A stretch of 64,000 nucleotides of DNA from Bacteroidaceae bacterium (GTDB lineage Bacteria > Bacteroidota > Bacteroidia > Bacteroidales > Bacteroidaceae): positions 1-64,000 of the forward strand of contig JAKSIP010000012.1 in NCBI GenBank assembly GCA_024398715.1. The letters run 5' to 3'. This document shows positions 1 through 64,000 of the stretch, in pieces. Each line of letters begins with the position of its first letter. The stretch's first letter is position 1. The notes under the pieces are model-generated. The model saw only the letters and a program-made list of their open reading frames with translations, did not search any database and was not told where the DNA came from. The position numbers were made by a program, and so were the translations under genes.

Positions 1-19
1 TACTTACCGGAAAAAAGCA

Positions 20-51
20 TTTGGTTGTTTAGAACTATCTTACTACTTTTG
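20..51 (+). promoter_or_regulatory. Bacteroidetes-type promoter for the DUF1593 gene
   Basis: A TTTG at 20-23 and a TACTTTTG at 44-51, separated by 20 nt, match the -33 and -7 elements of the Bacteroidetes primary sigma factor. The predicted transcript start lies near 58, giving a 5' leader of about 70 nt before the ATG at 127. No Shine-Dalgarno sequence is visible, as is usual in this phylum. Confidence 0.7.
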
Positions 52-126
52 TAAATAACACATTGACGATAACAATGAAAATGTGCAAAGTCTATTATCA
101 TATACGTAAGTTTAAATGAGCAAGCA

Positions 127-1530
127 ATGACAAAGAAAATGAAGAAAATACTGATTTTTATATGCATTGCCTTAGGGTTTGCATTCAATGCCTATGCTCA
201 GGATAAGCCACGCGTGGTCATCCTGACCGACATAGGACGTCCTGACCTCGAGCCGGACGACACCGAGTCGCTTGTCCATCTGCTGTGCTATGCGGATATG
301 CTGGAAATTGAGGGTATCATCACCTCTACAGGCTGGAATTGCGATCCCTATCCCACTGAGAGTGCTGCCTATCGTGACTCTGTAGTTGAAGCATACGCTA
401 CGGATGTGCATATGCTTATGAAGCGCTCCGGACAACGGGCGTTTGCCTCTCTCAAAAAGGAGAATGGCAAGCAGAAGATTGGCTACTGGCCAAGTGCTGA
501 ATACATACGCAGCCGCTGCAAGATGGGCAGTCAGCGTGCTGGTGTTGGGGTAATTGGAAAAGACAATGATACGGAGGGCAGCGAACTCATCATCCGTCTG
601 GCAGACGAGAAGGACGACCGCCCTATCTGGGTGTGTGCTTGGGGTGGAGCCAACACATTGGCACAAGCCATCTGGAAAGTACAGCAGACACGCACTCCGG
701 AACAGCTGAAGGCTTTCCTGCACAAACTGCGCCTGTTCACCATCACCGATCAGGATATGGTTTGGGCAATGCGTGAGAATCTTGCATACAGTTCACATCA
801 ATGGATGCGACGTGAGTTTGCCGATGACCTGAAGTTCGTGTGGGACGAAGGTGCATGGCAGTTGCAATGCGAGCTTGGAAAGCAGCATTGGCAGAAGATA
901 CAGCAACACATTCAGGGACATGCCACTATGGGTAAACAATACCCTGATTATATATATGGTGTGGAGGGCGATACGCCATCGTTCCTCAATGCCATACCAA
1001 ACGGTCTCCACAATCCCGAAGAACCGCTGCAAGCGGGCTGGAGCGGCTATCACACGTGGGCTTTGACCAAAGACTCCACAACATACGCCTGGACAAGCGT
1101 GCAGGAGCCTGTGATGAATCTTTCGGAATGGTATTACAATCACTTCTATCTGGACAATCTCAACGACTTCATTGCCCGCATCGAATGGGCAGAGACAGGT
1201 CAGGGCAACCACAATCCTGTGGCAATCGTCAACGGGAAGAAAGGAACTGATGCCATAGTCATCGAGGCAGAAGCAGGACAGACAGTCAAGCTCGATGCTT
1301 CCAAGTCGTTTGATCCGGATCGCGACAAACTGAGTTTCTTCTGGATGCAGCAGAAAGGGATTGGAAAGACAGAAGTCGGGATTCCTGAGTCTGACAACGA
1401 CTTACCGACGGTAAATGTTCACATTCCAGACACCTTCCATAATGACGAGATTCATATCATTTGTGAAGTGCACGACAACAGCAGACACACCTTGCCCGCC
1501 TATCGAAGAATTATCATCAGGACGAAATGA
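127..1530 (+). CDS. Secreted nucleoside-hydrolase-like protein (DUF1593 / Sde182 family)
   Basis: The 467-residue protein starts with a Sec signal peptide ending near residue 25 (YAQ). The first half has the nucleoside-hydrolase-like fold: an acidic TDIGRPDLEPDD motif around residues 34-45 recalls the calcium-binding DxDxxxDD of inosine/uridine hydrolases, and the later WVCAWGG stretch is also typical. The last 100 residues form an Ig/PKD-like beta domain rich in DASKSFDPD-type motifs, as in the C-terminal domain of the Sde182 cellulose-binding family. Members are exported by polysaccharide-degrading bacteria; a role in binding or hydrolysing plant-derived glycosides is family inference and no substrate can be read from the sequence. 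The gene is monocistronic behind its own promoter. An in-frame ATG at 139 is an alternative start that would keep the signal peptide. Confidence 0.82.
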   Translation: MTKKMKKILIFICIALGFAFNAYAQDKPRVVILTDIGRPDLEPDDTESLVHLLCYADMLEIEGIITSTGWNCDPYPTESAAYRDSVVEAYATDVHMLMKRSGQRAFASLKKENGKQKIGYWPSAEYIRSRCKMGSQRAGVGVIGKDNDTEGSELIIRLADEKDDRPIWVCAWGGANTLAQAIWKVQQTRTPEQLKAFLHKLRLFTITDQDMVWAMRENLAYSSHQWMRREFADDLKFVWDEGAWQLQCELGKQHWQKIQQHIQGHATMGKQYPDYIYGVEGDTPSFLNAIPNGLHNPEEPLQAGWSGYHTWALTKDSTTYAWTSVQEPVMNLSEWYYNHFYLDNLNDFIARIEWAETGQGNHNPVAIVNGKKGTDAIVIEAEAGQTVKLDASKSFDPDRDKLSFFWMQQKGIGKTEVGIPESDNDLPTVNVHIPDTFHNDEIHIICEVHDNSRHTLPAYRRIIIRTK

Positions 1531-1704
1531 AGTATCAAGCACATCGGTGACACAACGCCTTATTTTGCAAAAGACAGACTTGATGGATGCCTTATTCTGC
1601 ATCTGATTGCCGATTTTTGTATGATGTGATTTTTCCGAAATCTGCGGAGACAAAATTACCGCTTACAACATTGTGGGTGTTTTTCAAAATTTTCAGCGCT
1701 TAAC

Positions 1705-1758
1705 ATATCAATATTGAGTTATATTTTATATCCTTGCGCCGTAAAATATCAATATCGA
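1705..1758 (+). promoter_or_regulatory. Candidate autoregulatory operator (paired direct repeat) before the HipB-like gene
   Basis: The 13-mer ATATCAATAT(T/C)GA occurs at 1705-1717 and again at 1746-1758, 41 nt apart (about four helical turns). The copies flank a -7-like TATCCTTG at 1729-1736. HipB-family repressors bind repeated operators around their own promoter, so this arrangement fits autoregulation. No convincing -33 element was found, so the promoter is tentative. Confidence 0.45.
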
Positions 1759-1763
1759 CATAT

Positions 1764-2090
1764 ATGGAGAATATCTATATGCTATCTGATGCAGAAATAA
1801 CCAACAGAATTTCTGTAAAGATAAAGGAACTTCGACTGAAGCAAAACATCTCTCGTCAGGACATGGCCACCACATCAGGCGTGTCAGTATCTTCCATTGC
1901 ACGCATGGAGGATGGTGAGATAAAGTCGTTTGAGTCCTTCTTGCGCATCATCAGATCATTGGGCAAGATGGAGCTGTTCATGCCTCTGTTGCAAGAGGAA
2001 GAAATAAGTCCTAATGAATACTACAAGATGGTGCAGTCGGCTAAGACGAAACAACGCAAGCGTGCATCAAGAAGCAACAACAATCAATAA
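1764..2090 (+). CDS. HipB-like XRE repressor / orphan antitoxin
   Basis: This 108-residue protein carries a helix-turn-helix at about residues 15-70 with the XRE pattern (RQDMATTSGVSVSSIARME). The tail, with its LSPxEYY-like segment and Lys/Arg-rich end, is the form typical of Bacteroidales antitoxins that precede HipA kinases. I start it at the ATG at 1764 because the candidate promoter lies at 1729-1736; an upstream TTG at 1734 would overlap that promoter, and ATG 1779 is also possible. In intact loci HipB represses the operon and neutralises HipA. Here no HipA follows, only a short remnant in another frame, so the protein is probably an orphan repressor. Its last residues may be altered by the deletion that removed hipA. 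Confidence 0.72.
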   Translation: MENIYMLSDAEITNRISVKIKELRLKQNISRQDMATTSGVSVSSIARMEDGEIKSFESFLRIIRSLGKMELFMPLLQEEEISPNEYYKMVQSAKTKQRKRASRSNNNQ

Positions 2091-2154
2091 GGAGACCGGA
2101 GAAGTTCGTTCTGGGCAGGTTGAAGCACCTGAAGGTTTCGACTATTACCTGATT
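2083..2154 (+). pseudogene. HipA kinase remnant (24 codons)
   Basis: In the frame one base off from the repressor gene, codons 2083-2154 read INKETG followed by EVRSGQVEAPEGFDYYLI. This resembles, from memory of the family, the segment near the start of the HipA kinase core (GEVRSGQ..APEGF..WLIKFDG). Similarity stops after YLI, where the expected KFDG is replaced by unrelated sequence, and there is no upstream part. The simplest reading is a deletion that fused the 3' end of hipB to the middle of hipA. A homology search is needed to confirm it. Confidence 0.5.
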
Positions 2155-2201
2155 AATATGAAACGACACATTTTTAGATTTTTACTATCCGCAGCGCTGA
2201 A

Positions 2202-3587
2202 TCAGTATTTGAATTGCCACCAGTCGAAATCAAAGTAATCACCCTCGCCACCGGTAAATCTGATGTAAACATCGTGCACACCGGTCAGTTTTGTTCTGAC
2301 ACGGGCTTTCTGTACGGAACCTTTTCCTGTGACATCTATTGTGCATATAGGTGCGCCATCCATATTGTCGGCATAGAACTCTATTGAAGCCCTGTTACGG
2401 AATGCTTCAATGGCAACAGTAGCATGCGTGGGCGCTTTTTTTCCGAAATCCACTTCTCTGATTTTCAGCCAGTCTCCATTGTTTATGGATGTAACATAAT
2501 GATCCACACCGTCACGGCTGTCGTTCTTGAGACCGGAAGCATCGGCCATTGTCTCAGCCTCAACCCGGACGTACGGATTGACAGTGCCTAATGGTGCAAC
2601 ACCCTCTTTGGTGAACGGAATGAAAGGAATGCTGCCATCAGCATTATACTTGAATTCCTCCACGCAGGTTGAACGGCGGAAACCGCCTCCGTCTGGAAGA
2701 GCTCCATTGTGATAGAACATATAATTGTGTCCTTTGAACGTCACTTCACCGCCGTGAATTGTAAAACTGTTTTCGGCCTGGTCCATAATACGCCCGCGAT
2801 AGGTCCAGGGACCATCAATTGTGGGAGCTGTAGAATAAGCCATATGTTCAGGTACTCCCCCGGCAGGATATGTCATAAAATATGTATTGCCTTTCCTGGT
2901 AACCCAAGGACCTTCCTCATAACCTACCATCATCTCTTTCTTACCACCCTTGGCCCAGTTCTCCTTCAGGGATTCCGGTCCAAAGCACTCAGGGTCGTGG
3001 AATCCCGGGACCTCTCTGTAACCGTTCTTGAACGATACCATATCGTCATTGAGTTCGCCGTACCAGCAGCCCTTGTTGCCCCAGAACAGGTAAGCTTTGC
3101 CGTTGTCATCCACAAACACTGTAGGATCAATGAAACCGAATCCCTCGGCCAGCGGTGCACCTATGGCATCGGTCCAAGGGCCTTGCGGGCTGTCGGCAAC
3201 TGCCACAGCAAGCGCATCGCCACCACGCGCCGTATTACAGCACATATACCAGTACCATCTGCCATTACGTTCTACTGCCTGCGATGCCCAGGCACGGTCT
3301 CCTTGTCTAGCCCATTTGAACGTAGCCGTAGATACCTGTGTACCCAGATATGTCCAGTTCACCATATCGGTAGTACAATACAGCAGCCAGTCTTTCATCT
3401 TGAAATATTGGGCATCGTCCTCATCGTGGTCAACGAACAGGTAGAGGGTATCACCATGGGCATATGGCGCCGGATCCGGAGTGTACATTGTGTGAATTAC
3501 AGGATTCTGTGCGCTCAAACTCATTGTCATGCCTAATGCCGACAGAGTCAGCATTGATATCAGGCCGAAATTCTTTCTCATATTCAA
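2202..3587 (-). CDS. Secreted GH43 glycosidase with C-terminal CBM6
   Basis: A 461-residue exported enzyme with signal peptide cleaved after about residue 26. Residues 30-330 form a GH43 five-bladed propeller: the candidate general base is Asp38 in TPDPAP, the pKa-tuning Asp is Asp154 in FIDPTVF, and the acid is Glu225 in EEGPW. Residues 338-461 are a CBM6 beta-sandwich (VRVEAETM start, DWWQF end). GH43/CBM6 enzymes usually act on arabinoxylan or xylo-oligosaccharides as arabinofuranosidases or xylosidases; the exact linkage cannot be told. It sits only 8 bases after the capsule phosphatase gene and so may be read through from the capsule operon. ATG at 3581 is an alternative start. Confidence 0.85.
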   Translation of the reverse strand: MNMRKNFGLISMLTLSALGMTMSLSAQNPVIHTMYTPDPAPYAHGDTLYLFVDHDEDDAQYFKMKDWLLYCTTDMVNWTYLGTQVSTATFKWARQGDRAWASQAVERNGRWYWYMCCNTARGGDALAVAVADSPQGPWTDAIGAPLAEGFGFIDPTVFVDDNGKAYLFWGNKGCWYGELNDDMVSFKNGYREVPGFHDPECFGPESLKENWAKGGKKEMMVGYEEGPWVTRKGNTYFMTYPAGGVPEHMAYSTAPTIDGPWTYRGRIMDQAENSFTIHGGEVTFKGHNYMFYHNGALPDGGGFRRSTCVEEFKYNADGSIPFIPFTKEGVAPLGTVNPYVRVEAETMADASGLKNDSRDGVDHYVTSINNGDWLKIREVDFGKKAPTHATVAIEAFRNRASIEFYADNMDGAPICTIDVTGKGSVQKARVRTKLTGVHDVYIRFTGGEGDYFDFDWWQFKY

Positions 3588-3595
3588 TATCTGTT

Positions 3596-4318
3596 TTAAA
3601 AATTAAGTAATTTCCGATGTTTGCCAGAGATGCATTTACGTGCAATGGCATGATTGAAAGAGCCAAGCCGATGGATATCTGTTCCCAAAACCTTAATCCA
3701 TCCATTGGCAAGAAAAGTCAAGAACTTTTGGCAAGCATCATTTCCATAGACTCCTGTTAGAGAAGTGATATTGCACTGAAACTGAACGCCCATAGACAAC
3801 AGCCGTTCATAATCGCTGTTGTCCATATACAAATACCGTTCCGGATGCGCCAACAGAGGTTGATATCCGTTCTCTCGAATACGTTCAACAATACCATATA
3901 AATCCATCGGTGGACTGAAATAGGACGTTTCCACAAGCAACATCCTACTGTCAGGTGGCCCTATGCAAAGCAGGTCATCGTTGCTTAGTCTTTCTTTAAA
4001 GCCGTTGTCAAGCATATACTCCGCAGCAAGGTTCAACTTCAAAGGGCCTGCGTATGTGGATGACAGTTCATCGAACCGTTGCTGAAGCTCAATTGTCGCA
4101 TTGGGAATATCTTCCATAACGTGAGGCGTAAGCCATACCGCACGTACACCCAGCTGTTCATAACGTTCCAATACCCCAAGTGCACTTTCCATATCTGGAA
4201 TGCCGTCGTCAACACCAGGAAGTATATGACTGTGCCAGTCGGTAAAACCTTTAAAAAGGTCTATATCTTCAAGTGCCGTTTTGCTGCGAAATAACCACAT
4301 ATCAACAAGTTTTATCAT
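3596..4318 (-). CDS. CpsB/YwqE-type protein-tyrosine phosphatase (PHP family)
   Basis: This 240-residue PHP-domain metallophosphatase would remove phosphate from the tyrosine cluster of the Wzc kinase encoded just upstream, so the pair cycles during capsule assembly. Metal-binding motifs are clear: TDWHSHILPGVDDG near the N-terminus, LTPH, the HPERY motif and GTDIHR near the end. I chose the ATG at 4318, which overlaps the wzc 3' end by 17 bases; a longer reading frame from 4393 is just the wzc tail in another frame, and ATG 4300 (MWLFRSK) is a good alternative that matches the common start of homologues. It is the last polysaccharide-assembly gene of the operon. Confidence 0.88.
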   Translation of the reverse strand: MIKLVDMWLFRSKTALEDIDLFKGFTDWHSHILPGVDDGIPDMESALGVLERYEQLGVRAVWLTPHVMEDIPNATIELQQRFDELSSTYAGPLKLNLAAEYMLDNGFKERLSNDDLLCIGPPDSRMLLVETSYFSPPMDLYGIVERIRENGYQPLLAHPERYLYMDNSDYERLLSMGVQFQCNITSLTGVYGNDACQKFLTFLANGWIKVLGTDIHRLGSFNHAIARKCISGKHRKLLNF

Positions 4319-6668
4319 CGTGATAATAATCGCCGTAGTGGTGATAATATCCGTAATGATACCCGTAATGGCCGTTGGACTTCTCCGTGCCATTCAGCAG
4401 GACAGCCATATTCGGTAGTTTATGCTCATTATAATACTGGTCTATTACAGGAAGCATTTCACGTTCCAGCAATCCTGAGCGTACCACAAAGAGTGTCTTG
4501 TCTGCATACTTGGCCGTAATGGAGGCATCGGCAAGCATCTCTACCGGAGGACAATCCAAAAAGACCAGTTCAAAATCCGCCTTCAGCTTTTCAATAAGGA
4601 CCGATAATCTGTCGCTATAGAGAAGTTCTGTCGGATTCGGCGGAATGGTTCCTGACGGAATAATGCTCAGGTTTTTCTGCTCCGGATGTTCCAGAATAGG
4701 GCAACTGTCAATAGCACCCGCCAGATAGTTACTCAGCCCCTGTTTAGGCCTGTCCACATAAGCGCTGAGAGAAGCGTGACGCATGTCAAAGTCAATCACC
4801 ACGACTTTTTTCCCTTTGACGGCCAGACTGGCAGCCAGATTCGCCGTAATGAAAGTCTTGCCGGAACCGGGGGTGAAAGATGTGACCATAATCACTTTCC
4901 TCTGCCCATTGTCAAGCATGAATTCCAAGTTGGAACGCACCACGCGGAATGCCTCATTGATGATGCTCCTGCTGTTTGCTTTAACCACAAGTTCAGTCTT
5001 TTCATTTTTTGATGTCCGTTTGGAACCATACTGGGGTATTTCTCCCACAAACGGTGTTGCAAGTCCTTCCATATCCTTACGTCCACGGACTACAGTATTG
5101 AGTACCATTCTCAAATAAATGACATTCAATGGTAGGAAAAGCCCAAACAGAAGTGCAAGCATCATTATTCTGCTCTTTTGTGGAGAGACAGGGGCCAGTT
5201 CTCCGTATGGTTTGGCTACGATACGGGTGTTGTATGCGGTAAAAGCCTGAGTGAGTTCATTCTCCTCACGTTTCTGGAGCAGATACAGATACAACTGTTC
5301 CTTAACTTCCTGCTGTCGCTCAATTGAGCGCAGGTCACGTTCCAGTTTCGGAGTGTTGGATATACGTCCTTCATACTTGTTCTGATTGTTCTGTTCGGCC
5401 TGTATGAGCTGTTCCAGACGCTCCTTTTCATTGTCAAGTCCACTCAGTACTGCCGCATACATGGCAGAGAGTCTGTTGTTTATCTCCACCACAAGCGGAT
5501 TATTTTCAGAACTGTAACGCAATATATTGTCACGTTTCAAAACCTGTGTATTGTATTCCTCAATCTGGCTGTTCAGAGAATTGTTGGTCAGTCCCAACCC
5601 GGTAGGCAGGAGTTTGACGTCATCCTGAATCATATAATTACGTATATACCGTACCATATATAATTCAGTGACATATTGCCTGATGGAATTTTCAGAATTG
5701 ATGGTCTGTTCTATATTCTGAGCGGAAACGACACTTACATCAACTATATTGTTTTCACTCTTGAATGAGGAGATTCCCTTGTCAACCGAACCCAACTCAT
5801 CCTCAATCACACGGATACGCTCACTGATGAAGTCTGATGTGGAAACGGCAAGCAGGTTCTTGTCCTTCACCCAACTTTCATTATATACCGTCACTATGGT
5901 ATTGAGGATATCTTCCGTCCTGGCCGGCACAAAATCTCTGCATGTCATGTTTATTATTGCAGACTGTTTGTTGGCTAGTGAGAATGACAGTTTTGTCTGC
6001 AACTGCCTTACTAAACTATGATAGCCATGACGGGTAATGTAGATTGTCCGGTCAGTCAAATCAGCCTGTTTCAGATGAATACGAACTGATCCGACAGCAG
6101 TATGGACCAGCGAATCAGGCACACATGAATAACTCTCCGCATCACAAATATCCTCACCGTCTATTCTGGTTTTCAGATCAGTAATGTACAATTCCCCATT
6201 TTTGATATCAAGCCGCAAAGTCAGTCCCTGCTCCGGTCGGATATCTTCAACCACAACCTCTACAGGCAGATTGTCTCCATAGAGAATGCCCTTGTCTGTC
6301 AGATATTTCTTTGAAGAATAAGTGTAGTCAAGATGCATACGCCTGACCGTTTCCAACATGATATCCGTTGACTGTATGCATATAATCTCGTTATGCACAT
6401 CGCTCACCGTACCGAACAGGTTCATATCACCCATATTCTGCAACTGGCTGGTGAACGAACCGGAATTGCGGTTATTCTCCGGCTTGATCATGATGGTGGC
6501 ACTGCGGTTATACTCTTTCGGAGTTACCAATAAATACGCGCAGGCCACTACCAGACAAACTCCTACGGAAAGGACAAACCATTTCCAACTGTTCAGGCAC
6601 TGGAACCACAGTTCCTTAAGCGTAACAACATTATTCGCTTGTGCCTTTGTATTGCTTCTCTTTTCCAT
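4302..6668 (-). CDS. wzc: Wzc-type polysaccharide co-polymerase and tyrosine autokinase
   Basis: The 788-residue inner-membrane protein sets chain length and drives export of the capsule. Order of parts: transmembrane helix about residues 30-49, Wzz/GNVR periplasmic region with long coiled-coil helices to about residue 490, second helix about 501-523, then the BY-kinase domain. Walker A is GSGKT at 601-605, Walker A' is VVVIDFDMR at 622-630 and Walker B is LVFLDCPP at 701-708. The C-terminal tail holds eight tyrosines between residues 768 and 782, mixed with His and Gly, the expected autophosphorylation cluster. It lies 8 bases after wza and overlaps the cognate phosphatase gene. Confidence 0.95.
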   Translation of the reverse strand: MEKRSNTKAQANNVVTLKELWFQCLNSWKWFVLSVGVCLVVACAYLLVTPKEYNRSATIMIKPENNRNSGSFTSQLQNMGDMNLFGTVSDVHNEIICIQSTDIMLETVRRMHLDYTYSSKKYLTDKGILYGDNLPVEVVVEDIRPEQGLTLRLDIKNGELYITDLKTRIDGEDICDAESYSCVPDSLVHTAVGSVRIHLKQADLTDRTIYITRHGYHSLVRQLQTKLSFSLANKQSAIINMTCRDFVPARTEDILNTIVTVYNESWVKDKNLLAVSTSDFISERIRVIEDELGSVDKGISSFKSENNIVDVSVVSAQNIEQTINSENSIRQYVTELYMVRYIRNYMIQDDVKLLPTGLGLTNNSLNSQIEEYNTQVLKRDNILRYSSENNPLVVEINNRLSAMYAAVLSGLDNEKERLEQLIQAEQNNQNKYEGRISNTPKLERDLRSIERQQEVKEQLYLYLLQKREENELTQAFTAYNTRIVAKPYGELAPVSPQKSRIMMLALLFGLFLPLNVIYLRMVLNTVVRGRKDMEGLATPFVGEIPQYGSKRTSKNEKTELVVKANSRSIINEAFRVVRSNLEFMLDNGQRKVIMVTSFTPGSGKTFITANLAASLAVKGKKVVVIDFDMRHASLSAYVDRPKQGLSNYLAGAIDSCPILEHPEQKNLSIIPSGTIPPNPTELLYSDRLSVLIEKLKADFELVFLDCPPVEMLADASITAKYADKTLFVVRSGLLEREMLPVIDQYYNEHKLPNMAVLLNGTEKSNGHYGYHYGYYHHYGDYYHDDKTC

Positions 6669-6676
6669 AACAGTGC

Positions 6677-7489
6677 TTATTTGGACACAACTGAGATTGT
6701 TGAAATTATTGATGCGGCAAGCGATGCCACCGAAATCCAGAAACTCGTATTGAGCAGATTGTTTCCACTGACAGTAGTCTGACGTTTGCGGACCTTATTT
6801 GGCTCTACATAGACCAAATCCCCCTGCTGCATCATATACACAGGAGAAGACAGCAACTTTTGCATATTGGTCAGATCTACCTTATAGATTTGTGTTCCGT
6901 CCTCTGTTTTGCGGCTCACCATCACATTCTGGCGCAGTCCCAGCACGTTCAAATCCGATGCCTGGCTGAGTATGTCCAAAATGGAGACATTGTCCTGAGT
7001 CAGCTCGTAACGCCCCGGACGGTTGACTTCTCCCATCACGTTCACGTATGCATTGGACAGTTCCACATTCACTATTGCGTCCGTACAGTGATTCTCGCTG
7101 ACGAGGCGATGCTTTATATGCTCCGCCACCTCATTGCGCGTCATCCCCTCAACCTTGATTATTCCAAGGACAGGGAAGTCAATCATCCCTTCAGGCGACA
7201 CGGTATAACTCATTGTGGCGTATGTGGAATTGTAGCTCTGATTGGTGTTGGCGGTTCCCAACCGGTAACCTACAACCGGTAAGTTGAATGTTGCCGCCAG
7301 CTCAGGCACAGAACTGTGCACGACAATCATCAGTTTCTCTCCAGGCTGAACCTTGAGTGGCTGGTTGCTGACATTAGTAATCAGGGTTTCCATTCCGGAA
7401 ACATCCTGAAAATACGCCACCTGCTTAGGTGCCGAACAGGATGCCAGCAGCATTGCAATTGAGGTGACAATAAAGAATAACTTTCTCAT
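6677..7489 (-). CDS. wza: Wza-type outer-membrane polysaccharide export lipoprotein
   Basis: A 270-residue lipoprotein with a type II signal sequence (lipobox LASC, Cys18), a Poly_export domain beginning near residue 45, an SLBB-like domain around residues 145-215 (VNVMGEVNRPGRY) and a C-terminal hydrophobic helix near residues 245-265. It is shorter than E. coli Wza, as is usual for Bacteroidetes homologues. It would form the outer-membrane channel working with Wzc, encoded 8 bases downstream. Upstream lies a gap of about 40 bases and then the end of a broken glycosyltransferase gene. Confidence 0.93.
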   Translation of the reverse strand: MRKLFFIVTSIAMLLASCSAPKQVAYFQDVSGMETLITNVSNQPLKVQPGEKLMIVVHSSVPELAATFNLPVVGYRLGTANTNQSYNSTYATMSYTVSPEGMIDFPVLGIIKVEGMTRNEVAEHIKHRLVSENHCTDAIVNVELSNAYVNVMGEVNRPGRYELTQDNVSILDILSQASDLNVLGLRQNVMVSRKTEDGTQIYKVDLTNMQKLLSSPVYMMQQGDLVYVEPNKVRKRQTTVSGNNLLNTSFWISVASLAASIISTISVVSK

Positions 7490-7531
7490 TGTTTTAATAT
7501 TTTATTTATAATTTCAATTTCATCGTAATCT

Positions 7532-7714
7532 CTATAATAATACGGACTTGAATTGTTTGAATATATTATCCCAATCAAACTGCTTTTTTCCGGATTCAAA
7601 GCGCTCCAGATTATGCCGATACTTCTGTAAGATTTCAGGAGCAGACAATATCTCTGTGAGTTTTGACTTCAACACCAGTTCATCACCTTTATTTTCATCG
7701 AAGCAAAACTTTAT
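7532..7714 (-). pseudogene. C-terminal remnant of a glycosyltransferase gene
   Basis: Between wzy and wza an open stretch of 60 codons ends at a TAG (7532-7534) and has no start codon. It encodes residues such as EILSAPEILQKYRHNLERF and, further on, KQFDWDNIFKQF, typical of the last helices of GT4-family glycosyltransferases. It begins within a few bases of the wzy stop codon in another frame, so the 5' part of the gene was lost, probably by a deletion or recombination that joined it to wzy. It is too short to be active. Confidence 0.6.
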
Positions 7715-8913
7715 TCACAATCCTCATCGTTTCCTTCTTCATCATATTCATCCTCTACATGCTCATAATAAACTCTCTGTATCCCCCAAATCATACACAT
7801 CAGATAGAAATAGGTTGACACGCCTTCCAGAACAGGTTCCATAAAGGCAGACAAGAACATACAGACGTTCAATCCAACAATAAATCCCACCAATGGATTA
7901 CCTTCCATTTTGAAAAGACGGTACGTGAATTGGTAATTTCTGACAGATATGGCAACCAGAATGAAAAATGGCAGAATACCGGCACAACGAGCCACATCAA
8001 GCCATAGATTATGTGCATAATAACTCACCTTATTGCTCCATCCGAATGGATGTGTCACAAAATCATTCAAGGCATTTTTCCATATTATGGTACGCAATCC
8101 TCCGGATGCAATTGACGAGTCTTCATTTCTTTCTGCGTATGCATCCAGGGCATCGAAATAGAAACCGCCCAACTGGGCAACGAGGACAAAAACGACAGCA
8201 ACGAATACTGCCGTCAATAAAATCTTCCACCACTGCTCCCTATAATTGTACATCAAGGCAACAAAGACAACGACTGCAAAGACAATCAGACCGGTTCTGG
8301 TGACAAGATGGATAATGCAGAATAGGCTCAATGCTGCGGCAAGAATGCTGATAATAAAGACTGCCTTTTTGCGGACTCCGTATGATATGGAACAAACGAC
8401 ACAGGCTGTCCCCAATGATGCTGTCATACTTTGCAGGGTGGCTGACAAGACAGAGCCATCGTCCGTTGCAATAATACGTGAAACGTTGACCATTCCGTTC
8501 TCCGATACGTCAGCGATAATGTTTACCCATAGTATCAGATTGGATGTAATAATTGTAAGAAGGATAACCCATAATATTCCATCGTCGGAATGCGACGTTC
8601 GCACCACCGAACACCCCATCAGATAGTATGTCGGCGGACACAGCAGCATGCCCAACAACTCGAAGTTGCTGTGTATCGCTCCATTGACATACGATATTGC
8701 CGCAAACGTGGCGGAGAAAGTCAACAGGGGAAGAATATTTTTTACATTCGGATTCTCCGCAATTAACGAAGCCAATGCAAACAGGCAAAAACCGACCTTG
8801 ACGTACACATGTATATCAGGCAACGACAGTGTCAGCTGGGTTGCAAGAAACAACGCCAACCGAATACCCGGTATTGAGAATATATTTCGGATAGTAGGAC
8901 TGATATTCTGCAT
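7711..8913 (-). CDS. Wzy-type O-antigen/capsule polymerase
   Basis: A 400-residue integral membrane protein with about ten hydrophobic helices and the O-antigen ligase/polymerase signature in a large loop: RTGL near the middle and a later WSNKVSYYAHNLWLDVARCAG segment (the conserved HNxxLD). It would join lipid-linked repeat units in the periplasm. The gene follows wzx by 6 bases in transcript order. The last 20 residues are strikingly acidic (Asp/Glu-rich) and come directly before a glycosyltransferase remnant, so the natural C-terminus may have been altered. Confidence 0.85.
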   Translation of the reverse strand: MQNISPTIRNIFSIPGIRLALFLATQLTLSLPDIHVYVKVGFCLFALASLIAENPNVKNILPLLTFSATFAAISYVNGAIHSNFELLGMLLCPPTYYLMGCSVVRTSHSDDGILWVILLTIITSNLILWVNIIADVSENGMVNVSRIIATDDGSVLSATLQSMTASLGTACVVCSISYGVRKKAVFIISILAAALSLFCIIHLVTRTGLIVFAVVVFVALMYNYREQWWKILLTAVFVAVVFVLVAQLGGFYFDALDAYAERNEDSSIASGGLRTIIWKNALNDFVTHPFGWSNKVSYYAHNLWLDVARCAGILPFFILVAISVRNYQFTYRLFKMEGNPLVGFIVGLNVCMFLSAFMEPVLEGVSTYFYLMCMIWGIQRVYYEHVEDEYDEEGNDEDCE

Positions 8914-8919
8914 TTGTTT

Positions 8920-10203
8920 TTATTTTTTTAATTCAAAGGTCTCCGGGCCTGATTTTCTTGCTTTTATTATCAGGAACGCAGCTGTGATGGAGAATGCGAA
9001 TAGGAAGATCAGGACCTGTCCCCAGGCAGCACCTACAAAGCCGAATGAATCAATCATATATTTATAGATGAACAATGCCACTGCAGCCGCACAGATTCTC
9101 AACACCAATTGTTGTTTGACATATCCGTATCCGGTCATTATACTGCCCATTAGTAAATATACTGCCATTGTGATGTTCTGTATTGCGAAAATCCGTGCAT
9201 AGAGACATGAATCGGTGTAGCGGCCAGCTGTCAGCAAATCAATGATCAGTGGAGCAAATGCTACAAATAACAGATTTGAAATGATAACTGTTGCCAGAAT
9301 CACACCACCAACCGTCAATAGTTTTCTGGTGTTCCTCTCTGCAATGCTTTTATACATATCAGGCGCAAAAGTAGTAGAAACTGACGAATAGAAAATCTGC
9401 AGGTATAGGGCTATAGAGGCTCCGACATTATACAGACCGAACGTATATGAATCATTCAGCTTTTCCAGAAAGAATTTGTCAACTCCTGATAGAAAATACC
9501 AGAACAGTGCCGCAAAAGCCAATGGATAGCCGAATTTCAGGGCGGTTTTCATAATCTGCCTGTCGAAATGGTTTTTGTGCAACAGTTTCACACAAGAATA
9601 AACAGCAAACAGGAATGAAATGATTAGTGGAGCCAACAATTTCCCCAATGCGCCTTTGTGCAGCATTACTACGAACAATATCAAAGCACCTTGAGTCAGC
9701 AGACATTGGCCGATATTGATTATGGCAAATTTCTTGGCTTGCCTTGTGATTTTTAGCTTGGACAAATACAATCCTGCTATGTTATTCAGATGAATTTGGA
9801 CGAAAGCCAGCAATGCATACGGCCAGAAAGGAAATGAATGTTCTGTATTAGAGTAAAACACATAAAAGCCTGCCAGGAATAATACAAGTGAGCACGACCC
9901 AATAACCAGAAGCGTTGACACTATCGTATGTCCCAAATCATTCCGTTTTTCCTCAGGTATGAAAAAATACTGCCTGGAATAAAACTTGTTGATATTCAAA
10001 GTGAGCAATGGCTGCAGCAGCAGGTTGTAGGACGTGAAATAGCCCACGATGGCATAATCCAACGGTTCGAGGTTCATTGCCATCAACGGATTCATTGCAA
10101 GTCCGACAATGGCAACAAACATCGATGAGAAGAAATACCAACCGGCATTCTTCACATATAGTTTTATCCTTTCTGTATATGATTCCAATATACCCATGGG
10201 CAA
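8920..10203 (-). CDS. Wzx-type oligosaccharide flippase
   Basis: The 427-residue MOP-superfamily transporter has about twelve to fourteen transmembrane helices, beginning with a short amphipathic stretch and the YVKNAGWYFFSSMFV segment typical of Wzx. It would flip the undecaprenyl-diphosphate-linked repeat unit to the periplasmic face for polymerisation by the next gene. It abuts the preceding glycosyltransferase without a gap. An in-frame ATG at 10197 (MGILES) is an equally good start. Confidence 0.88.
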   Translation of the reverse strand: MPMGILESYTERIKLYVKNAGWYFFSSMFVAIVGLAMNPLMAMNLEPLDYAIVGYFTSYNLLLQPLLTLNINKFYSRQYFFIPEEKRNDLGHTIVSTLLVIGSCSLVLFLAGFYVFYSNTEHSFPFWPYALLAFVQIHLNNIAGLYLSKLKITRQAKKFAIINIGQCLLTQGALILFVVMLHKGALGKLLAPLIISFLFAVYSCVKLLHKNHFDRQIMKTALKFGYPLAFAALFWYFLSGVDKFFLEKLNDSYTFGLYNVGASIALYLQIFYSSVSTTFAPDMYKSIAERNTRKLLTVGGVILATVIISNLLFVAFAPLIIDLLTAGRYTDSCLYARIFAIQNITMAVYLLMGSIMTGYGYVKQQLVLRICAAAVALFIYKYMIDSFGFVGAAWGQVLIFLFAFSITAAFLIIKARKSGPETFELKK

Positions 10204-11340
10204 TTATTTCAAATGTCTTTTTACTGCATCCAACAACCTGTTCAAATACAATGGCAGGTATTGTTTCCATTCTATGCTTCTTCTGATTCGCACAGAAGGT
10301 ATGAGCTGAATCCCATTACTTCGATTGAAAGCTTTTCGGGGTATCAAATGGAAAACATTTCCCTTTTTCCCTGTTAATATATTGCACTCCAAAGGTATCA
10401 TTCCCGCATCGAACGACTCTATCACATCTTCTTTGTTACACTTTCTTGATGTAATTACATAATCTTCCTTTATCTGCTCCTTGTGACCCAAAAGGTCAAA
10501 TTCCACCTTGTACGGCTTTTCGCCAATTGTCACTGTCCGTGGCATTAACTGAAAATAAGCATCATATTTATACTGTATTGCATCAAACTCCGAGAAACGG
10601 AACTCTTTGATTCCCGATATATCGAAAGGGGAGGACTCGAAAACCACGAGGTGATTTACAGTATGAACGCCACTAGCCTTGTTTCCATTGTATATCTGAG
10701 AGACGAATGGAAACACAAAATAACGGTTGGTATCGGCAAGATATGCAATATAATACTTCTTCCATGAATGCTCCCAATAACGGACTCCCATAGGAATAGG
10801 AATCGTGCTGATATCTTGATGTTCGTCATACCACGCCTTGAAAGAGCGCCATTGCGCTTTTGTCCAAAGTTGTCCCCACGAGGATGCCCACTGGACAAAA
10901 TATGCGTCATAACCCTCGTAAATAGGCAAAAACAGCGTGCGGGTTATTTCTTCCATATAGTAATGGTATATCGACACACCTCCTATTCTGTCATCATTTT
11001 CATAGAATTCCGCAGCTCCCTTTGCAAAACGATAGAAAGATGGTGCGACTTCCAAATCGTCCTCAATAACAATGACAGCATCATATTCATCGGTCAGGTC
11101 ACCACAAGAAATAATGTTGTTGCGTAGCCCGATATTAGTTTCATGCTCTATGACACGCTTAGGACCGTACGGCCATTCAAAAGCGTTGGCGAACTTGGCA
11201 ACAGAGTCAGTCCCAGAATAATCCACAGAGAACACCAACGATACGGTATCTCCATCATAACTTGCTTTCAGTAATGTCTGGCAAAGTTCGCTTAGGGTCT
11301 GAATCCGCTTAAAACACGGTATTACTATTGCAATATTCAT
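10204..11340 (-). CDS. GT-A glycosyltransferase, GNT-I-like
   Basis: This 378-residue enzyme begins with a GT-A nucleotide-sugar fold (MNIAIVIPCFKR) and has the metal-binding acidic triad EDD at residues 93-95 followed by LEVAPSFYRF, which resembles eukaryotic N-acetylglucosaminyltransferase I and its bacterial relatives rather than ordinary GT2 enzymes. WASSWGQLWTKAQW in the middle is also characteristic. The donor could be UDP-GlcNAc, but that is family inference. The start overlaps the stop of the TupA-like gene by 4 bases, so the two are translationally coupled. Confidence 0.8.
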   Translation of the reverse strand: MNIAIVIPCFKRIQTLSELCQTLLKASYDGDTVSLVFSVDYSGTDSVAKFANAFEWPYGPKRVIEHETNIGLRNNIISCGDLTDEYDAVIVIEDDLEVAPSFYRFAKGAAEFYENDDRIGGVSIYHYYMEEITRTLFLPIYEGYDAYFVQWASSWGQLWTKAQWRSFKAWYDEHQDISTIPIPMGVRYWEHSWKKYYIAYLADTNRYFVFPFVSQIYNGNKASGVHTVNHLVVFESSPFDISGIKEFRFSEFDAIQYKYDAYFQLMPRTVTIGEKPYKVEFDLLGHKEQIKEDYVITSRKCNKEDVIESFDAGMIPLECNILTGKKGNVFHLIPRKAFNRSNGIQLIPSVRIRRSIEWKQYLPLYLNRLLDAVKRHLK

Positions 11341-12248
11341 CTATCTGTTGGTAATTTCGTTAACTTCCCCATTTCCAATAAAACATCTTTCGAGTAAGCA
11401 TTAATATATCCTCCAGATGCAGTAAAAGTCATTTCTCCAAAATAAATTTGCCCGTCTATATTATATAGATCAACCCTGACCTGTGGAAATCCCTTTGACA
11501 AATCCTCGGCAAAGGAAATCATTTGCTCATAATTTTTCGGTTTAGTAATTTTTCCCCCGCCGTCTCCTTTTTCATTTGTAAAGACCAACTTTTCCGGGTG
11601 ATAATTCCACTCCCTATCGTACCATTCTGTATCAGCCTCAAATCGATGTCTGTTATAATATACCTTGGTACCAAAAGCCTTCCCGTCGAAACACCAAATT
11701 TTATAGTCAACTAAAGAAGAGGAAATACCGCTCTCATCTCTCAATAATGATTCTGCAATTATCAATGGTTTGATTCTTAAATAATGAGGTTCCGCTCGCT
11801 TCAATCCGAATTTATTTTTCAACCATTTATTTAATTGAGCCCTTACTGTTCTTTGGTCTATTAAGGTTTTATCTTCAACGACCATCACTGTCCCTGCTCC
11901 ATTATTCGTTTTTAACACAAAACTGTCTGGAAGTGTAGAAAAATCAATTTCATTTGCATTTTCCCATACTCCCAACAAGGGGACTAAATATTGCTTGTAG
12001 CCTTTTTCTTCAATAAATTTTCTGACAGCGTACTTGTCTGCCAATTCTGACCATTTTGTAGTATCACTATTAAACTTCAACCAATTGATTTTCTCATTTA
12101 AATCAACAGGACTTTCCCAGTTGATTCCATTTTTATTTCCTGTCGCATCAATATAAAGACGGTCAGCAAGCTCTTGAGGATTATGCCGGCTTAAATAACT
12201 ATAATGCATTAATTTGACCATCGATTTGAATTTCCTGAATAAAATCAT
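11337..12248 (-). CDS. TupA-like ATP-grasp ligase
   Basis: A 303-residue protein of the TupA-like ATP-grasp family, named for the enzyme of teichuronopeptide synthesis in alkaliphilic bacilli. Visible features are the NEKINWLK segment near the N-terminus, the ATP-binding FVLKTNNGAGTVMVV strand-loop and the metal-binding C-terminal part with GEMTFTASGGY. These enzymes are thought to form amide or peptide bonds between a carboxylate and an amine; here the acceptor may be a uronic acid of the capsule. The gene is more AT-rich than its neighbours and is preceded by a 69-base gap, hinting at separate acquisition. The precise substrate is unknown. Confidence 0.8.
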   Translation of the reverse strand: MILFRKFKSMVKLMHYSYLSRHNPQELADRLYIDATGNKNGINWESPVDLNEKINWLKFNSDTTKWSELADKYAVRKFIEEKGYKQYLVPLLGVWENANEIDFSTLPDSFVLKTNNGAGTVMVVEDKTLIDQRTVRAQLNKWLKNKFGLKRAEPHYLRIKPLIIAESLLRDESGISSSLVDYKIWCFDGKAFGTKVYYNRHRFEADTEWYDREWNYHPEKLVFTNEKGDGGGKITKPKNYEQMISFAEDLSKGFPQVRVDLYNIDGQIYFGEMTFTASGGYINAYSKDVLLEMGKLTKLPTDR

Positions 12249-12317
12249 AATGCTTCAAATTTGTAAACCTTTATTTAATATTTTTCATTGTTCACGACAA
12301 CATTCTATTGTTTTAGG

Positions 12318-13118
12318 TTATTTGTTTATCTTGTTTACAGTCTTATGATACATCTCCCTCAAGAACTTCGGACTCTTACCCGAAAGCACCCAATAACGGA
12401 GTCTTCTCAGGGATAATGTCACCAATATCTCATATTTGAATCTTTCCCAGGCGGAATAGTGGGTTTTATAGATTCTCTGATACTCTTTTGTCTTTATTTG
12501 TATGCCTTTTGCCGATACCGAAATGCCTCCACCAAGATAAGAGCAAATGGGGATATTAAGATAATGAAATTGAACACCTTTTCTGAATCCGTTCAATGTA
12601 CAGTTATAGTCCGCAAGTATCCTATATTGTATGTCGTAAAGACCATAGTCATCAAAAACAGATTTTGAGAAGAACATGCTCTGATGGCACAAAGGTGTTC
12701 TATAAAGGAAGAACGGTGTGATTCTTGAAGGCTGCTTTCTATAGATATCCCCGAAGAAACAATCCCCATATACGATTCCATCACTGATTTCAGAAGAACG
12801 GATAAAATCGGCTACCTTTTTCAGCACGTCATCCGATGCGAATCTGTCGCCACAGTTCAGAAAATGAAAGAACAGGCCTTTTGCTTCCCCAATTGCCTGA
12901 TTCATTCCGTCATATATGCCCGAATCCTTCGATTGAAAAAGTCTGATTTTATCGCTTTCGGGAATCTGCGCTATCGTATCATCAGTAGAACAGGCATCCT
13001 TGACGACTATTTCATAATCATCAAATGTCTGTTTCAATACGGACTCTACGGTGTCTTTAATCAATGCCGATGCATTGTAGGACACAACGATGATACTGAA
13101 GAACGGGGTACTCGTCAT
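12318..13118 (-). CDS. Family 2 glycosyltransferase
   Basis: A 266-residue GT2 enzyme. The N-terminal FFSIIVVSYNA strand, the VVKDACSTDDT segment and the HFLNCGDRF motif (the usual place of the DxD metal-binding site, here NCGD) place it close to the WcaA/colanic-type transferases. LADYNCTLNGFRKG in the second half is typical of the acceptor side. Sugar specificity cannot be read. Its start overlaps the upstream glycosyltransferase stop by 4 bases. Confidence 0.83.
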   Translation of the reverse strand: MTSTPFFSIIVVSYNASALIKDTVESVLKQTFDDYEIVVKDACSTDDTIAQIPESDKIRLFQSKDSGIYDGMNQAIGEAKGLFFHFLNCGDRFASDDVLKKVADFIRSSEISDGIVYGDCFFGDIYRKQPSRITPFFLYRTPLCHQSMFFSKSVFDDYGLYDIQYRILADYNCTLNGFRKGVQFHYLNIPICSYLGGGISVSAKGIQIKTKEYQRIYKTHYSAWERFKYEILVTLSLRRLRYWVLSGKSPKFLREMYHKTVNKINK

Positions 13119-14326
13119 CTTTCAACAAAATCAATTATTCTTCGGGCCTGCACATTCTTATTTTTCCGGGTCAGAATGAAATCCCTCGACTCTTCACCTG
13201 ATTTTCTTCTTTCAGGGATTGGCATTCCTGCAACTTTCCTTATTGTTTCAGCAATTGATGCGGCAGTCAATTCGGGAATTTCAACCAGATAATTGAAGTA
13301 TTCATCAGGAATGCCGCCCAAACGACACGAAATCACTGGAGTACCGGACACCATATATTCAAACAACTTGGAGGGGAAGCAGTATCTGGATGCAGGTTCA
13401 TCCGGACTGCGCATATTGACCAGCATATCCGCTTGCATCTGCAGCTTTATGAGATCCGCAGTTGTGGGCAGAATGCCATAATATTTAATTCTTTTGTCGT
13501 GTTCCGCATATGACCTCACAACATCTGCATAATCGCCTCCGCCGGTAAACCTCAATTCGTATGAATCGTCCAGCAACCGCATTGCATCAAGCAACTGCTG
13601 AATTCCAAAACCTCTTTTAATGCTTCCAGAGTACATGACTATGTGTTTGCCATCCTGTCGGGATTCAGGAGACGAACATTCACGGTCAGCAATATCCTGG
13701 TTTATCGAACCCTCCATCACCATCCACGAACCATCCTTCAGACCGAGATATTCCGCCATTGGAGCCGCATACAATATGTAATCGTCAACATAGCGCATAT
13801 TTCTTCTGATACAATTCCAATCCAAAGCTTTCAACGCCCGTTTCGTCCTGTTTGCATTCAGGTCCATAAATTGCGGCAAATCCGGCACTATCAGATGTAT
13901 TCTCGCTGAAGGGCACATTTCCTTTACAGCTTTTGCCGCTTTCAGACAGGCAGACCGCATTTCGTATATGAAGACATCGAATGATTCTGCTTTTTGGGGC
14001 TTCAACTGCCTTCTGACCTCTCTTGCCAAGGATGCTCCCATGAATATCTTGTTCAAATACCTGATGTTCAGAAATCCGACCAAGGTGTCCGTTGCTCCGT
14101 CAGCGTGAGAGAAAGTACGTCTCCTGCAGTATATTTCTTTTCCTTTCGGATAGCCCTCGGCCGATAAAGCGCCTATCGTATCAAAAATCTTGCCGGACAC
14201 ATTCTCTATGCCTTCCAGAATCCTCTTCTGCGACAGGAACGCTGCCAGATTGCCATATCCGAGTCCTCGGATTCTTGAAGCCATATCATCGTTCAGATAA
14301 CTGCCTATCCACAATAATTCATTCAT
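13115..14326 (-). CDS. Family 4 (GT-B) glycosyltransferase
   Basis: The 403-residue protein has the two Rossmann halves of GT-B enzymes. The C-terminal half contains VMYSGSIKRGFGIQQLLDAM and the PSKLFEYMVSGTPVIS motif with the donor-binding acidic residue nearby. It would add one sugar to the lipid-linked repeat on the cytoplasmic side. It follows the next-upstream GT gene by 5 bases and overlaps the following GT2 gene by 4, within a tight run of transferases. Donor and linkage are unknown. Confidence 0.85.
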   Translation of the reverse strand: MNELLWIGSYLNDDMASRIRGLGYGNLAAFLSQKRILEGIENVSGKIFDTIGALSAEGYPKGKEIYCRRRTFSHADGATDTLVGFLNIRYLNKIFMGASLAREVRRQLKPQKAESFDVFIYEMRSACLKAAKAVKEMCPSARIHLIVPDLPQFMDLNANRTKRALKALDWNCIRRNMRYVDDYILYAAPMAEYLGLKDGSWMVMEGSINQDIADRECSSPESRQDGKHIVMYSGSIKRGFGIQQLLDAMRLLDDSYELRFTGGGDYADVVRSYAEHDKRIKYYGILPTTADLIKLQMQADMLVNMRSPDEPASRYCFPSKLFEYMVSGTPVISCRLGGIPDEYFNYLVEIPELTAASIAETIRKVAGMPIPERRKSGEESRDFILTRKNKNVQARRIIDFVER

Positions 14327-14331
14327 ACGTA

Positions 14332-15582
14332 CTACTCCACAGCCAACACCAAAGTGTCAACAAACCTTTTTACACACTTTTCCTTATCAAGTTCCGTCAT
14401 CAGATAATCCTTTCCGGATTTCCCTTTTCCTGCAATTTGAGAATCTGCTGCCATTTTGCGGATTGCTTCTTTCAATTCCTCCCTGCTGCCTGCCTCTGCC
14501 ACAATGCCACAGCCAGTCTTCTCTATAAGAGATGCCAATGCGCTGTCTTTGTCAAACGATGCAAGAACCGGCTTTTCCGCAGCCATATAGCTCCACGTCT
14601 TGCTCGGAACCGAATTATTGCCAACTCCCGGCTTGCTGATAATCAGGCCCACGTCACCCAAGCTGAACACATGCGCAATATCCTCATATGGCTGGAACGG
14701 AAGCAGAATCACATTACCAATATTTTCCTCCTTGATTCTTCTCTCCACATCGGCCTTGGCCGCACCATCGCCGATAACCACGAAACGTACATCCTTCAGT
14801 CCGTCCCTGATCTCTTTTGCCACATCAAGCAGCAAGTCCATATTCTGCGTATGGCCAATCGTGCCGCTGTAGCAGATGTAGAACTTGTCGCGTTCCAAGT
14901 CATATCTGTCAAAAAGCACATTATCCTTACGCTCTACAGGATAGATTCCATCAGTGTCAGCCCAGTTGGGGACTATGACTATCTTGCTTTCAGGCACTCC
15001 CTTAGCCATTATGTTGCGCTTGAAATCTTCGGAAATCACAATGATTCTGTCGGCATTGCGGTAGATGTAGTCTTCCATCCTGCGACCTAATTTCCAAAGG
15101 AGCGAACCTTGCCGGGTCATTCCCGTATTGACAAGAGAGTCCGGAAATATATCCTGAAGGTTATATACAAACGGAACCTTCCTACCATACCTGCGGCTGA
15201 GCCTTTTTGCCACCATTGCAGTGAGCATCCCCTGAGTCGGCGGCGTGCTGCTGCAGAGCATCAGGTCAATATCCTTTGCCCTGATTCCCTTGAAGTACTC
15301 AACTATGGTGCTTAGCAGGTACTTAAACGTTTTCTGGACGATGTTCGTTCCCTCCTTTATCATCGGGAACCGGTGGACAATGACGTGACCGTCGTGGAAC
15401 TCTTCGTATTTTATCTTCTTGTACTTGCGTCTCACCTCGTCGCTGACTCCGCGTGACGGCATCGGAGTATAATTGATGCAGACTATGCCTCTTCTGACAT
15501 ATTCCGCGTCAATATCCTCCGCCATCGCCGATGCGGCAACATTTTCGGGGTAACAGTATGCTCTGAGTCTGAGTATTTTCAT
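14332..15582 (-). CDS. Family 4 glycosyltransferase, WbuB-like
   Basis: A 416-residue GT-B enzyme similar in layout to WbuB/WcaI transferases: N-terminal LRAYCYPENVAAS, central PFVYNLQDIFPDS, then YSGTIGHTQNMDLLLDVA and PSKTWSYMAAEKPVLAS in the C-terminal half. WbuB relatives transfer N-acetylated sugars such as L-FucNAc, but that does not establish the donor here. Start and stop overlap or abut neighbouring transferase genes, with 4 bases shared with the upstream GT2 gene. Confidence 0.87.
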   Translation of the reverse strand: MKILRLRAYCYPENVAASAMAEDIDAEYVRRGIVCINYTPMPSRGVSDEVRRKYKKIKYEEFHDGHVIVHRFPMIKEGTNIVQKTFKYLLSTIVEYFKGIRAKDIDLMLCSSTPPTQGMLTAMVAKRLSRRYGRKVPFVYNLQDIFPDSLVNTGMTRQGSLLWKLGRRMEDYIYRNADRIIVISEDFKRNIMAKGVPESKIVIVPNWADTDGIYPVERKDNVLFDRYDLERDKFYICYSGTIGHTQNMDLLLDVAKEIRDGLKDVRFVVIGDGAAKADVERRIKEENIGNVILLPFQPYEDIAHVFSLGDVGLIISKPGVGNNSVPSKTWSYMAAEKPVLASFDKDSALASLIEKTGCGIVAEAGSREELKEAIRKMAADSQIAGKGKSGKDYLMTELDKEKCVKRFVDTLVLAVE

Positions 15583-16628
15583 CTATACTTTATTTTCCTT
15601 AAGGTGATGATGCCCATCGAGGCGGCATCGAGCCACAGGACATTGCCCAGAACGAAAGCGGGAAGATGGATGGAGGAATCGCCCAACTTGAAACGCGTCA
15701 AGCCGGTATGCCTGTCAAGATTTTCCTTGTGTTTTTTGAGAAACTGCCTGTTACGCCGGATTAAAGTGCTGTAACGTTTATGCTTTTCCAGTGTGTCCCC
15801 TCCATGGTAGATGATATCCATAACAACATTGCCTACCAGCCAATAATAGACGTTGCTCAGTTGTTCTCTAATGTATAATCCCAGCTTCCTGCTCTCCTCT
15901 ATCAGACTTTCCGTTATGATTTCAAAGCCTTCCTGAAGGGGTTTGTCCTTTCTTTGGACTCTTGAACCCTGACGCATTCTGTGGAACAGCAATGATTCCT
16001 TGCAAGTGCAGTAAACAGGACAGTGTAAAGCCAGATTGATGTTGAATTTCAATTCATTGCCGTTATATATGTTCGGCAGCTGGAATTTAACGCCCGAGTC
16101 TCTTACAAACTGCGTCCTGTACATTTTGTTCCAAGCATCGGACAAAAGCAGTTCACCGAACCAGGTATATAGCCCGGAAGCCAATGTTTCCCTTGTCACT
16201 GTCAGTTTTTCATACCCTCCGTACGGCAAATAGACAGTGCGCGCATCGTCTCTCCCGTCTGTAAAACAACTGATACCGCAGACAGATACATCCGCTTCAT
16301 TCTTGATTATTGCACCATATAGTTTCTCGACGAAATCCGCTGACACATAGTCATCAGCATCCAATGTCACGAAGTAAGTTCCCTTGCATACCTCCACCCC
16401 AAACTGTCGCGAGGCAGCCACACCGACGTTCTGTCTATGGCACACCTTCACCCTGTCATCTTTGAGATACTCATCACAAATGACAGGTGAGCCATCCGTG
16501 GAGCCGTCGTCAATGACGAGTATCTCCAGATTGCGGTATGTCTGATTGATAACGCTGTCAAGCGTCTGCCTGACGTATTTTTCAACGTTATAAACAGGCA
16601 CAATCACGGAAACAAGGTCATTTCCCAT
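15579..16628 (-). CDS. Family 2 glycosyltransferase
   Basis: This 349-residue GT2 enzyme has a textbook GT-A domain: VSVIVPVYNVEKYVRQTLDS at the N-terminus, VIDDGSTDGS at about residues 39-48 and the metal-binding DADD at 90-93. The C-terminal 130 residues are helical and basic, as in many capsule transferases. Its first codons overlap the end of the SDR gene by 11 bases, and its end overlaps the WbuB-like gene by 4, so translation is coupled through this block. Confidence 0.87.
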   Translation of the reverse strand: MGNDLVSVIVPVYNVEKYVRQTLDSVINQTYRNLEILVIDDGSTDGSPVICDEYLKDDRVKVCHRQNVGVAASRQFGVEVCKGTYFVTLDADDYVSADFVEKLYGAIIKNEADVSVCGISCFTDGRDDARTVYLPYGGYEKLTVTRETLASGLYTWFGELLLSDAWNKMYRTQFVRDSGVKFQLPNIYNGNELKFNINLALHCPVYCTCKESLLFHRMRQGSRVQRKDKPLQEGFEIITESLIEESRKLGLYIREQLSNVYYWLVGNVVMDIIYHGGDTLEKHKRYSTLIRRNRQFLKKHKENLDRHTGLTRFKLGDSSIHLPAFVLGNVLWLDAASMGIITLRKIKYR

Positions 16629-17532
16629 ATATCTTCTTCATCCACTCGACATTGCGGCGGATACCTTCCTCGATGGAAACAGTGGTTTTCAGACCCAGAT
16701 CACGAACAGCCTTGCTGTTATCCACCTTCTTGTCAATAGTTGTCTGAGGCTCATGCTCCTTGTATGTCACAAGGCTCTCAGGCTTTCCTGAATATTTCAG
16801 CACGAGGTCCGACAAGGTCTTGATGTCGTAATACTCTGTGGAAGCAATGTTATACACCTCGCCCGGCTTGAAGTTCTCACAGATGGTGGCAAGTGCATTG
16901 ACACAGTCGGTAATGTAGGTGTTGGTTCTGTGATGTCCAATATAGACAGGGAAAGGAATGTCATGAAGTGCACGATAGGTAAATGTGCAGATTACACTTC
17001 TGTACGGGCTGTAATACTCTCCCGGGCCGTATGTGTTGAACAGTCTGACGCGCACGGTTTCAGTACCGAACATCAGTTGGGAATTGTGTATCTGCAATTC
17101 GTTGACCCACTTGGAGATGGCGTAATCGTTCATCTGCTTGATAGGAACCTTATCCATAACATCTTCATACATAATCCCGTCATAGTCACCATATACCTCT
17201 GAACTGGAGAAATGAATCAGGCGGAACCTGTATTTTTCCTGCAGGCGGATGACATTCTTTGTTCCGATTCCGTTGGAATGCCATACCTTTTCATAATAGT
17301 CCTCGCCGTTCCATCTGCCGAACTCGGCGGCCAGGTTATAGACGTAATCAAAGGTGTGCTCCTGGAAAATCCTTTCAAGTTGGCGGTATTCTCCAATATC
17401 GCATCTGATATACAGCGGATGATGGTTGTGCATCAGATCGCATACCCATACCTCGTGACCTCTTTCTCTCAGTTCACGAACCAGTTCTGTTCCCACGACA
17501 CCCAGTCCGCCTGTAACCAAAATCTTGCTCAT
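16618..17532 (-). CDS. NAD-dependent nucleotide-sugar epimerase/dehydratase (SDR)
   Basis: A 304-residue extended SDR enzyme. The cofactor loop is TGGLGVVG at residues 7-14; catalytic residues are likely Ser110/Ser111 and the YxxxK pair Tyr137-Lys141 (DYAISK). The sequence resembles UDP-glucose/GlcNAc 4-epimerase-type proteins, but reductase or dehydratase activity cannot be excluded. It would supply one activated sugar of the repeat. It is the only SDR in the locus; no obvious 4,6-dehydratase accompanies the DegT aminotransferase. Confidence 0.82.
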   Translation of the reverse strand: MSKILVTGGLGVVGTELVRELRERGHEVWVCDLMHNHHPLYIRCDIGEYRQLERIFQEHTFDYVYNLAAEFGRWNGEDYYEKVWHSNGIGTKNVIRLQEKYRFRLIHFSSSEVYGDYDGIMYEDVMDKVPIKQMNDYAISKWVNELQIHNSQLMFGTETVRVRLFNTYGPGEYYSPYRSVICTFTYRALHDIPFPVYIGHHRTNTYITDCVNALATICENFKPGEVYNIASTEYYDIKTLSDLVLKYSGKPESLVTYKEHEPQTTIDKKVDNSKAVRDLGLKTTVSIEEGIRRNVEWMKKIYGK

Positions 17533-17556
17533 AACTATATTATCATTATTTGATTT

Positions 17557-18192
17557 TCAATCTTCCATCATTTTAATCACTTTGAATCCTTCGGCGTATT
17601 CCACCTCATTGGCATAACCCCAGAGATGATTCCTTTCAAGATTGGTCCCGAAAAGGCGGTTCATCCTGTTGTGCTCAGTTCCATAACATGCCAGAGCCTT
17701 TTTCTTCTGTCCGATGAAGTCTGTGATGTCAACAAAGAACGTCGGACGGAATTCATTGTCCATGATATACCCGTTGCTCTGATACTGCAGGATATTCTTG
17801 CAGTGACGCGCAGCAGCAAGGCATATTCTGCAGGCTTCCACGTGGTCCTGATGTGCATCACCATTGAAATGGATGATGACCGTGTCAATATTGTAGTCAA
17901 AGATTATGCTTTCCACCCGCTGCATCTGCTCCTGACCGAACATCAGTTTGCCGTGGGGTGCAGGGTCGGTGTTTTCAATTTCCACCATGCCTATAGCTTT
18001 TGCCGCCTGTTCGCTCTGCCTTTTCGAGTCTTCAAATTTAACGTGGATATTCCGCTGAGGGAATATGGTCTCATTGTCCGTCAGGGTGTATTTGTACACT
18101 TTCTTACCCTGGCTCACCCATTTTGCCGCAGATCCGCCAGCTCCCAGCTCCGCATCGTCGAAATGCGCTCCGATAATTAGAATATTCTTCAT
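17557..18192 (-). CDS. PIG-L family zinc deacetylase
   Basis: The 211-residue protein has the PIG-L/LmbE metal motifs: AHFDDAELG at residues 9-17 (usual form AHPDDxExG, here Pro is Phe) and HFNGDAHQDHVEAC in the middle, with the usual HxxH zinc ligands. PIG-L enzymes remove N-acetyl groups from GlcNAc-type sugars. In this setting it could expose a free amine on the capsule repeat or on a precursor, giving an acceptor for acyl or aminoacyl groups; that link is inferred from the neighbours. Confidence 0.85.
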   Translation of the reverse strand: MKNILIIGAHFDDAELGAGGSAAKWVSQGKKVYKYTLTDNETIFPQRNIHVKFEDSKRQSEQAAKAIGMVEIENTDPAPHGKLMFGQEQMQRVESIIFDYNIDTVIIHFNGDAHQDHVEACRICLAAARHCKNILQYQSNGYIMDNEFRPTFFVDITDFIGQKKKALACYGTEHNRMNRLFGTNLERNHLWGYANEVEYAEGFKVIKMMED

Positions 18193-18216
18193 TGTATATT
18201 GTTGTTTGTATTTTAT

Positions 18217-20796
18217 TTATGAACGGTACGCCTTTCTGTCCAGTTTTCCGTTATAGGTTTTCTTCAGTTCACCAACAACAGTGATTTTCTTCGGAACACG
18301 GTATGCTTCCACCTTATCTTTGATAAAGTTCATCAAAGCTTCGGAAGAAAACTCCGGCTGTTTCGGTACAGCAAGCAGTTCAAGATACTCATTGTTATGC
18401 TTGTCAAAGGATTTGATCAGGATACACTCCTGCACCAAGCCGCTTTCCTCGGCAACTGCCTCGGTTTCAATCGGGGATATTTTGTACCCGCCTACGTTGA
18501 TGACATCGTCGGCTCTGCCTGCAAAATGCAATGCCCCGTTTTCATCAAAGTAACCCAAATCGGCCCCGGTTAAATAGCCATCGTGAAAAGCCGCATTTGT
18601 CTGTTCAGCATCATGGTAATAACCCATCATCGTACAGGGGCTTTTCACCATGATCCGTCCGACCTCTTTGCCAAGCGAATGATTATACTCAGGCTCATAC
18701 AGCCGGACATCTACACTTTCACAAGGATACCCGAGCGACACAGGTTCATTGATCTTGTACTTAGTGAAACAAATCGGAAAACACTCTGTGCAACCGTACA
18801 GACTGAATAATTCCGTATTGGGAAACGCACGCAAAAATTCATCCACCGTATTTTTATTTGCAGGGGCGCTTCCTATTATTACAGATTCCAGTTGATTTTT
18901 GATTGTTTCGCTTTCTGTCATCATCAGCAGCACTTTTAATGCAGCAGGAGTACAGTGGAGACAGCTGTTTTTATTGTCAACAATGCTACTCATCACTTTA
19001 TTCAAATCGTTCCACCCGGGCATAGCGACAAATGTCTGACCGTTCGCTAATTCCATATGTAAATCAAAGATTGCTCCGGTATGATTCATAGGGAAAGAAT
19101 TTCCGCGCACTTCATCCTCTTTTATTTCTACAGTCTTTGCATGACAATACGCAGCATGAGCCGTATTGCTGTGACTGTGAACAACGCCTTTCGATTTCCC
19201 TGTCGTTCCTGTGGTAAAGAGGATCTGAGCCGGTTTGTTCAGGGCGGGAAAATTCAGCGAAAAGATTGGTATATCGGAAACGATATTTGTTTTATCGTCC
19301 AGTTGCTCGAAACTGATGCACTTCTTACCACAATTCAAATAGTTGCAGATAATGAGTTGAGCATTTGTTTCCCTTGCTATTTCAACAACTCTTTCCTTGC
19401 CGATTTCATCTTCAACAGGAACTGGAACGGCAGACAACAAATGGCAGGCATAGAAGGCCGCAATATATCGGACATCCCTTATCGCCTGTAAAACAATATT
19501 GTCTCCAGCTTTAACGCCAAGCCGTCTGTAGGTTTCGCTATATGAATAAATCAATTTGCACAGTTCAAGATATGTTGTTTCTGAGTTCTCCGTAATAATT
19601 GCCACTTTATCGGGAGTTTTTACCGAATTTTCAAATATCCGCTGAATAACCGTTTTCTCTGTATCTTCAATGTGAAGCTCTAACGGTTTTTTCGCCTGAG
19701 CGGAGCTATTCTCTTGCTTTTCGGCAGTTTCCGCCGTATTCGCAGACTTTTTGTTCGTTGTGAGTTTGTCCATCAATGCGGCAATGGTCTCAACATTGTA
19801 AAACCCCTTTCCGTTTACTTCCCTAATAGGAATTTTTACTGAGAATTGCTCCTCTAATTCCGCAATAAGTGAAAGTAGCGAAAGCGAGTCAATTACTTTG
19901 CTTCCTATCAAGTCTTCCCCCTTGAAAATACTGTCATCATATCCAAGAGCGGAAAATACGCTGCACACCTTATCGTATATTTCTTTCGGTGCGCTTGTTA
20001 TTCCATTCTCAGCGCAAGGCTCTACATCACCGTAATATTTCCGGAGTTCTGCGGCTTTGGTTTCTTCTGAATAAAACCAATACACGTCGGAAAGGATTTC
20101 TTTATCAATCACCGGTGCTACCATCGCTCTGGGAGAAACTTCTCCGCTAACCACAGTACTGTTTCCGATGATTGCGCCGTCTCCGATTACGGATCCCTGA
20201 AAAACACTTGCTTTCTCTCCAATCCACACATGCTTTCCGATGACCACAGGAGCGGAGGAAACAGTCATATTACTGGGATTTGTCCCGGACGAATGTGCCG
20301 TAGAATCCCTGACAGTCGAATATACGCTGATACCGCTGCCTTGGCCTATGGATATGCTATTGCGGCAAATGATTCGGACTCCTTCACTGATTTTATTTGA
20401 TCCATCAAATTTCAGTACGCCATCGATTTGAACACAGTAACCGGCACAGAAAGTGACTTCACCGTTGATAATGAGTTTTGATTTGCCTGGCATATACAAA
20501 TTGCCTCTGACAAGCACATTTTCCAGCAATGGCTTATTTAGAATCAGTGTATCATTTAATATAATCTCCGCATCCTTACCAAGAAATATTTTCCCTGGTC
20601 TGAACGGAATGATATATGCTCCCTTTGCACGGTGAACCCGTTTTGAGAGAAAATTGTACTTTATAAACTGAAAAACATTCAGTTTTAATGCCGTCCTAAT
20701 ACGATAATATATATACTCTGTTCGATTCATAGCGTTCAAAAAAGAATTCTCTTGCTGTATAATTGATAGTAACTCTTCTCCAAGATTTGATATCAT
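18217..20796 (-). CDS. Three-domain protein: LbH acyltransferase, acyl carrier, adenylation ligase
   Basis: An 859-residue fusion with three recognisable parts. Residues 60-245 are a left-handed beta-helix of hexapeptide repeats with a possible catalytic His168 (RDSTAHSS). Residues about 265-345 are an acyl carrier domain with the phosphopantetheine serine Ser304 in VIDSLSLLSL. After a low-complexity linker (346-372), residues 373-859 are an ANL adenylating enzyme: TTGTTGKSKG at 528-537, YGCTE at 667-671, GRADDVINVGGYKISPIETE at 760-779 and the catalytic Lys851 in NGKLDR. The simplest mechanism is activation of a carboxylic acid, loading on the carrier arm and transfer to a sugar by the LbH domain. 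The acid (amino, hydroxy or fatty) cannot be read from the sequence. It is relatively AT-rich and lies between a PIG-L gene and an unknown gene. Confidence 0.88.
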   Translation of the reverse strand: MISNLGEELLSIIQQENSFLNAMNRTEYIYYRIRTALKLNVFQFIKYNFLSKRVHRAKGAYIIPFRPGKIFLGKDAEIILNDTLILNKPLLENVLVRGNLYMPGKSKLIINGEVTFCAGYCVQIDGVLKFDGSNKISEGVRIICRNSISIGQGSGISVYSTVRDSTAHSSGTNPSNMTVSSAPVVIGKHVWIGEKASVFQGSVIGDGAIIGNSTVVSGEVSPRAMVAPVIDKEILSDVYWFYSEETKAAELRKYYGDVEPCAENGITSAPKEIYDKVCSVFSALGYDDSIFKGEDLIGSKVIDSLSLLSLIAELEEQFSVKIPIREVNGKGFYNVETIAALMDKLTTNKKSANTAETAEKQENSSAQAKKPLELHIEDTEKTVIQRIFENSVKTPDKVAIITENSETTYLELCKLIYSYSETYRRLGVKAGDNIVLQAIRDVRYIAAFYACHLLSAVPVPVEDEIGKERVVEIARETNAQLIICNYLNCGKKCISFEQLDDKTNIVSDIPIFSLNFPALNKPAQILFTTGTTGKSKGVVHSHSNTAHAAYCHAKTVEIKEDEVRGNSFPMNHTGAIFDLHMELANGQTFVAMPGWNDLNKVMSSIVDNKNSCLHCTPAALKVLLMMTESETIKNQLESVIIGSAPANKNTVDEFLRAFPNTELFSLYGCTECFPICFTKYKINEPVSLGYPCESVDVRLYEPEYNHSLGKEVGRIMVKSPCTMMGYYHDAEQTNAAFHDGYLTGADLGYFDENGALHFAGRADDVINVGGYKISPIETEAVAEESGLVQECILIKSFDKHNNEYLELLAVPKQPEFSSEALMNFIKDKVEAYRVPKKITVVGELKKTYNGKLDRKAYRS

Positions 20797-20808
20797 CTAA
20801 AAAGTGTT

Positions 20809-21504
20809 TTAATACTGCATTTCGATAGCCGATACATCACAGTTGATTTCTCCGTTTCTGTTGTAGAAAATCATAATCATCTTGTTGTCCTTTACATTTC
20901 CTATCAGATTCTTTCTGTCACGTAACGAAAGAACCGGCTTTTTATCGACTAAAAGTGAATAATGATTCCCGTCAACCACAACCGAAATTTTGTGCTTTTC
21001 GTTAAGTGGAACAGAGCATCTCCTTTGTCTTACAAATTTGTAAAATCTGCTATTTTTAATCACTTCAAAAACAGCGGTTTTATTGTTGCGAATCATAAAG
21101 CGATAGCGTTCTCTCAAACTGTCACAATGAAAACTGACCTGTATCTCATCAAGTCCTTTATGATCTTCAATGTCAAAAGAAAAGGAACATCTATCCTTTA
21201 CATCCCGATAAAAGAAACACATCCAGTTTTCCTTTTTTAACCGGCTGTATAGATGCATACCCGAATCAATATATGAAATGCGGGAGATATCGCTCTTCTC
21301 ATCAATGTCCCAAGGTGTGACGCCAGTTTCTTCGTGTTTGATAAAAGAAGAAATATAAGTACTGTTATCGTCTCTGTAAACAAATTCTGGCGATAGAATG
21401 ATATTGTGATACTCACGGGCCGAATAACAGACGTCACGGAAATTCAGTTTTACCCGATATTCAGCAAGCCTTCGTTTTATACCGTCTATTATTCTCTTAA
21501 GCAT
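20809..21504 (-). CDS. Unknown capsule-locus protein, beta-rich
   Basis: I do not recognise this 231-residue protein. It has no signal peptide or transmembrane helix; the first 25 residues are basic and helical (KRIIDGIKRRLAEYRVK), the rest alternates short hydrophobic and polar stretches as in a beta-sandwich, with NGEINCDVSAIEM near the end. The pattern of HKISVVVDGNHYSLLVDK recalls LamG/concanavalin-like or DUF1080-like folds, which is only an impression. Its start overlaps the pyruvyl transferase end by 8 bases and its stop is 12 bases before the LbH-ACP-ligase gene, so it probably works with them. Confidence 0.7.
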   Translation of the reverse strand: MLKRIIDGIKRRLAEYRVKLNFRDVCYSAREYHNIILSPEFVYRDDNSTYISSFIKHEETGVTPWDIDEKSDISRISYIDSGMHLYSRLKKENWMCFFYRDVKDRCSFSFDIEDHKGLDEIQVSFHCDSLRERYRFMIRNNKTAVFEVIKNSRFYKFVRQRRCSVPLNEKHKISVVVDGNHYSLLVDKKPVLSLRDRKNLIGNVKDNKMIMIFYNRNGEINCDVSAIEMQY

Positions 21505-22642
21505 TTTCTCCTCTTAATTTTTCAAGAAAAACATCAAAGTTTTTTCTTTGACATAGAACAAAATCTCTGTAATCCGTTTTCTCTGCCGCAAGTGCAAATG
21601 TCTTTTTCCAATCAAGCGTCATAGCATCCTTTGCTTCAACATAACGATTTTCAAGATCTGTATTGCATAGAAGTTCCTGCAACTTACTTTTCTTATCTTC
21701 CCTTGCCACTGCAATAAATGGAGTATTATTTGTTATACTGAAACACACGCCATGGAATAGAGAAGAAACAACCATATCCGCTTTTGAAATGAGCAATCTC
21801 CATTCAAACGGATCAAGGTCTGAAAGGTTGATGCACTTCGGATTCTTCAATACCGTTGAAATCACATTGTATTCGTCTTTGACCTGAGAAATAATGCTTT
21901 CGGCGGTTTTTCGATGGACATCGGCTAAAACTAGGGTTTTCTTGTCCGGGTCAAGCCTGCATTTCTTTTTCAGCAATTCCTGCACCGTAATCTCACTCTC
22001 GGGAAAATCATACAGGAATGACGGATCGCAGGAAAGCATCATCTTTTCTTCTGGAATCCCTTCCTTTCGCACGGCGTTATATGTGAGCTCATCTCTTACG
22101 GAAATGAATTCATAGTCTTTTAAATATCCGTTAAGTTTTAAGTGCTGGTCTTCCGGCAAAGTGCCAAAGTCCATTCTTGCAGAAACGGCATACGAAAACT
22201 TTCTGCATGCTAAATCGCCCGGCAGGAAATACGGATTCGGGAAACCTCTTATTGGTTTTATTTTCCATATCTCATCACTGCCGGAAATGATTACATCGTA
22301 TTTTCCTTTTACGAACACCGTAAAAGCGTCCATGTCATCCGAAATCAGTGAATCCTCCGATAACAAACCTTTTGCCTTCTCATAGCCTCTTTGAAAGGAT
22401 TCGGAAATGTCCAGAACCACTACAGAATCCTTCCCCAGCAATGTTTTGACAAAATGTTTCAATCTGCTTTTGACCGTATTCCCAGTCAACTGCTGATACA
22501 GATTCCGTACAGACAGCATATCATAGTCGATAATCTCGGCGGAAATATCTTTTTCAGCATTCATCCTTTTGCAAAGACAAACAGCTTGGAGGAATGCTCC
22601 GTAGTTCAATGCCCTATGATATGTCAATATGCCGACTTTCAT
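21497..22642 (-). CDS. Polysaccharide pyruvyl transferase family protein
   Basis: A 381-residue protein of the CsaB/ExoV family, which transfers pyruvate from phosphoenolpyruvate to sugars as a ketal, or in some members acts as a glycosyltransferase-like enzyme. The start MKVGILTYHRALNYGAFLQA (a GNYGA-type motif), the central ISGSDEIWK and the later VSSLFHGVCFSI (family SxRxHG-type region) support this. It would give the capsule negative charge. The preceding glycosyltransferase ends 2 bases away. AT content is high, as in the next two genes. Confidence 0.83.
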   Translation of the reverse strand: MKVGILTYHRALNYGAFLQAVCLCKRMNAEKDISAEIIDYDMLSVRNLYQQLTGNTVKSRLKHFVKTLLGKDSVVVLDISESFQRGYEKAKGLLSEDSLISDDMDAFTVFVKGKYDVIISGSDEIWKIKPIRGFPNPYFLPGDLACRKFSYAVSARMDFGTLPEDQHLKLNGYLKDYEFISVRDELTYNAVRKEGIPEEKMMLSCDPSFLYDFPESEITVQELLKKKCRLDPDKKTLVLADVHRKTAESIISQVKDEYNVISTVLKNPKCINLSDLDPFEWRLLISKADMVVSSLFHGVCFSITNNTPFIAVAREDKKSKLQELLCNTDLENRYVEAKDAMTLDWKKTFALAAEKTDYRDFVLCQRKNFDVFLEKLRGENA

Positions 22643-22644
22643 AC

Positions 22645-23805
22645 TTAGAGTTCTTTCAGAATCTTCTCTATCAACGACTCCATCGTGAAGTCACTGTATA
22701 ATTCCTTTACCGTGTCGAATGGAATTATTTTCTTAACCTTTGCTTCGAGAATGAACTGCGCCACCCCATTCACTCTCTGGTCTGTCAGTTCTTCATTCTG
22801 ATATATGAAGCATTTGTCCGGATAGCGTTCCAGATATTTCTTTGCGCAACAGTTCTCAATTTTCTGGATATGCAGAATAGGTTTGCCGCTGGAGGCAAAG
22901 TCAATGGCCTTGCTCGGGCACATATTGGCGGAGTCGTGACCCATACTTACCAGCACATCACAGTCCAGCATAGCATTGTGCGCCTCTTCCTGGCTGATGC
23001 GCTCATGGCAGATGTAACCGTCGCCAAGCTTTTCCTGCCACAGATTTACGGTCTCACGGTAATCACACACACTTCCTATGGTATATAAACGGATCTTTGC
23101 CCGTCTTTCAACTTTCTCAAACAACCTGAAGATGAAGTCCGTATTCTCATTGCCAAAATAGAAATCGCCCAAGAATACACAGTTGATATAGGAATCATCG
23201 AACTCAATAACCCTCTTCGTCCTGTCCGGATTGATGGGCCTGATACACGGAAGATTGAAATAGACAATCTTGTCCTCTATTGGCGAGCCGACATAATCAT
23301 CGCTGAATTCCGTGAGGAAGAATATTTTTGTCGCATCCTGCAGTGTTTCCACCTCCCGTCGGATATACTCCTGCTTCTGTTCTTCCGTGATATGCGGATT
23401 GAAAGCATACGGGTCATACGACATCGGGAACCACTTGCATTTTCTTCCCTTTCGGGCTTGATGGGCCAGGAAATTCACCTCGAAAGCAAGCGCTACGGAA
23501 AAGACATAGTCATAATCCTTTGAGTCAAGCAATTTCCCCAGTCCTGACAGATGACTCTCCGTAATTGTATGGGTCTCTGAAGGATTCACGGGAGTATAAT
23601 TCATTTCTGCCCCGACTTCAGGCTTGATAATCTTTACTCCATTATATTCATCCGGATAAGTGAAATGGTTACCCGAAATCTCAGCAGGATAAACATCCAC
23701 GCTGTATCCCAGCTGTGCAAGCGCCTCGGCCGTCCTGCGTCCCAGTGTGGTCGTTGCACTGGAATCAGGATAATAAGTATCTGTAACAAACAGTATATGT
23801 TTCAT
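22645..23805 (-). CDS. GT-B glycosyltransferase
   Basis: This 386-residue protein starts MKHILFVTDTYYPDSSATT, a form common in GT4-like capsule transferases, and in the C-terminal half carries DCDVLVSMGHDSANMCPSKAI followed by GKPILHI, the donor-binding region. It lies directly after the AAA ATPase gene (15-base gap) and 2 bases before the pyruvyl transferase. Sugar and linkage are unknown. Confidence 0.8.
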   Translation of the reverse strand: MKHILFVTDTYYPDSSATTTLGRRTAEALAQLGYSVDVYPAEISGNHFTYPDEYNGVKIIKPEVGAEMNYTPVNPSETHTITESHLSGLGKLLDSKDYDYVFSVALAFEVNFLAHQARKGRKCKWFPMSYDPYAFNPHITEEQKQEYIRREVETLQDATKIFFLTEFSDDYVGSPIEDKIVYFNLPCIRPINPDRTKRVIEFDDSYINCVFLGDFYFGNENTDFIFRLFEKVERRAKIRLYTIGSVCDYRETVNLWQEKLGDGYICHERISQEEAHNAMLDCDVLVSMGHDSANMCPSKAIDFASSGKPILHIQKIENCCAKKYLERYPDKCFIYQNEELTDQRVNGVAQFILEAKVKKIIPFDTVKELYSDFTMESLIEKILKEL

Positions 23806-23820
23806 TATACCATAAATAAA

Positions 23821-25233
23821 TCAAAACAAATCATCCAGTGTAAGTTCTTTCTGTGCCACAGAAGAATGTGTGTTGCACTTGAGGCCCTTGGTTGTAATGA
23901 GCACAACCTGCGTCCACTGCCTGTCGGGATTCTCGCTATGGAACGTTGCCTCACGGAGCTCAATCTTTTCTGTCTCGGCCTTGGTCATCACATACGGCAA
24001 GCGCGAATACTTCATCTCGCAAATGTTCACCACACCATCGCTGCGATCAATCACCATATCTATCTGCACTGCCGGAGTGGATTTGCTGCTTCTCCACGAG
24101 TAGAACTCCGAATGTATCCCGCTCACGCCCAGAGCTGCAATTACCTTGCGGAAATGCCACATACACACCCGCTCGAACGCCAGCCCATAAAAGGTATTCT
24201 GTGCAGGGTCGTTCAGCAGGTTGCTCCAATAGTGATTGTCGGTAGTGCGCCTCTTGCCAAACTGATGGTAAAACAGTGTGAAGAAATCAATCAGCTGATA
24301 GATGCCTCCGTTCTCGTTCGTGCCGTTGTTATACCTGCGGATAAAGTCGCAATGCACCAAATCATCCAGCATATCGCCGAAATGGCCGTTGTTGTGCACT
24401 CCAAGAGCCCCAGCAAGCTCAGCACGAGTCATTCCCTGCCGGATGCCGGCAAGCTTCTCAATAATAGCTATATACCCGTCCGGATGGGTGTACATCGAAC
24501 GGTACAGAGCCTTGTATTCGTTCTTCAGCAAGGCATCGTCCGAGAAGAACATACGGTCAATATTCTCTGCCACACTCTCGTTGAAGTCAAGCAGACTCAG
24601 ATAATACGGAATACCGCCCAGTACACTATATGTCTGAAGGATGGAGAGGCGGTCCCACCGACCCCTGCGCGAGCGGCAATACTTCTCAGTCGTGGCAAGA
24701 TCGAAAGGGTGCAGCGGAATATCGTGCGTAAGCCTCTTATGCAACCCGCCCTTGGAGTGTATCAGATTCTTTATCATCCAGCTGGTAGCCGACCCGCACA
24801 CCACAAACATAATATTGTCCATCCACGAAGCCGACCCGTTCCAAAAGAAATCCAGTGCCTTGATAAAGCCGCTGCCCTGAGTATCAAAGCAAGGCAGCTC
24901 ATCAAGAAACACCACCTGACGTGTGGTGCGCCTGCTGCACTTGCTCTTGAGCAATTCAGTGAGCATCTTGAACGCACTCATCCAGTTAGTAGCCTTGTCG
25001 CCCTTCCATCCGTAACGCTCAAGACCGATGTTGAAGGCCTCCAACTCCTGCTCGTAGGTACCCTCGATGATGCCTGTGGCGTAGAACACGAACTTGTCCT
25101 TGAACGCACTCCTGACAAGGAAAGTTTTTCCAACCCTCCTTCGCCCATATACAGCTACAAATTCAGGCCTGCCAGAGCCTGCAATTTCTGTAAGAGCGCG
25201 AATCTCAGATTCCCTACCTATAATTCTTTCCAT
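23821..25233 (-). CDS. AAA-type ATPase with C-terminal nuclease-like (DUF234) domain
   Basis: A 470-residue ATPase of the archaeal-ATPase/DUF234 family. Walker A is GRRRVGKT at residues 30-37, Walker B is VVFLDELPCFD near residue 110, and a winged-helix follows around residues 310-345. The C-terminal 100 residues show a PD-(D/E)XK-like pattern, with IDMVIDRSDG and ICEMKYS carrying the acidic residues and lysine. Such genes are widespread, often mobile or present in many copies in Bacteroidales, and have no known part in polysaccharide synthesis. It splits the capsule operon and has a 126-base AT-rich gap upstream that could hold its own promoter, although no strong -7 box is seen there. Function is unknown; defence or selfish-element roles are speculation. 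Confidence 0.82.
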   Translation of the reverse strand: MERIIGRESEIRALTEIAGSGRPEFVAVYGRRRVGKTFLVRSAFKDKFVFYATGIIEGTYEQELEAFNIGLERYGWKGDKATNWMSAFKMLTELLKSKCSRRTTRQVVFLDELPCFDTQGSGFIKALDFFWNGSASWMDNIMFVVCGSATSWMIKNLIHSKGGLHKRLTHDIPLHPFDLATTEKYCRSRRGRWDRLSILQTYSVLGGIPYYLSLLDFNESVAENIDRMFFSDDALLKNEYKALYRSMYTHPDGYIAIIEKLAGIRQGMTRAELAGALGVHNNGHFGDMLDDLVHCDFIRRYNNGTNENGGIYQLIDFFTLFYHQFGKRRTTDNHYWSNLLNDPAQNTFYGLAFERVCMWHFRKVIAALGVSGIHSEFYSWRSSKSTPAVQIDMVIDRSDGVVNICEMKYSRLPYVMTKAETEKIELREATFHSENPDRQWTQVVLITTKGLKCNTHSSVAQKELTLDDLF

Positions 25234-25359
25234 ATCTATTGATATTCAGTTATCTATATCCTATTGCGAATATACGGAATATCCCATGTTCCACTAAATT
25301 CATTCGGGCGAAAATATATGATTTTACAGCACTTTTCGCTAAAAGCAAATTACATATAA

Positions 25360-26583
25360 TCAAATATGATACACTCCAGGAAGATTAATCACATTAAAGC
25401 AGTCTAATACCACCTTACCTTTCAAACGCTCAACATTATCAAGAATATGACCATGCTTAACCATAATCACCACCATATCCACCCCATCAAGGAACTCATC
25501 GAAATCCAGCACCTGATTCTTCACAATCTCCTTATCGGTAAAGAAAGGATCAAAGCTCTTCAAAGGTCTGGCAAGATGTCTCTCCTGACATTCAAGCATC
25601 TGAAGGGTTGGACTCTCACGGACATCATCCACATTTTCCTTGTAGGTGATGCCGTAAAGACCCACACGACGGTCATCCGTAATGCCGTTCTCCTCCATAA
25701 TCTCATAGATGCGGTTGAGCACAAACTGAGGCTGGCTGTCATTGGTGCGCATACTCTCGTCAATGACTTTGGCAAGTGAAGGATAGTCGCCCACAAGGAA
25801 CCAAGGGTCAACACTGATGCAGTGGCCACCGACACCGGGACCAGGCTGAAGGATATTGACGCGGGGGTGCATGTTACAGATCTTAATGATCTCATACACG
25901 TCCATATTGTCGTGACGGCAGATGCGGGCAAGCTCGTTGGCAAATGCGATGTTGACTGCACGGAATGTGTTCTCCACGACCTTTGTCATCTCGGCCGTGC
26001 GGATGTCAGTAACGACTATCTCGCCTTGGCAGAAGGATGCATAATACTTCTTCACCTTCTCGCCAATCTCCTTGTTATCGGCTCCGATGGTGCGATTGTT
26101 GTGGAGCAGTTCATAGACCATATTGCCTGGAATGATGCGCTCGGGAGCATGAACCAAGTTGATGTCCTCTCCAATCTTGAAACCGTTAGCTTCGATTACG
26201 GGACGGATGAACTTGTCGATTGTGCCAGGACTTACAGTTGACTCGATTACCACTGTGGCATCCTTGGGGCAGACTTTCATCACTTCCTTGATGGCCGCCA
26301 CCACATAGCAGGCATCGACTTTTTTTGAGAATTTGTCGTATGGAGTGGGAACGGAGACGATGTACATATCCGTCTTCTGATATTCGGTGGTGAACTTGAT
26401 GCCGGCCTTTACCGCCTCGGCAAAGAGTTCGTCGAGACCGTCTTCCTTAAAGGTTGTCTTGCCTGCGTTCAGAGTTGCAACAAGTTCCTTATTGTAGTCT
26501 GTTCCTATTACTTCCACTCCGTGACTTGCCATCATAAGGGCTGTCGGAAGACCGATATAACCAAGTCCTATTACGTTTATCAT
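25360..26583 (-). CDS. wecC: UDP-N-acetyl-D-mannosaminuronate dehydrogenase
   Basis: The 407-residue enzyme oxidises UDP-ManNAc twice to UDP-ManNAcA, giving a sugar carboxylate. The N-terminal NAD loop is GLGYIG at residues 6-11 and the catalytic cysteine is Cys255 in GPGVGGHCISVDP. Length and motifs match WecC rather than UDP-glucose dehydrogenase. The gene overlaps wecB by 4 bases, so the two steps are coupled. The uronic acid it makes is the most likely attachment point for the ATP-grasp ligases encoded nearby. Confidence 0.95.
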   Translation of the reverse strand: MINVIGLGYIGLPTALMMASHGVEVIGTDYNKELVATLNAGKTTFKEDGLDELFAEAVKAGIKFTTEYQKTDMYIVSVPTPYDKFSKKVDACYVVAAIKEVMKVCPKDATVVIESTVSPGTIDKFIRPVIEANGFKIGEDINLVHAPERIIPGNMVYELLHNNRTIGADNKEIGEKVKKYYASFCQGEIVVTDIRTAEMTKVVENTFRAVNIAFANELARICRHDNMDVYEIIKICNMHPRVNILQPGPGVGGHCISVDPWFLVGDYPSLAKVIDESMRTNDSQPQFVLNRIYEIMEENGITDDRRVGLYGITYKENVDDVRESPTLQMLECQERHLARPLKSFDPFFTDKEIVKNQVLDFDEFLDGVDMVVIMVKHGHILDNVERLKGKVVLDCFNVINLPGVYHI

Positions 26584-27764
26584 CTTAATGCATTTACTAT
26601 TCTTTCACAAGCATGTCCGTCTCCGTAAGGGTTGACAGCCCTGCTCATCCGGTTGTAATATTTTTCATTCTCAAGCAGTCTTGACACCTCTGAGATAATC
26701 ATATCGTGGTCGGTACCCACAAGTTTGACAGTCCCGGCTTCCAACGCCTCGGGACGCTCGGTGGTATCACGCATCACAAGCACAGGTTTACCGAGGCTCG
26801 GAGCCTCTTCCTGGATTCCGCCCGAATCAGTAAGAACGATTGTGGATTTTTCCACCAGATAGATAAATTCTATGTACTGGAGCGGCTCGATGAAGAAGAA
26901 GTTTCTTCCCAACGATGACGATGACGATAACGATGACTCGTGATTGATGGCAGCCTCTCCGAACACTTCGGCAATCGGTTTGCGAACGTTAGGGTTGAGG
27001 TGCATTGGATAGACGAAATCCACGTCTGGATATTTTTCGCTGAGGTCTTTCATTGCTGTCACCATGCTGATGAAGCCGTCTCCAAAATTCTCTCTGCGGT
27101 GGCCTGTGATTAAAACAAGCTTACGTTTGCCATCCAACCTTGTTACGTCATATCCGGCTGCATTGAGAATCTGCCTCTGTTCTTCGACAAGAGCTTTATC
27201 GTTCTTCAGTTTATCAACCACAATGTGGAGGGCATCGATGACGGTATTGCCTGTAATGAAAATCTTTCCGTGAACATTCTCCTCCTTCAGATTCTGCGCA
27301 CCGAGAACCGTAGGGCAGAAATTGTAATCCATAATGCGGTCCGTCACCTGACGGTTCATTTCCTCCGGCCAGGGGCTGAGCATTTTATAGGTACGGAGTC
27401 CTGCCTCAACATGGCCAAGCGGTATTTGGGCATAGAATGCTGCCAAAGCTCCTGCCATAGAGGTCGTAGTATCCCCATGAACCAAAACAACATCAGGTCT
27501 GCACTCTTTGAACACATAACGAAGTCCAGTAAGCACCCGACACGTCACATCCGTCAGATCCTGTCCCTGCTTCATGATGTTCAGGTCGAAGTCTGGCTTC
27601 ACCTCAAATATCTTCAACACCTGATCCAACATCTCACGATGCTGTCCAGTAACACACACTACAGTCTCGAAATCCTCGGGATACTTCCGGAACTCCAGGA
27701 CCAGCGGACACATCTTGATAGCCTCGGGACGTGTGCCGAACACCAGCATTACCTTCTTCTTCAT
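26580..27764 (-). CDS. wecB: UDP-N-acetylglucosamine 2-epimerase (non-hydrolysing)
   Basis: A 394-residue WecB/MnaA homologue converting UDP-GlcNAc to UDP-ManNAc. Key motifs are FGTRPEAIKM at residues 9-18, HGDTT at 96-100, HVEAGLRT at 118-125, GHRREN at 221-226 and TDSGGIQEE at 312-320. An insertion of about 11 residues rich in serine (276-286, ESSLSSSSSLG) interrupts the loop before the EPLQYIEF segment and is encoded by a hexanucleotide repeat; the frame is kept. Coupled by 4-base overlaps to the upstream ATP-grasp gene and to wecC. Confidence 0.95.
   Translation of the reverse strand: MKKKVMLVFGTRPEAIKMCPLVLEFRKYPEDFETVVCVTGQHREMLDQVLKIFEVKPDFDLNIMKQGQDLTDVTCRVLTGLRYVFKECRPDVVLVHGDTTTSMAGALAAFYAQIPLGHVEAGLRTYKMLSPWPEEMNRQVTDRIMDYNFCPTVLGAQNLKEENVHGKIFITGNTVIDALHIVVDKLKNDKALVEEQRQILNAAGYDVTRLDGKRKLVLITGHRRENFGDGFISMVTAMKDLSEKYPDVDFVYPMHLNPNVRKPIAEVFGEAAINHESSLSSSSSLGRNFFFIEPLQYIEFIYLVEKSTIVLTDSGGIQEEAPSLGKPVLVMRDTTERPEALEAGTVKLVGTDHDMIISEVSRLLENEKYYNRMSRAVNPYGDGHACERIVNALR
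26913..26936. repeat. Hexanucleotide tandem repeat (CGATGA)x4 inside wecB
   Basis: Four consecutive CGATGA units at 26913-26936, the third reading CGATAA, encode the serine-rich loop of WecB on the minus strand. Gain or loss of units would change the loop by two residues at a time without shifting the frame. Confidence 0.85.
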
Positions 27765-28867
27765 TTTTGCTTTATCAGCTTTTTCGCAATTCCGGCAAAA
27801 TAGTCGGAATACTGTCCGAACAGCGGGCCTGTAGTCAACTGTGAGTGATACATTCCTATTCCTCTAAGATTCCACTCGAAAACAATCGGCTTATTATTTT
27901 TATCAATGGTAATGTCCCAGCCTATAATCCCGAGCATCGGCATACTTTCATGCGCTTCTAACGCCAGAGTCAATGCTTCTTTGTACGAAGGCACTTGAAC
28001 GCCACCGAATGTAAAACCGTTCGGCAGAGTCTGTATAGGCTTTGCATTCTCAAAATATCCGGTATCCGCCAACTTTCCATCATCATCAATTCCGATAAGA
28101 ACCACACCCACTCCGGGAGCCGTATTCCTGTTGCACGCAACCGCATCGGTCGTATTGGTCAGAAGCATACCGGACATCAGTTCTGCCTTGCCATTCACTA
28201 TTGCGGTAACTATCCTCATAGCTGCTACACTATGAGAATTCATCCTGTCAAATTCATCGCATTGGGCAATAACCTCCTGTGCCAGATAATTCCTGGGGTA
28301 TGTTGAAAGGACTTCATCCACTGCTTTTTCGTCAGAAACCATTCGGAGATTTTTTCCTTCTCCCGATACCAAGGATGGCTTGACTATAAGGGGAAGATGT
28401 TCGACCATGATTTTTCTCGCGTCCTCAGGACTGATATGACGATAGTCATTGTCAAGGAACCAGCCGTTCACATTCCTGACGTAGGCATGAGGGAAAGGAA
28501 GTGATGGCTGATGACGTTCAAAATAATTCTTGTCATCCCAAGCCAGGATCAATTTCCTGTCCGCAAGACCTGGATCCAGATACAATCTGTAAATCTTTTC
28601 AGGAACATAACGGACATCGAACTCGCCTTTTACATTCAGCATAATCTCGTGCGTCATGAAGTCGCTTTTTACCGGATGTTCAAGTCCCCAGTATTCAGCT
28701 ATCTCTTTCTTCTGCTCCTTTGTAAGAGTTTTCCAATTCGGATAATTGCACTTTGCCGCGTTCAGTTGACTTGTAGAATAGATTCTTGCAAATTTCTTTC
28801 TGAAAGAATCGTGTGAAAATGTCTCAAACCAGTTGAATAACCTATAACCTAATGCATACGGATCCAT
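27761..28867 (-). CDS. Sugar-transfer-associated ATP-grasp protein (copy 1)
   Basis: This 368-residue protein belongs to the ATP-grasp family often linked with capsule sugar transferases. ATP-grasp motifs include LPLIVKPSLVSGEGKN (lysine and glycine-rich loop), YLAQEVIAQCDEF (adenine contact) and the late metal-binding IVFEWNLRGIGMYH. These enzymes probably ligate an amine to a carboxylate of the growing glycan, but no reaction has been assigned. It is a paralogue of the next gene, with the same N-terminal LTxEQKK and KYxDxRYxP-like segments. Overlaps wecB by 4 bases. Confidence 0.8.
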   Translation of the reverse strand: MDPYALGYRLFNWFETFSHDSFRKKFARIYSTSQLNAAKCNYPNWKTLTKEQKKEIAEYWGLEHPVKSDFMTHEIMLNVKGEFDVRYVPEKIYRLYLDPGLADRKLILAWDDKNYFERHQPSLPFPHAYVRNVNGWFLDNDYRHISPEDARKIMVEHLPLIVKPSLVSGEGKNLRMVSDEKAVDEVLSTYPRNYLAQEVIAQCDEFDRMNSHSVAAMRIVTAIVNGKAELMSGMLLTNTTDAVACNRNTAPGVGVVLIGIDDDGKLADTGYFENAKPIQTLPNGFTFGGVQVPSYKEALTLALEAHESMPMLGIIGWDITIDKNNKPIVFEWNLRGIGMYHSQLTTGPLFGQYSDYFAGIAKKLIKQK

Positions 28868-28870
28868 TTA

Positions 28871-29962
28871 TTATTTCCTCCCAAAAACTTCATTTAATAC
28901 TCTTTCTGTCAAATCCCCAAAGAACGGGCCGTGTGCAAATTGATTGGGAATTATGCCACCTTTGCGCATATTAGCTTCAATCAACACAATATTTCCATCT
29001 TCATCAACAGAGAAATCCCAACCGACCAATCTAAAGTTGCCAATATACTGCGCTGCCTTTTTTGCTGTATCAAGCATTTTACCAAACGAAGGGATTCTTA
29101 CTTCATTCAGAAACATTCCCTGCGGATGTCTGTCTGTTGTTTGATTGGAACATTCGTTTAAAAAAGCCCGATTCATCAATTCACCATTCTCCTTGATTCC
29201 TGCGACGATACTTGAATTAGCACAGAAATTATCCGTGCGATTATTATTTACCCCTACTTTCAGCGATGCAAGCAGAATATGCACTCCGTCTTCCATCATC
29301 AATGTGAATATTCTGATTGTATTGACAGACTTAGGATGCATTTTGGCAAGTTCGTGATGTTGCTTGAATATATCCTGAATTATCAGATTCTTCTCTCTCT
29401 TGTCGCACAGCACTGTTTTTAGCTCTTCAATATCAGCCTTTGTGTCATAAAACTTGATATCTCTGCCGCCACCGCTTTCCTGTGAAGGTTTGACAATCAC
29501 CTCGGGTCTTATAACCAACAAGGATTCCGCCTTTTCGATATCTATCTGGCGGTAATTTTCGTCAAAGAGCAAACCTCCGATCTTTCTGACAACGGTTTTC
29601 GGTTGCTTTATGTCAGGGAATATCAGGGAATAATAATTCTTGTCGTTGAACCCATATCCTAATTTCCTATTATTGAAATATTGGTCAATCTTTGTGTATT
29701 GCAGATCATTAGGGATATATCGTGGGTCAAACTTTCCGTTTATGAAAGAATAGAACCTTATCCAGTCCGTATCAATCTTGCAATACGGTTTCCAGAACTC
29801 CCTTACGGCTTTCTTCTGTTCCGAAGTGAGTTTAGGCATGTGCCTGACATACTTTTTCAATGTACGCCTTTCCTGGAAAGTCTGAATTGCATTTGCCGCC
29901 ATTGTCTCAATGCCGTCAAAGAACATGAAATACAATGCTCTTGCTTTTTTATTTACAGCCAT
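28871..29962 (-). CDS. Sugar-transfer-associated ATP-grasp protein (copy 2)
   Basis: A 363-residue paralogue of the neighbouring ATP-grasp gene, with the same plan: an N-terminal helical region with LTSEQKKAVREFW, ATP-binding EVIVKPSQESGGGRD and metal site IVLIEANMRKGGI. I start it at the ATG at 29962, 4 bases after the stop of the phosphoglycosyl transferase; the longer frame from 30040 would run back into that gene. Two adjacent diverged copies suggest two successive or alternative ligations, for example two different amines. The substrates are unknown. Confidence 0.78.
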   Translation of the reverse strand: MAVNKKARALYFMFFDGIETMAANAIQTFQERRTLKKYVRHMPKLTSEQKKAVREFWKPYCKIDTDWIRFYSFINGKFDPRYIPNDLQYTKIDQYFNNRKLGYGFNDKNYYSLIFPDIKQPKTVVRKIGGLLFDENYRQIDIEKAESLLVIRPEVIVKPSQESGGGRDIKFYDTKADIEELKTVLCDKREKNLIIQDIFKQHHELAKMHPKSVNTIRIFTLMMEDGVHILLASLKVGVNNNRTDNFCANSSIVAGIKENGELMNRAFLNECSNQTTDRHPQGMFLNEVRIPSFGKMLDTAKKAAQYIGNFRLVGWDFSVDEDGNIVLIEANMRKGGIIPNQFAHGPFFGDLTERVLNEVFGRK

Positions 29963-29966
29963 ATCT

Positions 29967-30560
29967 TCAATCTTTAATGACAACCTTGATTGTCTGGAAT
30001 ATGAGTTTGATATCGTACCACAAGCTTTGATTACCAACATATTCCAAATACAACCTGATTTTTTCCTGCATGATTACGTTTATGTAATACTCTTCCGGAT
30101 TTTCCGCCTTATCCAGCAAATCATTCTCATTCCTGAACCTGATCGATGCCGGATCGGTGATACCCGGGCGCACATCCAGGACCTGTATCTGCTCCGGAGT
30201 CCAGTAATTCACATAGTGACGCACCTCAGGCCGAGGGCCTACCAGACTCATATCGCCCACAAAAACATTTATCAGCTGGGGCAGTTCGTCCAACTTGAAC
30301 TTCCTGATGAAATGGCCCGAACGGGTAATACGCGGGTCTTGTCCACCGATTGTCACCAATGAGCCATTGTCTGCCCCCTCTTTCATTGAGCGGAACTTGA
30401 AAATGCGGAAATCCCTGTTGTTCCTGCCAACACGCACCTGACGGTAGAACACAGGGCCTTTGGAATCCAACTTTATCCAGATAGCAAGAATCAGAAACAA
30501 AGGGCTCAGAACAATCAGCCCGCACCCTGATGCCACTATGTCAAATAATCTCTTTGTCAT
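29967..30560 (-). CDS. Initiating undecaprenyl-phosphate phosphoglycosyl transferase (small PglC type)
   Basis: This 197-residue monotopic enzyme starts repeat-unit synthesis by moving a sugar-1-phosphate from a UDP-sugar to undecaprenyl phosphate. It has the single re-entrant N-terminal helix (residues 8-30), then KGPVFYRQVRVGR, FKFRSM, the LDELPQLINVF segment with the catalytic DE-type acidic pair, MSLVGPRP and VRPGIT. It is the small form without the extra membrane helices of WbaP/WcaJ. Its start overlaps the LbH acyltransferase end by 20 bases. Confidence 0.92.
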   Translation of the reverse strand: MTKRLFDIVASGCGLIVLSPLFLILAIWIKLDSKGPVFYRQVRVGRNNRDFRIFKFRSMKEGADNGSLVTIGGQDPRITRSGHFIRKFKLDELPQLINVFVGDMSLVGPRPEVRHYVNYWTPEQIQVLDVRPGITDPASIRFRNENDLLDKAENPEEYYINVIMQEKIRLYLEYVGNQSLWYDIKLIFQTIKVVIKD

Positions 30561-31152
30561 AGTACATTTCCATCAACTCCGGATTCTCAGCAAGTATTTT
30601 CCTGTCAGTATCCAACGTTGAGCCAGTCACTCTTGCCGGATTGCCCATAGCTATGGAATAGTCAGGGATGTCATGAGTCACCACGGAATTGACGCCTATC
30701 ACACAGCCTTTTCCAACAGTCACACCAGGCATGATGCAGCTGCCTCCTCCCACAAAAGTGTATTCTCCAATCTTCACTGGCTTGAAAATATAGCCGGCAC
30801 GGTCCATAATCGGAATCTCCATATAATGGGTTCCAAGCAGACGTATGGCATTATGGCTGCTGTGCGAAAGTATGCAGGCCCCATATCCTATCTGACAGCC
30901 TTCGCCAATCTCCACCCCACTTGTGGTGTCTATCCTGGCATAATGGTTTATCCAGACATTGTCCCCAATCTTCAGCTTCTTTTTGTCAAGTATCAAAGCC
31001 TTTGATGATATCCTGCACTTTGGCAGATATTTGCCGTCGCTGTTCCTGTATCCATAAACCATGCATCTCTTTCCAAGTGCAGCCAATACAACAAGAACCA
31101 GATGTACCAGATATCCGAATGGAGAAAAGTATATTCTGTTTCTAAGACTCAT
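30541..31152 (-). CDS. LbH O-acyltransferase (WbbJ-like)
   Basis: A 203-residue sugar O-acetyltransferase-like protein. A hydrophobic stretch near residues 12-28 may touch the membrane, followed by hexapeptide repeats (IGDNVWINHYARI to IGEYTFVGGGSCIMPGVTVG), a likely catalytic His in LSHSSHN, and the IAMGNPARV end typical of CatB/WbbJ enzymes. It would acetylate a repeat-unit sugar or a precursor. Its position beside DegT and the phosphoglycosyl transferase recalls the pglC-pglD-pglE group, but the sequence is closer to WbbJ than to PglD. Confidence 0.86.
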   Translation of the reverse strand: MSLRNRIYFSPFGYLVHLVLVVLAALGKRCMVYGYRNSDGKYLPKCRISSKALILDKKKLKIGDNVWINHYARIDTTSGVEIGEGCQIGYGACILSHSSHNAIRLLGTHYMEIPIMDRAGYIFKPVKIGEYTFVGGGSCIMPGVTVGKGCVIGVNSVVTHDIPDYSIAMGNPARVTGSTLDTDRKILAENPELMEMYYDKEII

Positions 31153-31194
31153 ATTTCACTCTGAAGTATTTATTCCTTTTCAAGAGTCGTTTTC

Positions 31195-32484
31195 TCACCT
31201 CGGCATAGTGAAAGCAAGCTTTCCCTCTGTGCTCGGCTTATCGAAAACGTTCAGAATCCTGATATAATTTTCAATCACATAATCCACATCTTCATCCGTC
31301 ATTTTGGTATGAAGCGGAAGAGTGATTTCGTTCTCGAACCTGGCGTACGAAACCGGATAGTCTTTGATGTCAAAACCAAGGTTGCGGTATGCCGTGTGCA
31401 TTGGGAGAGGCTTGAAGTGGACGTTCGTGGCAATCCCCGCCTGTGACATCTCCTTCATTATTTCATTCGCCTCATCACGCCCTATTCCCGGAATGCGGGT
31501 AATGTACAGATGCCCTGAGCTTTGTCTGTCAGCAGTATAATGATCCAGAACCTTTATACCGAGCGGTTTGAATGCAGCATCATACCTTCCGATGATTTCT
31601 CTGCGGCGGGCAAGCATGCCGGGATATCTCTCGAACTGTCCCAGGCCCACGGCGGCCGCCATATCAGTCATATTGCACTTGTACCAGGGACCGATGATGT
31701 CATATTCCCATCCTCCTGCCTGATTCTTTGCAAACGCATCCTTACTCTGTCCATGCAGGCTGAACAGCTGAATCCGGCGATATATTTCGCTGTCATCAAT
31801 CCCTTCAAAATGATTCCACGTGAGCGCCCCGCCTTCGGCCGTGGAGAAATTCTTTGTGGCGTGGAACGAGAATGCCGAAAAATCAGCAACGCTTCCTACC
31901 GTATTCCCTTTGTACAAGGCACCGAGCGCATGGGCGGCATCGGCAATCACCGCAATCCTGCCAAGTGATTCCTGAAGGCGTGACGAAGCCTTGAACTGTT
32001 TCCTCTTCCGTTCCACAATTCCGAATATGCGGTCGTAGTCGCAAGGTACACCGGCAATGTCAACAGGGATAATAGCCTTGGTGTTCGGGGTTATGGCCGC
32101 CTCAAGCTTGTCATAATCCATCTCAATGGAGCCGTCTGCACCAGAGCAATCAACCAGCACTATTTTTGCTCCGACATGACTGATTACCGATGCCGATGCC
32201 GTGTATGTGTAGGCACAGGTAATCACTTCATCGTGTGCACTGCCCCCAGCCTGCGGTCCGATACCAACCAGTCTCAATGCTATTTCCATTGCAGCAGTGG
32301 CTGAACCCAAGCACACACAGCGCGGAAAACCTTCCCCATTGTAGTCACCGAGAAAACCTGCCAGTTTCTTTTCAAGAATCTTCGTCTTTGGCCCGGTCGT
32401 AATCCATCCCGACCTAAGCACTTCAACCACATTCTCAATCTCCAGATCAGAAATATCCGGAATTGTAAACTTTATCTCTTTCAT
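31195..32484 (-). CDS. DegT/DnrJ/EryC1-type sugar aminotransferase
   Basis: This 429-residue PLP enzyme would aminate a keto-sugar nucleotide. The PLP lysine is Lys211 in HATKNFSTAEGG, the Asp that contacts the pyridine is in IADAAHALG near residue 182, and the N-terminal RSGWITTGP is a family signature. It normally acts after a 4,6-dehydratase, but none is seen in this locus; the partner is presumably encoded elsewhere. It is the first enzyme gene after the UpxY antiterminator (14-base gap). Confidence 0.92.
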   Translation of the reverse strand: MKEIKFTIPDISDLEIENVVEVLRSGWITTGPKTKILEKKLAGFLGDYNGEGFPRCVCLGSATAAMEIALRLVGIGPQAGGSAHDEVITCAYTYTASASVISHVGAKIVLVDCSGADGSIEMDYDKLEAAITPNTKAIIPVDIAGVPCDYDRIFGIVERKRKQFKASSRLQESLGRIAVIADAAHALGALYKGNTVGSVADFSAFSFHATKNFSTAEGGALTWNHFEGIDDSEIYRRIQLFSLHGQSKDAFAKNQAGGWEYDIIGPWYKCNMTDMAAAVGLGQFERYPGMLARRREIIGRYDAAFKPLGIKVLDHYTADRQSSGHLYITRIPGIGRDEANEIMKEMSQAGIATNVHFKPLPMHTAYRNLGFDIKDYPVSYARFENEITLPLHTKMTDEDVDYVIENYIRILNVFDKPSTEGKLAFTMPR

Positions 32485-32498
32485 TTATACTACTTTTT

Positions 32499-33092
32499 TC
32501 ATACTACCCTGCACCATTCCAGCGGAATGCCGTCAACAGCCACAGCTACCAAACCGGCCAGTTGCAGCACTACCTTGCGGTCACGGCGTATGCGCAACAA
32601 CTTGCCACGCACACCATTTAACGGGCCGTTCACAATCTCAACAGGAGTACCTTTTTCAACAGTCGCCAACGGATTATCCAGATACAGTACACTATCCTCC
32701 ATTTCTGCAGTGACACGGATAAAATCTTCCATTTCCCTGTCACGCACCACCATAGGCAGGCCTGTACTCCTGTCCATCATATACCGCAACGAACAACCTT
32801 CTTCCACCTTACGCTTGTAATTGTCCAGAAAATCGCGCGAACTGTGCACAAAAATCAGGTTGTGTACAGCCGGCACATAACGTTTTTCATCCGGTTCCCT
32901 TTCACAAACCATAGGAATAAAGCATTCCACTCCTGCCTCCTGCAAAAGTATTCTTGCCTTGAGTTCGCGGCTGTATGTGACTCTCATAACGAACCACCTG
33001 ATATCAGATGATGGCACTACAGGGGGACACCCGCCTGCCTGAGCAGAGGATTGTGATAATGATTCAAAAGTAAGATTCTCAGCCATTTCCAT
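32499..33092 (-). CDS. UpxY-type NusG-like transcription antiterminator
   Basis: A 197-residue NusG paralogue. The NGN domain starts at WFVMRVTYSRELKARILL and the KOW domain is at VEKGTPVEIVNGPLNGVRGK near residue 150. UpxY proteins of Bacteroides load on RNA polymerase in the leader of their own capsule operon and prevent premature termination, which fits its place as first gene of a roughly 30 kb operon. I use the ATG at 33092 (33086 also possible); the frame extends upstream to 33311 but that part overlaps the divergent gene and its promoter. No upxZ gene follows. Confidence 0.9.
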   Translation of the reverse strand: MEMAENLTFESLSQSSAQAGGCPPVVPSSDIRWFVMRVTYSRELKARILLQEAGVECFIPMVCEREPDEKRYVPAVHNLIFVHSSRDFLDNYKRKVEEGCSLRYMMDRSTGLPMVVRDREMEDFIRVTAEMEDSVLYLDNPLATVEKGTPVEIVNGPLNGVRGKLLRIRRDRKVVLQLAGLVAVAVDGIPLEWCRVV

Positions 33093-33147
33093 ATTGCTAT
33101 CCAGCGAATTGGGAAACACTAACTTATTTCTGACATACTTTGCTAAG

Positions 33148-33178
33148 CAAAAATAAAGATTATTTACTACTTTTGCAA
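33148..33178 (-). promoter_or_regulatory. Promoter of the capsule operon
   Basis: On the minus strand a TATTTTTG (33155-33148) lies 20 nt from a TTG at 33178-33176. The predicted start near 33141 gives a leader of about 50 nt before the UpxY ATG at 33092. A palindrome TTTGCTAAGCAAA at 33139-33151 covers the edge of the -7 box and could be an operator. No long inverted repeats bound the promoter, so it does not look invertible. Confidence 0.6.
33168..33175 (+). promoter_or_regulatory. -7 element of the divergent promoter for the SGNH hydrolase operon
   Basis: TACTTTTG at 33168-33175 is a full match to the Bacteroidetes -7 box and lies 20 nt before the ATG at 33196. The nearest TTTG (33139-33142) is 25 nt upstream, longer than usual. 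It overlaps the -33 region of the capsule promoter on the other strand, so the two promoters may compete. Confidence 0.55.
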
Positions 33179-33195
33179 GTAAAGAACTAAGACAT

Positions 33196-33858
33196 ATGAG
33201 AAAAATCATTTCAATTGCATTGGCTGTAGCAATGATTGTTTCCGTTGCTAACGCACAGACAAAAAAGGTTTCCATTTTAGGAGACTCGTATTCAACATTC
33301 AAAGGTGCCAATCCCGACGGTTATGCACCATTCTATCCCGATGCCAACAACGATGTCAAGGAGATAAGCCAGACATGGTGGAGTCTGTACAACGAAGCTA
33401 TGGGGTACACTCTTGAAGTAAACGATTCCTGGGGTGGGACAACAATATGCAACAGCGGATATTTCCATATGAATACCGCAAACTCATCATTCAACTCCCG
33501 TTTGTGGAAACTTGGCAATCCAGATATCATATTCGTATTCGGCGGTACCAACGATGCTTGGGCAAAAGCTCCTCTTGGCGAATACAAATATTCCAAAATA
33601 TCAAAAGAAGACTGCAAGTCGCTCCGTCCGGCTTTGGCATACATGCTCAATTCTCTCAAAAGCATCTACCCCAAGGCCAAAATTTACACAATACTGAACT
33701 CCGAACTGGATGAGGGCGTCAACGCATCTTTCCGCAAAGTCTGCAAACACTGCGGCGTGCAGCTCATTGAGCTCCATGATATTGAGAAACAAAACGGGCA
33801 TCCGTCTGTCAACGGCATGAAAGCTATCTGTGACCAACTTCTGGAGGCAATCCGGTAA
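33196..33858 (+). CDS. Secreted SGNH/GDSL hydrolase
   Basis: A 220-residue exported esterase-like protein with a signal peptide ending near residue 21 (ANA). SGNH blocks are present: GDSYS at residues 29-33 (nucleophile Ser), the Gly of block II in NDSWGGTT, FVFGGTND (block III) and HPSVNGM near the C-terminus supplying the catalytic His. Such enzymes deacylate sugars or lipids. It heads a plus-strand operon with the MBL-fold and MATE genes and is divergent from the capsule operon, so removal of acyl groups from glycans is possible but unproven. Confidence 0.87.
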   Translation: MRKIISIALAVAMIVSVANAQTKKVSILGDSYSTFKGANPDGYAPFYPDANNDVKEISQTWWSLYNEAMGYTLEVNDSWGGTTICNSGYFHMNTANSSFNSRLWKLGNPDIIFVFGGTNDAWAKAPLGEYKYSKISKEDCKSLRPALAYMLNSLKSIYPKAKIYTILNSELDEGVNASFRKVCKHCGVQLIELHDIEKQNGHPSVNGMKAICDQLLEAIR

Positions 33859-33875
33859 GCCGTGTTTTTTCAGTA

Positions 33876-34694
33876 ATGGAGATAACATCGGTAGTAGAAA
33901 ACACAAGCGGCAAAGCATTGCCTGTAGAACATGGTTTGAGTCTGTATATCAAAAAAAATGACGGGCTTTCCATACTTTTTGATATGGGACAGAGTTCTTT
34001 GTTTGCAAGTAACGCTGAACAGTTGTCTTTGTCTGTTGCCGATGTTGATATTGCAGTGATTTCACACGGCCATTACGATCACGGAGGTGGTCTTGCCACA
34101 TTCCTGAAAGAGAACAGAAAAGCGAAAGTATATGTTCACAATGAGTCTTTTCAGCCTCACTACTCTTTAAGAGAGAACGGGTTGTGTTATATTGGGTTGG
34201 ACAAACAACTTGAAAATAACAACCGTCTGGTGTTTTGCCGGGATCTGACACGGATTGGCAAAGACATGATCATTTTTGCCAATGTCAGAGGCAATATCTG
34301 CAAACCCGCTGGCAATCGCCTTCTGTTTGGCCCCGATGAAATAACTAACGACACTTTCAGCCACGAACAGAATCTTATTATCGGGGAAAAGGACAATATT
34401 GTATTGTTTGCCGGATGTGCCCATTGCGGAATTGTAAACATCATTCACAAGATGCAGGAAACAACAGGGAAAGTTCCCACACATGTATTGGCCGGAATGC
34501 ACCTTGCAAAAAGCGGTCTTGAAAAAAGTGCGGAGGATGCCTATATCCATAGTCTTGCGGCAGAACTGGGGAAGTATACAGAAACTATGTTCTACACCAT
34601 GCATTGCACCGGCCAGGAACAGTTCCGGAAGCTGAAATCCATTATGGGGTCACAGATAGAATACTTATCCTGCGGAGATGCTCTCAAGATTTAG
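33876..34694 (+). CDS. Metallo-beta-lactamase-fold hydrolase
   Basis: The 272-residue protein carries the di-metal motif SHGHYDHGGG (His64, His66, Asp68, His69), a later GCAHCG and an AGMHL segment. The pattern matches the branch annotated as 7,8-dihydropterin-6-methyl-4-(beta-D-ribofuranosyl)-aminobenzene-5'-phosphate synthase-like proteins; that named activity is known from archaeal methanopterin synthesis and is unlikely to hold here. No signal peptide is seen, so it is cytoplasmic. It starts 17 bases after the SGNH gene and ends 11 bases before the MATE gene. Confidence 0.85.
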   Translation: MEITSVVENTSGKALPVEHGLSLYIKKNDGLSILFDMGQSSLFASNAEQLSLSVADVDIAVISHGHYDHGGGLATFLKENRKAKVYVHNESFQPHYSLRENGLCYIGLDKQLENNNRLVFCRDLTRIGKDMIIFANVRGNICKPAGNRLLFGPDEITNDTFSHEQNLIIGEKDNIVLFAGCAHCGIVNIIHKMQETTGKVPTHVLAGMHLAKSGLEKSAEDAYIHSLAAELGKYTETMFYTMHCTGQEQFRKLKSIMGSQIEYLSCGDALKI

Positions 34695-34705
34695 AAAATT
34701 CCAAT

Positions 34706-36070
34706 ATGAGACACGATAATAGAAATGCCATTGATTTTGCGAACGAGCCTGTAGGAAAGCTCTTCCGCCAGATGCTTGTACCCACACTCGTAGGCATGAT
34801 TTCCATTGTCATTCTCAATCTTACCGACGGGGCATTTGTAGGACATGGTGCAGGCGCAGACTCGTTGGCGGCCATCAATATTGCAGCCCCCATCTTCACT
34901 ATTCTAAGCGGCATCGGAATGATGTTCGGCCTTGGAGGTTCGGTGGTAGCCAGCATACATCTTTCCAAAGGAGAAATAAAACCTGCAAGGATAAATGTCA
35001 CTCAGGCATTTCTTGGCAGTGTGATAATTACGGTAATTATCAGCGGTATAATGTTATGCAACCTGCAAGCCACCTGCCGTCTGTTTGGCAGTAACGAAAT
35101 TTTGCTCCCGCTTGCCACGAGTTACCTTAAATGGATTGCAATAAGTTCGCCGCTCATAATTTTACATATGGTGGGTATTTTCCTGATACGTCTGGATGGA
35201 AGTCCCAAATATGCCATGGCAACGTCTCTGGCTGGCACCATTCTCAATATATTCCTTGACTGGTTATTCATATTTCCGTTCGGCTGGGGTCTTGAAGGAG
35301 CGGCAAAGGCAACATCGATAAGTTTCGGTATTGCCGGTCTTATGGTATTGTTCTATTTTGTGTGGATGCCAAAGACATTGTCACTTTACCGTCTGCGCCG
35401 TACCTGGAAATCTTTTTTTCTTACAATGCGTAACCTTGGATATCAGATCCGTATGGGTTTTTCCGCCCTGTTGGGAGAAATAGCAATAAGCGGTATTGAG
35501 ATTGCCGGAAACTATATCTTTGTTCTATATCTGGGAGAAGCAGGAGTAGCCGCTTTCAGCGTTGCCTGCTATTGTTTCCCTGTTATCTTCATGGCTGCCA
35601 ATGCAATAGTGGAATCAGCCCAGCCCATTGTCAGCTTTGCATATGGAAACGGCAATAAGAAAAGGTTGAAGGAAGCCTTCAACCTTATGCTCAAATGGAG
35701 TCTTGTATCCGGATTGGGTTGCAGTTCAATCATGTTTTTTGGGGCACGCTATGTTGCAATGCTTTTTCTTGAAACCGGCGAGCCAGCATACAACATTTGC
35801 GTTTCAGGATTGCCGCTGTTCAGTACCGGCATTCTGTTCATCATTCTGAACGTAGTATATGTAGGATACCTGCAAAGTATAGAGTGTTCCACAAGAGCAT
35901 CGGTCTATACCCTTCTGCGCGGTTTCATCCTGGTCATACCGTGTTTTATTTTCCTCCCGAAAATGGTGGGAGAAAAAGGCATGTGGCTGGCTATTCCAAT
36001 TGCAGAGTTTCTTACACTGATTGTTATTCTGGCAACCCGCAAACGGTTGATAGTCAGAAAATCCATTTAA
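34706..36070 (+). CDS. MATE family efflux transporter
   Basis: A 454-residue membrane protein with about twelve hydrophobic helices and the two-fold repeat of NorM/DinF-like transporters; GKLFRQMLVPTLVGMI opens the first half and ANAIVESAQPIVSFAYG (a family-typical QP(I/L)xSxNxG variant) is in the second. It would export cationic or small organic compounds using an ion gradient. The ATG at 34706 is chosen because the longer frame runs into the MBL gene. The 3' end overlaps the convergent DUF5020 gene by 17 bases. Confidence 0.88.
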   Translation: MRHDNRNAIDFANEPVGKLFRQMLVPTLVGMISIVILNLTDGAFVGHGAGADSLAAINIAAPIFTILSGIGMMFGLGGSVVASIHLSKGEIKPARINVTQAFLGSVIITVIISGIMLCNLQATCRLFGSNEILLPLATSYLKWIAISSPLIILHMVGIFLIRLDGSPKYAMATSLAGTILNIFLDWLFIFPFGWGLEGAAKATSISFGIAGLMVLFYFVWMPKTLSLYRLRRTWKSFFLTMRNLGYQIRMGFSALLGEIAISGIEIAGNYIFVLYLGEAGVAAFSVACYCFPVIFMAANAIVESAQPIVSFAYGNGNKKRLKEAFNLMLKWSLVSGLGCSSIMFFGARYVAMLFLETGEPAYNICVSGLPLFSTGILFIILNVVYVGYLQSIECSTRASVYTLLRGFILVIPCFIFLPKMVGEKGMWLAIPIAEFLTLIVILATRKRLIVRKSI

Positions 36071-36791
36071 GACCCAGACACGGGCAACATTTCCAACCCT
36101 GTACTCCAGCAAAATTGTCAGAGATCTCAATTTCAGTACCTAAATTGAGATTTGGACAGGAGAAAAATTGTCCTACCGCATACCAGAGCTGCGGTTCACT
36201 AAGAAAAACAATATCACTTCTTTCACACCAGACATCGGCAAATCCGGAGAACACCAATCCTTTGGCACCGAACAGGTCCTGCAACCCCCATACAGCAGTG
36301 AACTGCATGGGCACATCCTGTTCCAGACCGATAAATTTCTTGAACAGCAGTGACAGATTGAGCGTGTTTCTGAAATCTGAACTGTGAATGGAATAATTTG
36401 GACCGGCAAGAAAGGCATGATTGATTGTGTATCCGCCTCCCAAAGCACCTAATCCGCCATCATATTCAACCTGAAGGCTCAAGTCTTTCACAGCAGAATT
36501 CTGCCAGAAATTAAGAGAGCGCTCAATTTCCAGATAAGCACCGCCAGGGCCCACATTTTTGCCGTCACCGGACTTGAAATTGTAATCAATATCCACAAAA
36601 AAGAAAGTGCTGCCCCACCCGTCCGGATGAAACATTTCAAGTGTGGTGGTCACAAATTTTCTATCACCGCCAAAATCGTAGAATATCTGAATATTCGTAT
36701 CAGAAAGCGGGGTCTGCGCAGCAGCACTGCGCCAGGCGCCAAGCGCCATGGTCGCAGCCGTCACAAAAAGAATAAAACGCTTTGTCAACAT
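36054..36791 (-). CDS. DUF5020 outer-membrane protein (Tsx-like)
   Basis: This 245-residue protein has a signal peptide cleaved after about residue 25 (AAA-Q) and then alternating amphipathic strands ending in a terminal aromatic (LGLKWIF), the signature of an outer-membrane beta-barrel. The order and composition match DUF5020, a Bacteroidales family related to nucleoside-specific Tsx channels. It follows the GH2 gene by 20 bases on the same strand and may import products, though that is inference from position. Confidence 0.75.
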   Translation of the reverse strand: MLTKRFILFVTAATMALGAWRSAAAQTPLSDTNIQIFYDFGGDRKFVTTTLEMFHPDGWGSTFFFVDIDYNFKSGDGKNVGPGGAYLEIERSLNFWQNSAVKDLSLQVEYDGGLGALGGGYTINHAFLAGPNYSIHSSDFRNTLNLSLLFKKFIGLEQDVPMQFTAVWGLQDLFGAKGLVFSGFADVWCERSDIVFLSEPQLWYAVGQFFSCPNLNLGTEIEISDNFAGVQGWKCCPCLGLKWIF

Positions 36792-36811
36792 AAGTCAAAA
36801 AAAATGAATAA

Positions 36812-39800
36812 TCACTTGACAGGTGTAATCACAACAGTTCTTTCATAGCCCATAGGATAAGCCCTGTAGGCATCGAAAATACCGCGTGCTGTACAGCCCA
36901 CGCCAGATGTTGCATAGTCAAGGTTCAGAGTTATATTGCCTGAATCCTCCAACTGGTACTGGTATACGCTGCGGGTAAGGTTCTCTGTTGTATATGGATA
37001 TGCGTTGAATGAGAACGGCTGTTCCATAGAGAACTCTACTCCACATCCATCTTTATCTGTGAAACGTACCCATCTGTTGTCTGTACGCAGTCCGTAATCT
37101 TGCGGAATAAGATATGGTTCATACATATCCTGAACTGTAGTTTTCCAGATACCCATGCGGTAGCCTGTCTTGCGGTCAGGATAAGATGCCTCAGGTCCGC
37201 GGCCGTACCACTCAACGTTGTTGAGTTGGCCTGCGAGACTCATTGTTATACCAATTCTTGGGAACCAGGCCGGCATCTCGCCCTGCGGATTGACAAGATG
37301 ATGTACGGTAATTGTACCGTCGGCATCGATCCGGTATGAATATACGCTCTCCATGCCTGAGTTTGCACGTCCTACAATATATGCGTCAAGCTGGCGTTCA
37401 CCTTGGAATCCGAACAGTGCAAGTTCTCTTACATCTATGTATGCAGAGCCATCAACGGCGCGTTCCTTTACGCTTACAGGTATATATGCAACATTGTCAA
37501 GACCGAATGAATAGTACATTGAAGCAAGCACCGAGCCTGCACCCATTGAGCCGTAACCGCTCTTGTTCTGGCTTGTTGCCGCACGGCTGCTGTATGCGTT
37601 CCAGCCGTCAATTTCGTTTGCAACCGGAGCACGCCATACATTGAGTCTGATTGGCTGTGCAAGCATCTGCACACCGTCAACCTCCATTGAAGAAAGTTCG
37701 CCGTTTGTTTTGTTGAACTTGTACACAAAGCCCGCTCCACTGGCAATAATCATATCACCGTCAACTGTCAGAGCAACTTCTCCGGCCGGTTTTGCCTTTG
37801 GTTCTGCCGGTATGTTCCAATCTGAAAGTTCAAACTGCTCCCAGCAGAGTTCGTGGCCGGCAGAGGCCCATATCTTGTCCTGAGCAAGGCGCGCGCTTAT
37901 GTTCAGACGGTACATCTTTCCAGGTTTTGCCTCAGGTCTTGAATACGGTATCTTTACGGTTCCAACCTGCGCCGGTGCAATGTCCAGATCAAGTTCACCC
38001 TGTGCAATAACCTTATCGTCTTCTGTTATTGTCCATACCGTATTGTAGATTGAAGCATTTACAAAGCTGTTTCTGTTTGTAATCTCTAACAGACCCGTGC
38101 GCGGATCAAGCAGAGTAAAGCGCAAAGGTTGCATTGTTTTCTTCATCTGGTACATCTCGGGTTGCGGAGTGCGGTCCGGCCAGATACTTCCGTATGTACG
38201 GGCGCCAAGTCCGTATGTCCAGAATGTGCCTTCCTGTTTTTCCTGTTCAAAATCAAGCCAAAGGACGGCATCGGCTGCGTTGAATCCGTCAGATGGAGTA
38301 ACTGCGGCCGCAAACACGCCAACGTTGTCAATAAGGGCATCGGCAATGCACTCGCGGGTATCCTGACCATGACGTTCCTCGTCACGGCCAATACAGAGTG
38401 AAAGCGGAAGGTTGCGGATATTGCCTTTGGCGCTTTGAGAAGCTATTGAATCTCCATCTATGAAGATGGTCATGCTGCTGCCATCATATACCGCCGTCAC
38501 ATTGTGCCATCTGTTTTCCCAATCCTGCGGCAGATTGCCGGTCAGAGTAACTTTCTGTCCGTTGTCAATATAGAATTCTATTTTGTCGGTGCCGCGCTGT
38601 CTCAAACCGAACTGGTTGCTGCCTTTGGTAATCATATAGCCGCCGAAACGGTTGTACTCACGCGGATATATATCAAGTGTAAGTGTCAGCTTGTCTCCGC
38701 TTATCTCCACATTGTCTGCACGGTACACCTGTACCCACTGTTCCATTCTATGCAAATCAACAGCCTTGCCTGTCTTGCCTTTTACAAGTCTGGCACGGCC
38801 CATAATGTTGGTCTTTGTCTTATACGGGCTTTTGTCAACCAGTGTACGCACGGGTTCCAGCAGTCCCGGACTAACAAAATCCCATACTGCACCGCCCATA
38901 AGCGACGGGTGTTCATCTATCTCGCGCCAGAAATCATCAAAGGCACCACCGCCGTTACCTGCTACGGACAGATATTCGTCCATGAAAGAAGGGCGCTTGT
39001 CTGTTGTATCCATGCCATATCTGAGTTCATGTTCCAATGGAATAGGATAACGCGGGCCTACAATATCCTCGGCGGCATGCTTGGCAGCATTGCCTCCATA
39101 CATCCAGTAACGTGTAGGGTCATATTTGCGTCCTTCTTTAACCACTTCTGTTATGTCAGGTCCCTCACCGGACTCGTTGCCGGCACTCCAGAACAACACA
39201 CAAACATGGTTACGGTCACGCAGAACCATCTGGCGCACACGTTCCTGATACATAGGTATCCATTCAGGCATATTCGAAATCCACTCTGTTGAATGGGCCT
39301 CGTCTCCGGTCTCGTCAATGATATACAGGCCATATTCGTCAGCAAGGTCAAGATATTCGTTTACAGGTGGATAGTGCGATGTGCGCACCGCATTGAAATT
39401 GAACTGTTTGAGTATTTCAAAATCACGGCGTACAGTTGCCTCATCCATGGCATGGCCCAATTCGGGATGCTGCATGTGGGAACATTGCGCATTGAGTTTG
39501 ACAGGCTGTCCGTTAAGATAGAACACTCCGTCAATTATCTCTGATTTTTTGAAGCCCATGCGTTTTTTCATAGAATCCACAACACGGCCTCCGGCATCGG
39601 TCAGAACCATTTCAAGGTCATACAGATCAGGAGTCTCCGCAGTCCACTTTAGAGGAGCCTTGACTGTTGCATTCAGACTGATTGTGTTCTTGCCACCGGC
39701 TGCAACAGAAATACCGTTCTGTTCCATTTTTGCTGCAATAGCGCCGTTCCGCGATATTGTAGCGGTAAGCTTGAGGCCGTCGGCAGCCTGGGTGTATGTT

Positions 39801-40630
39801 TTGACATCAATATTCAGACTTACCTTTGAATCTGTAAACGACCTGTCAAAGTCAGTTATCACCTGATAGTCAAAAATGCGTGTGTCACGTGTTGAATATA
39901 CGGTTACATCGTCAAATATACCGGCAAGTCTCCAGAAATCCTGTACCTCCATATAGCCGCCATCGGAGTACTTGAGCACAAGTACAGACAGTTGGTTTTT
40001 GCCAGGTTTGACATATTTTGTAATGTTGTATTCCGCAGGTTCCTGAGCTCCCTCGTTATAACCTACCTGCTGTCCGTTAATCCATACGAACGATGCCGAT
40101 GCCACCTTTTCAAAGCGAAGGAAAACCTGCTGGTCCTTCCACGCAGACGGCATGTTGAATGTTGTTCTGTAGGCACCTGTCGGATTATAATTCATAGGTA
40201 CCTGCGGCGGTGTGGCAGAGAATGAAAGTTCTGCCGTGTTCTGTTGCGGAGCGGCGGTGTGCTGTGCATTTGGACGCGGACGCTGTGAAGGCCACGCTGT
40301 AGCGGTGTTGCGGAAAAACGCCTGACCGAATCCCTGCATTTCCCAGTTTGATGGGACCTCTATGTCTGACCATTTGCGGTCATTGAACGATGTACTGAAA
40401 AAATCCTGAGGAACATCGGCCGGTGCATCGCAGTAAAGGAACTTCCATGTTCCGTCAAGAGAAATGCTACTCTCCGGAAGATGGAAAGCGCGGCCCTCTT
40501 CCTGTCCGGATTCAAATACTTCAAGGTTTTCAACGTAATATGGAAGATCCTCCATATAAGGTTTGTTCTGGGCTCTGAAGGCAACCGGTAGTGCCATTGA
40601 CAGAGCCAATGCAATTGTTCTGCAGTTCAT
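36812..40630 (-). CDS. Secreted GH2 beta-galactosidase-like enzyme with inserted LamG domain
   Basis: A 1272-residue exported glycosidase. After the signal peptide (about residue 20) come the GH2 sugar-binding jelly roll (50-245, with a Gln/Pro/Ala-rich insertion at about 112-145), an Ig-like domain (250-360) and the TIM barrel, with acid/base Glu486 in WSAGNESGEG and nucleophile Glu552 in PSFMDEY. A concanavalin/LamG-like module (about 612-795) splits the barrel region from the C-terminal beta-galactosidase small-chain-like domains (815-1272, NVWRAPVANE). The layout is of LacZ-type GH2 enzymes; beta-galactosidase activity is likely but other beta-glycosidic substrates are possible. It lies downstream of the PqqD/peptidase/kinase trio. 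Confidence 0.9.
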   Translation of the reverse strand: MNCRTIALALSMALPVAFRAQNKPYMEDLPYYVENLEVFESGQEEGRAFHLPESSISLDGTWKFLYCDAPADVPQDFFSTSFNDRKWSDIEVPSNWEMQGFGQAFFRNTATAWPSQRPRPNAQHTAAPQQNTAELSFSATPPQVPMNYNPTGAYRTTFNMPSAWKDQQVFLRFEKVASASFVWINGQQVGYNEGAQEPAEYNITKYVKPGKNQLSVLVLKYSDGGYMEVQDFWRLAGIFDDVTVYSTRDTRIFDYQVITDFDRSFTDSKVSLNIDVKTYTQAADGLKLTATISRNGAIAAKMEQNGISVAAGGKNTISLNATVKAPLKWTAETPDLYDLEMVLTDAGGRVVDSMKKRMGFKKSEIIDGVFYLNGQPVKLNAQCSHMQHPELGHAMDEATVRRDFEILKQFNFNAVRTSHYPPVNEYLDLADEYGLYIIDETGDEAHSTEWISNMPEWIPMYQERVRQMVLRDRNHVCVLFWSAGNESGEGPDITEVVKEGRKYDPTRYWMYGGNAAKHAAEDIVGPRYPIPLEHELRYGMDTTDKRPSFMDEYLSVAGNGGGAFDDFWREIDEHPSLMGGAVWDFVSPGLLEPVRTLVDKSPYKTKTNIMGRARLVKGKTGKAVDLHRMEQWVQVYRADNVEISGDKLTLTLDIYPREYNRFGGYMITKGSNQFGLRQRGTDKIEFYIDNGQKVTLTGNLPQDWENRWHNVTAVYDGSSMTIFIDGDSIASQSAKGNIRNLPLSLCIGRDEERHGQDTRECIADALIDNVGVFAAAVTPSDGFNAADAVLWLDFEQEKQEGTFWTYGLGARTYGSIWPDRTPQPEMYQMKKTMQPLRFTLLDPRTGLLEITNRNSFVNASIYNTVWTITEDDKVIAQGELDLDIAPAQVGTVKIPYSRPEAKPGKMYRLNISARLAQDKIWASAGHELCWEQFELSDWNIPAEPKAKPAGEVALTVDGDMIIASGAGFVYKFNKTNGELSSMEVDGVQMLAQPIRLNVWRAPVANEIDGWNAYSSRAATSQNKSGYGSMGAGSVLASMYYSFGLDNVAYIPVSVKERAVDGSAYIDVRELALFGFQGERQLDAYIVGRANSGMESVYSYRIDADGTITVHHLVNPQGEMPAWFPRIGITMSLAGQLNNVEWYGRGPEASYPDRKTGYRMGIWKTTVQDMYEPYLIPQDYGLRTDNRWVRFTDKDGCGVEFSMEQPFSFNAYPYTTENLTRSVYQYQLEDSGNITLNLDYATSGVGCTARGIFDAYRAYPMGYERTVVITPVK

Positions 40631-40668
40631 ATAGATAGTGTTTTATTTATTTATTTATCAATCCCTTT

Positions 40669-40935
40669 TCAATCAATCAGACCGGCTTCTTTCAGATTCT
40701 GGACAAGATTGCTGACATCGGCCTTTGCCACCTCTTCTGTAACATCATACTCCTGAAGAAGCAGGTTTACCAGATCTGTTTCAGTAAAATCTTTATCTAC
40801 AACGTTTTCCCATAGGAACGCCGCACTCTGATTCAATGAAATGATTTTATTGAAATCAACCTGACCGGAACCCTCGGCTGTAACTATATGCTCCTTGAGC
40901 AGTGTTCTCATCTTGAAACCTTCTTTTATTCTCAT
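40669..40935 (-). CDS. PqqD-like peptide chaperone
   Basis: An 88-residue PqqD-family protein with the typical winged-helix order: a short strand segment, ISLNQSAAFLWENV (the family's LNxxAxxIWxxxDG-like motif) and helices with VTEEVAKADVSNLVQNLKEAG at the C-terminus. PqqD proteins bind the leader of ribosomally made peptides and present it to modifying enzymes. It is 11 bases after the S26 peptidase gene, and the kinase gene is just beyond that. No radical-SAM enzyme, lasso cyclase or precursor is seen nearby. ATG at 40911 is an alternative start. Confidence 0.82.
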   Translation of the reverse strand: MRIKEGFKMRTLLKEHIVTAEGSGQVDFNKIISLNQSAAFLWENVVDKDFTETDLVNLLLQEYDVTEEVAKADVSNLVQNLKEAGLID

Positions 40936-40946
40936 ATTTTATCTGT

Positions 40947-41396
40947 TTATCTTATTGCCAATCTTCTGTAAATTCCCAAAATATATCTTCTGAACGGTAA
41001 CAGTTTGCGCCATCTTGCCGATTTTTTCAGAAAACCGGATGAGTGGCAATCTATTTTTTTACCGTTGTATTTCAATATGTACAAAACAGTACCACATATA
41101 TCGTCCAGCGTACAATGTTCTGTTCCGCGGATATTGCCATCACCCATAAGAGTCACATGGTTGCCTTCTATCCCGATTACTCTATGCAGTACATAGTTAT
41201 CATTTTTCAGATGAGCCAGAACCATATCGTTTTCACTGACCGAGCCGCATTTGTACAGTTCCACACTGTCTTTATCTCCAACAATGAATGGGAGCATACT
41301 GTTTCCTCTGACGCGCAGCACCACGCTCACTCCGTTTGCCAGCATATCTGTAATCTGGCCAAGCAGAATATCATTCGGCAACAGTATCGTATCCAT
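40947..41396 (-). CDS. Soluble S24/S26-type serine peptidase
   Basis: A 149-residue peptidase with the signal-peptidase core: catalytic Ser33 in RGNSMLPFI and, at the place of the general base, His71 in YVLHRVIG. The Ser-His form is that of eukaryotic/archaeal Sec11-type (S26B) enzymes rather than bacterial Ser-Lys signal peptidases. DGNIRGTEHC later in the chain is the usual substrate-binding strand. No transmembrane anchor is visible, unlike true signal peptidases. Sitting between a PqqD gene and an HprK-like kinase, it could cut a leader peptide. The start overlaps the kinase gene by 26 bases. Confidence 0.82.
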   Translation of the reverse strand: MDTILLPNDILLGQITDMLANGVSVVLRVRGNSMLPFIVGDKDSVELYKCGSVSENDMVLAHLKNDNYVLHRVIGIEGNHVTLMGDGNIRGTEHCTLDDICGTVLYILKYNGKKIDCHSSGFLKKSARWRKLLPFRRYILGIYRRLAIR

Positions 41397-42276
41397 TTTT
41401 CACACATTCAAAACATACACGCGCAGCATCGCCGTTGGGCAGACACTTAAGCTGCCAGCATGGCACCGAAGCTATAACCGTCTCCAATGTGGCATGCAGG
41501 ACATCTGTCATACCGCTGTTCACGTTCATTCCGGAACAAGATGAATAAAGTGACACATATGCATCAATCACACTTTGGCGTTCAATCAGATTCTCCGGAT
41601 ACTGTACAATCTGGACAAAACCGCCTACATGGAAATCAAGGTTTTTATAGCACGGAGTTTTACCGCTCCATGGGGTGCCGTACACCCGTATCTGACCGTC
41701 AGGCAAGACACGCACAACCGGATTGTCATCGTTCAGGAGCATACTGCCTGGTATATTGTCAAGCCACATGCGGCTATGCGTACTTTTGCCCGTACCGCTT
41801 TTACCCAGAAACAGATAGCCCATGTTATCCTTCACAATGACAGAAGCGTGCATTTCCAATGTTGACATAGAGGCTGTTCTGAAAGCGAACATCAGCATAA
41901 GCGCATTATCCAAGGGGAAACGCCCTATTCCGGACAAATCCCATCTGAGCAGCATTCCTTTTGAAAAATCTTCAGAGGTCCACAGCCGGAATATACGTTC
42001 CGATTTTGAATGCGGTCGCATTTCAAACAGATAACCGCGCGGTGATCTGAATATGTCAATCTGCGGCATTCCCTCTTCAACACTTTGTTCCCGGTAATAC
42101 AGGGCAAAATCATCTTCCGGCAAGGTATCACAAATTGCACAGTTGAAGATCAGTTCATCATGTTCCGGGGCAGTCTGTTCAAAGGGTTTGTAATTATCAA
42201 TAAGTTCCAGGACAGGAAAACAGTCCGGAACAGAAAGTCCGAATGCAAGACCCGCAACATTATAATTCATTTCCAT
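41371..42276 (-). CDS. HprK-like serine kinase domain protein
   Basis: A 301-residue protein with a P-loop GKSGTGKST at about residues 158-165 and LLNDDNPVV shortly after, the arrangement of the HPr kinase C-terminal core. It lacks the HprK N-terminal domain and the HPr-interacting signature. Small HprK-like kinases of this sort occur beside PqqD-type proteins in lasso and other peptide clusters, where one has been shown to phosphorylate the precursor. I start at ATG 42276; the frame opens further upstream (42333) but that part covers the promoter. ATG 42270 is also possible. Confidence 0.78.
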   Translation of the reverse strand: MEMNYNVAGLAFGLSVPDCFPVLELIDNYKPFEQTAPEHDELIFNCAICDTLPEDDFALYYREQSVEEGMPQIDIFRSPRGYLFEMRPHSKSERIFRLWTSEDFSKGMLLRWDLSGIGRFPLDNALMLMFAFRTASMSTLEMHASVIVKDNMGYLFLGKSGTGKSTHSRMWLDNIPGSMLLNDDNPVVRVLPDGQIRVYGTPWSGKTPCYKNLDFHVGGFVQIVQYPENLIERQSVIDAYVSLYSSCSGMNVNSGMTDVLHATLETVIASVPCWQLKCLPNGDAARVCFECVKNGYDTVAE

Positions 42277-42305
42277 CTGATATCCGCAAACATATTTATC
42301 GCTTA

Positions 42306-42334
42306 CAAAGGTAATAAAAAATATAAATTGCAAA
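42306..42334 (-). promoter_or_regulatory. Promoter of the HprK / S26 / PqqD operon
   Basis: TACCTTTG on the minus strand (42313-42306) is a perfect -7 match, followed upstream by TTTG (42334-42331) at 17 nt, slightly shorter than the usual 19-21. The kinase ATG at 42276 lies about 30 nt downstream of the -7 box. Confidence 0.5.
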
Positions 42335-42336
42335 TA

Positions 42337-42368
42337 TTTGTACCATTCATCATTTTTAGCTATTTTAG
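42337..42368 (+). promoter_or_regulatory. Promoter of the lipoprotein / feoAB operon
   Basis: TTTG at 42337-42340 and TATTTTAG at 42361-42368, 20 nt apart, fit the Bacteroidetes pattern with one mismatch in the -7 box. The ATG at 42401 follows after a short leader. The element lies next to the divergent promoter of the HprK operon. Confidence 0.5.
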
Positions 42369-42400
42369 CGCACTATTATAAACCAATAAATAACATATCA

Positions 42401-43210
42401 ATGAACAGGACCATCAAGTATCTGGTTTACGGATTTACATTCATGCTGTTATTGGCATCGTGCCAGAAAGAAGAGACCATTACACCGCAAAAGGAAGTGG
42501 AGCAGTTTATTGTTGGAAAGTGGAAAAGAATCAAACTGGACGGCAAAGAAACAGTTACAAACATGAGACAGATAGCCACATTCAAAAACAACGGAATAAT
42601 GTACAGTACAACAACTTATACCGCAACCGGCAAATCCATATGGGAAGCAAGAAGTCCTTTTACATATGAATGTCACGACAACGGTATCCGCTCATTCTGC
42701 TATTACGATTATGATGAGGGGAAACTGCGCAGCGAACTGGATTTTATTGTAGAAAAGATTGGCTACAAAAGACTTTGCTTAAGATTATTCCGTCATTATA
42801 CCGACAGCGCATATCACGAGAGCAACACTACCATTGAGTATGAAAGGGTTCTGATAGATTATGTTGAAGATATTGTCGGATTATGGAAAGGCATTGCCAT
42901 GACCGGAGATGCAACTTATGGAGATTTCAATCATTGTATTGAGTTCCGCCCGGACGGCACATACACATATCTGAACTATGAAGACGGAAAATGGGTTGAA
43001 AGTCCGAATGTTGACAACGAATATATTGTTGACGGAGACTATCTGGCATGCAAATGGCGTCCTGACATCGATTCTGAATTCCAATACGAAAGATGGGATA
43101 TAGAAGAAATCAAAGATGGAATAATGGTATGGTCAGCCATCAGGGAAAAAGAAGACGGCAGTCGCTTTACAACCACATTCACATGGGAAAAAGTAACCGG
43201 AAAACTGTAA
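42401..43210 (+). CDS. Lipoprotein with two lipocalin-like domains
   Basis: A 269-residue lipoprotein: signal sequence with lipobox LASC (Cys21), then two similar beta-rich units. The first begins IVGKWKRIKLDGK near residue 39, the second IVGLWKGIAMTGDA near residue 165; both have the GxW start and later GxYxxx repeats of lipocalin-like (DUF4923-type) domains found in many Bacteroidales lipoproteins. It is probably anchored at the outer membrane. It starts the operon with the feoAB gene 7 bases downstream, suggesting a role near iron uptake, which is inference only. Confidence 0.75.
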   Translation: MNRTIKYLVYGFTFMLLLASCQKEETITPQKEVEQFIVGKWKRIKLDGKETVTNMRQIATFKNNGIMYSTTTYTATGKSIWEARSPFTYECHDNGIRSFCYYDYDEGKLRSELDFIVEKIGYKRLCLRLFRHYTDSAYHESNTTIEYERVLIDYVEDIVGLWKGIAMTGDATYGDFNHCIEFRPDGTYTYLNYEDGKWVESPNVDNEYIVDGDYLACKWRPDIDSEFQYERWDIEEIKDGIMVWSAIREKEDGSRFTTTFTWEKVTGKL

Positions 43211-43217
43211 TACCAGC

Positions 43218-45578
43218 ATGACACTCAAAGAGTTGCAGACCGGGAGGCAGGCCCGAGTGTTGGACATAGACGTTCAAATAGGGAATCTGCGCCAGCACCT
43301 GCTGGACATGGGTATCATACCTGGAGCAGTTGTCAAAATCATCAAACGTGCCCCAATGGGAGACCCGATTGAAATAATGGTAAACGGCTACTCTCTCACG
43401 CTAAGACAGGCTCAGGCAGAAAACATTATTGTTGATACGGAAACGGTCGGGTCCTGTCCTGTTGCAAAAGAACCGCTAGACGATACCGGCTACAATCTGT
43501 CACTGCACGAGCACAATGCCCACCCCGGCTATGGTGAGGATGGCAAATACCACTCAAAAGAGCATGAGAATCCGCTACCGGCAGACACAACTCTGCGTTT
43601 TGCTCTGTTAGGTCAGCCCAATGCAGGAAAGACCACCCTGTTCAACGCACTTACAGGTTCAAACCAGCATGTGGGTAACTTTCCAGGTGTAACCGTTGAC
43701 CGTAAGGACGGACAGTTGAAAGGGTATTCCAACAGCATTGTTACGGACTTGCCCGGCATCTACTCTCTTTCAACATACACTGCCGAAGAACTTGTAGCGC
43801 GCAATTTCATTCTGCACGAAAAGCCGCATGCAATAATAAACATCATCGATGCCAACAACATTGAACGCAATCTGTATCTCACGGTCCAGCTTATGGAACT
43901 TGAGATACCTATGGTGCTGGCACTCAACATGATGGACGAGATGGACCGCAATGGCGGCAACATACGTATAAACAGGATGGAGCAGCTGATGGGACTGCCT
44001 ATTGTTCCTATTGCAGCATCAAAAGGGCGAGGCATTGACGAACTTATTGACCACGCCATGCACATTGCCCGTTACCAGGAAGCCCCGCAACGGCAGGATT
44101 TTTGTGGCAAGGACGATCACGGAGGAGCCATCCACCGCGGTCTGCACAGCATAATGCACCTTATTGAAGACCACACGCAGTCTGTTGGAATGCCCGTCCG
44201 CTTTGCTGCCAGCCGTCTTATTGAAGGAGACAGTGAAATTCTTGATGCCCTCAATCTTGACAGTCAGGAGAAAAAGATGCTTGAAGACATTGTCAGTGAG
44301 ATGGAACAGCACCGCGGTCTGGACCGTCATGCCGCCATGGCCGAAATGCGCTTTGACTTTATCAACAAACTGTGCGGTGCAACTGTCATCAAACCGAAAG
44401 AATCAAAAGAGCATCTGCGCAGTAACAGGATAGACCGTATTCTTACAGGCAGATGGACTGCCATACCTGCTTTCATAGCAATTCTTGTACTGATTATATG
44501 GCTTACCATCGATGTAATCGGCGCCGGGCTGCAGGATCTGTTGGCAAACGGGATATCTGCCCTTGGTTCAATTGTCGATGCCGCCTTTGTCAGATGGCAG
44601 GTGGCTGAACCTGTCCGTTCTCTTGTATCCGATGCCATATTCGGCGGTGTGGGCACCGTACTGAGTTTCGTTCCCATAGTAATTGTCCTGTTCTTCTTTC
44701 TTTCCATGCTTGAAGACAGCGGATACATGGCACGCATTGCATTTGTGAGCGACAAACTGTTGCGCCACATCGGTTTGTCAGGACGCTCAATAGTGCCGAT
44801 GCTCATAGGATTCGGTTGTACCGTGCCAGGAGTTATGGCAGCACGTACACTGCCTTCAGCACATGACCGTAAGACAACCATTCTTCTGACCCCATTCATG
44901 AGCTGTTCAGCCAAGCTTCCAATATACGCATTCTTTACCAGCGCATTCTTTCCCGGCCACGGAGGACTGGTACTGGCGCTGATATACCTGCTGGGAATAT
45001 TCACCGGAGTACTTGTTGCCGTAGCAAAGAAATACATAGGCAAGAGATACGAACCGGCACCGTTTGTCATGGAATTGCCGGTTTACCGTATCCCTACCCT
45101 GTCAAACGTCAGTCACCTGCTTTGGGACAAGACCAAAGACTTTGTACAAAGGGCTTTTACTGTAATATTCCTTGCTACACTCATAATCTGGTTTCTGGAA
45201 TCGTTCTCGTTCCGTCTGGTTTATGTCCAGAACAGTGCGGACAGTATGCTGGCAGCCATTTCCGGACTGGTTGCGCCCATATTCAAACCTATGGGACTTG
45301 ACGACTGGCGTATAGTGACATCGCTTGTATCAGGATTCATGGCCAAGGAGAATGTAGTTTCCACAATGGAAGTTCTGGGCGTTGGCAGTACAATGACAAC
45401 CGCTACCGCTGTTCCTATGATTATTTTCTGTCTTCTCTACACTCCATGTGTAGCGGCAATTGCCGCAATACGCCGTGAATTGGGCAGATTCTGGTCTTTT
45501 GCAGTAGTAGTATTCCAATGCTCCGTAGCATGGATTATGGCAGAAATCGGATTCCTCATTACAATGTGGATATTATGA
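43218..45578 (+). CDS. feoB: FeoA-FeoB fusion, ferrous iron transporter
   Basis: The 786-residue protein joins an SH3-like FeoA domain (residues 1-75, ending ENIIVD) to a full FeoB. The linker (76-120) is His-rich (HEHNAHPGYGEDGKYHSKEH). The GTPase domain begins at about 124 with G1 GQPNAGKT (132-139), the switch region VGNFPGVTVD and G3 DLPGIYSL; the membrane part has two Gate motifs (RSIVPMLIGFGCTVPG and a FxPCVAAIAAIRRE-like region near the C-terminus). It imports Fe(II) across the inner membrane. It overlaps the Cys-rich partner gene by 4 bases (ATGA). Confidence 0.95.
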   Translation: MTLKELQTGRQARVLDIDVQIGNLRQHLLDMGIIPGAVVKIIKRAPMGDPIEIMVNGYSLTLRQAQAENIIVDTETVGSCPVAKEPLDDTGYNLSLHEHNAHPGYGEDGKYHSKEHENPLPADTTLRFALLGQPNAGKTTLFNALTGSNQHVGNFPGVTVDRKDGQLKGYSNSIVTDLPGIYSLSTYTAEELVARNFILHEKPHAIINIIDANNIERNLYLTVQLMELEIPMVLALNMMDEMDRNGGNIRINRMEQLMGLPIVPIAASKGRGIDELIDHAMHIARYQEAPQRQDFCGKDDHGGAIHRGLHSIMHLIEDHTQSVGMPVRFAASRLIEGDSEILDALNLDSQEKKMLEDIVSEMEQHRGLDRHAAMAEMRFDFINKLCGATVIKPKESKEHLRSNRIDRILTGRWTAIPAFIAILVLIIWLTIDVIGAGLQDLLANGISALGSIVDAAFVRWQVAEPVRSLVSDAIFGGVGTVLSFVPIVIVLFFFLSMLEDSGYMARIAFVSDKLLRHIGLSGRSIVPMLIGFGCTVPGVMAARTLPSAHDRKTTILLTPFMSCSAKLPIYAFFTSAFFPGHGGLVLALIYLLGIFTGVLVAVAKKYIGKRYEPAPFVMELPVYRIPTLSNVSHLLWDKTKDFVQRAFTVIFLATLIIWFLESFSFRLVYVQNSADSMLAAISGLVAPIFKPMGLDDWRIVTSLVSGFMAKENVVSTMEVLGVGSTMTTATAVPMIIFCLLYTPCVAAIAAIRRELGRFWSFAVVVFQCSVAWIMAEIGFLITMWIL

Positions 45579-45730
45579 ACGCGGCAACAATAACGGTTCT
45601 GAGTGCAATTGTTATTGCCGCCACGGCGGCTATTGTATATATTTTCCGATGCCGCCGCACGCATACAGAATCAGACGCTTGTTCCGGATGCAGCCTGAGC
45701 GCAGTATGCCACAAACAAAAAAAAGCATAA
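45575..45730 (+). CDS. FeoB-associated Cys-rich membrane peptide
   Basis: A 51-residue peptide with one transmembrane helix (about residues 5-24) and a cytoplasmic tail bearing four cysteines (CSGCSLSAVC plus the earlier Cys). This matches the FeoB-associated Cys-rich family, which replaces FeoC in many anaerobes and may sense or handle iron. The start codon overlaps the feoB stop in an ATGA, so translation is coupled; a longer open frame upstream is the feoB coding region in another phase. Confidence 0.85.
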   Translation: MNAATITVLSAIVIAATAAIVYIFRCRRTHTESDACSGCSLSAVCHKQKKA

Positions 45731-45737
45731 GCGGAGC

Positions 45738-47504
45738 ATGGCAAGTTACCTTCAGATAGAAAACATATCAAAGTCTTACGGTCCCAAGATTCTGTTCCAG
45801 AACATAGGGTTCAACATCAATCAGGGAGATAAGATTGCGCTTGTTGCACCCAACGGCACCGGAAAAACATCGCTGCTCAGAATTCTTGCAGGCAAAGACA
45901 AGTCCGATTCCGGAGGCAAAATAACATTCATAAAAGACATACGCATAAGTTTTCTTGAGCAGGACTACAGTTTCGAGCCTGAGCGCACGGTCATTGAACA
46001 GATCCAAGCCTGTGCTCCTGCAATGGGCCAGGAACAAAAGCAGGCATTTGATCTTAACGTAAGCAAATTCCTGACAGGTTTCGGCATAGGTCAGGATTCA
46101 AAAATGAAAGAGCTGTCAGGTGGAGAGGTAAAACGCGTGGCCCTTACCGCCATGCTTGCTACCGATGCCGACTTCTACATTATGGACGAGCCCACCAACC
46201 ATCTGGACCTTGATGCTATAGAATTTCTTGAGGGTTATCTGGGCAAAAGCCGTCTCACCCTGCTTATGGTCACTCATGACCGCTATTTTCTTGAGCGCGT
46301 ATGCAACACCATAATAGAGATGGATCACGGTTCCCTATATACATACAAAGGTGATTACGAGAACTATCTGCAAAAGCGCCAGGACCGCATAGAAAACTAC
46401 AATGCGGAAACAGACAAGGTGCGCAACATTCTGCGCCGGGAACTGGAATGGATGCATGCAACACCATGTGCACGGACGGGCAAGGCCAAATACAGGAAAG
46501 ATGCTTTCTACGCATTGAAAGAGCGCAGCCAGCAAGTCTATATACAACGTCAGATTGAAATGGACAATGTACCGTCTTCAAATGTACATTTGGGAAACAA
46601 GGTATTCCATGCCCAAGGCGTTGGAATTACTCTTTCAGGAAAATGTCTGCTGGCTGATTTCTCCTATAATTTCTGCCGTGGGGAAAGGGTTGGCATTGTT
46701 GGCAGCAACGGCATAGGGAAATCCACATTCCTGAAACTTCTTTGCGGAGAATTGCCTGCCGGCGCCGTAAGCGGCAGTTTTGAGACCGGAGAATCTGTCA
46801 GGATAGGTTATTACAAACAGACTGGAATTGAATTCAAACCAACGCAGACCGTATTGGAAACAGTCAGCGACACCCACCTGCTGAACCGTTTCCTGTTCAG
46901 CCACGACATGTTCAACAACCGTATTGAAAAACTGTCAGGTGGAGAAAAACGCAGGCTCTATCTTCTGACAGTTCTGATGCAGCAGCCCAACGTTCTCATC
47001 CTGGACGAACCTACAAACGACCTTGATATTGTAACCCTGAACGTACTTGAAGAATATCTTCTGGAATTCAAAGGCACACTTGTCATTGTATCCCATGACC
47101 GCCATTTTCTGGACCGTCTTGCTGACCACCTGCTGATATTCTGCGGCAATGGCGTTGTAAAGGATTTTATTGGAGGTTATACGGAATACCGCTCTTTCAT
47201 GAAAGATTACAATGCGGAACAGAAGGCATTGGAACAAAATTCACAGACAAAGCAGGACACACGCACCAAAAGTACTGAAAAGCATGGGGCGCAGAAACTG
47301 TCTTTCAAAGAGAAGCGGGAACTGGAACAGCTTGAGACTGACATAGCAGCTCTTGAATCTGAAAAAGAGACACTTACCGCCAGCATGAACAGCGGCACCA
47401 TGCCATTTGACCGGTTGCAGGCGGCATCGGACCGCTATAAAGTCATACTTCAGGAACTGGACACAAAAGAAGAACGCTGGCTTGAGCTCAGTGAAAAAAA
47501 ATAG
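45738..47504 (+). CDS. ABC-F family ATPase (Uup-like)
   Basis: This 588-residue soluble protein has two ABC nucleotide-binding domains: the first with APNGTGKTS and LSGGEVKRVAL, the second with GSNGIGKST and LSGGEKRRLYLL. They are joined by the ABC-F linker around residues 235-285, and the C-terminal extension is a coiled coil (about 515-588). It has no membrane part. Uup-type members act on the ribosome or in tolerance of DNA lesions. It follows the FeoB partner gene by 7 bases, an operon pairing whose logic is unclear. Its stop is immediately followed by the stop of a convergent gene. Confidence 0.93.
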   Translation: MASYLQIENISKSYGPKILFQNIGFNINQGDKIALVAPNGTGKTSLLRILAGKDKSDSGGKITFIKDIRISFLEQDYSFEPERTVIEQIQACAPAMGQEQKQAFDLNVSKFLTGFGIGQDSKMKELSGGEVKRVALTAMLATDADFYIMDEPTNHLDLDAIEFLEGYLGKSRLTLLMVTHDRYFLERVCNTIIEMDHGSLYTYKGDYENYLQKRQDRIENYNAETDKVRNILRRELEWMHATPCARTGKAKYRKDAFYALKERSQQVYIQRQIEMDNVPSSNVHLGNKVFHAQGVGITLSGKCLLADFSYNFCRGERVGIVGSNGIGKSTFLKLLCGELPAGAVSGSFETGESVRIGYYKQTGIEFKPTQTVLETVSDTHLLNRFLFSHDMFNNRIEKLSGGEKRRLYLLTVLMQQPNVLILDEPTNDLDIVTLNVLEEYLLEFKGTLVIVSHDRHFLDRLADHLLIFCGNGVVKDFIGGYTEYRSFMKDYNAEQKALEQNSQTKQDTRTKSTEKHGAQKLSFKEKRELEQLETDIAALESEKETLTASMNSGTMPFDRLQAASDRYKVILQELDTKEERWLELSEKK

Positions 47505-48650
47505 CTATTTTACTTTGTCAAGTGCCTGCCTGTACATATCTATCAGTTGGCTGATTGATTTGTGTACATCGTACTGTTTCATAGCTTCAATATATTTGGG
47601 AGCATATTCCCGGCGTTGCTCAGGATGTTCAATCCACCAGTCTATCCTTTCGGCAAGTGCCTTGGCGTTCTTGGCAGGGAAACGGCTTTCAGGTGATAGT
47701 GTAAACTGGGGAGCAGCACTCAGCGTCCCGTCAGCAACAACAGGGATTGTACCCTGGCAAACGGCATCCATTATTGACAAGCCCTCTACCTCTATAATGG
47801 CGCAATGTATTGCAAGATACGATTTTCTGACAAGTTCTTTCAGTTCTTCCTTTGTACAGAATTTGTATTGTGGTCTGTACTTCAATATCCCTGATTTGCA
47901 ATAACAGTCTGTCTTTCTTTCATATTTGTCCTGCATAGGTCCCTGGCCGGCAAACACAAACTGTATCTCGTCCCTGTGTTTGCATAATGGCATTGCATCA
48001 ATAAGGGTCTGCTGGTCTTTCTCTGCAGAAAAACGCCCCACACAAACAACCATATACGGATTACATTCGGGTTCTGCCGGAGAAATATTGTCTTCAATCT
48101 CTATTCCGTTTGAAATAATTTGCGCAACGCCTTTATATCCGCTCTTTACCAGACGCAGCATTGCATTTTCAGACGGACATTGGATATGGGAACAATAATT
48201 GAATACAAACCGGTTAAACAATTTCTGCAGCATGGTATTTCCTTTTTTCCATGATCCCATGCCCAAACTGGTCATAACATTTTCAGGATGCATATGGAAT
48301 GTAGCAACACAGGCTTTACCTTGTTTCTTTGCCTCTATTACAGTTTTCCTTTGCAGAACAAAAGGTTCGGCTATATGAATAACATCGGCCCAGGCTACTG
48401 CCTGACGGATCTGTTTTCTTTTGGATGAAGCATAACAGAAGCCCTGAGATTCTATCAATTTCTGTAAAAAGGGGAAATGGAATTTTTTCATAGGATAGTC
48501 AGGTACAGGTATTGCGGGATCCTGCATCTGCATAGTAAGGACTCTGACTTCCATTCCGGCCTTGCGCATGTATGCCACAGTATTACGGACAGACTTTGAA
48601 ATACCCTGTCCTCTTACATACATTGCATTAGTAACAAACAGTATTTTCAT
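47505..48650 (-). CDS. GT4 glycosyltransferase, diacylglycerol/GPI-type
   Basis: A 381-residue GT-B enzyme outside the capsule operon. The start MKILFVTNAMYVRGQGIS, the CVATFHMHPENVMTSLG segment and the C-terminal VEGLSIMDAVCQGTIPVVA (with the EGLS-type motif) resemble sulfoquinovosyl/galactosyl-diacylglycerol and mannosyl transferases. It may glycosylate a lipid, but no acceptor is certain. I use ATG 48650, just inside its promoter; the frame extends to 48686 through that promoter. Its stop codon directly abuts that of the ABC-F gene. Confidence 0.82.
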   Translation of the reverse strand: MKILFVTNAMYVRGQGISKSVRNTVAYMRKAGMEVRVLTMQMQDPAIPVPDYPMKKFHFPFLQKLIESQGFCYASSKRKQIRQAVAWADVIHIAEPFVLQRKTVIEAKKQGKACVATFHMHPENVMTSLGMGSWKKGNTMLQKLFNRFVFNYCSHIQCPSENAMLRLVKSGYKGVAQIISNGIEIEDNISPAEPECNPYMVVCVGRFSAEKDQQTLIDAMPLCKHRDEIQFVFAGQGPMQDKYERKTDCYCKSGILKYRPQYKFCTKEELKELVRKSYLAIHCAIIEVEGLSIMDAVCQGTIPVVADGTLSAAPQFTLSPESRFPAKNAKALAERIDWWIEHPEQRREYAPKYIEAMKQYDVHKSISQLIDMYRQALDKVK

Positions 48651-48659
48651 AACGGGATA

Positions 48660-48691
48660 CAAAGGTAGCACATTTAAAAGCAACAATCAAA
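48660..48691 (-). promoter_or_regulatory. Promoter of the GT4 gene
   Basis: On the minus strand TACCTTTG (48667-48660) and TTTG (48691-48688) are exactly 20 nt apart, a full match. The predicted transcript start lies only a few bases before the ATG at 48650, so the mRNA is nearly leaderless. Confidence 0.7.
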
Positions 48692-48700
48692 TAAAATGAC

Positions 48701-48708
48701 TATCTTTG
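48701..48708 (+). promoter_or_regulatory. -7 element for the esterase / xylanase operon
   Basis: TATCTTTG at 48701-48708 is a full -7 match, 13 nt before the ATG at 48722, so the leader would be very short. No clear -33 element was seen, although the divergent GT4 promoter is immediately upstream. Confidence 0.5.
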
Positions 48709-48721
48709 TCCATTGATTAAT

Positions 48722-49609
48722 ATGAAATTCAAACATTTCCCAATAATATCAACCATTTTTCTGTGCTGTTCGTGTTCAGCTATCAGGAATGTGAACTCAC
48801 CGGCGTACCGGGCCGGAGAACCTGTTTCTGAAACAGCTTCCGAACCTGACGGAATAGTGGAAGAAGTATATTATCCCAGTTCTGAAAAGAAACTTTCCCA
48901 AAGAAGAATGATAGTATATCTTCCAAAAGACTATTATTCTTCAGACAGACATTATCCCGTAATATACCTGCTGCACGGCGCCCGCGGCTACGAAACATCC
49001 TGGATAAAAAAGGGAGACGTGCTGAGTCTTACAGACCAATTGCTGCTAAAGGGAGAAATTCAGGATTTTATTCTTGTAATGCCCAACATGAACCACTACC
49101 GCAATGACAAAGACTGTGACAACTCACGCAGAAAGGGAGCTCTGGAGTCTCTGTTGGAGGTAAAGGGTACTGTAGAATATTATTTTGTACACGATGTTGT
49201 AAATTACATTGACAGTTGCTACAGAACCATTCCAAATAAAGAGGACCGCGCAATTGCGGGCCTTTCAATAGGGGGACTGCAAACAATATACATATCTGCA
49301 TGCTATCCCGACATGTTTGACTATATCGGTATGTTTTCTCCTTTCAGAAAGAATTTCAAGCCGTTCGGCTCATATCAGAAATTCTACAAATCTTTGAAAG
49401 ACAAACAGGCTGTCCAATTTGAGAATGCGCCCCAAGATTACTTTATTGGTATAGGCAAAGCCGATATTTTTTACGGAACAGTAAAGAAATACAGAAAATA
49501 CCTTGAGCGCAACCATTATCCGTACGAGTATATGGAAACTCCGGGCGGGCACGATTGGTATAACTGGGTCAAATACTACAATGTATTCTTGACCAGATGT
49601 TTCAAGTAG
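48722..49609 (+). CDS. Lipoprotein CE1-like esterase
   Basis: A 295-residue alpha/beta hydrolase of the putative-esterase (CE1/feruloyl esterase-like) type. The N-terminus is a lipoprotein signal with a Cys-rich lipobox (Cys16 or Cys18). IYLLHGARG carries the oxyanion loop, the nucleophile is Ser182 in AGLSIGG and the catalytic His is near the end in PGGHDWYNW. In front of a xylanase gene (24-base gap) it probably removes acetyl or feruloyl groups from xylan at the cell surface. The TTG at 48713 is a less likely start. Confidence 0.85.
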   Translation: MKFKHFPIISTIFLCCSCSAIRNVNSPAYRAGEPVSETASEPDGIVEEVYYPSSEKKLSQRRMIVYLPKDYYSSDRHYPVIYLLHGARGYETSWIKKGDVLSLTDQLLLKGEIQDFILVMPNMNHYRNDKDCDNSRRKGALESLLEVKGTVEYYFVHDVVNYIDSCYRTIPNKEDRAIAGLSIGGLQTIYISACYPDMFDYIGMFSPFRKNFKPFGSYQKFYKSLKDKQAVQFENAPQDYFIGIGKADIFYGTVKKYRKYLERNHYPYEYMETPGGHDWYNWVKYYNVFLTRCFK

Positions 49610-49633
49610 CATAATTTTCAACTATCCCGACAT

Positions 49634-51547
49634 ATGACTGAATTGAACAGATTTTTAGCCGCTGCATTATGTACTTTCCCAGTACTGTCAGCATTGAATG
49701 CCCAGAACTATAAAAAAGGTAATCCGTCAGACCCCGGCAACTACTCATATCTTGATGAGTACAAGGCTCTGAAAGAATATATAGACTACGAAAAATATCC
49801 CAATTTCAAGGTTGGAATAGCCATCAGCGCAGACGAATACCTGAATACATCCAACAAAACAGTATATAATCTTACCAATGACAACTTTACAGAGGTTGTT
49901 ACCGGCAATGACATGAAAATGGCAAGCTGCGTCAGAAACGACGGAACAATGGATTTCAACACTGTAACAAAATTTGTAAACAAAGCAACCTCAAACGGTT
50001 TGAGAGTTTACGGACACACATTGGGATGGCATGCACAGCAGCCGATAGGCTGGTTGAAAAGCCTGATAAAAGACAAGGATCCGGATACATCGCTGTGCGA
50101 TACAACGGTTTACACCGTAATGTCTTCAAAAGACTTTACAAAAAACAAAAGTGTTGGCTGGCATGCTTCTGAAAGCGATTTCGGCTACACTCTGACGTTT
50201 GACGGGAATGGTCTTAAAATACATACAACAAGAAAAGCCGCAAACTTTTGGGACGTGCAGTATATTGTCATGGACAATATTCCAACGGTAAAAGGAGAAA
50301 TCTACAAAGTCTCATTCACATACAAGGCAACAGGAACAGGTACCTTACGGGCAAAACTGGGAGATTGGAGCGCCGGAACCGTACAGAACTTTTCTTTAAG
50401 CACATCTTGGCAGACTGTAACAAAAACTTACAACAACGCCGTTGCAAACAGTTTTCTGCTTTGCCAGAGCGGCGATTTTGTTGGTGATATATGGATAAAG
50501 GAAATCAAAGTAGAGAAAAGAACTAAAGGAATAAAGACTATAGGTCAGGACGGAAAGACTACAGTAGAATTTCCTGCACCTGTCAAACTGACTGCAAAAG
50601 AAAAGAAAGATACGCTTATCTACGCGCTTGACAAGTGGGTTAAAGGTATTATGACTGCCACAGACGGAAAGGTAAAAGCATGGGATCTGGCTAACGAGGT
50701 TATTTCCGGAGGAAATCCGGACCAGTACGGATTTTACGCTCTGCAGCATAACAACGGCTCGGAATCAGATTTTTTCTGGCAGGACTACCTTGGAGATTAT
50801 GATTATATAACAGTTCTGGTCAGACTGGCGCGCAAATACTATGCCCAGGTTATGGAGAAACACGGCGGCGATGACGGACAGCTGAAACTGTTCATAAACG
50901 ACTATAATCTGGAAAGCGATTGGGACAACAACAAGAAGGTGGAATCTCTTGTAAGATGGATCAAGCGTTGGGAAAAGGACGGCATTACCAAAATTGACGG
51001 AATAGGTTCACAGATGCACATATCCTACTATATGAACCAGGGTACGCTGGACAGCAAGAAAAGAGCCATTGAAAACAGTTTCAGGATAATGGCAAAATCT
51101 GGCAAACTTGTACGTATCAGCGAACTGGACATGGGTATGGTAGACAGTAACGGTAATGATGTCCCCACAAACAAAATGACAGAAGAAATGCACCGGCGCA
51201 TGGCCGCGTACTATGAATGGATTATCCAGAAGTATCTGGAAATAATTCCACCTGCACAGCAATGGGGAATATGCCAGTGGTGTGCAACAGATTCACCGTC
51301 AAACAGCGGCTGGCGCGCAGATACCCCTGTAGGGTTGTGGACTCTCAACACATTCTACCGCAAACACACATACGGTGGTTTTGCACGCGGATTGTGGACA
51401 GGCACCACATACAATGCACCAATCAGCGACGACGGCGACGATGAATGCAACATATATGATTTGAAGGGATTAAAACAGTATATTCCTTTTGAGCAGCTTC
51501 CTGCCGGTTTCTACATTGTCAACGGACAACTGAATTACAAACAATAG
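49634..51547 (+). CDS. Secreted GH10 endo-xylanase with inserted carbohydrate-binding module
   Basis: A 637-residue exported enzyme. The GH10 barrel starts near residue 45 and is split after WHAQQPIGWL (about 140) by a beta-sandwich insert (about 158-297) of the CBM4/9/22 kind, then resumes with acid/base Glu355 in AWDLANEV and nucleophile Glu497 in RISELDMG. Insertion of a CBM within the barrel is the plan known for gut Bacteroidetes xylanases. The last 35 residues (IYDLKGLKQYI, LPAGFYIVNG) look like a short T9SS-type C-terminal sorting signal. It follows the esterase gene. Confidence 0.9.
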   Translation: MTELNRFLAAALCTFPVLSALNAQNYKKGNPSDPGNYSYLDEYKALKEYIDYEKYPNFKVGIAISADEYLNTSNKTVYNLTNDNFTEVVTGNDMKMASCVRNDGTMDFNTVTKFVNKATSNGLRVYGHTLGWHAQQPIGWLKSLIKDKDPDTSLCDTTVYTVMSSKDFTKNKSVGWHASESDFGYTLTFDGNGLKIHTTRKAANFWDVQYIVMDNIPTVKGEIYKVSFTYKATGTGTLRAKLGDWSAGTVQNFSLSTSWQTVTKTYNNAVANSFLLCQSGDFVGDIWIKEIKVEKRTKGIKTIGQDGKTTVEFPAPVKLTAKEKKDTLIYALDKWVKGIMTATDGKVKAWDLANEVISGGNPDQYGFYALQHNNGSESDFFWQDYLGDYDYITVLVRLARKYYAQVMEKHGGDDGQLKLFINDYNLESDWDNNKKVESLVRWIKRWEKDGITKIDGIGSQMHISYYMNQGTLDSKKRAIENSFRIMAKSGKLVRISELDMGMVDSNGNDVPTNKMTEEMHRRMAAYYEWIIQKYLEIIPPAQQWGICQWCATDSPSNSGWRADTPVGLWTLNTFYRKHTYGGFARGLWTGTTYNAPISDDGDDECNIYDLKGLKQYIPFEQLPAGFYIVNGQLNYKQ

Positions 51548-51563
51548 TTATTTTTCATGGGAT

Positions 51564-52145
51564 ATGCTTCAGATAGGAAACACAATAATTTCTTTCGAAG
51601 TACTGACCAAATGCTTTGCCTGCAATCTTGACTGCTGCAAAGGGGCATGCTGTGTTGAAGGCGATGCCGGCGCCCCACTGTTGGAGAATGAATTGAAAGA
51701 GATTGAAGCCGTCCTTCCGATAATATGGGATACACTTTCAGACACCGCACGCAAGGTCATCAACGAAAAAGGCATTGCATATCGTGATCCCGAAGGGGAA
51801 CTTGTTACCCAGATTGTCAACGGTAAAGACTGCGTGTTTGCCTTTCATGAAAACGGTTGCTGCTATTGCGCCATAGAACGTGCTGCAAGACAGGGAAAAT
51901 GTTCCTTTCTGAAACCTGTATCGTGTCATCTCTACCCTATCCGTGTTAACAGACTCAACAGCGGCATGTATGCATTGAACTACCATCGCTGGGACATTTG
52001 TCACTCAGCCATGAAACAGGGAGAAAAAAGCGGTATTCCTCTTTACAGATATCTGAAAGAACCGCTGATACGCCGTTTCGGCCGGAAATGGTATGCTGAA
52101 CTTGAGCTTACCATTTCCGAAATGCAGAAACAGCATATTATTTAG
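51564..52145 (+). CDS. DUF3109 Cys-rich protein
   Basis: A 193-residue cytoplasmic protein with cysteines grouped as CFACNLDCCKGACC near the N-terminus, CCYCAIERAARQGKC in the middle and the conserved KPVSCHLYPIRV segment. These match DUF3109, a Bacteroidetes family related to the zinc/iron-chelating YkgJ group; a metal cluster is likely but no function is assigned. It starts 17 bases after the xylanase and is followed by a strong terminator. Confidence 0.85.
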   Translation: MLQIGNTIISFEVLTKCFACNLDCCKGACCVEGDAGAPLLENELKEIEAVLPIIWDTLSDTARKVINEKGIAYRDPEGELVTQIVNGKDCVFAFHENGCCYCAIERAARQGKCSFLKPVSCHLYPIRVNRLNSGMYALNYHRWDICHSAMKQGEKSGIPLYRYLKEPLIRRFGRKWYAELELTISEMQKQHII

Positions 52146-52151
52146 AACAAA

Positions 52152-52190
52152 AAAGACCGGTCAAAAATAATTCTGACCGGTCTTTCTTTT
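52152..52190. terminator. Bidirectional intrinsic terminator
   Basis: The 12-base arms AAAGACCGGTCA (52152-52163) and TGACCGGTCTTT (52174-52185) are perfect complements around a 10-base loop, followed by T-rich sequence and preceded by an A run. It serves the DUF3109 gene and the convergent esterase gene. Confidence 0.9.
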
Positions 52191-52202
52191 ATATTTCAAT
52201 TC

Positions 52203-54317
<2,115 letters not shown>

Positions 54318-57033
54318 CAATATTCCTTACTATATACGCACTGCAGCCGTAAGACAGATTCCGAACAGCATCAAACAACTCGTCCTGTATTGACCTGATA
54401 TTGCACAGGTACTGACCAGACGTAGAATAAACCTGATATTCACAGATTGGTTTTCCTTCTATTTCCTGAACTCCGGCGGGAACAGCCAATGTGAATTTTA
54501 TCTTGTCAAGATTGCATCCCGGCTTGTTGATCCTGATACGCATAATATGTTTGCCTTCGGTGAATTCAGTAGTGAATGTGCCGCTTGACACTGCGTATGT
54601 ATCCCAGCTTCCGGTCTTTTTGGCAAAAATTCTTGCAAAATTGGTTACAGTTCCGTTTTCGTTGAAACCAATATAGATGGAAGCATCCGTAGCCGATTCG
54701 GCCGATGCCGTCAGTTCGTACTTGTAAGTGCCGGCCAGACGGACGTTTATTGAATATTCCATCCATTCGCCCTGCGCAGTATAACCAATGGAATAGCCTC
54801 CGTTGCCTTCAACAATATCAATACCTGTATCGGTACGGTATTGCTTGCCCTCGTTGGTATTGTCAGTATCGTGGAATGTCAAGCCCTCACCACCCTTGTC
54901 AAAGTTCTCAAACTGAAGAGTAGCCGGAAGAGATATACCGCTGTACGGCACTCTGAATGGCACTGTAAACAATACCGGCATGGACTCTGCGCCTGTTGTA
55001 TCGACAGCTATCGCCTTTATGTTGGCATCGGCGGCTGTTGCTGCCACATACTGCGTTGTATACGGAGCCTCTGTCAATGTTGCATGAAGCTTGTCATTGA
55101 CAAACAGTTTTATAGAAGATATGGCATCGGCTTGGGCTGTAGGAGTAACGGTTATCTGAACGGGTTCTCCTGCAACGCCCAACTTGGTATCGGAAGAAAC
55201 GGTCATTTTTATATCCTCGTTGACTTCCACATACTTGAATGTCATTTTGTCAAGATTACAGTTCGCGCCGTTTATGGTAGCCCTGATAATCTGTCTTCCC
55301 TGCGGCAGTCTGACAACACTTCTGTTGGTTATTGTGGAATACTTGTCCCAATTGTTCTCTGTAAGACACGGAACCGCTATCGGACCGGAAATAGTCTTGT
55401 TACCGCTTTCCGTTACCAGAGATAGGGTGAAAGAGGAATTTTTTGCACCAGACGATGCCACCGCAGATATGTCATAATAACCTTCCTTCTGGACATCAAC
55501 GGAATATTCCAGCCATTCGCCGGAATTTGTATAGCCTATCACATAGCCTCCGTTTCCAGAAACAATGTCAACACCTCCGCTTGCGCCGTCAGTTCTGTAA
55601 CTTACACCGCTGTTTGTTGCATCTGAATCATGATATGTTGCACCCTCGCCGCCGGTATCAAAGTTTTCAAACTGGACAGTACCGGGGATTACTGCTACAT
55701 TGCCTTTGTAAGGTTTGCGTTCGGCAAGTACATTGAAGCCGCCCATTCGGTCATATGTATTTCCTTTGGTGGTTGTCAGCACAGCTTTCAGCGTAACGGA
55801 ACCTGTTTTGAGCGGCGTGTAGGCAAGTTCATAAGGAGCCTGGGTAAAGGTTGTGTAAAGAACATTGTTTATATAAAGATCAATTTTACTGATTGTATCT
55901 CTTTTGGTTGTATCTTTCTGTTCCGTCAGTCTTGCCCTGACTGTAATGGTCATTTCCTGATTGACAGTTGCAGGATAAACAGAAGGTTTTATATATAGTG
56001 AAACAGGTTTCTTCATACCCGGGAACGGACTTTTGGCGGTTTTTGCAGGCTCTGTTTTCATATATGAGCGCAGCCACGTCATTGCCGGACGGTCCTTGCC
56101 GTTCCTGATAATGCCGGAATTTCCGTCTGTTGTCCATGTTGATCCGTAAATATAGCCCCACAATGTAATACCGGCAACGTATGGTTGTTCCCACATATAT
56201 TTGATCTGGTCCGAATACTGCTGTTTCTGCAGGGCGTCGTCATCAGTACCGATATCGTACTCAGAACTGTACATAGGCATTTTCAAGGCATTCTGTATAT
56301 CGGCCATTGCCTGTTTGAAGTTGCTGAAACTCATATCTGTCAGATCATGGGACTGGCATCCGTATGCATCTATCGGTGCACCGGCATCGCGCAATATCTT
56401 GCACAAATTGATAAATTCATTTTTCTGCCACTGGAACGTATTAAAGTCATTGTATATCAGAATAGCATCCGGCCAGCGTTCATGTGCCATTTCAAAAGCC
56501 TTGATAATCCAATCGTAACCGGTTTTTCCGTCACCGCCCAGAGCATCTTTGTAAGGTGCCGGCGCATGACCTGGAACAGCTTCGTTGACAACATCTATCA
56601 TATCGATTGTATTATAATGCTTCTTTACGGCATCCATCCATTCAACAATAGCCTTGTACTGTTCTTCGGTAGACAGATTATCCATCCAGCCTGGATACTG
56701 TGAACCCCATATCAGGCAATGGAACTTGAAGGGGAATTTGTTTGTTTTGGCATAATTGTAAACATTGTCACTACCCGACCAGCTGAAAGAGCCGCGTCTC
56801 GAACCCTCAATGGAAGCCCATTTGGATTCATTCTCGCCGGTAATCTGGTTCCACAGAGACTTGAAGGAAATACCTCCGCCATCTATCTGATAACCCGTAG
56901 TAATATTACCCAAGAACTTATCCGGATTCTGTGACAGCTGAGCGTTCGCCATACCGGCAACGCACAACCCTGCAAGCAGTAAAAAAGACCTGTTGATATG
57001 CATAGTTTGTTATGTTTGGACATTTAGGAACCG

Positions 57034-57064
57034 CAAATTTAAATAAAAGTTAAATAAACCGCAA
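57034..57064 (-). promoter_or_regulatory. Promoter of the multimodular GH10 gene
   Basis: On the minus strand TAAATTTG (57041-57034) and TTG (57064-57062), 20 nt apart, fit the Bacteroidetes consensus. The leader before the ATG at 57003 is about 25 nt. Confidence 0.6.
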
Positions 57065-57083
57065 TTCTTCTTAAAAAAAGGTT

Positions 57084-57794
57084 TTAAAAAATAGTATGCA
57101 GAATCTCAATTGATTTCAAGTGCGGAAAAGATGGGATATGGAATGAGTAATAGGTACACAGCATGTTCAGCATGGCAGAACGTTCAGTTCCGGACATCTC
57201 CGTACTCTGCATTTGCTCCAAACCGGCTTTCTGTAAAGAAACAAACAGCCAGGACAACCTGCGCAGGGCAGCGTCAGATTCTGAAAGCACATACATTCCG
57301 TTCTGCAGGTCAAGCGTATATCCGTTGGCATAGGTGGACAAATCCGGTGCTATTCCCAAAAAACAGGAAATATGGACAGACAGAAACAGATGGAAATTGG
57401 AAAATTCAGCAGCGGAATCAAACCACAGCAAAGAATCAAGCAGAAAATTGAACAATCCGCTATTCCCGCATTTTTCCGACCGCAACGATGCCGTAAGAAA
57501 TTCTGACAGGAATAAGGCAATAGACATCTTGTGATGATTGAACGGAATGTCCCTGTACGGAGAAAGAAAAGATGCACCGCGCATGCGGGCAAGACCCGCT
57601 CCGCTTGTGTCAGATTCAAAGTCAATCAGAGAAAGAGGCATGAGCAATGTATTTCTGGCATTGGTCCTGGTACTTTTTGGAAGAAAAAAACTATAGGCAC
57701 AAAAACCGCCTCCCAATGTATATATGTTCGCCACACAAAGTTTGTCCGTATGATGCACAACACTAAGCAATATGCCTTTCTCCTTACTCCACAT
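57084..57794 (-). CDS. recO: DNA repair protein RecO
   Basis: The 236-residue protein has the RecO plan: N-terminal OB-fold (KGILLSVVHHTDKLCVANIYT) and a helical C-terminal domain; the zinc-finger cysteines of many RecO proteins are not obvious. RecO loads RecA in recombinational repair. Its place next to tRNA-Glu, rpsT and gyrB agrees with the usual Bacteroidales order, although here a carboxylesterase gene separates it from the tRNA. It has its own promoter. Confidence 0.8.
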   Translation of the reverse strand: MWSKEKGILLSVVHHTDKLCVANIYTLGGGFCAYSFFLPKSTRTNARNTLLMPLSLIDFESDTSGAGLARMRGASFLSPYRDIPFNHHKMSIALFLSEFLTASLRSEKCGNSGLFNFLLDSLLWFDSAAEFSNFHLFLSVHISCFLGIAPDLSTYANGYTLDLQNGMYVLSESDAALRRLSWLFVSLQKAGLEQMQSTEMSGTERSAMLNMLCTYYSFHIPSFPHLKSIEILHTIF

Positions 57795-57812
57795 ATTTTT
57801 TCAGATGCACCG

Positions 57813-57845
57813 CAAAATTAAAAAAATAATAGTTAACTTCGCAAA
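57813..57845 (-). promoter_or_regulatory. Promoter of recO
   Basis: TAATTTTG on the minus strand (57820-57813) lies 21 nt from a TTTG at 57845-57842. The recO ATG at 57794 is about 20 nt downstream of the -7 box. Confidence 0.55.
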
Positions 57846-57889
57846 AGTGTGACAAAGACGCTATCTGAAACAATAAAAAAAACTTATAT

Positions 57890-59353
57890 ATGAAGAAATT
57901 ACTTACAGTACTGGCATGTGTGCTTTCTTTTGCAGCAGCCAATGCAGGAAACAAATCTCCCATTCTCACAATAGAAGGTGGTCAGATACAAGGTGTATCA
58001 ACAGACATAAAGGGTGTGACAGTATATCGCGGAATACCGTTTGCAGCACCGCCAACAGGACAGAACCGCTGGCGCGCACCGCAGCCGGTCATTCCATGGG
58101 AAGGTGTAAAGATTTGTGACACCTTTGGACATCCGCCATTCCAGGCCGCACATTACCCGGGCGGCTACACTACCGAATGGGGTTATGGAGAAGAAGCTCC
58201 CTACAGCGAGGATTGCCTGTACCTCAATGTCTGGACAAAGAAACCTGGCAAGACCGATGCCAAACTTCCGGTGGCAATCTGGATATTCGGTGGAGGCATG
58301 CGCGAAGGCTGGGGGTCTGAGCCTGAATTCGACGGGCAGGAATGGGCAGCCAAAGATGTTGTACTGGTATCCTTCAACTACCGTGTAGGTCCGTTCGGAT
58401 TCTTTGCACACCCGCTTATTTCGGCAGAAGATCCTGAACATGCAACAGGCAACTGGGGCATGCTGGACCAGATAGAAGCAATGAAATGGGTACAGAAAAA
58501 TATCGCCCAATTCGGCGGTGACCCCGATAATGTAATGATCTTCGGCCAGAGCGCCGGATCACGCAGCGTAAAATTCCTTTGCTCATCACCCCTGACCAAA
58601 GGATTGTTCAACAAAGCCGTAATTATGAGCGGAAGCGGACTTGTCAAGCCACGTCCCCAATCCCAGTTTATGGGCATGCAACAGTCAATGACCACTCTTG
58701 CACAGGCAGAGGCATCGGCCAAAGAAGTTATGGATTGGGCAAACCTCAAGACACTGGCCCAGATGAGAAACGCAGGAACTGAGACTGTTTTTGCGTTACC
58801 CACAATATATCAGCAGGTAACAGGCAAACGCAGCATTCTGTCTGCAGCTCCCATTTCCCCGTATATTGACGGATACACTCTACCGGAGTCATTTGACGAT
58901 GCCTGTCTGGACAACTCTCTGGCTCAGGTTCCGTATCTGATAGGCTACACATTGAACGATGCCGGAAATATGGGCACACAGATTGTTGATTTCTGCCTGA
59001 ACCGTGAGGAAATGGGCGGAAAGGCATATGCCTACCAGTTTGCACGTCCGCTTCCGGACGACGGCAACCATCCAGAGGTAACCCAACGCCTGCGTGGAGC
59101 TTTCCATTCATCAGACCTCTGGTTTGTATTCAAGTCCCTCAAGCACTGCTGGCGTCCGTGGACAAAGGGAGACTGGGATTTGTCTGAAAAGATGCTCACA
59201 GCATGGTCCAATTTTGCAAAATACGGTGATCCTAATGGTAAGGACGGCGGTGAATGGCAACCGCTGACCAATGAAAACCGGCAGTTCATGATATTCAAAC
59301 TTGATGAGAACGATGCCGAGAATTCCGCTTTGGGCAATCCTTTGGCACGTTAA
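57890..59353 (+). CDS. Secreted type-B carboxylesterase
   Basis: A 487-residue alpha/beta hydrolase of the carboxylesterase type-B family with a signal peptide to about residue 19 (ANA). EDCLYLNVW (residues 108-116) is the family signature, IWIFGGG carries the oxyanion hole, the nucleophile is Ser221 in FGQSAGS, and the catalytic His is in GAFHSSDLWF. The natural ester is unknown; neighbours suggest plant-cell-wall or glycan esters. It is inserted between recO and tRNA-Glu. Confidence 0.9.
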   Translation: MKKLLTVLACVLSFAAANAGNKSPILTIEGGQIQGVSTDIKGVTVYRGIPFAAPPTGQNRWRAPQPVIPWEGVKICDTFGHPPFQAAHYPGGYTTEWGYGEEAPYSEDCLYLNVWTKKPGKTDAKLPVAIWIFGGGMREGWGSEPEFDGQEWAAKDVVLVSFNYRVGPFGFFAHPLISAEDPEHATGNWGMLDQIEAMKWVQKNIAQFGGDPDNVMIFGQSAGSRSVKFLCSSPLTKGLFNKAVIMSGSGLVKPRPQSQFMGMQQSMTTLAQAEASAKEVMDWANLKTLAQMRNAGTETVFALPTIYQQVTGKRSILSAAPISPYIDGYTLPESFDDACLDNSLAQVPYLIGYTLNDAGNMGTQIVDFCLNREEMGGKAYAYQFARPLPDDGNHPEVTQRLRGAFHSSDLWFVFKSLKHCWRPWTKGDWDLSEKMLTAWSNFAKYGDPNGKDGGEWQPLTNENRQFMIFKLDENDAENSALGNPLAR

Positions 59354-59385
59354 AGGGAAAATGTAAAAAAAATATGAATTTTCTT

Positions 59386-59416
59386 TTTGCAGTTATTTAA
59401 AAAGTTTATACCTTTG
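59386..59416 (+). promoter_or_regulatory. Promoter of tRNA-Glu and rpsT
   Basis: TTTG at 59386-59389 and TACCTTTG at 59409-59416, 19 nt apart, match the consensus fully. The predicted transcript covers the tRNA (from 59464) and rpsT. Confidence 0.75.
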
Positions 59417-59463
59417 CACTCGCTTTCAAAAGCAAAGGCTCATAACAGAGCAAAAAGAAGGAT

Positions 59464-59535
59464 GGTGGGTTCGTATATCGGTTAGTACTCAAGATTTTCA
59501 TTCTTGCAAGATGAGTTCGACTCTCATACCCACTA
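59464..59535 (+). tRNA. tRNA-Glu (anticodon UUC)
   Basis: A full cloverleaf folds: acceptor GGTGGGT with ACCCACT (G-U first pair), D arm GTAT/GTAC, anticodon stem CAAGA/TCTTG with loop TTTTCAT (anticodon TTC), T stem ATGAG/CTCAT and discriminator A. The CCA end is not encoded. It is co-transcribed with rpsT. Confidence 0.95.
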
Positions 59536-59560
59536 CAAGTAACAAAATTTATTAATAAAG

Positions 59561-59815
59561 ATGGCAAATCACAAAGCTACTGAGAAAGAAATCAGACAGA
59601 GCGAAGCTAGAAGACTTCACAATCGCTATTATGCAAAGACAATGCGTAATGCTGTACGTAAATTACGTTCAATGACAAACAAAGAAGAAGCCTTGGCAGC
59701 TTATCCTGCTGTTCAGAAAATGCTGGACAAAATGGCTAAGAAGAATATGATCCATCTGAACAAGGCTGCAAATATCAAATCAAGCCTTTGCGCATACATT
59801 GCCAAGCTTGCATAA
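59561..59815 (+). CDS. rpsT: 30S ribosomal protein S20
   Basis: An 84-residue basic helical protein with the S20 start [15 protein letters not shown] and the [16 protein letters not shown] and [13 protein letters not shown] segments. It binds 16S rRNA early in 30S assembly. The gene lies 25 bases after tRNA-Glu and ends before a strong terminator, so tRNA and protein share one transcript from the promoter at 59386. Confidence 0.97.
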
Positions 59816-59867
59816 GCTTTCTTTTGAAGTTTTTTTGTTTTCATAATTGAATATTTGAATTGATTAG

Positions 59868-59899
59868 AAATTGTCCGATTTTTTCGGACAATTTTTTTT
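59868..59899 (+). terminator. Intrinsic terminator after rpsT
   Basis: AAATTGTCCGA (59868-59878) pairs with TCGGACAATTT (59884-59894) around a five-T loop, followed by a T run. It separates rpsT from the gyrB promoter. Confidence 0.9.
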
Positions 59900-59930
59900 A
59901 TGTTTTTGGTAAAAAACTTATGCAAAAAAA

Positions 59931-59961
59931 TTGCATTTCAGCCTTAAAAGAGCTACCTTTG
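59931..59961 (+). promoter_or_regulatory. Promoter of gyrB
   Basis: TTG at 59931-59933 and TACCTTTG at 59954-59961, 20 nt apart. The gyrB ATG at 59984 follows a short leader. Confidence 0.7.
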
Positions 59962-59983
59962 TAAGTAAGAGAACTATTAGATT

Positions 59984-61945
59984 ATGGATAACGAGAAGCT
60001 CAAGGAAATTAACAATTACAGTGCAGACAGCATACATGTACTGGAAGGTTTGGAAGCCGTTCGCAAGCGTCCTGCCATGTACATTGGAGACATAAGTGAA
60101 AAAGGACTACACCATTTGGTATATGAGGTTGTAGACAACTCCATTGACGAGTCAATGGCAGGATTCTGCACGCACATTGAAGTTTCCATCAATCAGGACG
60201 GTTCAATCTCCGTTCAGGACAACGGCCGCGGTATTCCGGTTGACATGCATGGAAAAGAGCATCGCTCTGCATTGGAGGTCGTTATGACCGTTCTTCACGC
60301 CGGCGGTAAGTTTGACAAGGATTCATACAAGGTATCAGGCGGTCTTCACGGCGTAGGTGTATCCTGTGTAAACGCATTGTCAACAAAAATGGTTACAGAA
60401 GTTTACAGAAACGGCAACATATACCGTCAGGAATACGCATGCGGCAAGCCTGTCACTCCGGTAGAAGTAATCGGAACCACAACTTTGAACGGAACAAAAC
60501 AGACATTCTGGCCGGATGGCTCCATTTTCACTACCACAACATTCAAATACGATATTCTTGCAACACGTCTGCACGAACTTGCATTCCTCAATGCAGGTCT
60601 GAACATATCTCTAACAGACTACAGGGAATTGGATGAGAACAACCAGCCAAAGCAGGACAAGTTCTTCTCCAGCTACGGTCTTAAGGAGTTTGTGGAATAT
60701 ATGGATCAGAACCGTGTCCACCTGATTACAGAGCCCATTTACCTGAATACGGAAAAATCCGGATACCCGGTAGAGGTAGCAATATTGTACAACACCGGTT
60801 ATACGGAGTCCATCAAATCTTTTGTAAACAACATCAACACAATAGAAGGCGGAACGCACGTAGTTGGTTTCAGAACAGCCCTTACACGTACGCTCAAGAA
60901 ATATGCCGATGAAAACAAATTCCTTGAGAAAGCCAAGGTTGAAATTGAAGGAGAAGATTTCCGCGAGGGTCTTACTGCAGTAATCTCAATAAAGGTTTCT
61001 GAACCGCAGTTTGAGGGTCAGACCAAAACCAAACTTGGCAACAGCGAGGTTGCCGGTGCGGTACAGACTGTTGTTGGCGAAGCTCTTACAATTTATCTTG
61101 AAGAGCATCCCAAAGAGGCCAAAATGATTGTTGACAAGGTAGTTCTTGCAGCACAGGCACGTGTAGCAGCACGCAAAGCGCGTGAAAGCGTTCTCCGCAA
61201 GAATCCTATGAGCGGTGCAGGTCTTCCCGGCAAATTATGGGACTGCTCAAGCAAAGATCCTCAGCAGTGCGAGATGTTCATAGTGGAGGGTGACTCTGCA
61301 GGCGGCAGCGCAAAACAGGGACGCGACAGCAAGACACAGGCCATTCTTCCTATCCGCGGTAAGATTTTCAACGTTGAACGTGTAATGTGGCACAAAGCCT
61401 TTGACCACGAAGAGGTAAACAACATCATTCAGGCCCTTGGCATCCGTTTCGGTCTCAATCCCGATGATTCAAAGCAGGCCAACTATGATAAATTACGTTA
61501 CTACAAAGTAATAATAATGACCGATGCCGATGTGGACGGTTCACATATCGATACACTTATCCTTACACTGTTCTTCCGCTACATGCCGGAACTTATCGAG
61601 CGCGGACACCTGTATCTGGCCACTCCACCGCTCTATCTCTGCGCAAAGGGAAAGAACAAGGAATACTGCTATGACGATGTACAGTTGCAGCGTTTCATAG
61701 ACACCTATGGTGCAGGTCAGGAACAGAATATTACCATCCAGCGCTACAAAGGTTTGGGTGAAATGAATCCTGAACAGTTGTGGGAAACAACAATGAATCC
61801 GGAGAACCGGCTCTTGAAGCAGGTTTCCATTGAAGATGCGGCAAGTGCTGATATGACATTCTCTCTGCTTATGGGCGAAGACGTTGGTCCGCGCCGCGAA
61901 TTCATTGAGCGCAACGCCACTTATGCAAAGAACATAGATGCATAA
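59984..61945 (+). CDS. gyrB: DNA gyrase subunit B
   Basis: The 653-residue protein is the ATPase subunit of gyrase, which introduces negative supercoils. The GHKL ATPase domain has EVVDNSIDE, DNGRGIPVD and SGGLHGVG; the transducer follows; the TOPRIM domain has EGDSAGG and DADVDGSH, and the tail has QRYKGLGEMNPEQLWETTMNP-type residues. Length is normal for Bacteroidetes, without the enterobacterial insertion. It is monocistronic between a terminator upstream and one downstream. Confidence 0.98.
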   Translation: MDNEKLKEINNYSADSIHVLEGLEAVRKRPAMYIGDISEKGLHHLVYEVVDNSIDESMAGFCTHIEVSINQDGSISVQDNGRGIPVDMHGKEHRSALEVVMTVLHAGGKFDKDSYKVSGGLHGVGVSCVNALSTKMVTEVYRNGNIYRQEYACGKPVTPVEVIGTTTLNGTKQTFWPDGSIFTTTTFKYDILATRLHELAFLNAGLNISLTDYRELDENNQPKQDKFFSSYGLKEFVEYMDQNRVHLITEPIYLNTEKSGYPVEVAILYNTGYTESIKSFVNNINTIEGGTHVVGFRTALTRTLKKYADENKFLEKAKVEIEGEDFREGLTAVISIKVSEPQFEGQTKTKLGNSEVAGAVQTVVGEALTIYLEEHPKEAKMIVDKVVLAAQARVAARKARESVLRKNPMSGAGLPGKLWDCSSKDPQQCEMFIVEGDSAGGSAKQGRDSKTQAILPIRGKIFNVERVMWHKAFDHEEVNNIIQALGIRFGLNPDDSKQANYDKLRYYKVIIMTDADVDGSHIDTLILTLFFRYMPELIERGHLYLATPPLYLCAKGKNKEYCYDDVQLQRFIDTYGAGQEQNITIQRYKGLGEMNPEQLWETTMNPENRLLKQVSIEDAASADMTFSLLMGEDVGPRREFIERNATYAKNIDA

Positions 61946-61963
61946 CAATGCACAACAGACAAT

Positions 61964-62000
61964 AATAAAGCCGCATCGGTTGATGCGGCTTTATTTATTT
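61964..62000. terminator. Bidirectional intrinsic terminator
   Basis: AATAAAGCCGCATC (61964-61977) and GATGCGGCTTTATT (61982-61995) form a perfect 14-base stem with a GGTT loop and flanking T/A runs. It serves gyrB and the convergent acyl-CoA synthetase gene. Confidence 0.92.
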
Positions 62001-62007
62001 GCGCCAT

Positions 62008-63666
62008 TTATTTACTGTCATTCCGGCGTATTTCAACACGGCGTATCTTGCCGCTTATAGTCTTTGGAAGTTCATCAACAAACTCCACTACGCGCGGATA
62101 TTTGTATGGAGCAGATACATGTTTGACATGATTCTGGATTTCCTTTATGAGTTCTGCCTTATCATCAATTTTCTTATACTCAGGAGCCAGAACAATTGTT
62201 GCTTTAACAATCTGGCCGCGTACATCGTCAGGAACACCGGTAACGGCACATTCAACAACAGCCGGATGCGTCATAAGGGCGTTTTCAACCTCAAACGGAC
62301 CTATACGGTAACCTGAACTCTTGATAATATCGTCAGTACGTCCTACAAACTGGAAATATCCGTCCTGATCACGCCATGCAACATCGCCGGTATGATATAT
62401 TCCATTATTGTGTACAGTCTTTGTCAGTTCAGGATTATGATAATACTCTTCAAACAAGCCCAACGGCAGACGCTTGTCTGTATGAAGAATAATCTCTCCA
62501 GTCTCGCCTTCCTCAGCAATACGGCCATCGGGAGTAAGCAGATCCATATCGTATGCAGGATTAGGAACGCCCAACAGACCCGGTTTGGTTTTCATCCAGG
62601 GGAATGTGGCAATGGTAAGAGCAGTCTCAGTCTGACCGAATCCCTCGTGGATTTCAAGGCCTGTAGCAGCCTTCCATGTATCGAACACACTGGGGTTCAA
62701 CTGTTCACCTGCGGTTGTACAGTATTTGAGTGCGCTGAGATCATATTTTGACAGATCCTCGCGTATCAGGAAACGGTATATGGTTGGAGGTGCGCAGAAC
62801 GATGTCACCTTGTATTCAGCCATTTTTGCAAGCACATCGGCCGGAGTGAACTTTTCGTGATCATATACAAACACAGCGGCACCTACAATCCACTGGCCAT
62901 ACAGTTTGCCCCACACGGCCTTTCCCCAACCGGTATCGGCCACTGTAAGATGCAGACTGTTCTCGTTCAGGTTGTGCCAATATTTTGCTGTTACTATGTG
63001 ACCTAACGGATAAAGGAAGTTATGGGCTACCATCTTTGGATTACCGCTTGAACCACTGGTAAAGTAAAGCAAGGCAATATCGTGGTTTTCATTCACTATT
63101 TCAGGACGGACAAACGGAGCAGCCTGTTCCATACCCTGATCCATGCTCAGCCAACCGTCCTTGCAGTAAGAACCCGTTGCCACAACATGTTCAACTGTAG
63201 GAGACTGCGGCAGAGATTTGTTCACATGATCAATTATGATATCCTCGCTGGCGGCAACAACCATCTTTACTTTTGCGCTGTTAAGACGGTAAATCAAATC
63301 CTTTTCTGTAAGAAGGTGTGTAGCTGGAATTGCCGTAGCGCCAATTTTATGAAGTGCCAGAATTGTAAACCAGAATTCTGCCCTGCGTTTTAGCATAAAC
63401 AGAACACAATCACCTTTCTTTATTCCCAATGACATAAAGAAAGATGCTGCACGGTCAGATTTGTCTTTAATCTCGGCAAACGAATAACGATGTACCTGTC
63501 CCTGGTCATTTGTCCACAAAAGAGCAAGCTTGTCAGGTTGCTGCTTGGCCCACTGGTCAACAACATCGTACGCAAAGTTGAAATTCTCCGGAACCGTTAT
63601 CTCAAAGTTCTTTTGGAAATCCTCAAGAGAATCAAACTCAACACGTTTCAAAAAACGTTCTATCAT
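62008..63666 (-). CDS. Acyl-CoA synthetase (AMP-forming)
   Basis: A 552-residue ANL-family ligase. YFTSGSSGNPKMVAH is the phosphate loop, EGFGQTE the adenine-binding motif, YHTGDVAWRDQDGYF and GRTDDIIKSSGYRIGPFE the hinge and core region, and the C-terminal GKIRRVEIR carries the catalytic lysine. It resembles medium-chain/acetyl-type enzymes (AcsM-like); the preferred acid is not clear. It is 11 bases downstream of a cupin-containing gene on the same strand, a pairing typical of Bacteroidales, and is probably under its control. Confidence 0.92.
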   Translation of the reverse strand: MIERFLKRVEFDSLEDFQKNFEITVPENFNFAYDVVDQWAKQQPDKLALLWTNDQGQVHRYSFAEIKDKSDRAASFFMSLGIKKGDCVLFMLKRRAEFWFTILALHKIGATAIPATHLLTEKDLIYRLNSAKVKMVVAASEDIIIDHVNKSLPQSPTVEHVVATGSYCKDGWLSMDQGMEQAAPFVRPEIVNENHDIALLYFTSGSSGNPKMVAHNFLYPLGHIVTAKYWHNLNENSLHLTVADTGWGKAVWGKLYGQWIVGAAVFVYDHEKFTPADVLAKMAEYKVTSFCAPPTIYRFLIREDLSKYDLSALKYCTTAGEQLNPSVFDTWKAATGLEIHEGFGQTETALTIATFPWMKTKPGLLGVPNPAYDMDLLTPDGRIAEEGETGEIILHTDKRLPLGLFEEYYHNPELTKTVHNNGIYHTGDVAWRDQDGYFQFVGRTDDIIKSSGYRIGPFEVENALMTHPAVVECAVTGVPDDVRGQIVKATIVLAPEYKKIDDKAELIKEIQNHVKHVSAPYKYPRVVEFVDELPKTISGKIRRVEIRRNDSK

Positions 63667-63677
63667 TGTTTTTCCAA

Positions 63678-64000
63678 TTATATTATTATGGCAAAGAATC
63701 TTGCAGGTTTATCATTCAAAGCTTTCATTCCATGAGGCAGCGTTGCATTGAAATATACACTGTCACCCTCGTTCAGAATAAGTTCCTTGCCATTTATATT
63801 CAGTAATAACGTACCTTTCAGAACCAGATTGAACTCCTGACCCTCATGTGAATTCAGATGCATTTCCTTTTCCATCTCAGGATCTACAGTCACAATGAAG
63901 GGCGATGCCTTCGCATCTTTGAAACCCAGAGCCAGTCCACGGTATTTGTATGCGGAATGACGTACAACACTCTCACCCTGTCCCTTACGGACCAGCCAGT
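63678..64000 (-). CDS. Cupin-domain protein, C-terminal part (probable XRE-cupin regulator, cut by window edge)
   Basis: Only the last 107 codons are present; the frame is open to the window end. The visible sequence is a cupin barrel: SHEGQEFNLVLKGTLLLNIN then LNEGDSVYFNATLPHGMKA, with metal-type histidines. In Bacteroidales a protein of this type with an N-terminal XRE helix-turn-helix precedes an AMP-forming acyl-CoA synthetase; the helix-turn-helix would lie outside the window, so the regulator role is inference. An internal GTG at 63893 is not a likely start. Confidence 0.75.
   Translation of the reverse strand, partial: WLVRKGQGESVVRHSAYKYRGLALGFKDAKASPFIVTVDPEMEKEMHLNSHEGQEFNLVLKGTLLLNINGKELILNEGDSVYFNATLPHGMKALNDKPARFFAIII

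Follow-up and report, generated by a model that had tools for sequence, protein, structure and literature searches.

Does a protein that joins an acyltransferase, an acyl carrier and an adenylating ligase decorate a bacterial capsule on its own, and with which acid? This question is raised by a gene found in 64,000 nucleotides of DNA from a Bacteroidaceae bacterium (contig JAKSIP010000012.1); this whole stretch is called the window here.

Capsule locus and fusion gene

The gene and the relevant parts of its locus are the following:

16618..17532, minus strand, NAD-dependent sugar epimerase/dehydratase (PF01370, 6e-40)
17557..18192, minus strand, PIG-L-type N-deacetylase, next gene downstream after a 24 bp gap (PF02585, 4.2e-13; BshB1-like, below the BshB1 cut-off)
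18217..20796, minus strand, fusion of a left-handed beta-helix (LbH) domain, a carrier and a ligase (called length 859 aa, ATG start, ORF intact)
20809..21504, minus strand, 231-aa protein directly upstream of the fusion gene (no Pfam or NCBIfam match)
21497..22642, minus strand, polysaccharide pyruvyl transferase (PF04230, 1.1e-29)
22645..23805, minus strand, capsule-locus protein, glycosyltransferase-like by eye and shared with the related loci L059 and L060 (no Pfam or NCBIfam match)
32499..33311, minus strand, NusG/UpxY-type antiterminator heading the capsule locus (PF02357, 5.2e-8)

Between the UpxY-type antiterminator at the locus head and the fusion gene, an aminotransferase, LbH, ATP-grasp genes, a UDP-GlcNAc 2-epimerase, a UDP-sugar dehydrogenase and the pyruvyl transferase are encoded, and the fusion gene is followed by the PIG-L deacetylase, the epimerase, glycosyltransferases and then Wzx, Wzy, Wzz and CpsB. 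The presence of UpxY, Wzx, Wzy, Wzz and glycosyltransferases bears out the capsule setting given in an earlier note on this DNA. Within the locus, long open frames were observed on both strands at 23665-25242 (plus) and 23821-25233 (minus), the minus frame coding for an ATPase_2-type AAA protein. An Rfam scan of 15000-34000 returned no match.

From the N- to the C-terminus, the fusion protein holds an LbH acyltransferase, a carrier and an acyl-adenylating ligase. The 859-residue protein with three catalytic parts that the earlier note had described is thereby confirmed, and the motif and the two residues it had named are all intact: TTGTTGKSKG at residues 528-537, Ser304 within IDSLSLL and Lys851 within TYNGKLDRK. 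The called start is probably too early. Homology to orthologues begins at Met23 (nt 20730), nucleotide homology to L059 and L060 stops at nt 20731, and the first 22 residues of the window protein are absent from its closest orthologues; since these start at Met23, this is the probable true start and the protein may be 837 aa long. A chimeric assembly was ruled out by full-length orthologues in two other MAGs. A plasmid search (tblastn) returned no record spanning 80% of the fusion protein, and a defence-system search with the protein gave no match.

The ligase resembles acyl-CoA synthetases

The following features of the ligase were located:

18220..19656, minus strand, acyl-adenylating ligase domain, residues 381-859 (PF00501, PF13193; nearest structures MenE and FACL13)
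19186..19215, minus strand, P-loop motif TTGTTGKSKG, residues 528-537
19078..19080, minus strand, Thr573, where amino-acid adenylation domains have the amine-binding Asp235 (from the spacing to a conserved LxxG and from relatives)
18244..18246, minus strand, Lys851, catalytic A10 lysine in TYNGKLDRK

AMP-binding (PF00501) was matched by Pfam at residues 389-727 with an E-value of 1.9e-52, and AMP-binding_C (PF13193) at 777-851 with 2.1e-6. The best families for the ligase are acyl-CoA synthetases, with 253 bits for PRK06187 and 184 for MenE versus 135 for DltA, and against the DltA model TIGR01734 it reached 128.4 bits, well below the cut-off of 559.85. MenE and FACL13 are also the nearest structures; in the VIA-align comparison, the full model was covered at residues 375-845. 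LgrA, the top PDB match, was set aside because its score is the sum of two domains, and MenE and malonyl-CoA synthetase score higher singly.

The position of GrsA Asp235, which binds the substrate amine, is occupied by Thr573 in the window; in relatives, the residue is Thr, Val, Ser or Ala. Of the two HMMER alignments to LgrA, one places a later Asp at this position, so we regard the sequence evidence for the absence of the amine-binding Asp as strong but not final. D-Ala or another amino acid is therefore unlikely, and the substrate is most likely a small free carboxylic acid lacking an alpha-amino group. Among the neighbouring genes read, none for the synthesis of a special acid was found.

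Carrier and LbH domains

N-terminal to the ligase, these features were assigned:

19762..20004, minus strand, acyl carrier domain, residues ~265-345 (PF00550, helical in the model)
19885..19887, minus strand, Ser304, predicted phosphopantetheine attachment site in IDSLSLL (conserved; begins helix 304-318 in the model)
20092..20664, minus strand, LbH acyltransferase domain, residues ~45-235 (profile A4 matches OatWY and NeuO)
20224..20226, minus strand, Trp191, partner of the putative catalytic His (NeuO Trp171, OatWY Trp145; invariant in A4)
20293..20295, minus strand, His168, putative catalytic base (NeuO His147, OatWY His121; at least 90% conserved in A4)

The Pfam match to PP-binding (PF00550) at residues 302-341 scores 21.1 bits and barely exceeds the curated cut-off (20.8). 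In the AlphaFold model, the carrier is helical with a helix starting at Ser304, the pLDDT of the block being 72-93 across residues 271-350. The earlier reading depended on a carrier match at residues 265-345 and on an unmutated Ser304, and both were found, the first as this Pfam match together with the helical model and the second as an intact serine within a DSL-type motif before the helix. The serine is present in 11/11 full-length fused sequences, that of the window included. The nearest NCBIfam carriers are AsbD and DltC, both scoring below their cut-offs. Ser304 would be phosphopantetheinylated, and the genome encodes a phosphopantetheinyl transferase.

For the LbH domain, Pfam run on the single sequence matched Hexapep at residues 184-218 with 23.4 bits, below the cut-off of 27. 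This weak call was settled by profile A4, built from ten LbH sequences (the window and relatives), which matches OatWY (2wlc) at 2.9e-26 and NeuO (3jqy) at 1.4e-24. The nearest NCBIfam model is WbbJ, with 58 bits and below its cut-off. Beta-helix strands appear at low confidence both in the full-length model and in that of the LbH alone. The latter (pLDDT 67) gave a best E of 0.25 and nothing significant in Foldseek; since this model is too weak for such a search, it is the sequence profiles that support the LbH assignment. Catalysis by NeuO uses His147 and Trp171, and known LbH enzymes with this Trp take acetyl-CoA (PMC3046976).

The fusion recurs and has unfused counterparts

Fused proteins were searched for in contigs of the family, order, genus and phylum and in GTDB. 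In gut Bacteroidales and Clostridia, this gave ten further full-length fusions, or nine with the near-identical pair L059 and L060 counted once; these two come from horse-faeces MAGs and show 68% to the window. A second LbH type is present in L062 to L065 and L078, L065 being Prevotella sp. P6B1; the others are L061 and L093 from Clostridia and L128, which has a third LbH type. L098 (746 aa) was counted at first and then dropped, its N-terminal part being no LbH-carrier pair. The record of L059 is titled 'archaeon', and its capsule genes are near-identical to those of a Bacteroidales MAG, so it is probably a mislabelled bin. Within the genus, the fusion was found in 2/37 genomes, which fits an accessory gene of the capsule. 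The statement in the earlier note that such parts come separately elsewhere needs correction, since the fusion recurs and Pls/PosA proteins likewise combine A, T and LbH, though arranged differently.

Unfused versions of the parts also lie close together. In L081 (Acetatifactor), separate LbH, ACP and ligase genes are found inside 3.6 kb, and in L103 an ACP gene adjoins that of an LbH of the second type, with a ligase gene 3 kb on. At L085:5474-7285 and L131:8813-10627, a window-type LbH is fused to a 4Fe-4S/F420-hydrogenase-beta-like protein, with an AMP ligase adjacent or close by. At L062:4749-7814 and L064:4733-7788, the locus of the fused gene also has an unfused SDR-ligase-ACP-LbH cassette upstream of it; in both, a polysaccharide deacetylase then follows, and one locus holds two acyl cassettes. 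At L079:9983-12013, L100:9995-12037 and L098:2261-4330, the AMP ligase is extended at its C-terminus by ~180 residues, and Nitroreductase (PF00881) was matched by a single sequence of alignment A3, probably that of L079.

On a tree built from 103 ligase domains, the distribution of fused and unfused forms needs at least 3 label changes, so fusion or separation of the parts has happened several times. That they were repeatedly joined or kept together argues, from co-occurrence, for their action on one substrate.

A probable route from free acid to capsule sugar

Judging from sequence, we consider it probable that the fusion protein serves this Bacteroidales capsule locus as an acyl-decorating enzyme complete in itself, which activates, loads and transfers an acyl group. 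The C-terminal ligase would make acyl-AMP from a free carboxylic acid and ATP, and Ser304 would then receive the acyl group on its phosphopantetheine arm. At the N-terminus, the LbH, expected to be a trimer with His168 and Trp191 at the subunit interface, would take the acyl group from the arm and put it on a capsule sugar. Such an activate-hold-transfer logic within one protein had been proposed earlier, and it is backed by the adjoining unfused LbH, ACP and ligase genes of Clostridia, whereas we infer that transfer stays within the same polypeptide or trimer, and likewise the acid, the acceptor and the bond. Because the nearest LbH relatives are capsule O-acetyltransferases, a hydroxyl acceptor yielding an O-acyl ester is more likely than N-acylation.

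The alternative acceptor would be a sugar amine freed by the deacetylase encoded downstream: PIG-L would remove the N-acetyl group of an amino sugar in the capsule, and another acyl group would be added to the amine by the fusion protein, much as teicoplanin-type antibiotics undergo deacetylation and then re-acylation. The two genes are on the same strand and separated by 24 bp. Moreover, L059 and L060 keep 33 nt from the start of the PIG-L gene as a scar, followed by a transposase-like remnant, identified by eye (L060:12539-12730, L059:4760-4950). These loci have apparently lost the deacetylase, and the scar makes the pairing of PIG-L and fusion older than the window genome. However, their fusion gene is intact, so PIG-L is dispensable for keeping it, and no PIG-L gene is present in any other fused locus examined. 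As the kinship of the LbH with O-acetyltransferases also speaks against an N-acyl exchange, we regard it as unlikely.

Acetyl-CoA is the donor of known capsule O-acetyltransferases, and the LbH retains the catalytic Trp typical of acetyl-CoA users; since the known enzymes bearing this Trp use acetyl-CoA, the domain might accept this donor in place of the acyl group held on the carrier. It would then be an ordinary O-acetyltransferase, the carrier-ligase would serve another enzyme and the fusion would merely co-locate them. This fits poorly with carrier-ligase units being joined to three different LbH types and with the clustering of separate genes for the parts, and the scanned locus genes contain no second acyltransferase such as an MBOAT, except for a small LbH at 30541-31152 within the capsule locus. 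We judge this explanation quite improbable. Even more doubtful is an aminoacyl decoration as in teichoic acid D-alanylation by the DltA-DltC logic, for which we see very little chance. DltC and DltA do occur among the more distant family matches, and the ATP-grasp ligase genes of the locus may attach amino acids, but the replacement of the amine-binding Asp by Thr573 and the higher scores of acyl-CoA synthetases argue against an amino acid. The D-alanylation parallel of the earlier note can thus be kept for the activate-hold-transfer logic and probably not for the substrate.

If the preferred reading, activation and transfer by one protein, is true, its own acid-activating and acid-holding parts would extend capsule chemistry past acetate. 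Through the ligase core, a single enzyme assay could reveal the acid. Capsule acyl groups affect immune recognition and phage binding.

The core of the ligase differs from that of L060

Comparison of the window with L060 delimited one segment of the ligase:

18562..19170, minus strand, exchanged A-core segment, residues 543-745 (segmentation and a blastn gap at 18562-19171)

DNA identity to L060 is 99% over residues 366-458, 78% over 459-542, 49% over 543-745 and 92% over 746-859. In the protein, the first ligase part is 98% identical, the core 54 and 35% and the A-sub domain 97%. A comparable dip was absent from ten control pairs of the second LbH type and from the Clostridial pair, and the idea of the core as a general swap hot spot is unsupported, as these other pairs lack it. 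The window and L060 cores still match one another better than any other (46%); hence the donor was a related gene outside the sample.

The pattern is that of a subdomain swap, in which the substrate-choosing core of the ligase was replaced between kept flanks, in the one event seen; the swap would presumably change the acid used. This is more surprising than the fusion itself. The same is known from A-core swaps in NRPS, in which the substrate-choosing core is replaced while the C-terminal A-sub domain and the linkers are kept (PMC8097286); those act in peptide assembly lines, whereas here a capsule-locus enzyme is concerned. More tentatively, with somewhat more doubt than confidence, we propose that gut bacteria vary their capsule acyl groups via an exchangeable LbH-carrier-ligase module, in which recombination replaces the acid-choosing core, as in NRPS, and carrier, hinge and neighbours stay. 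The window and L060 would be a natural pair for studying a change of capsule specificity by subdomain exchange.

Comparison with known systems

A search of open-access literature turned up neither a capsule enzyme that has these parts nor a characterised protein of this domain order; the earlier note likewise knew of no such capsule enzyme. Among single enzymes, OatWY and NeuO share with the fusion protein the LbH fold by profile, the His/Trp pair and the capsule setting; they are stand-alone acetyl-CoA users without carrier or ligase, whereas the fusion protein has both. On the ligase side, the exosortase-A-associated acyl-CoA ligase (TIGR03098) is likewise an AMP-forming ligase of a surface-polysaccharide locus, but the window ligase, with 166 bits, is below the family cut-off of 592 bits. 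By its family definition, the TIGR03098 ligase is a separate protein.

The closest known architecture is that of the epsilon-poly-L-lysine and delta-poly-L-ornithine synthetases Pls and PosA (TIGR02353), which also hold adenylation, carrier and LbH parts in one polypeptide. They differ in their A-T-LbH order, six transmembrane helices, three LbH units per chain, amino-acid substrate and polymer product. In PosA, three beta-helices are predicted, packed as in sugar-nucleotide acyltransferases (PMC10522769). The window protein has the order LbH-T-A, and its LbH matches TIGR02353 only faintly, with 16.9 bits against a cut-off of 423.1. In the DltA-DltC system, a ligase and a carrier also hold an activated acid for a cell-surface polymer, but they are separate proteins with an amino-acid pocket and with an MBOAT (DltB) in place of the LbH, and the window ligase and carrier score far below the Dlt family cut-offs. 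The fusion protein would work like Dlt and Pls/PosA, yet it is a member of neither.
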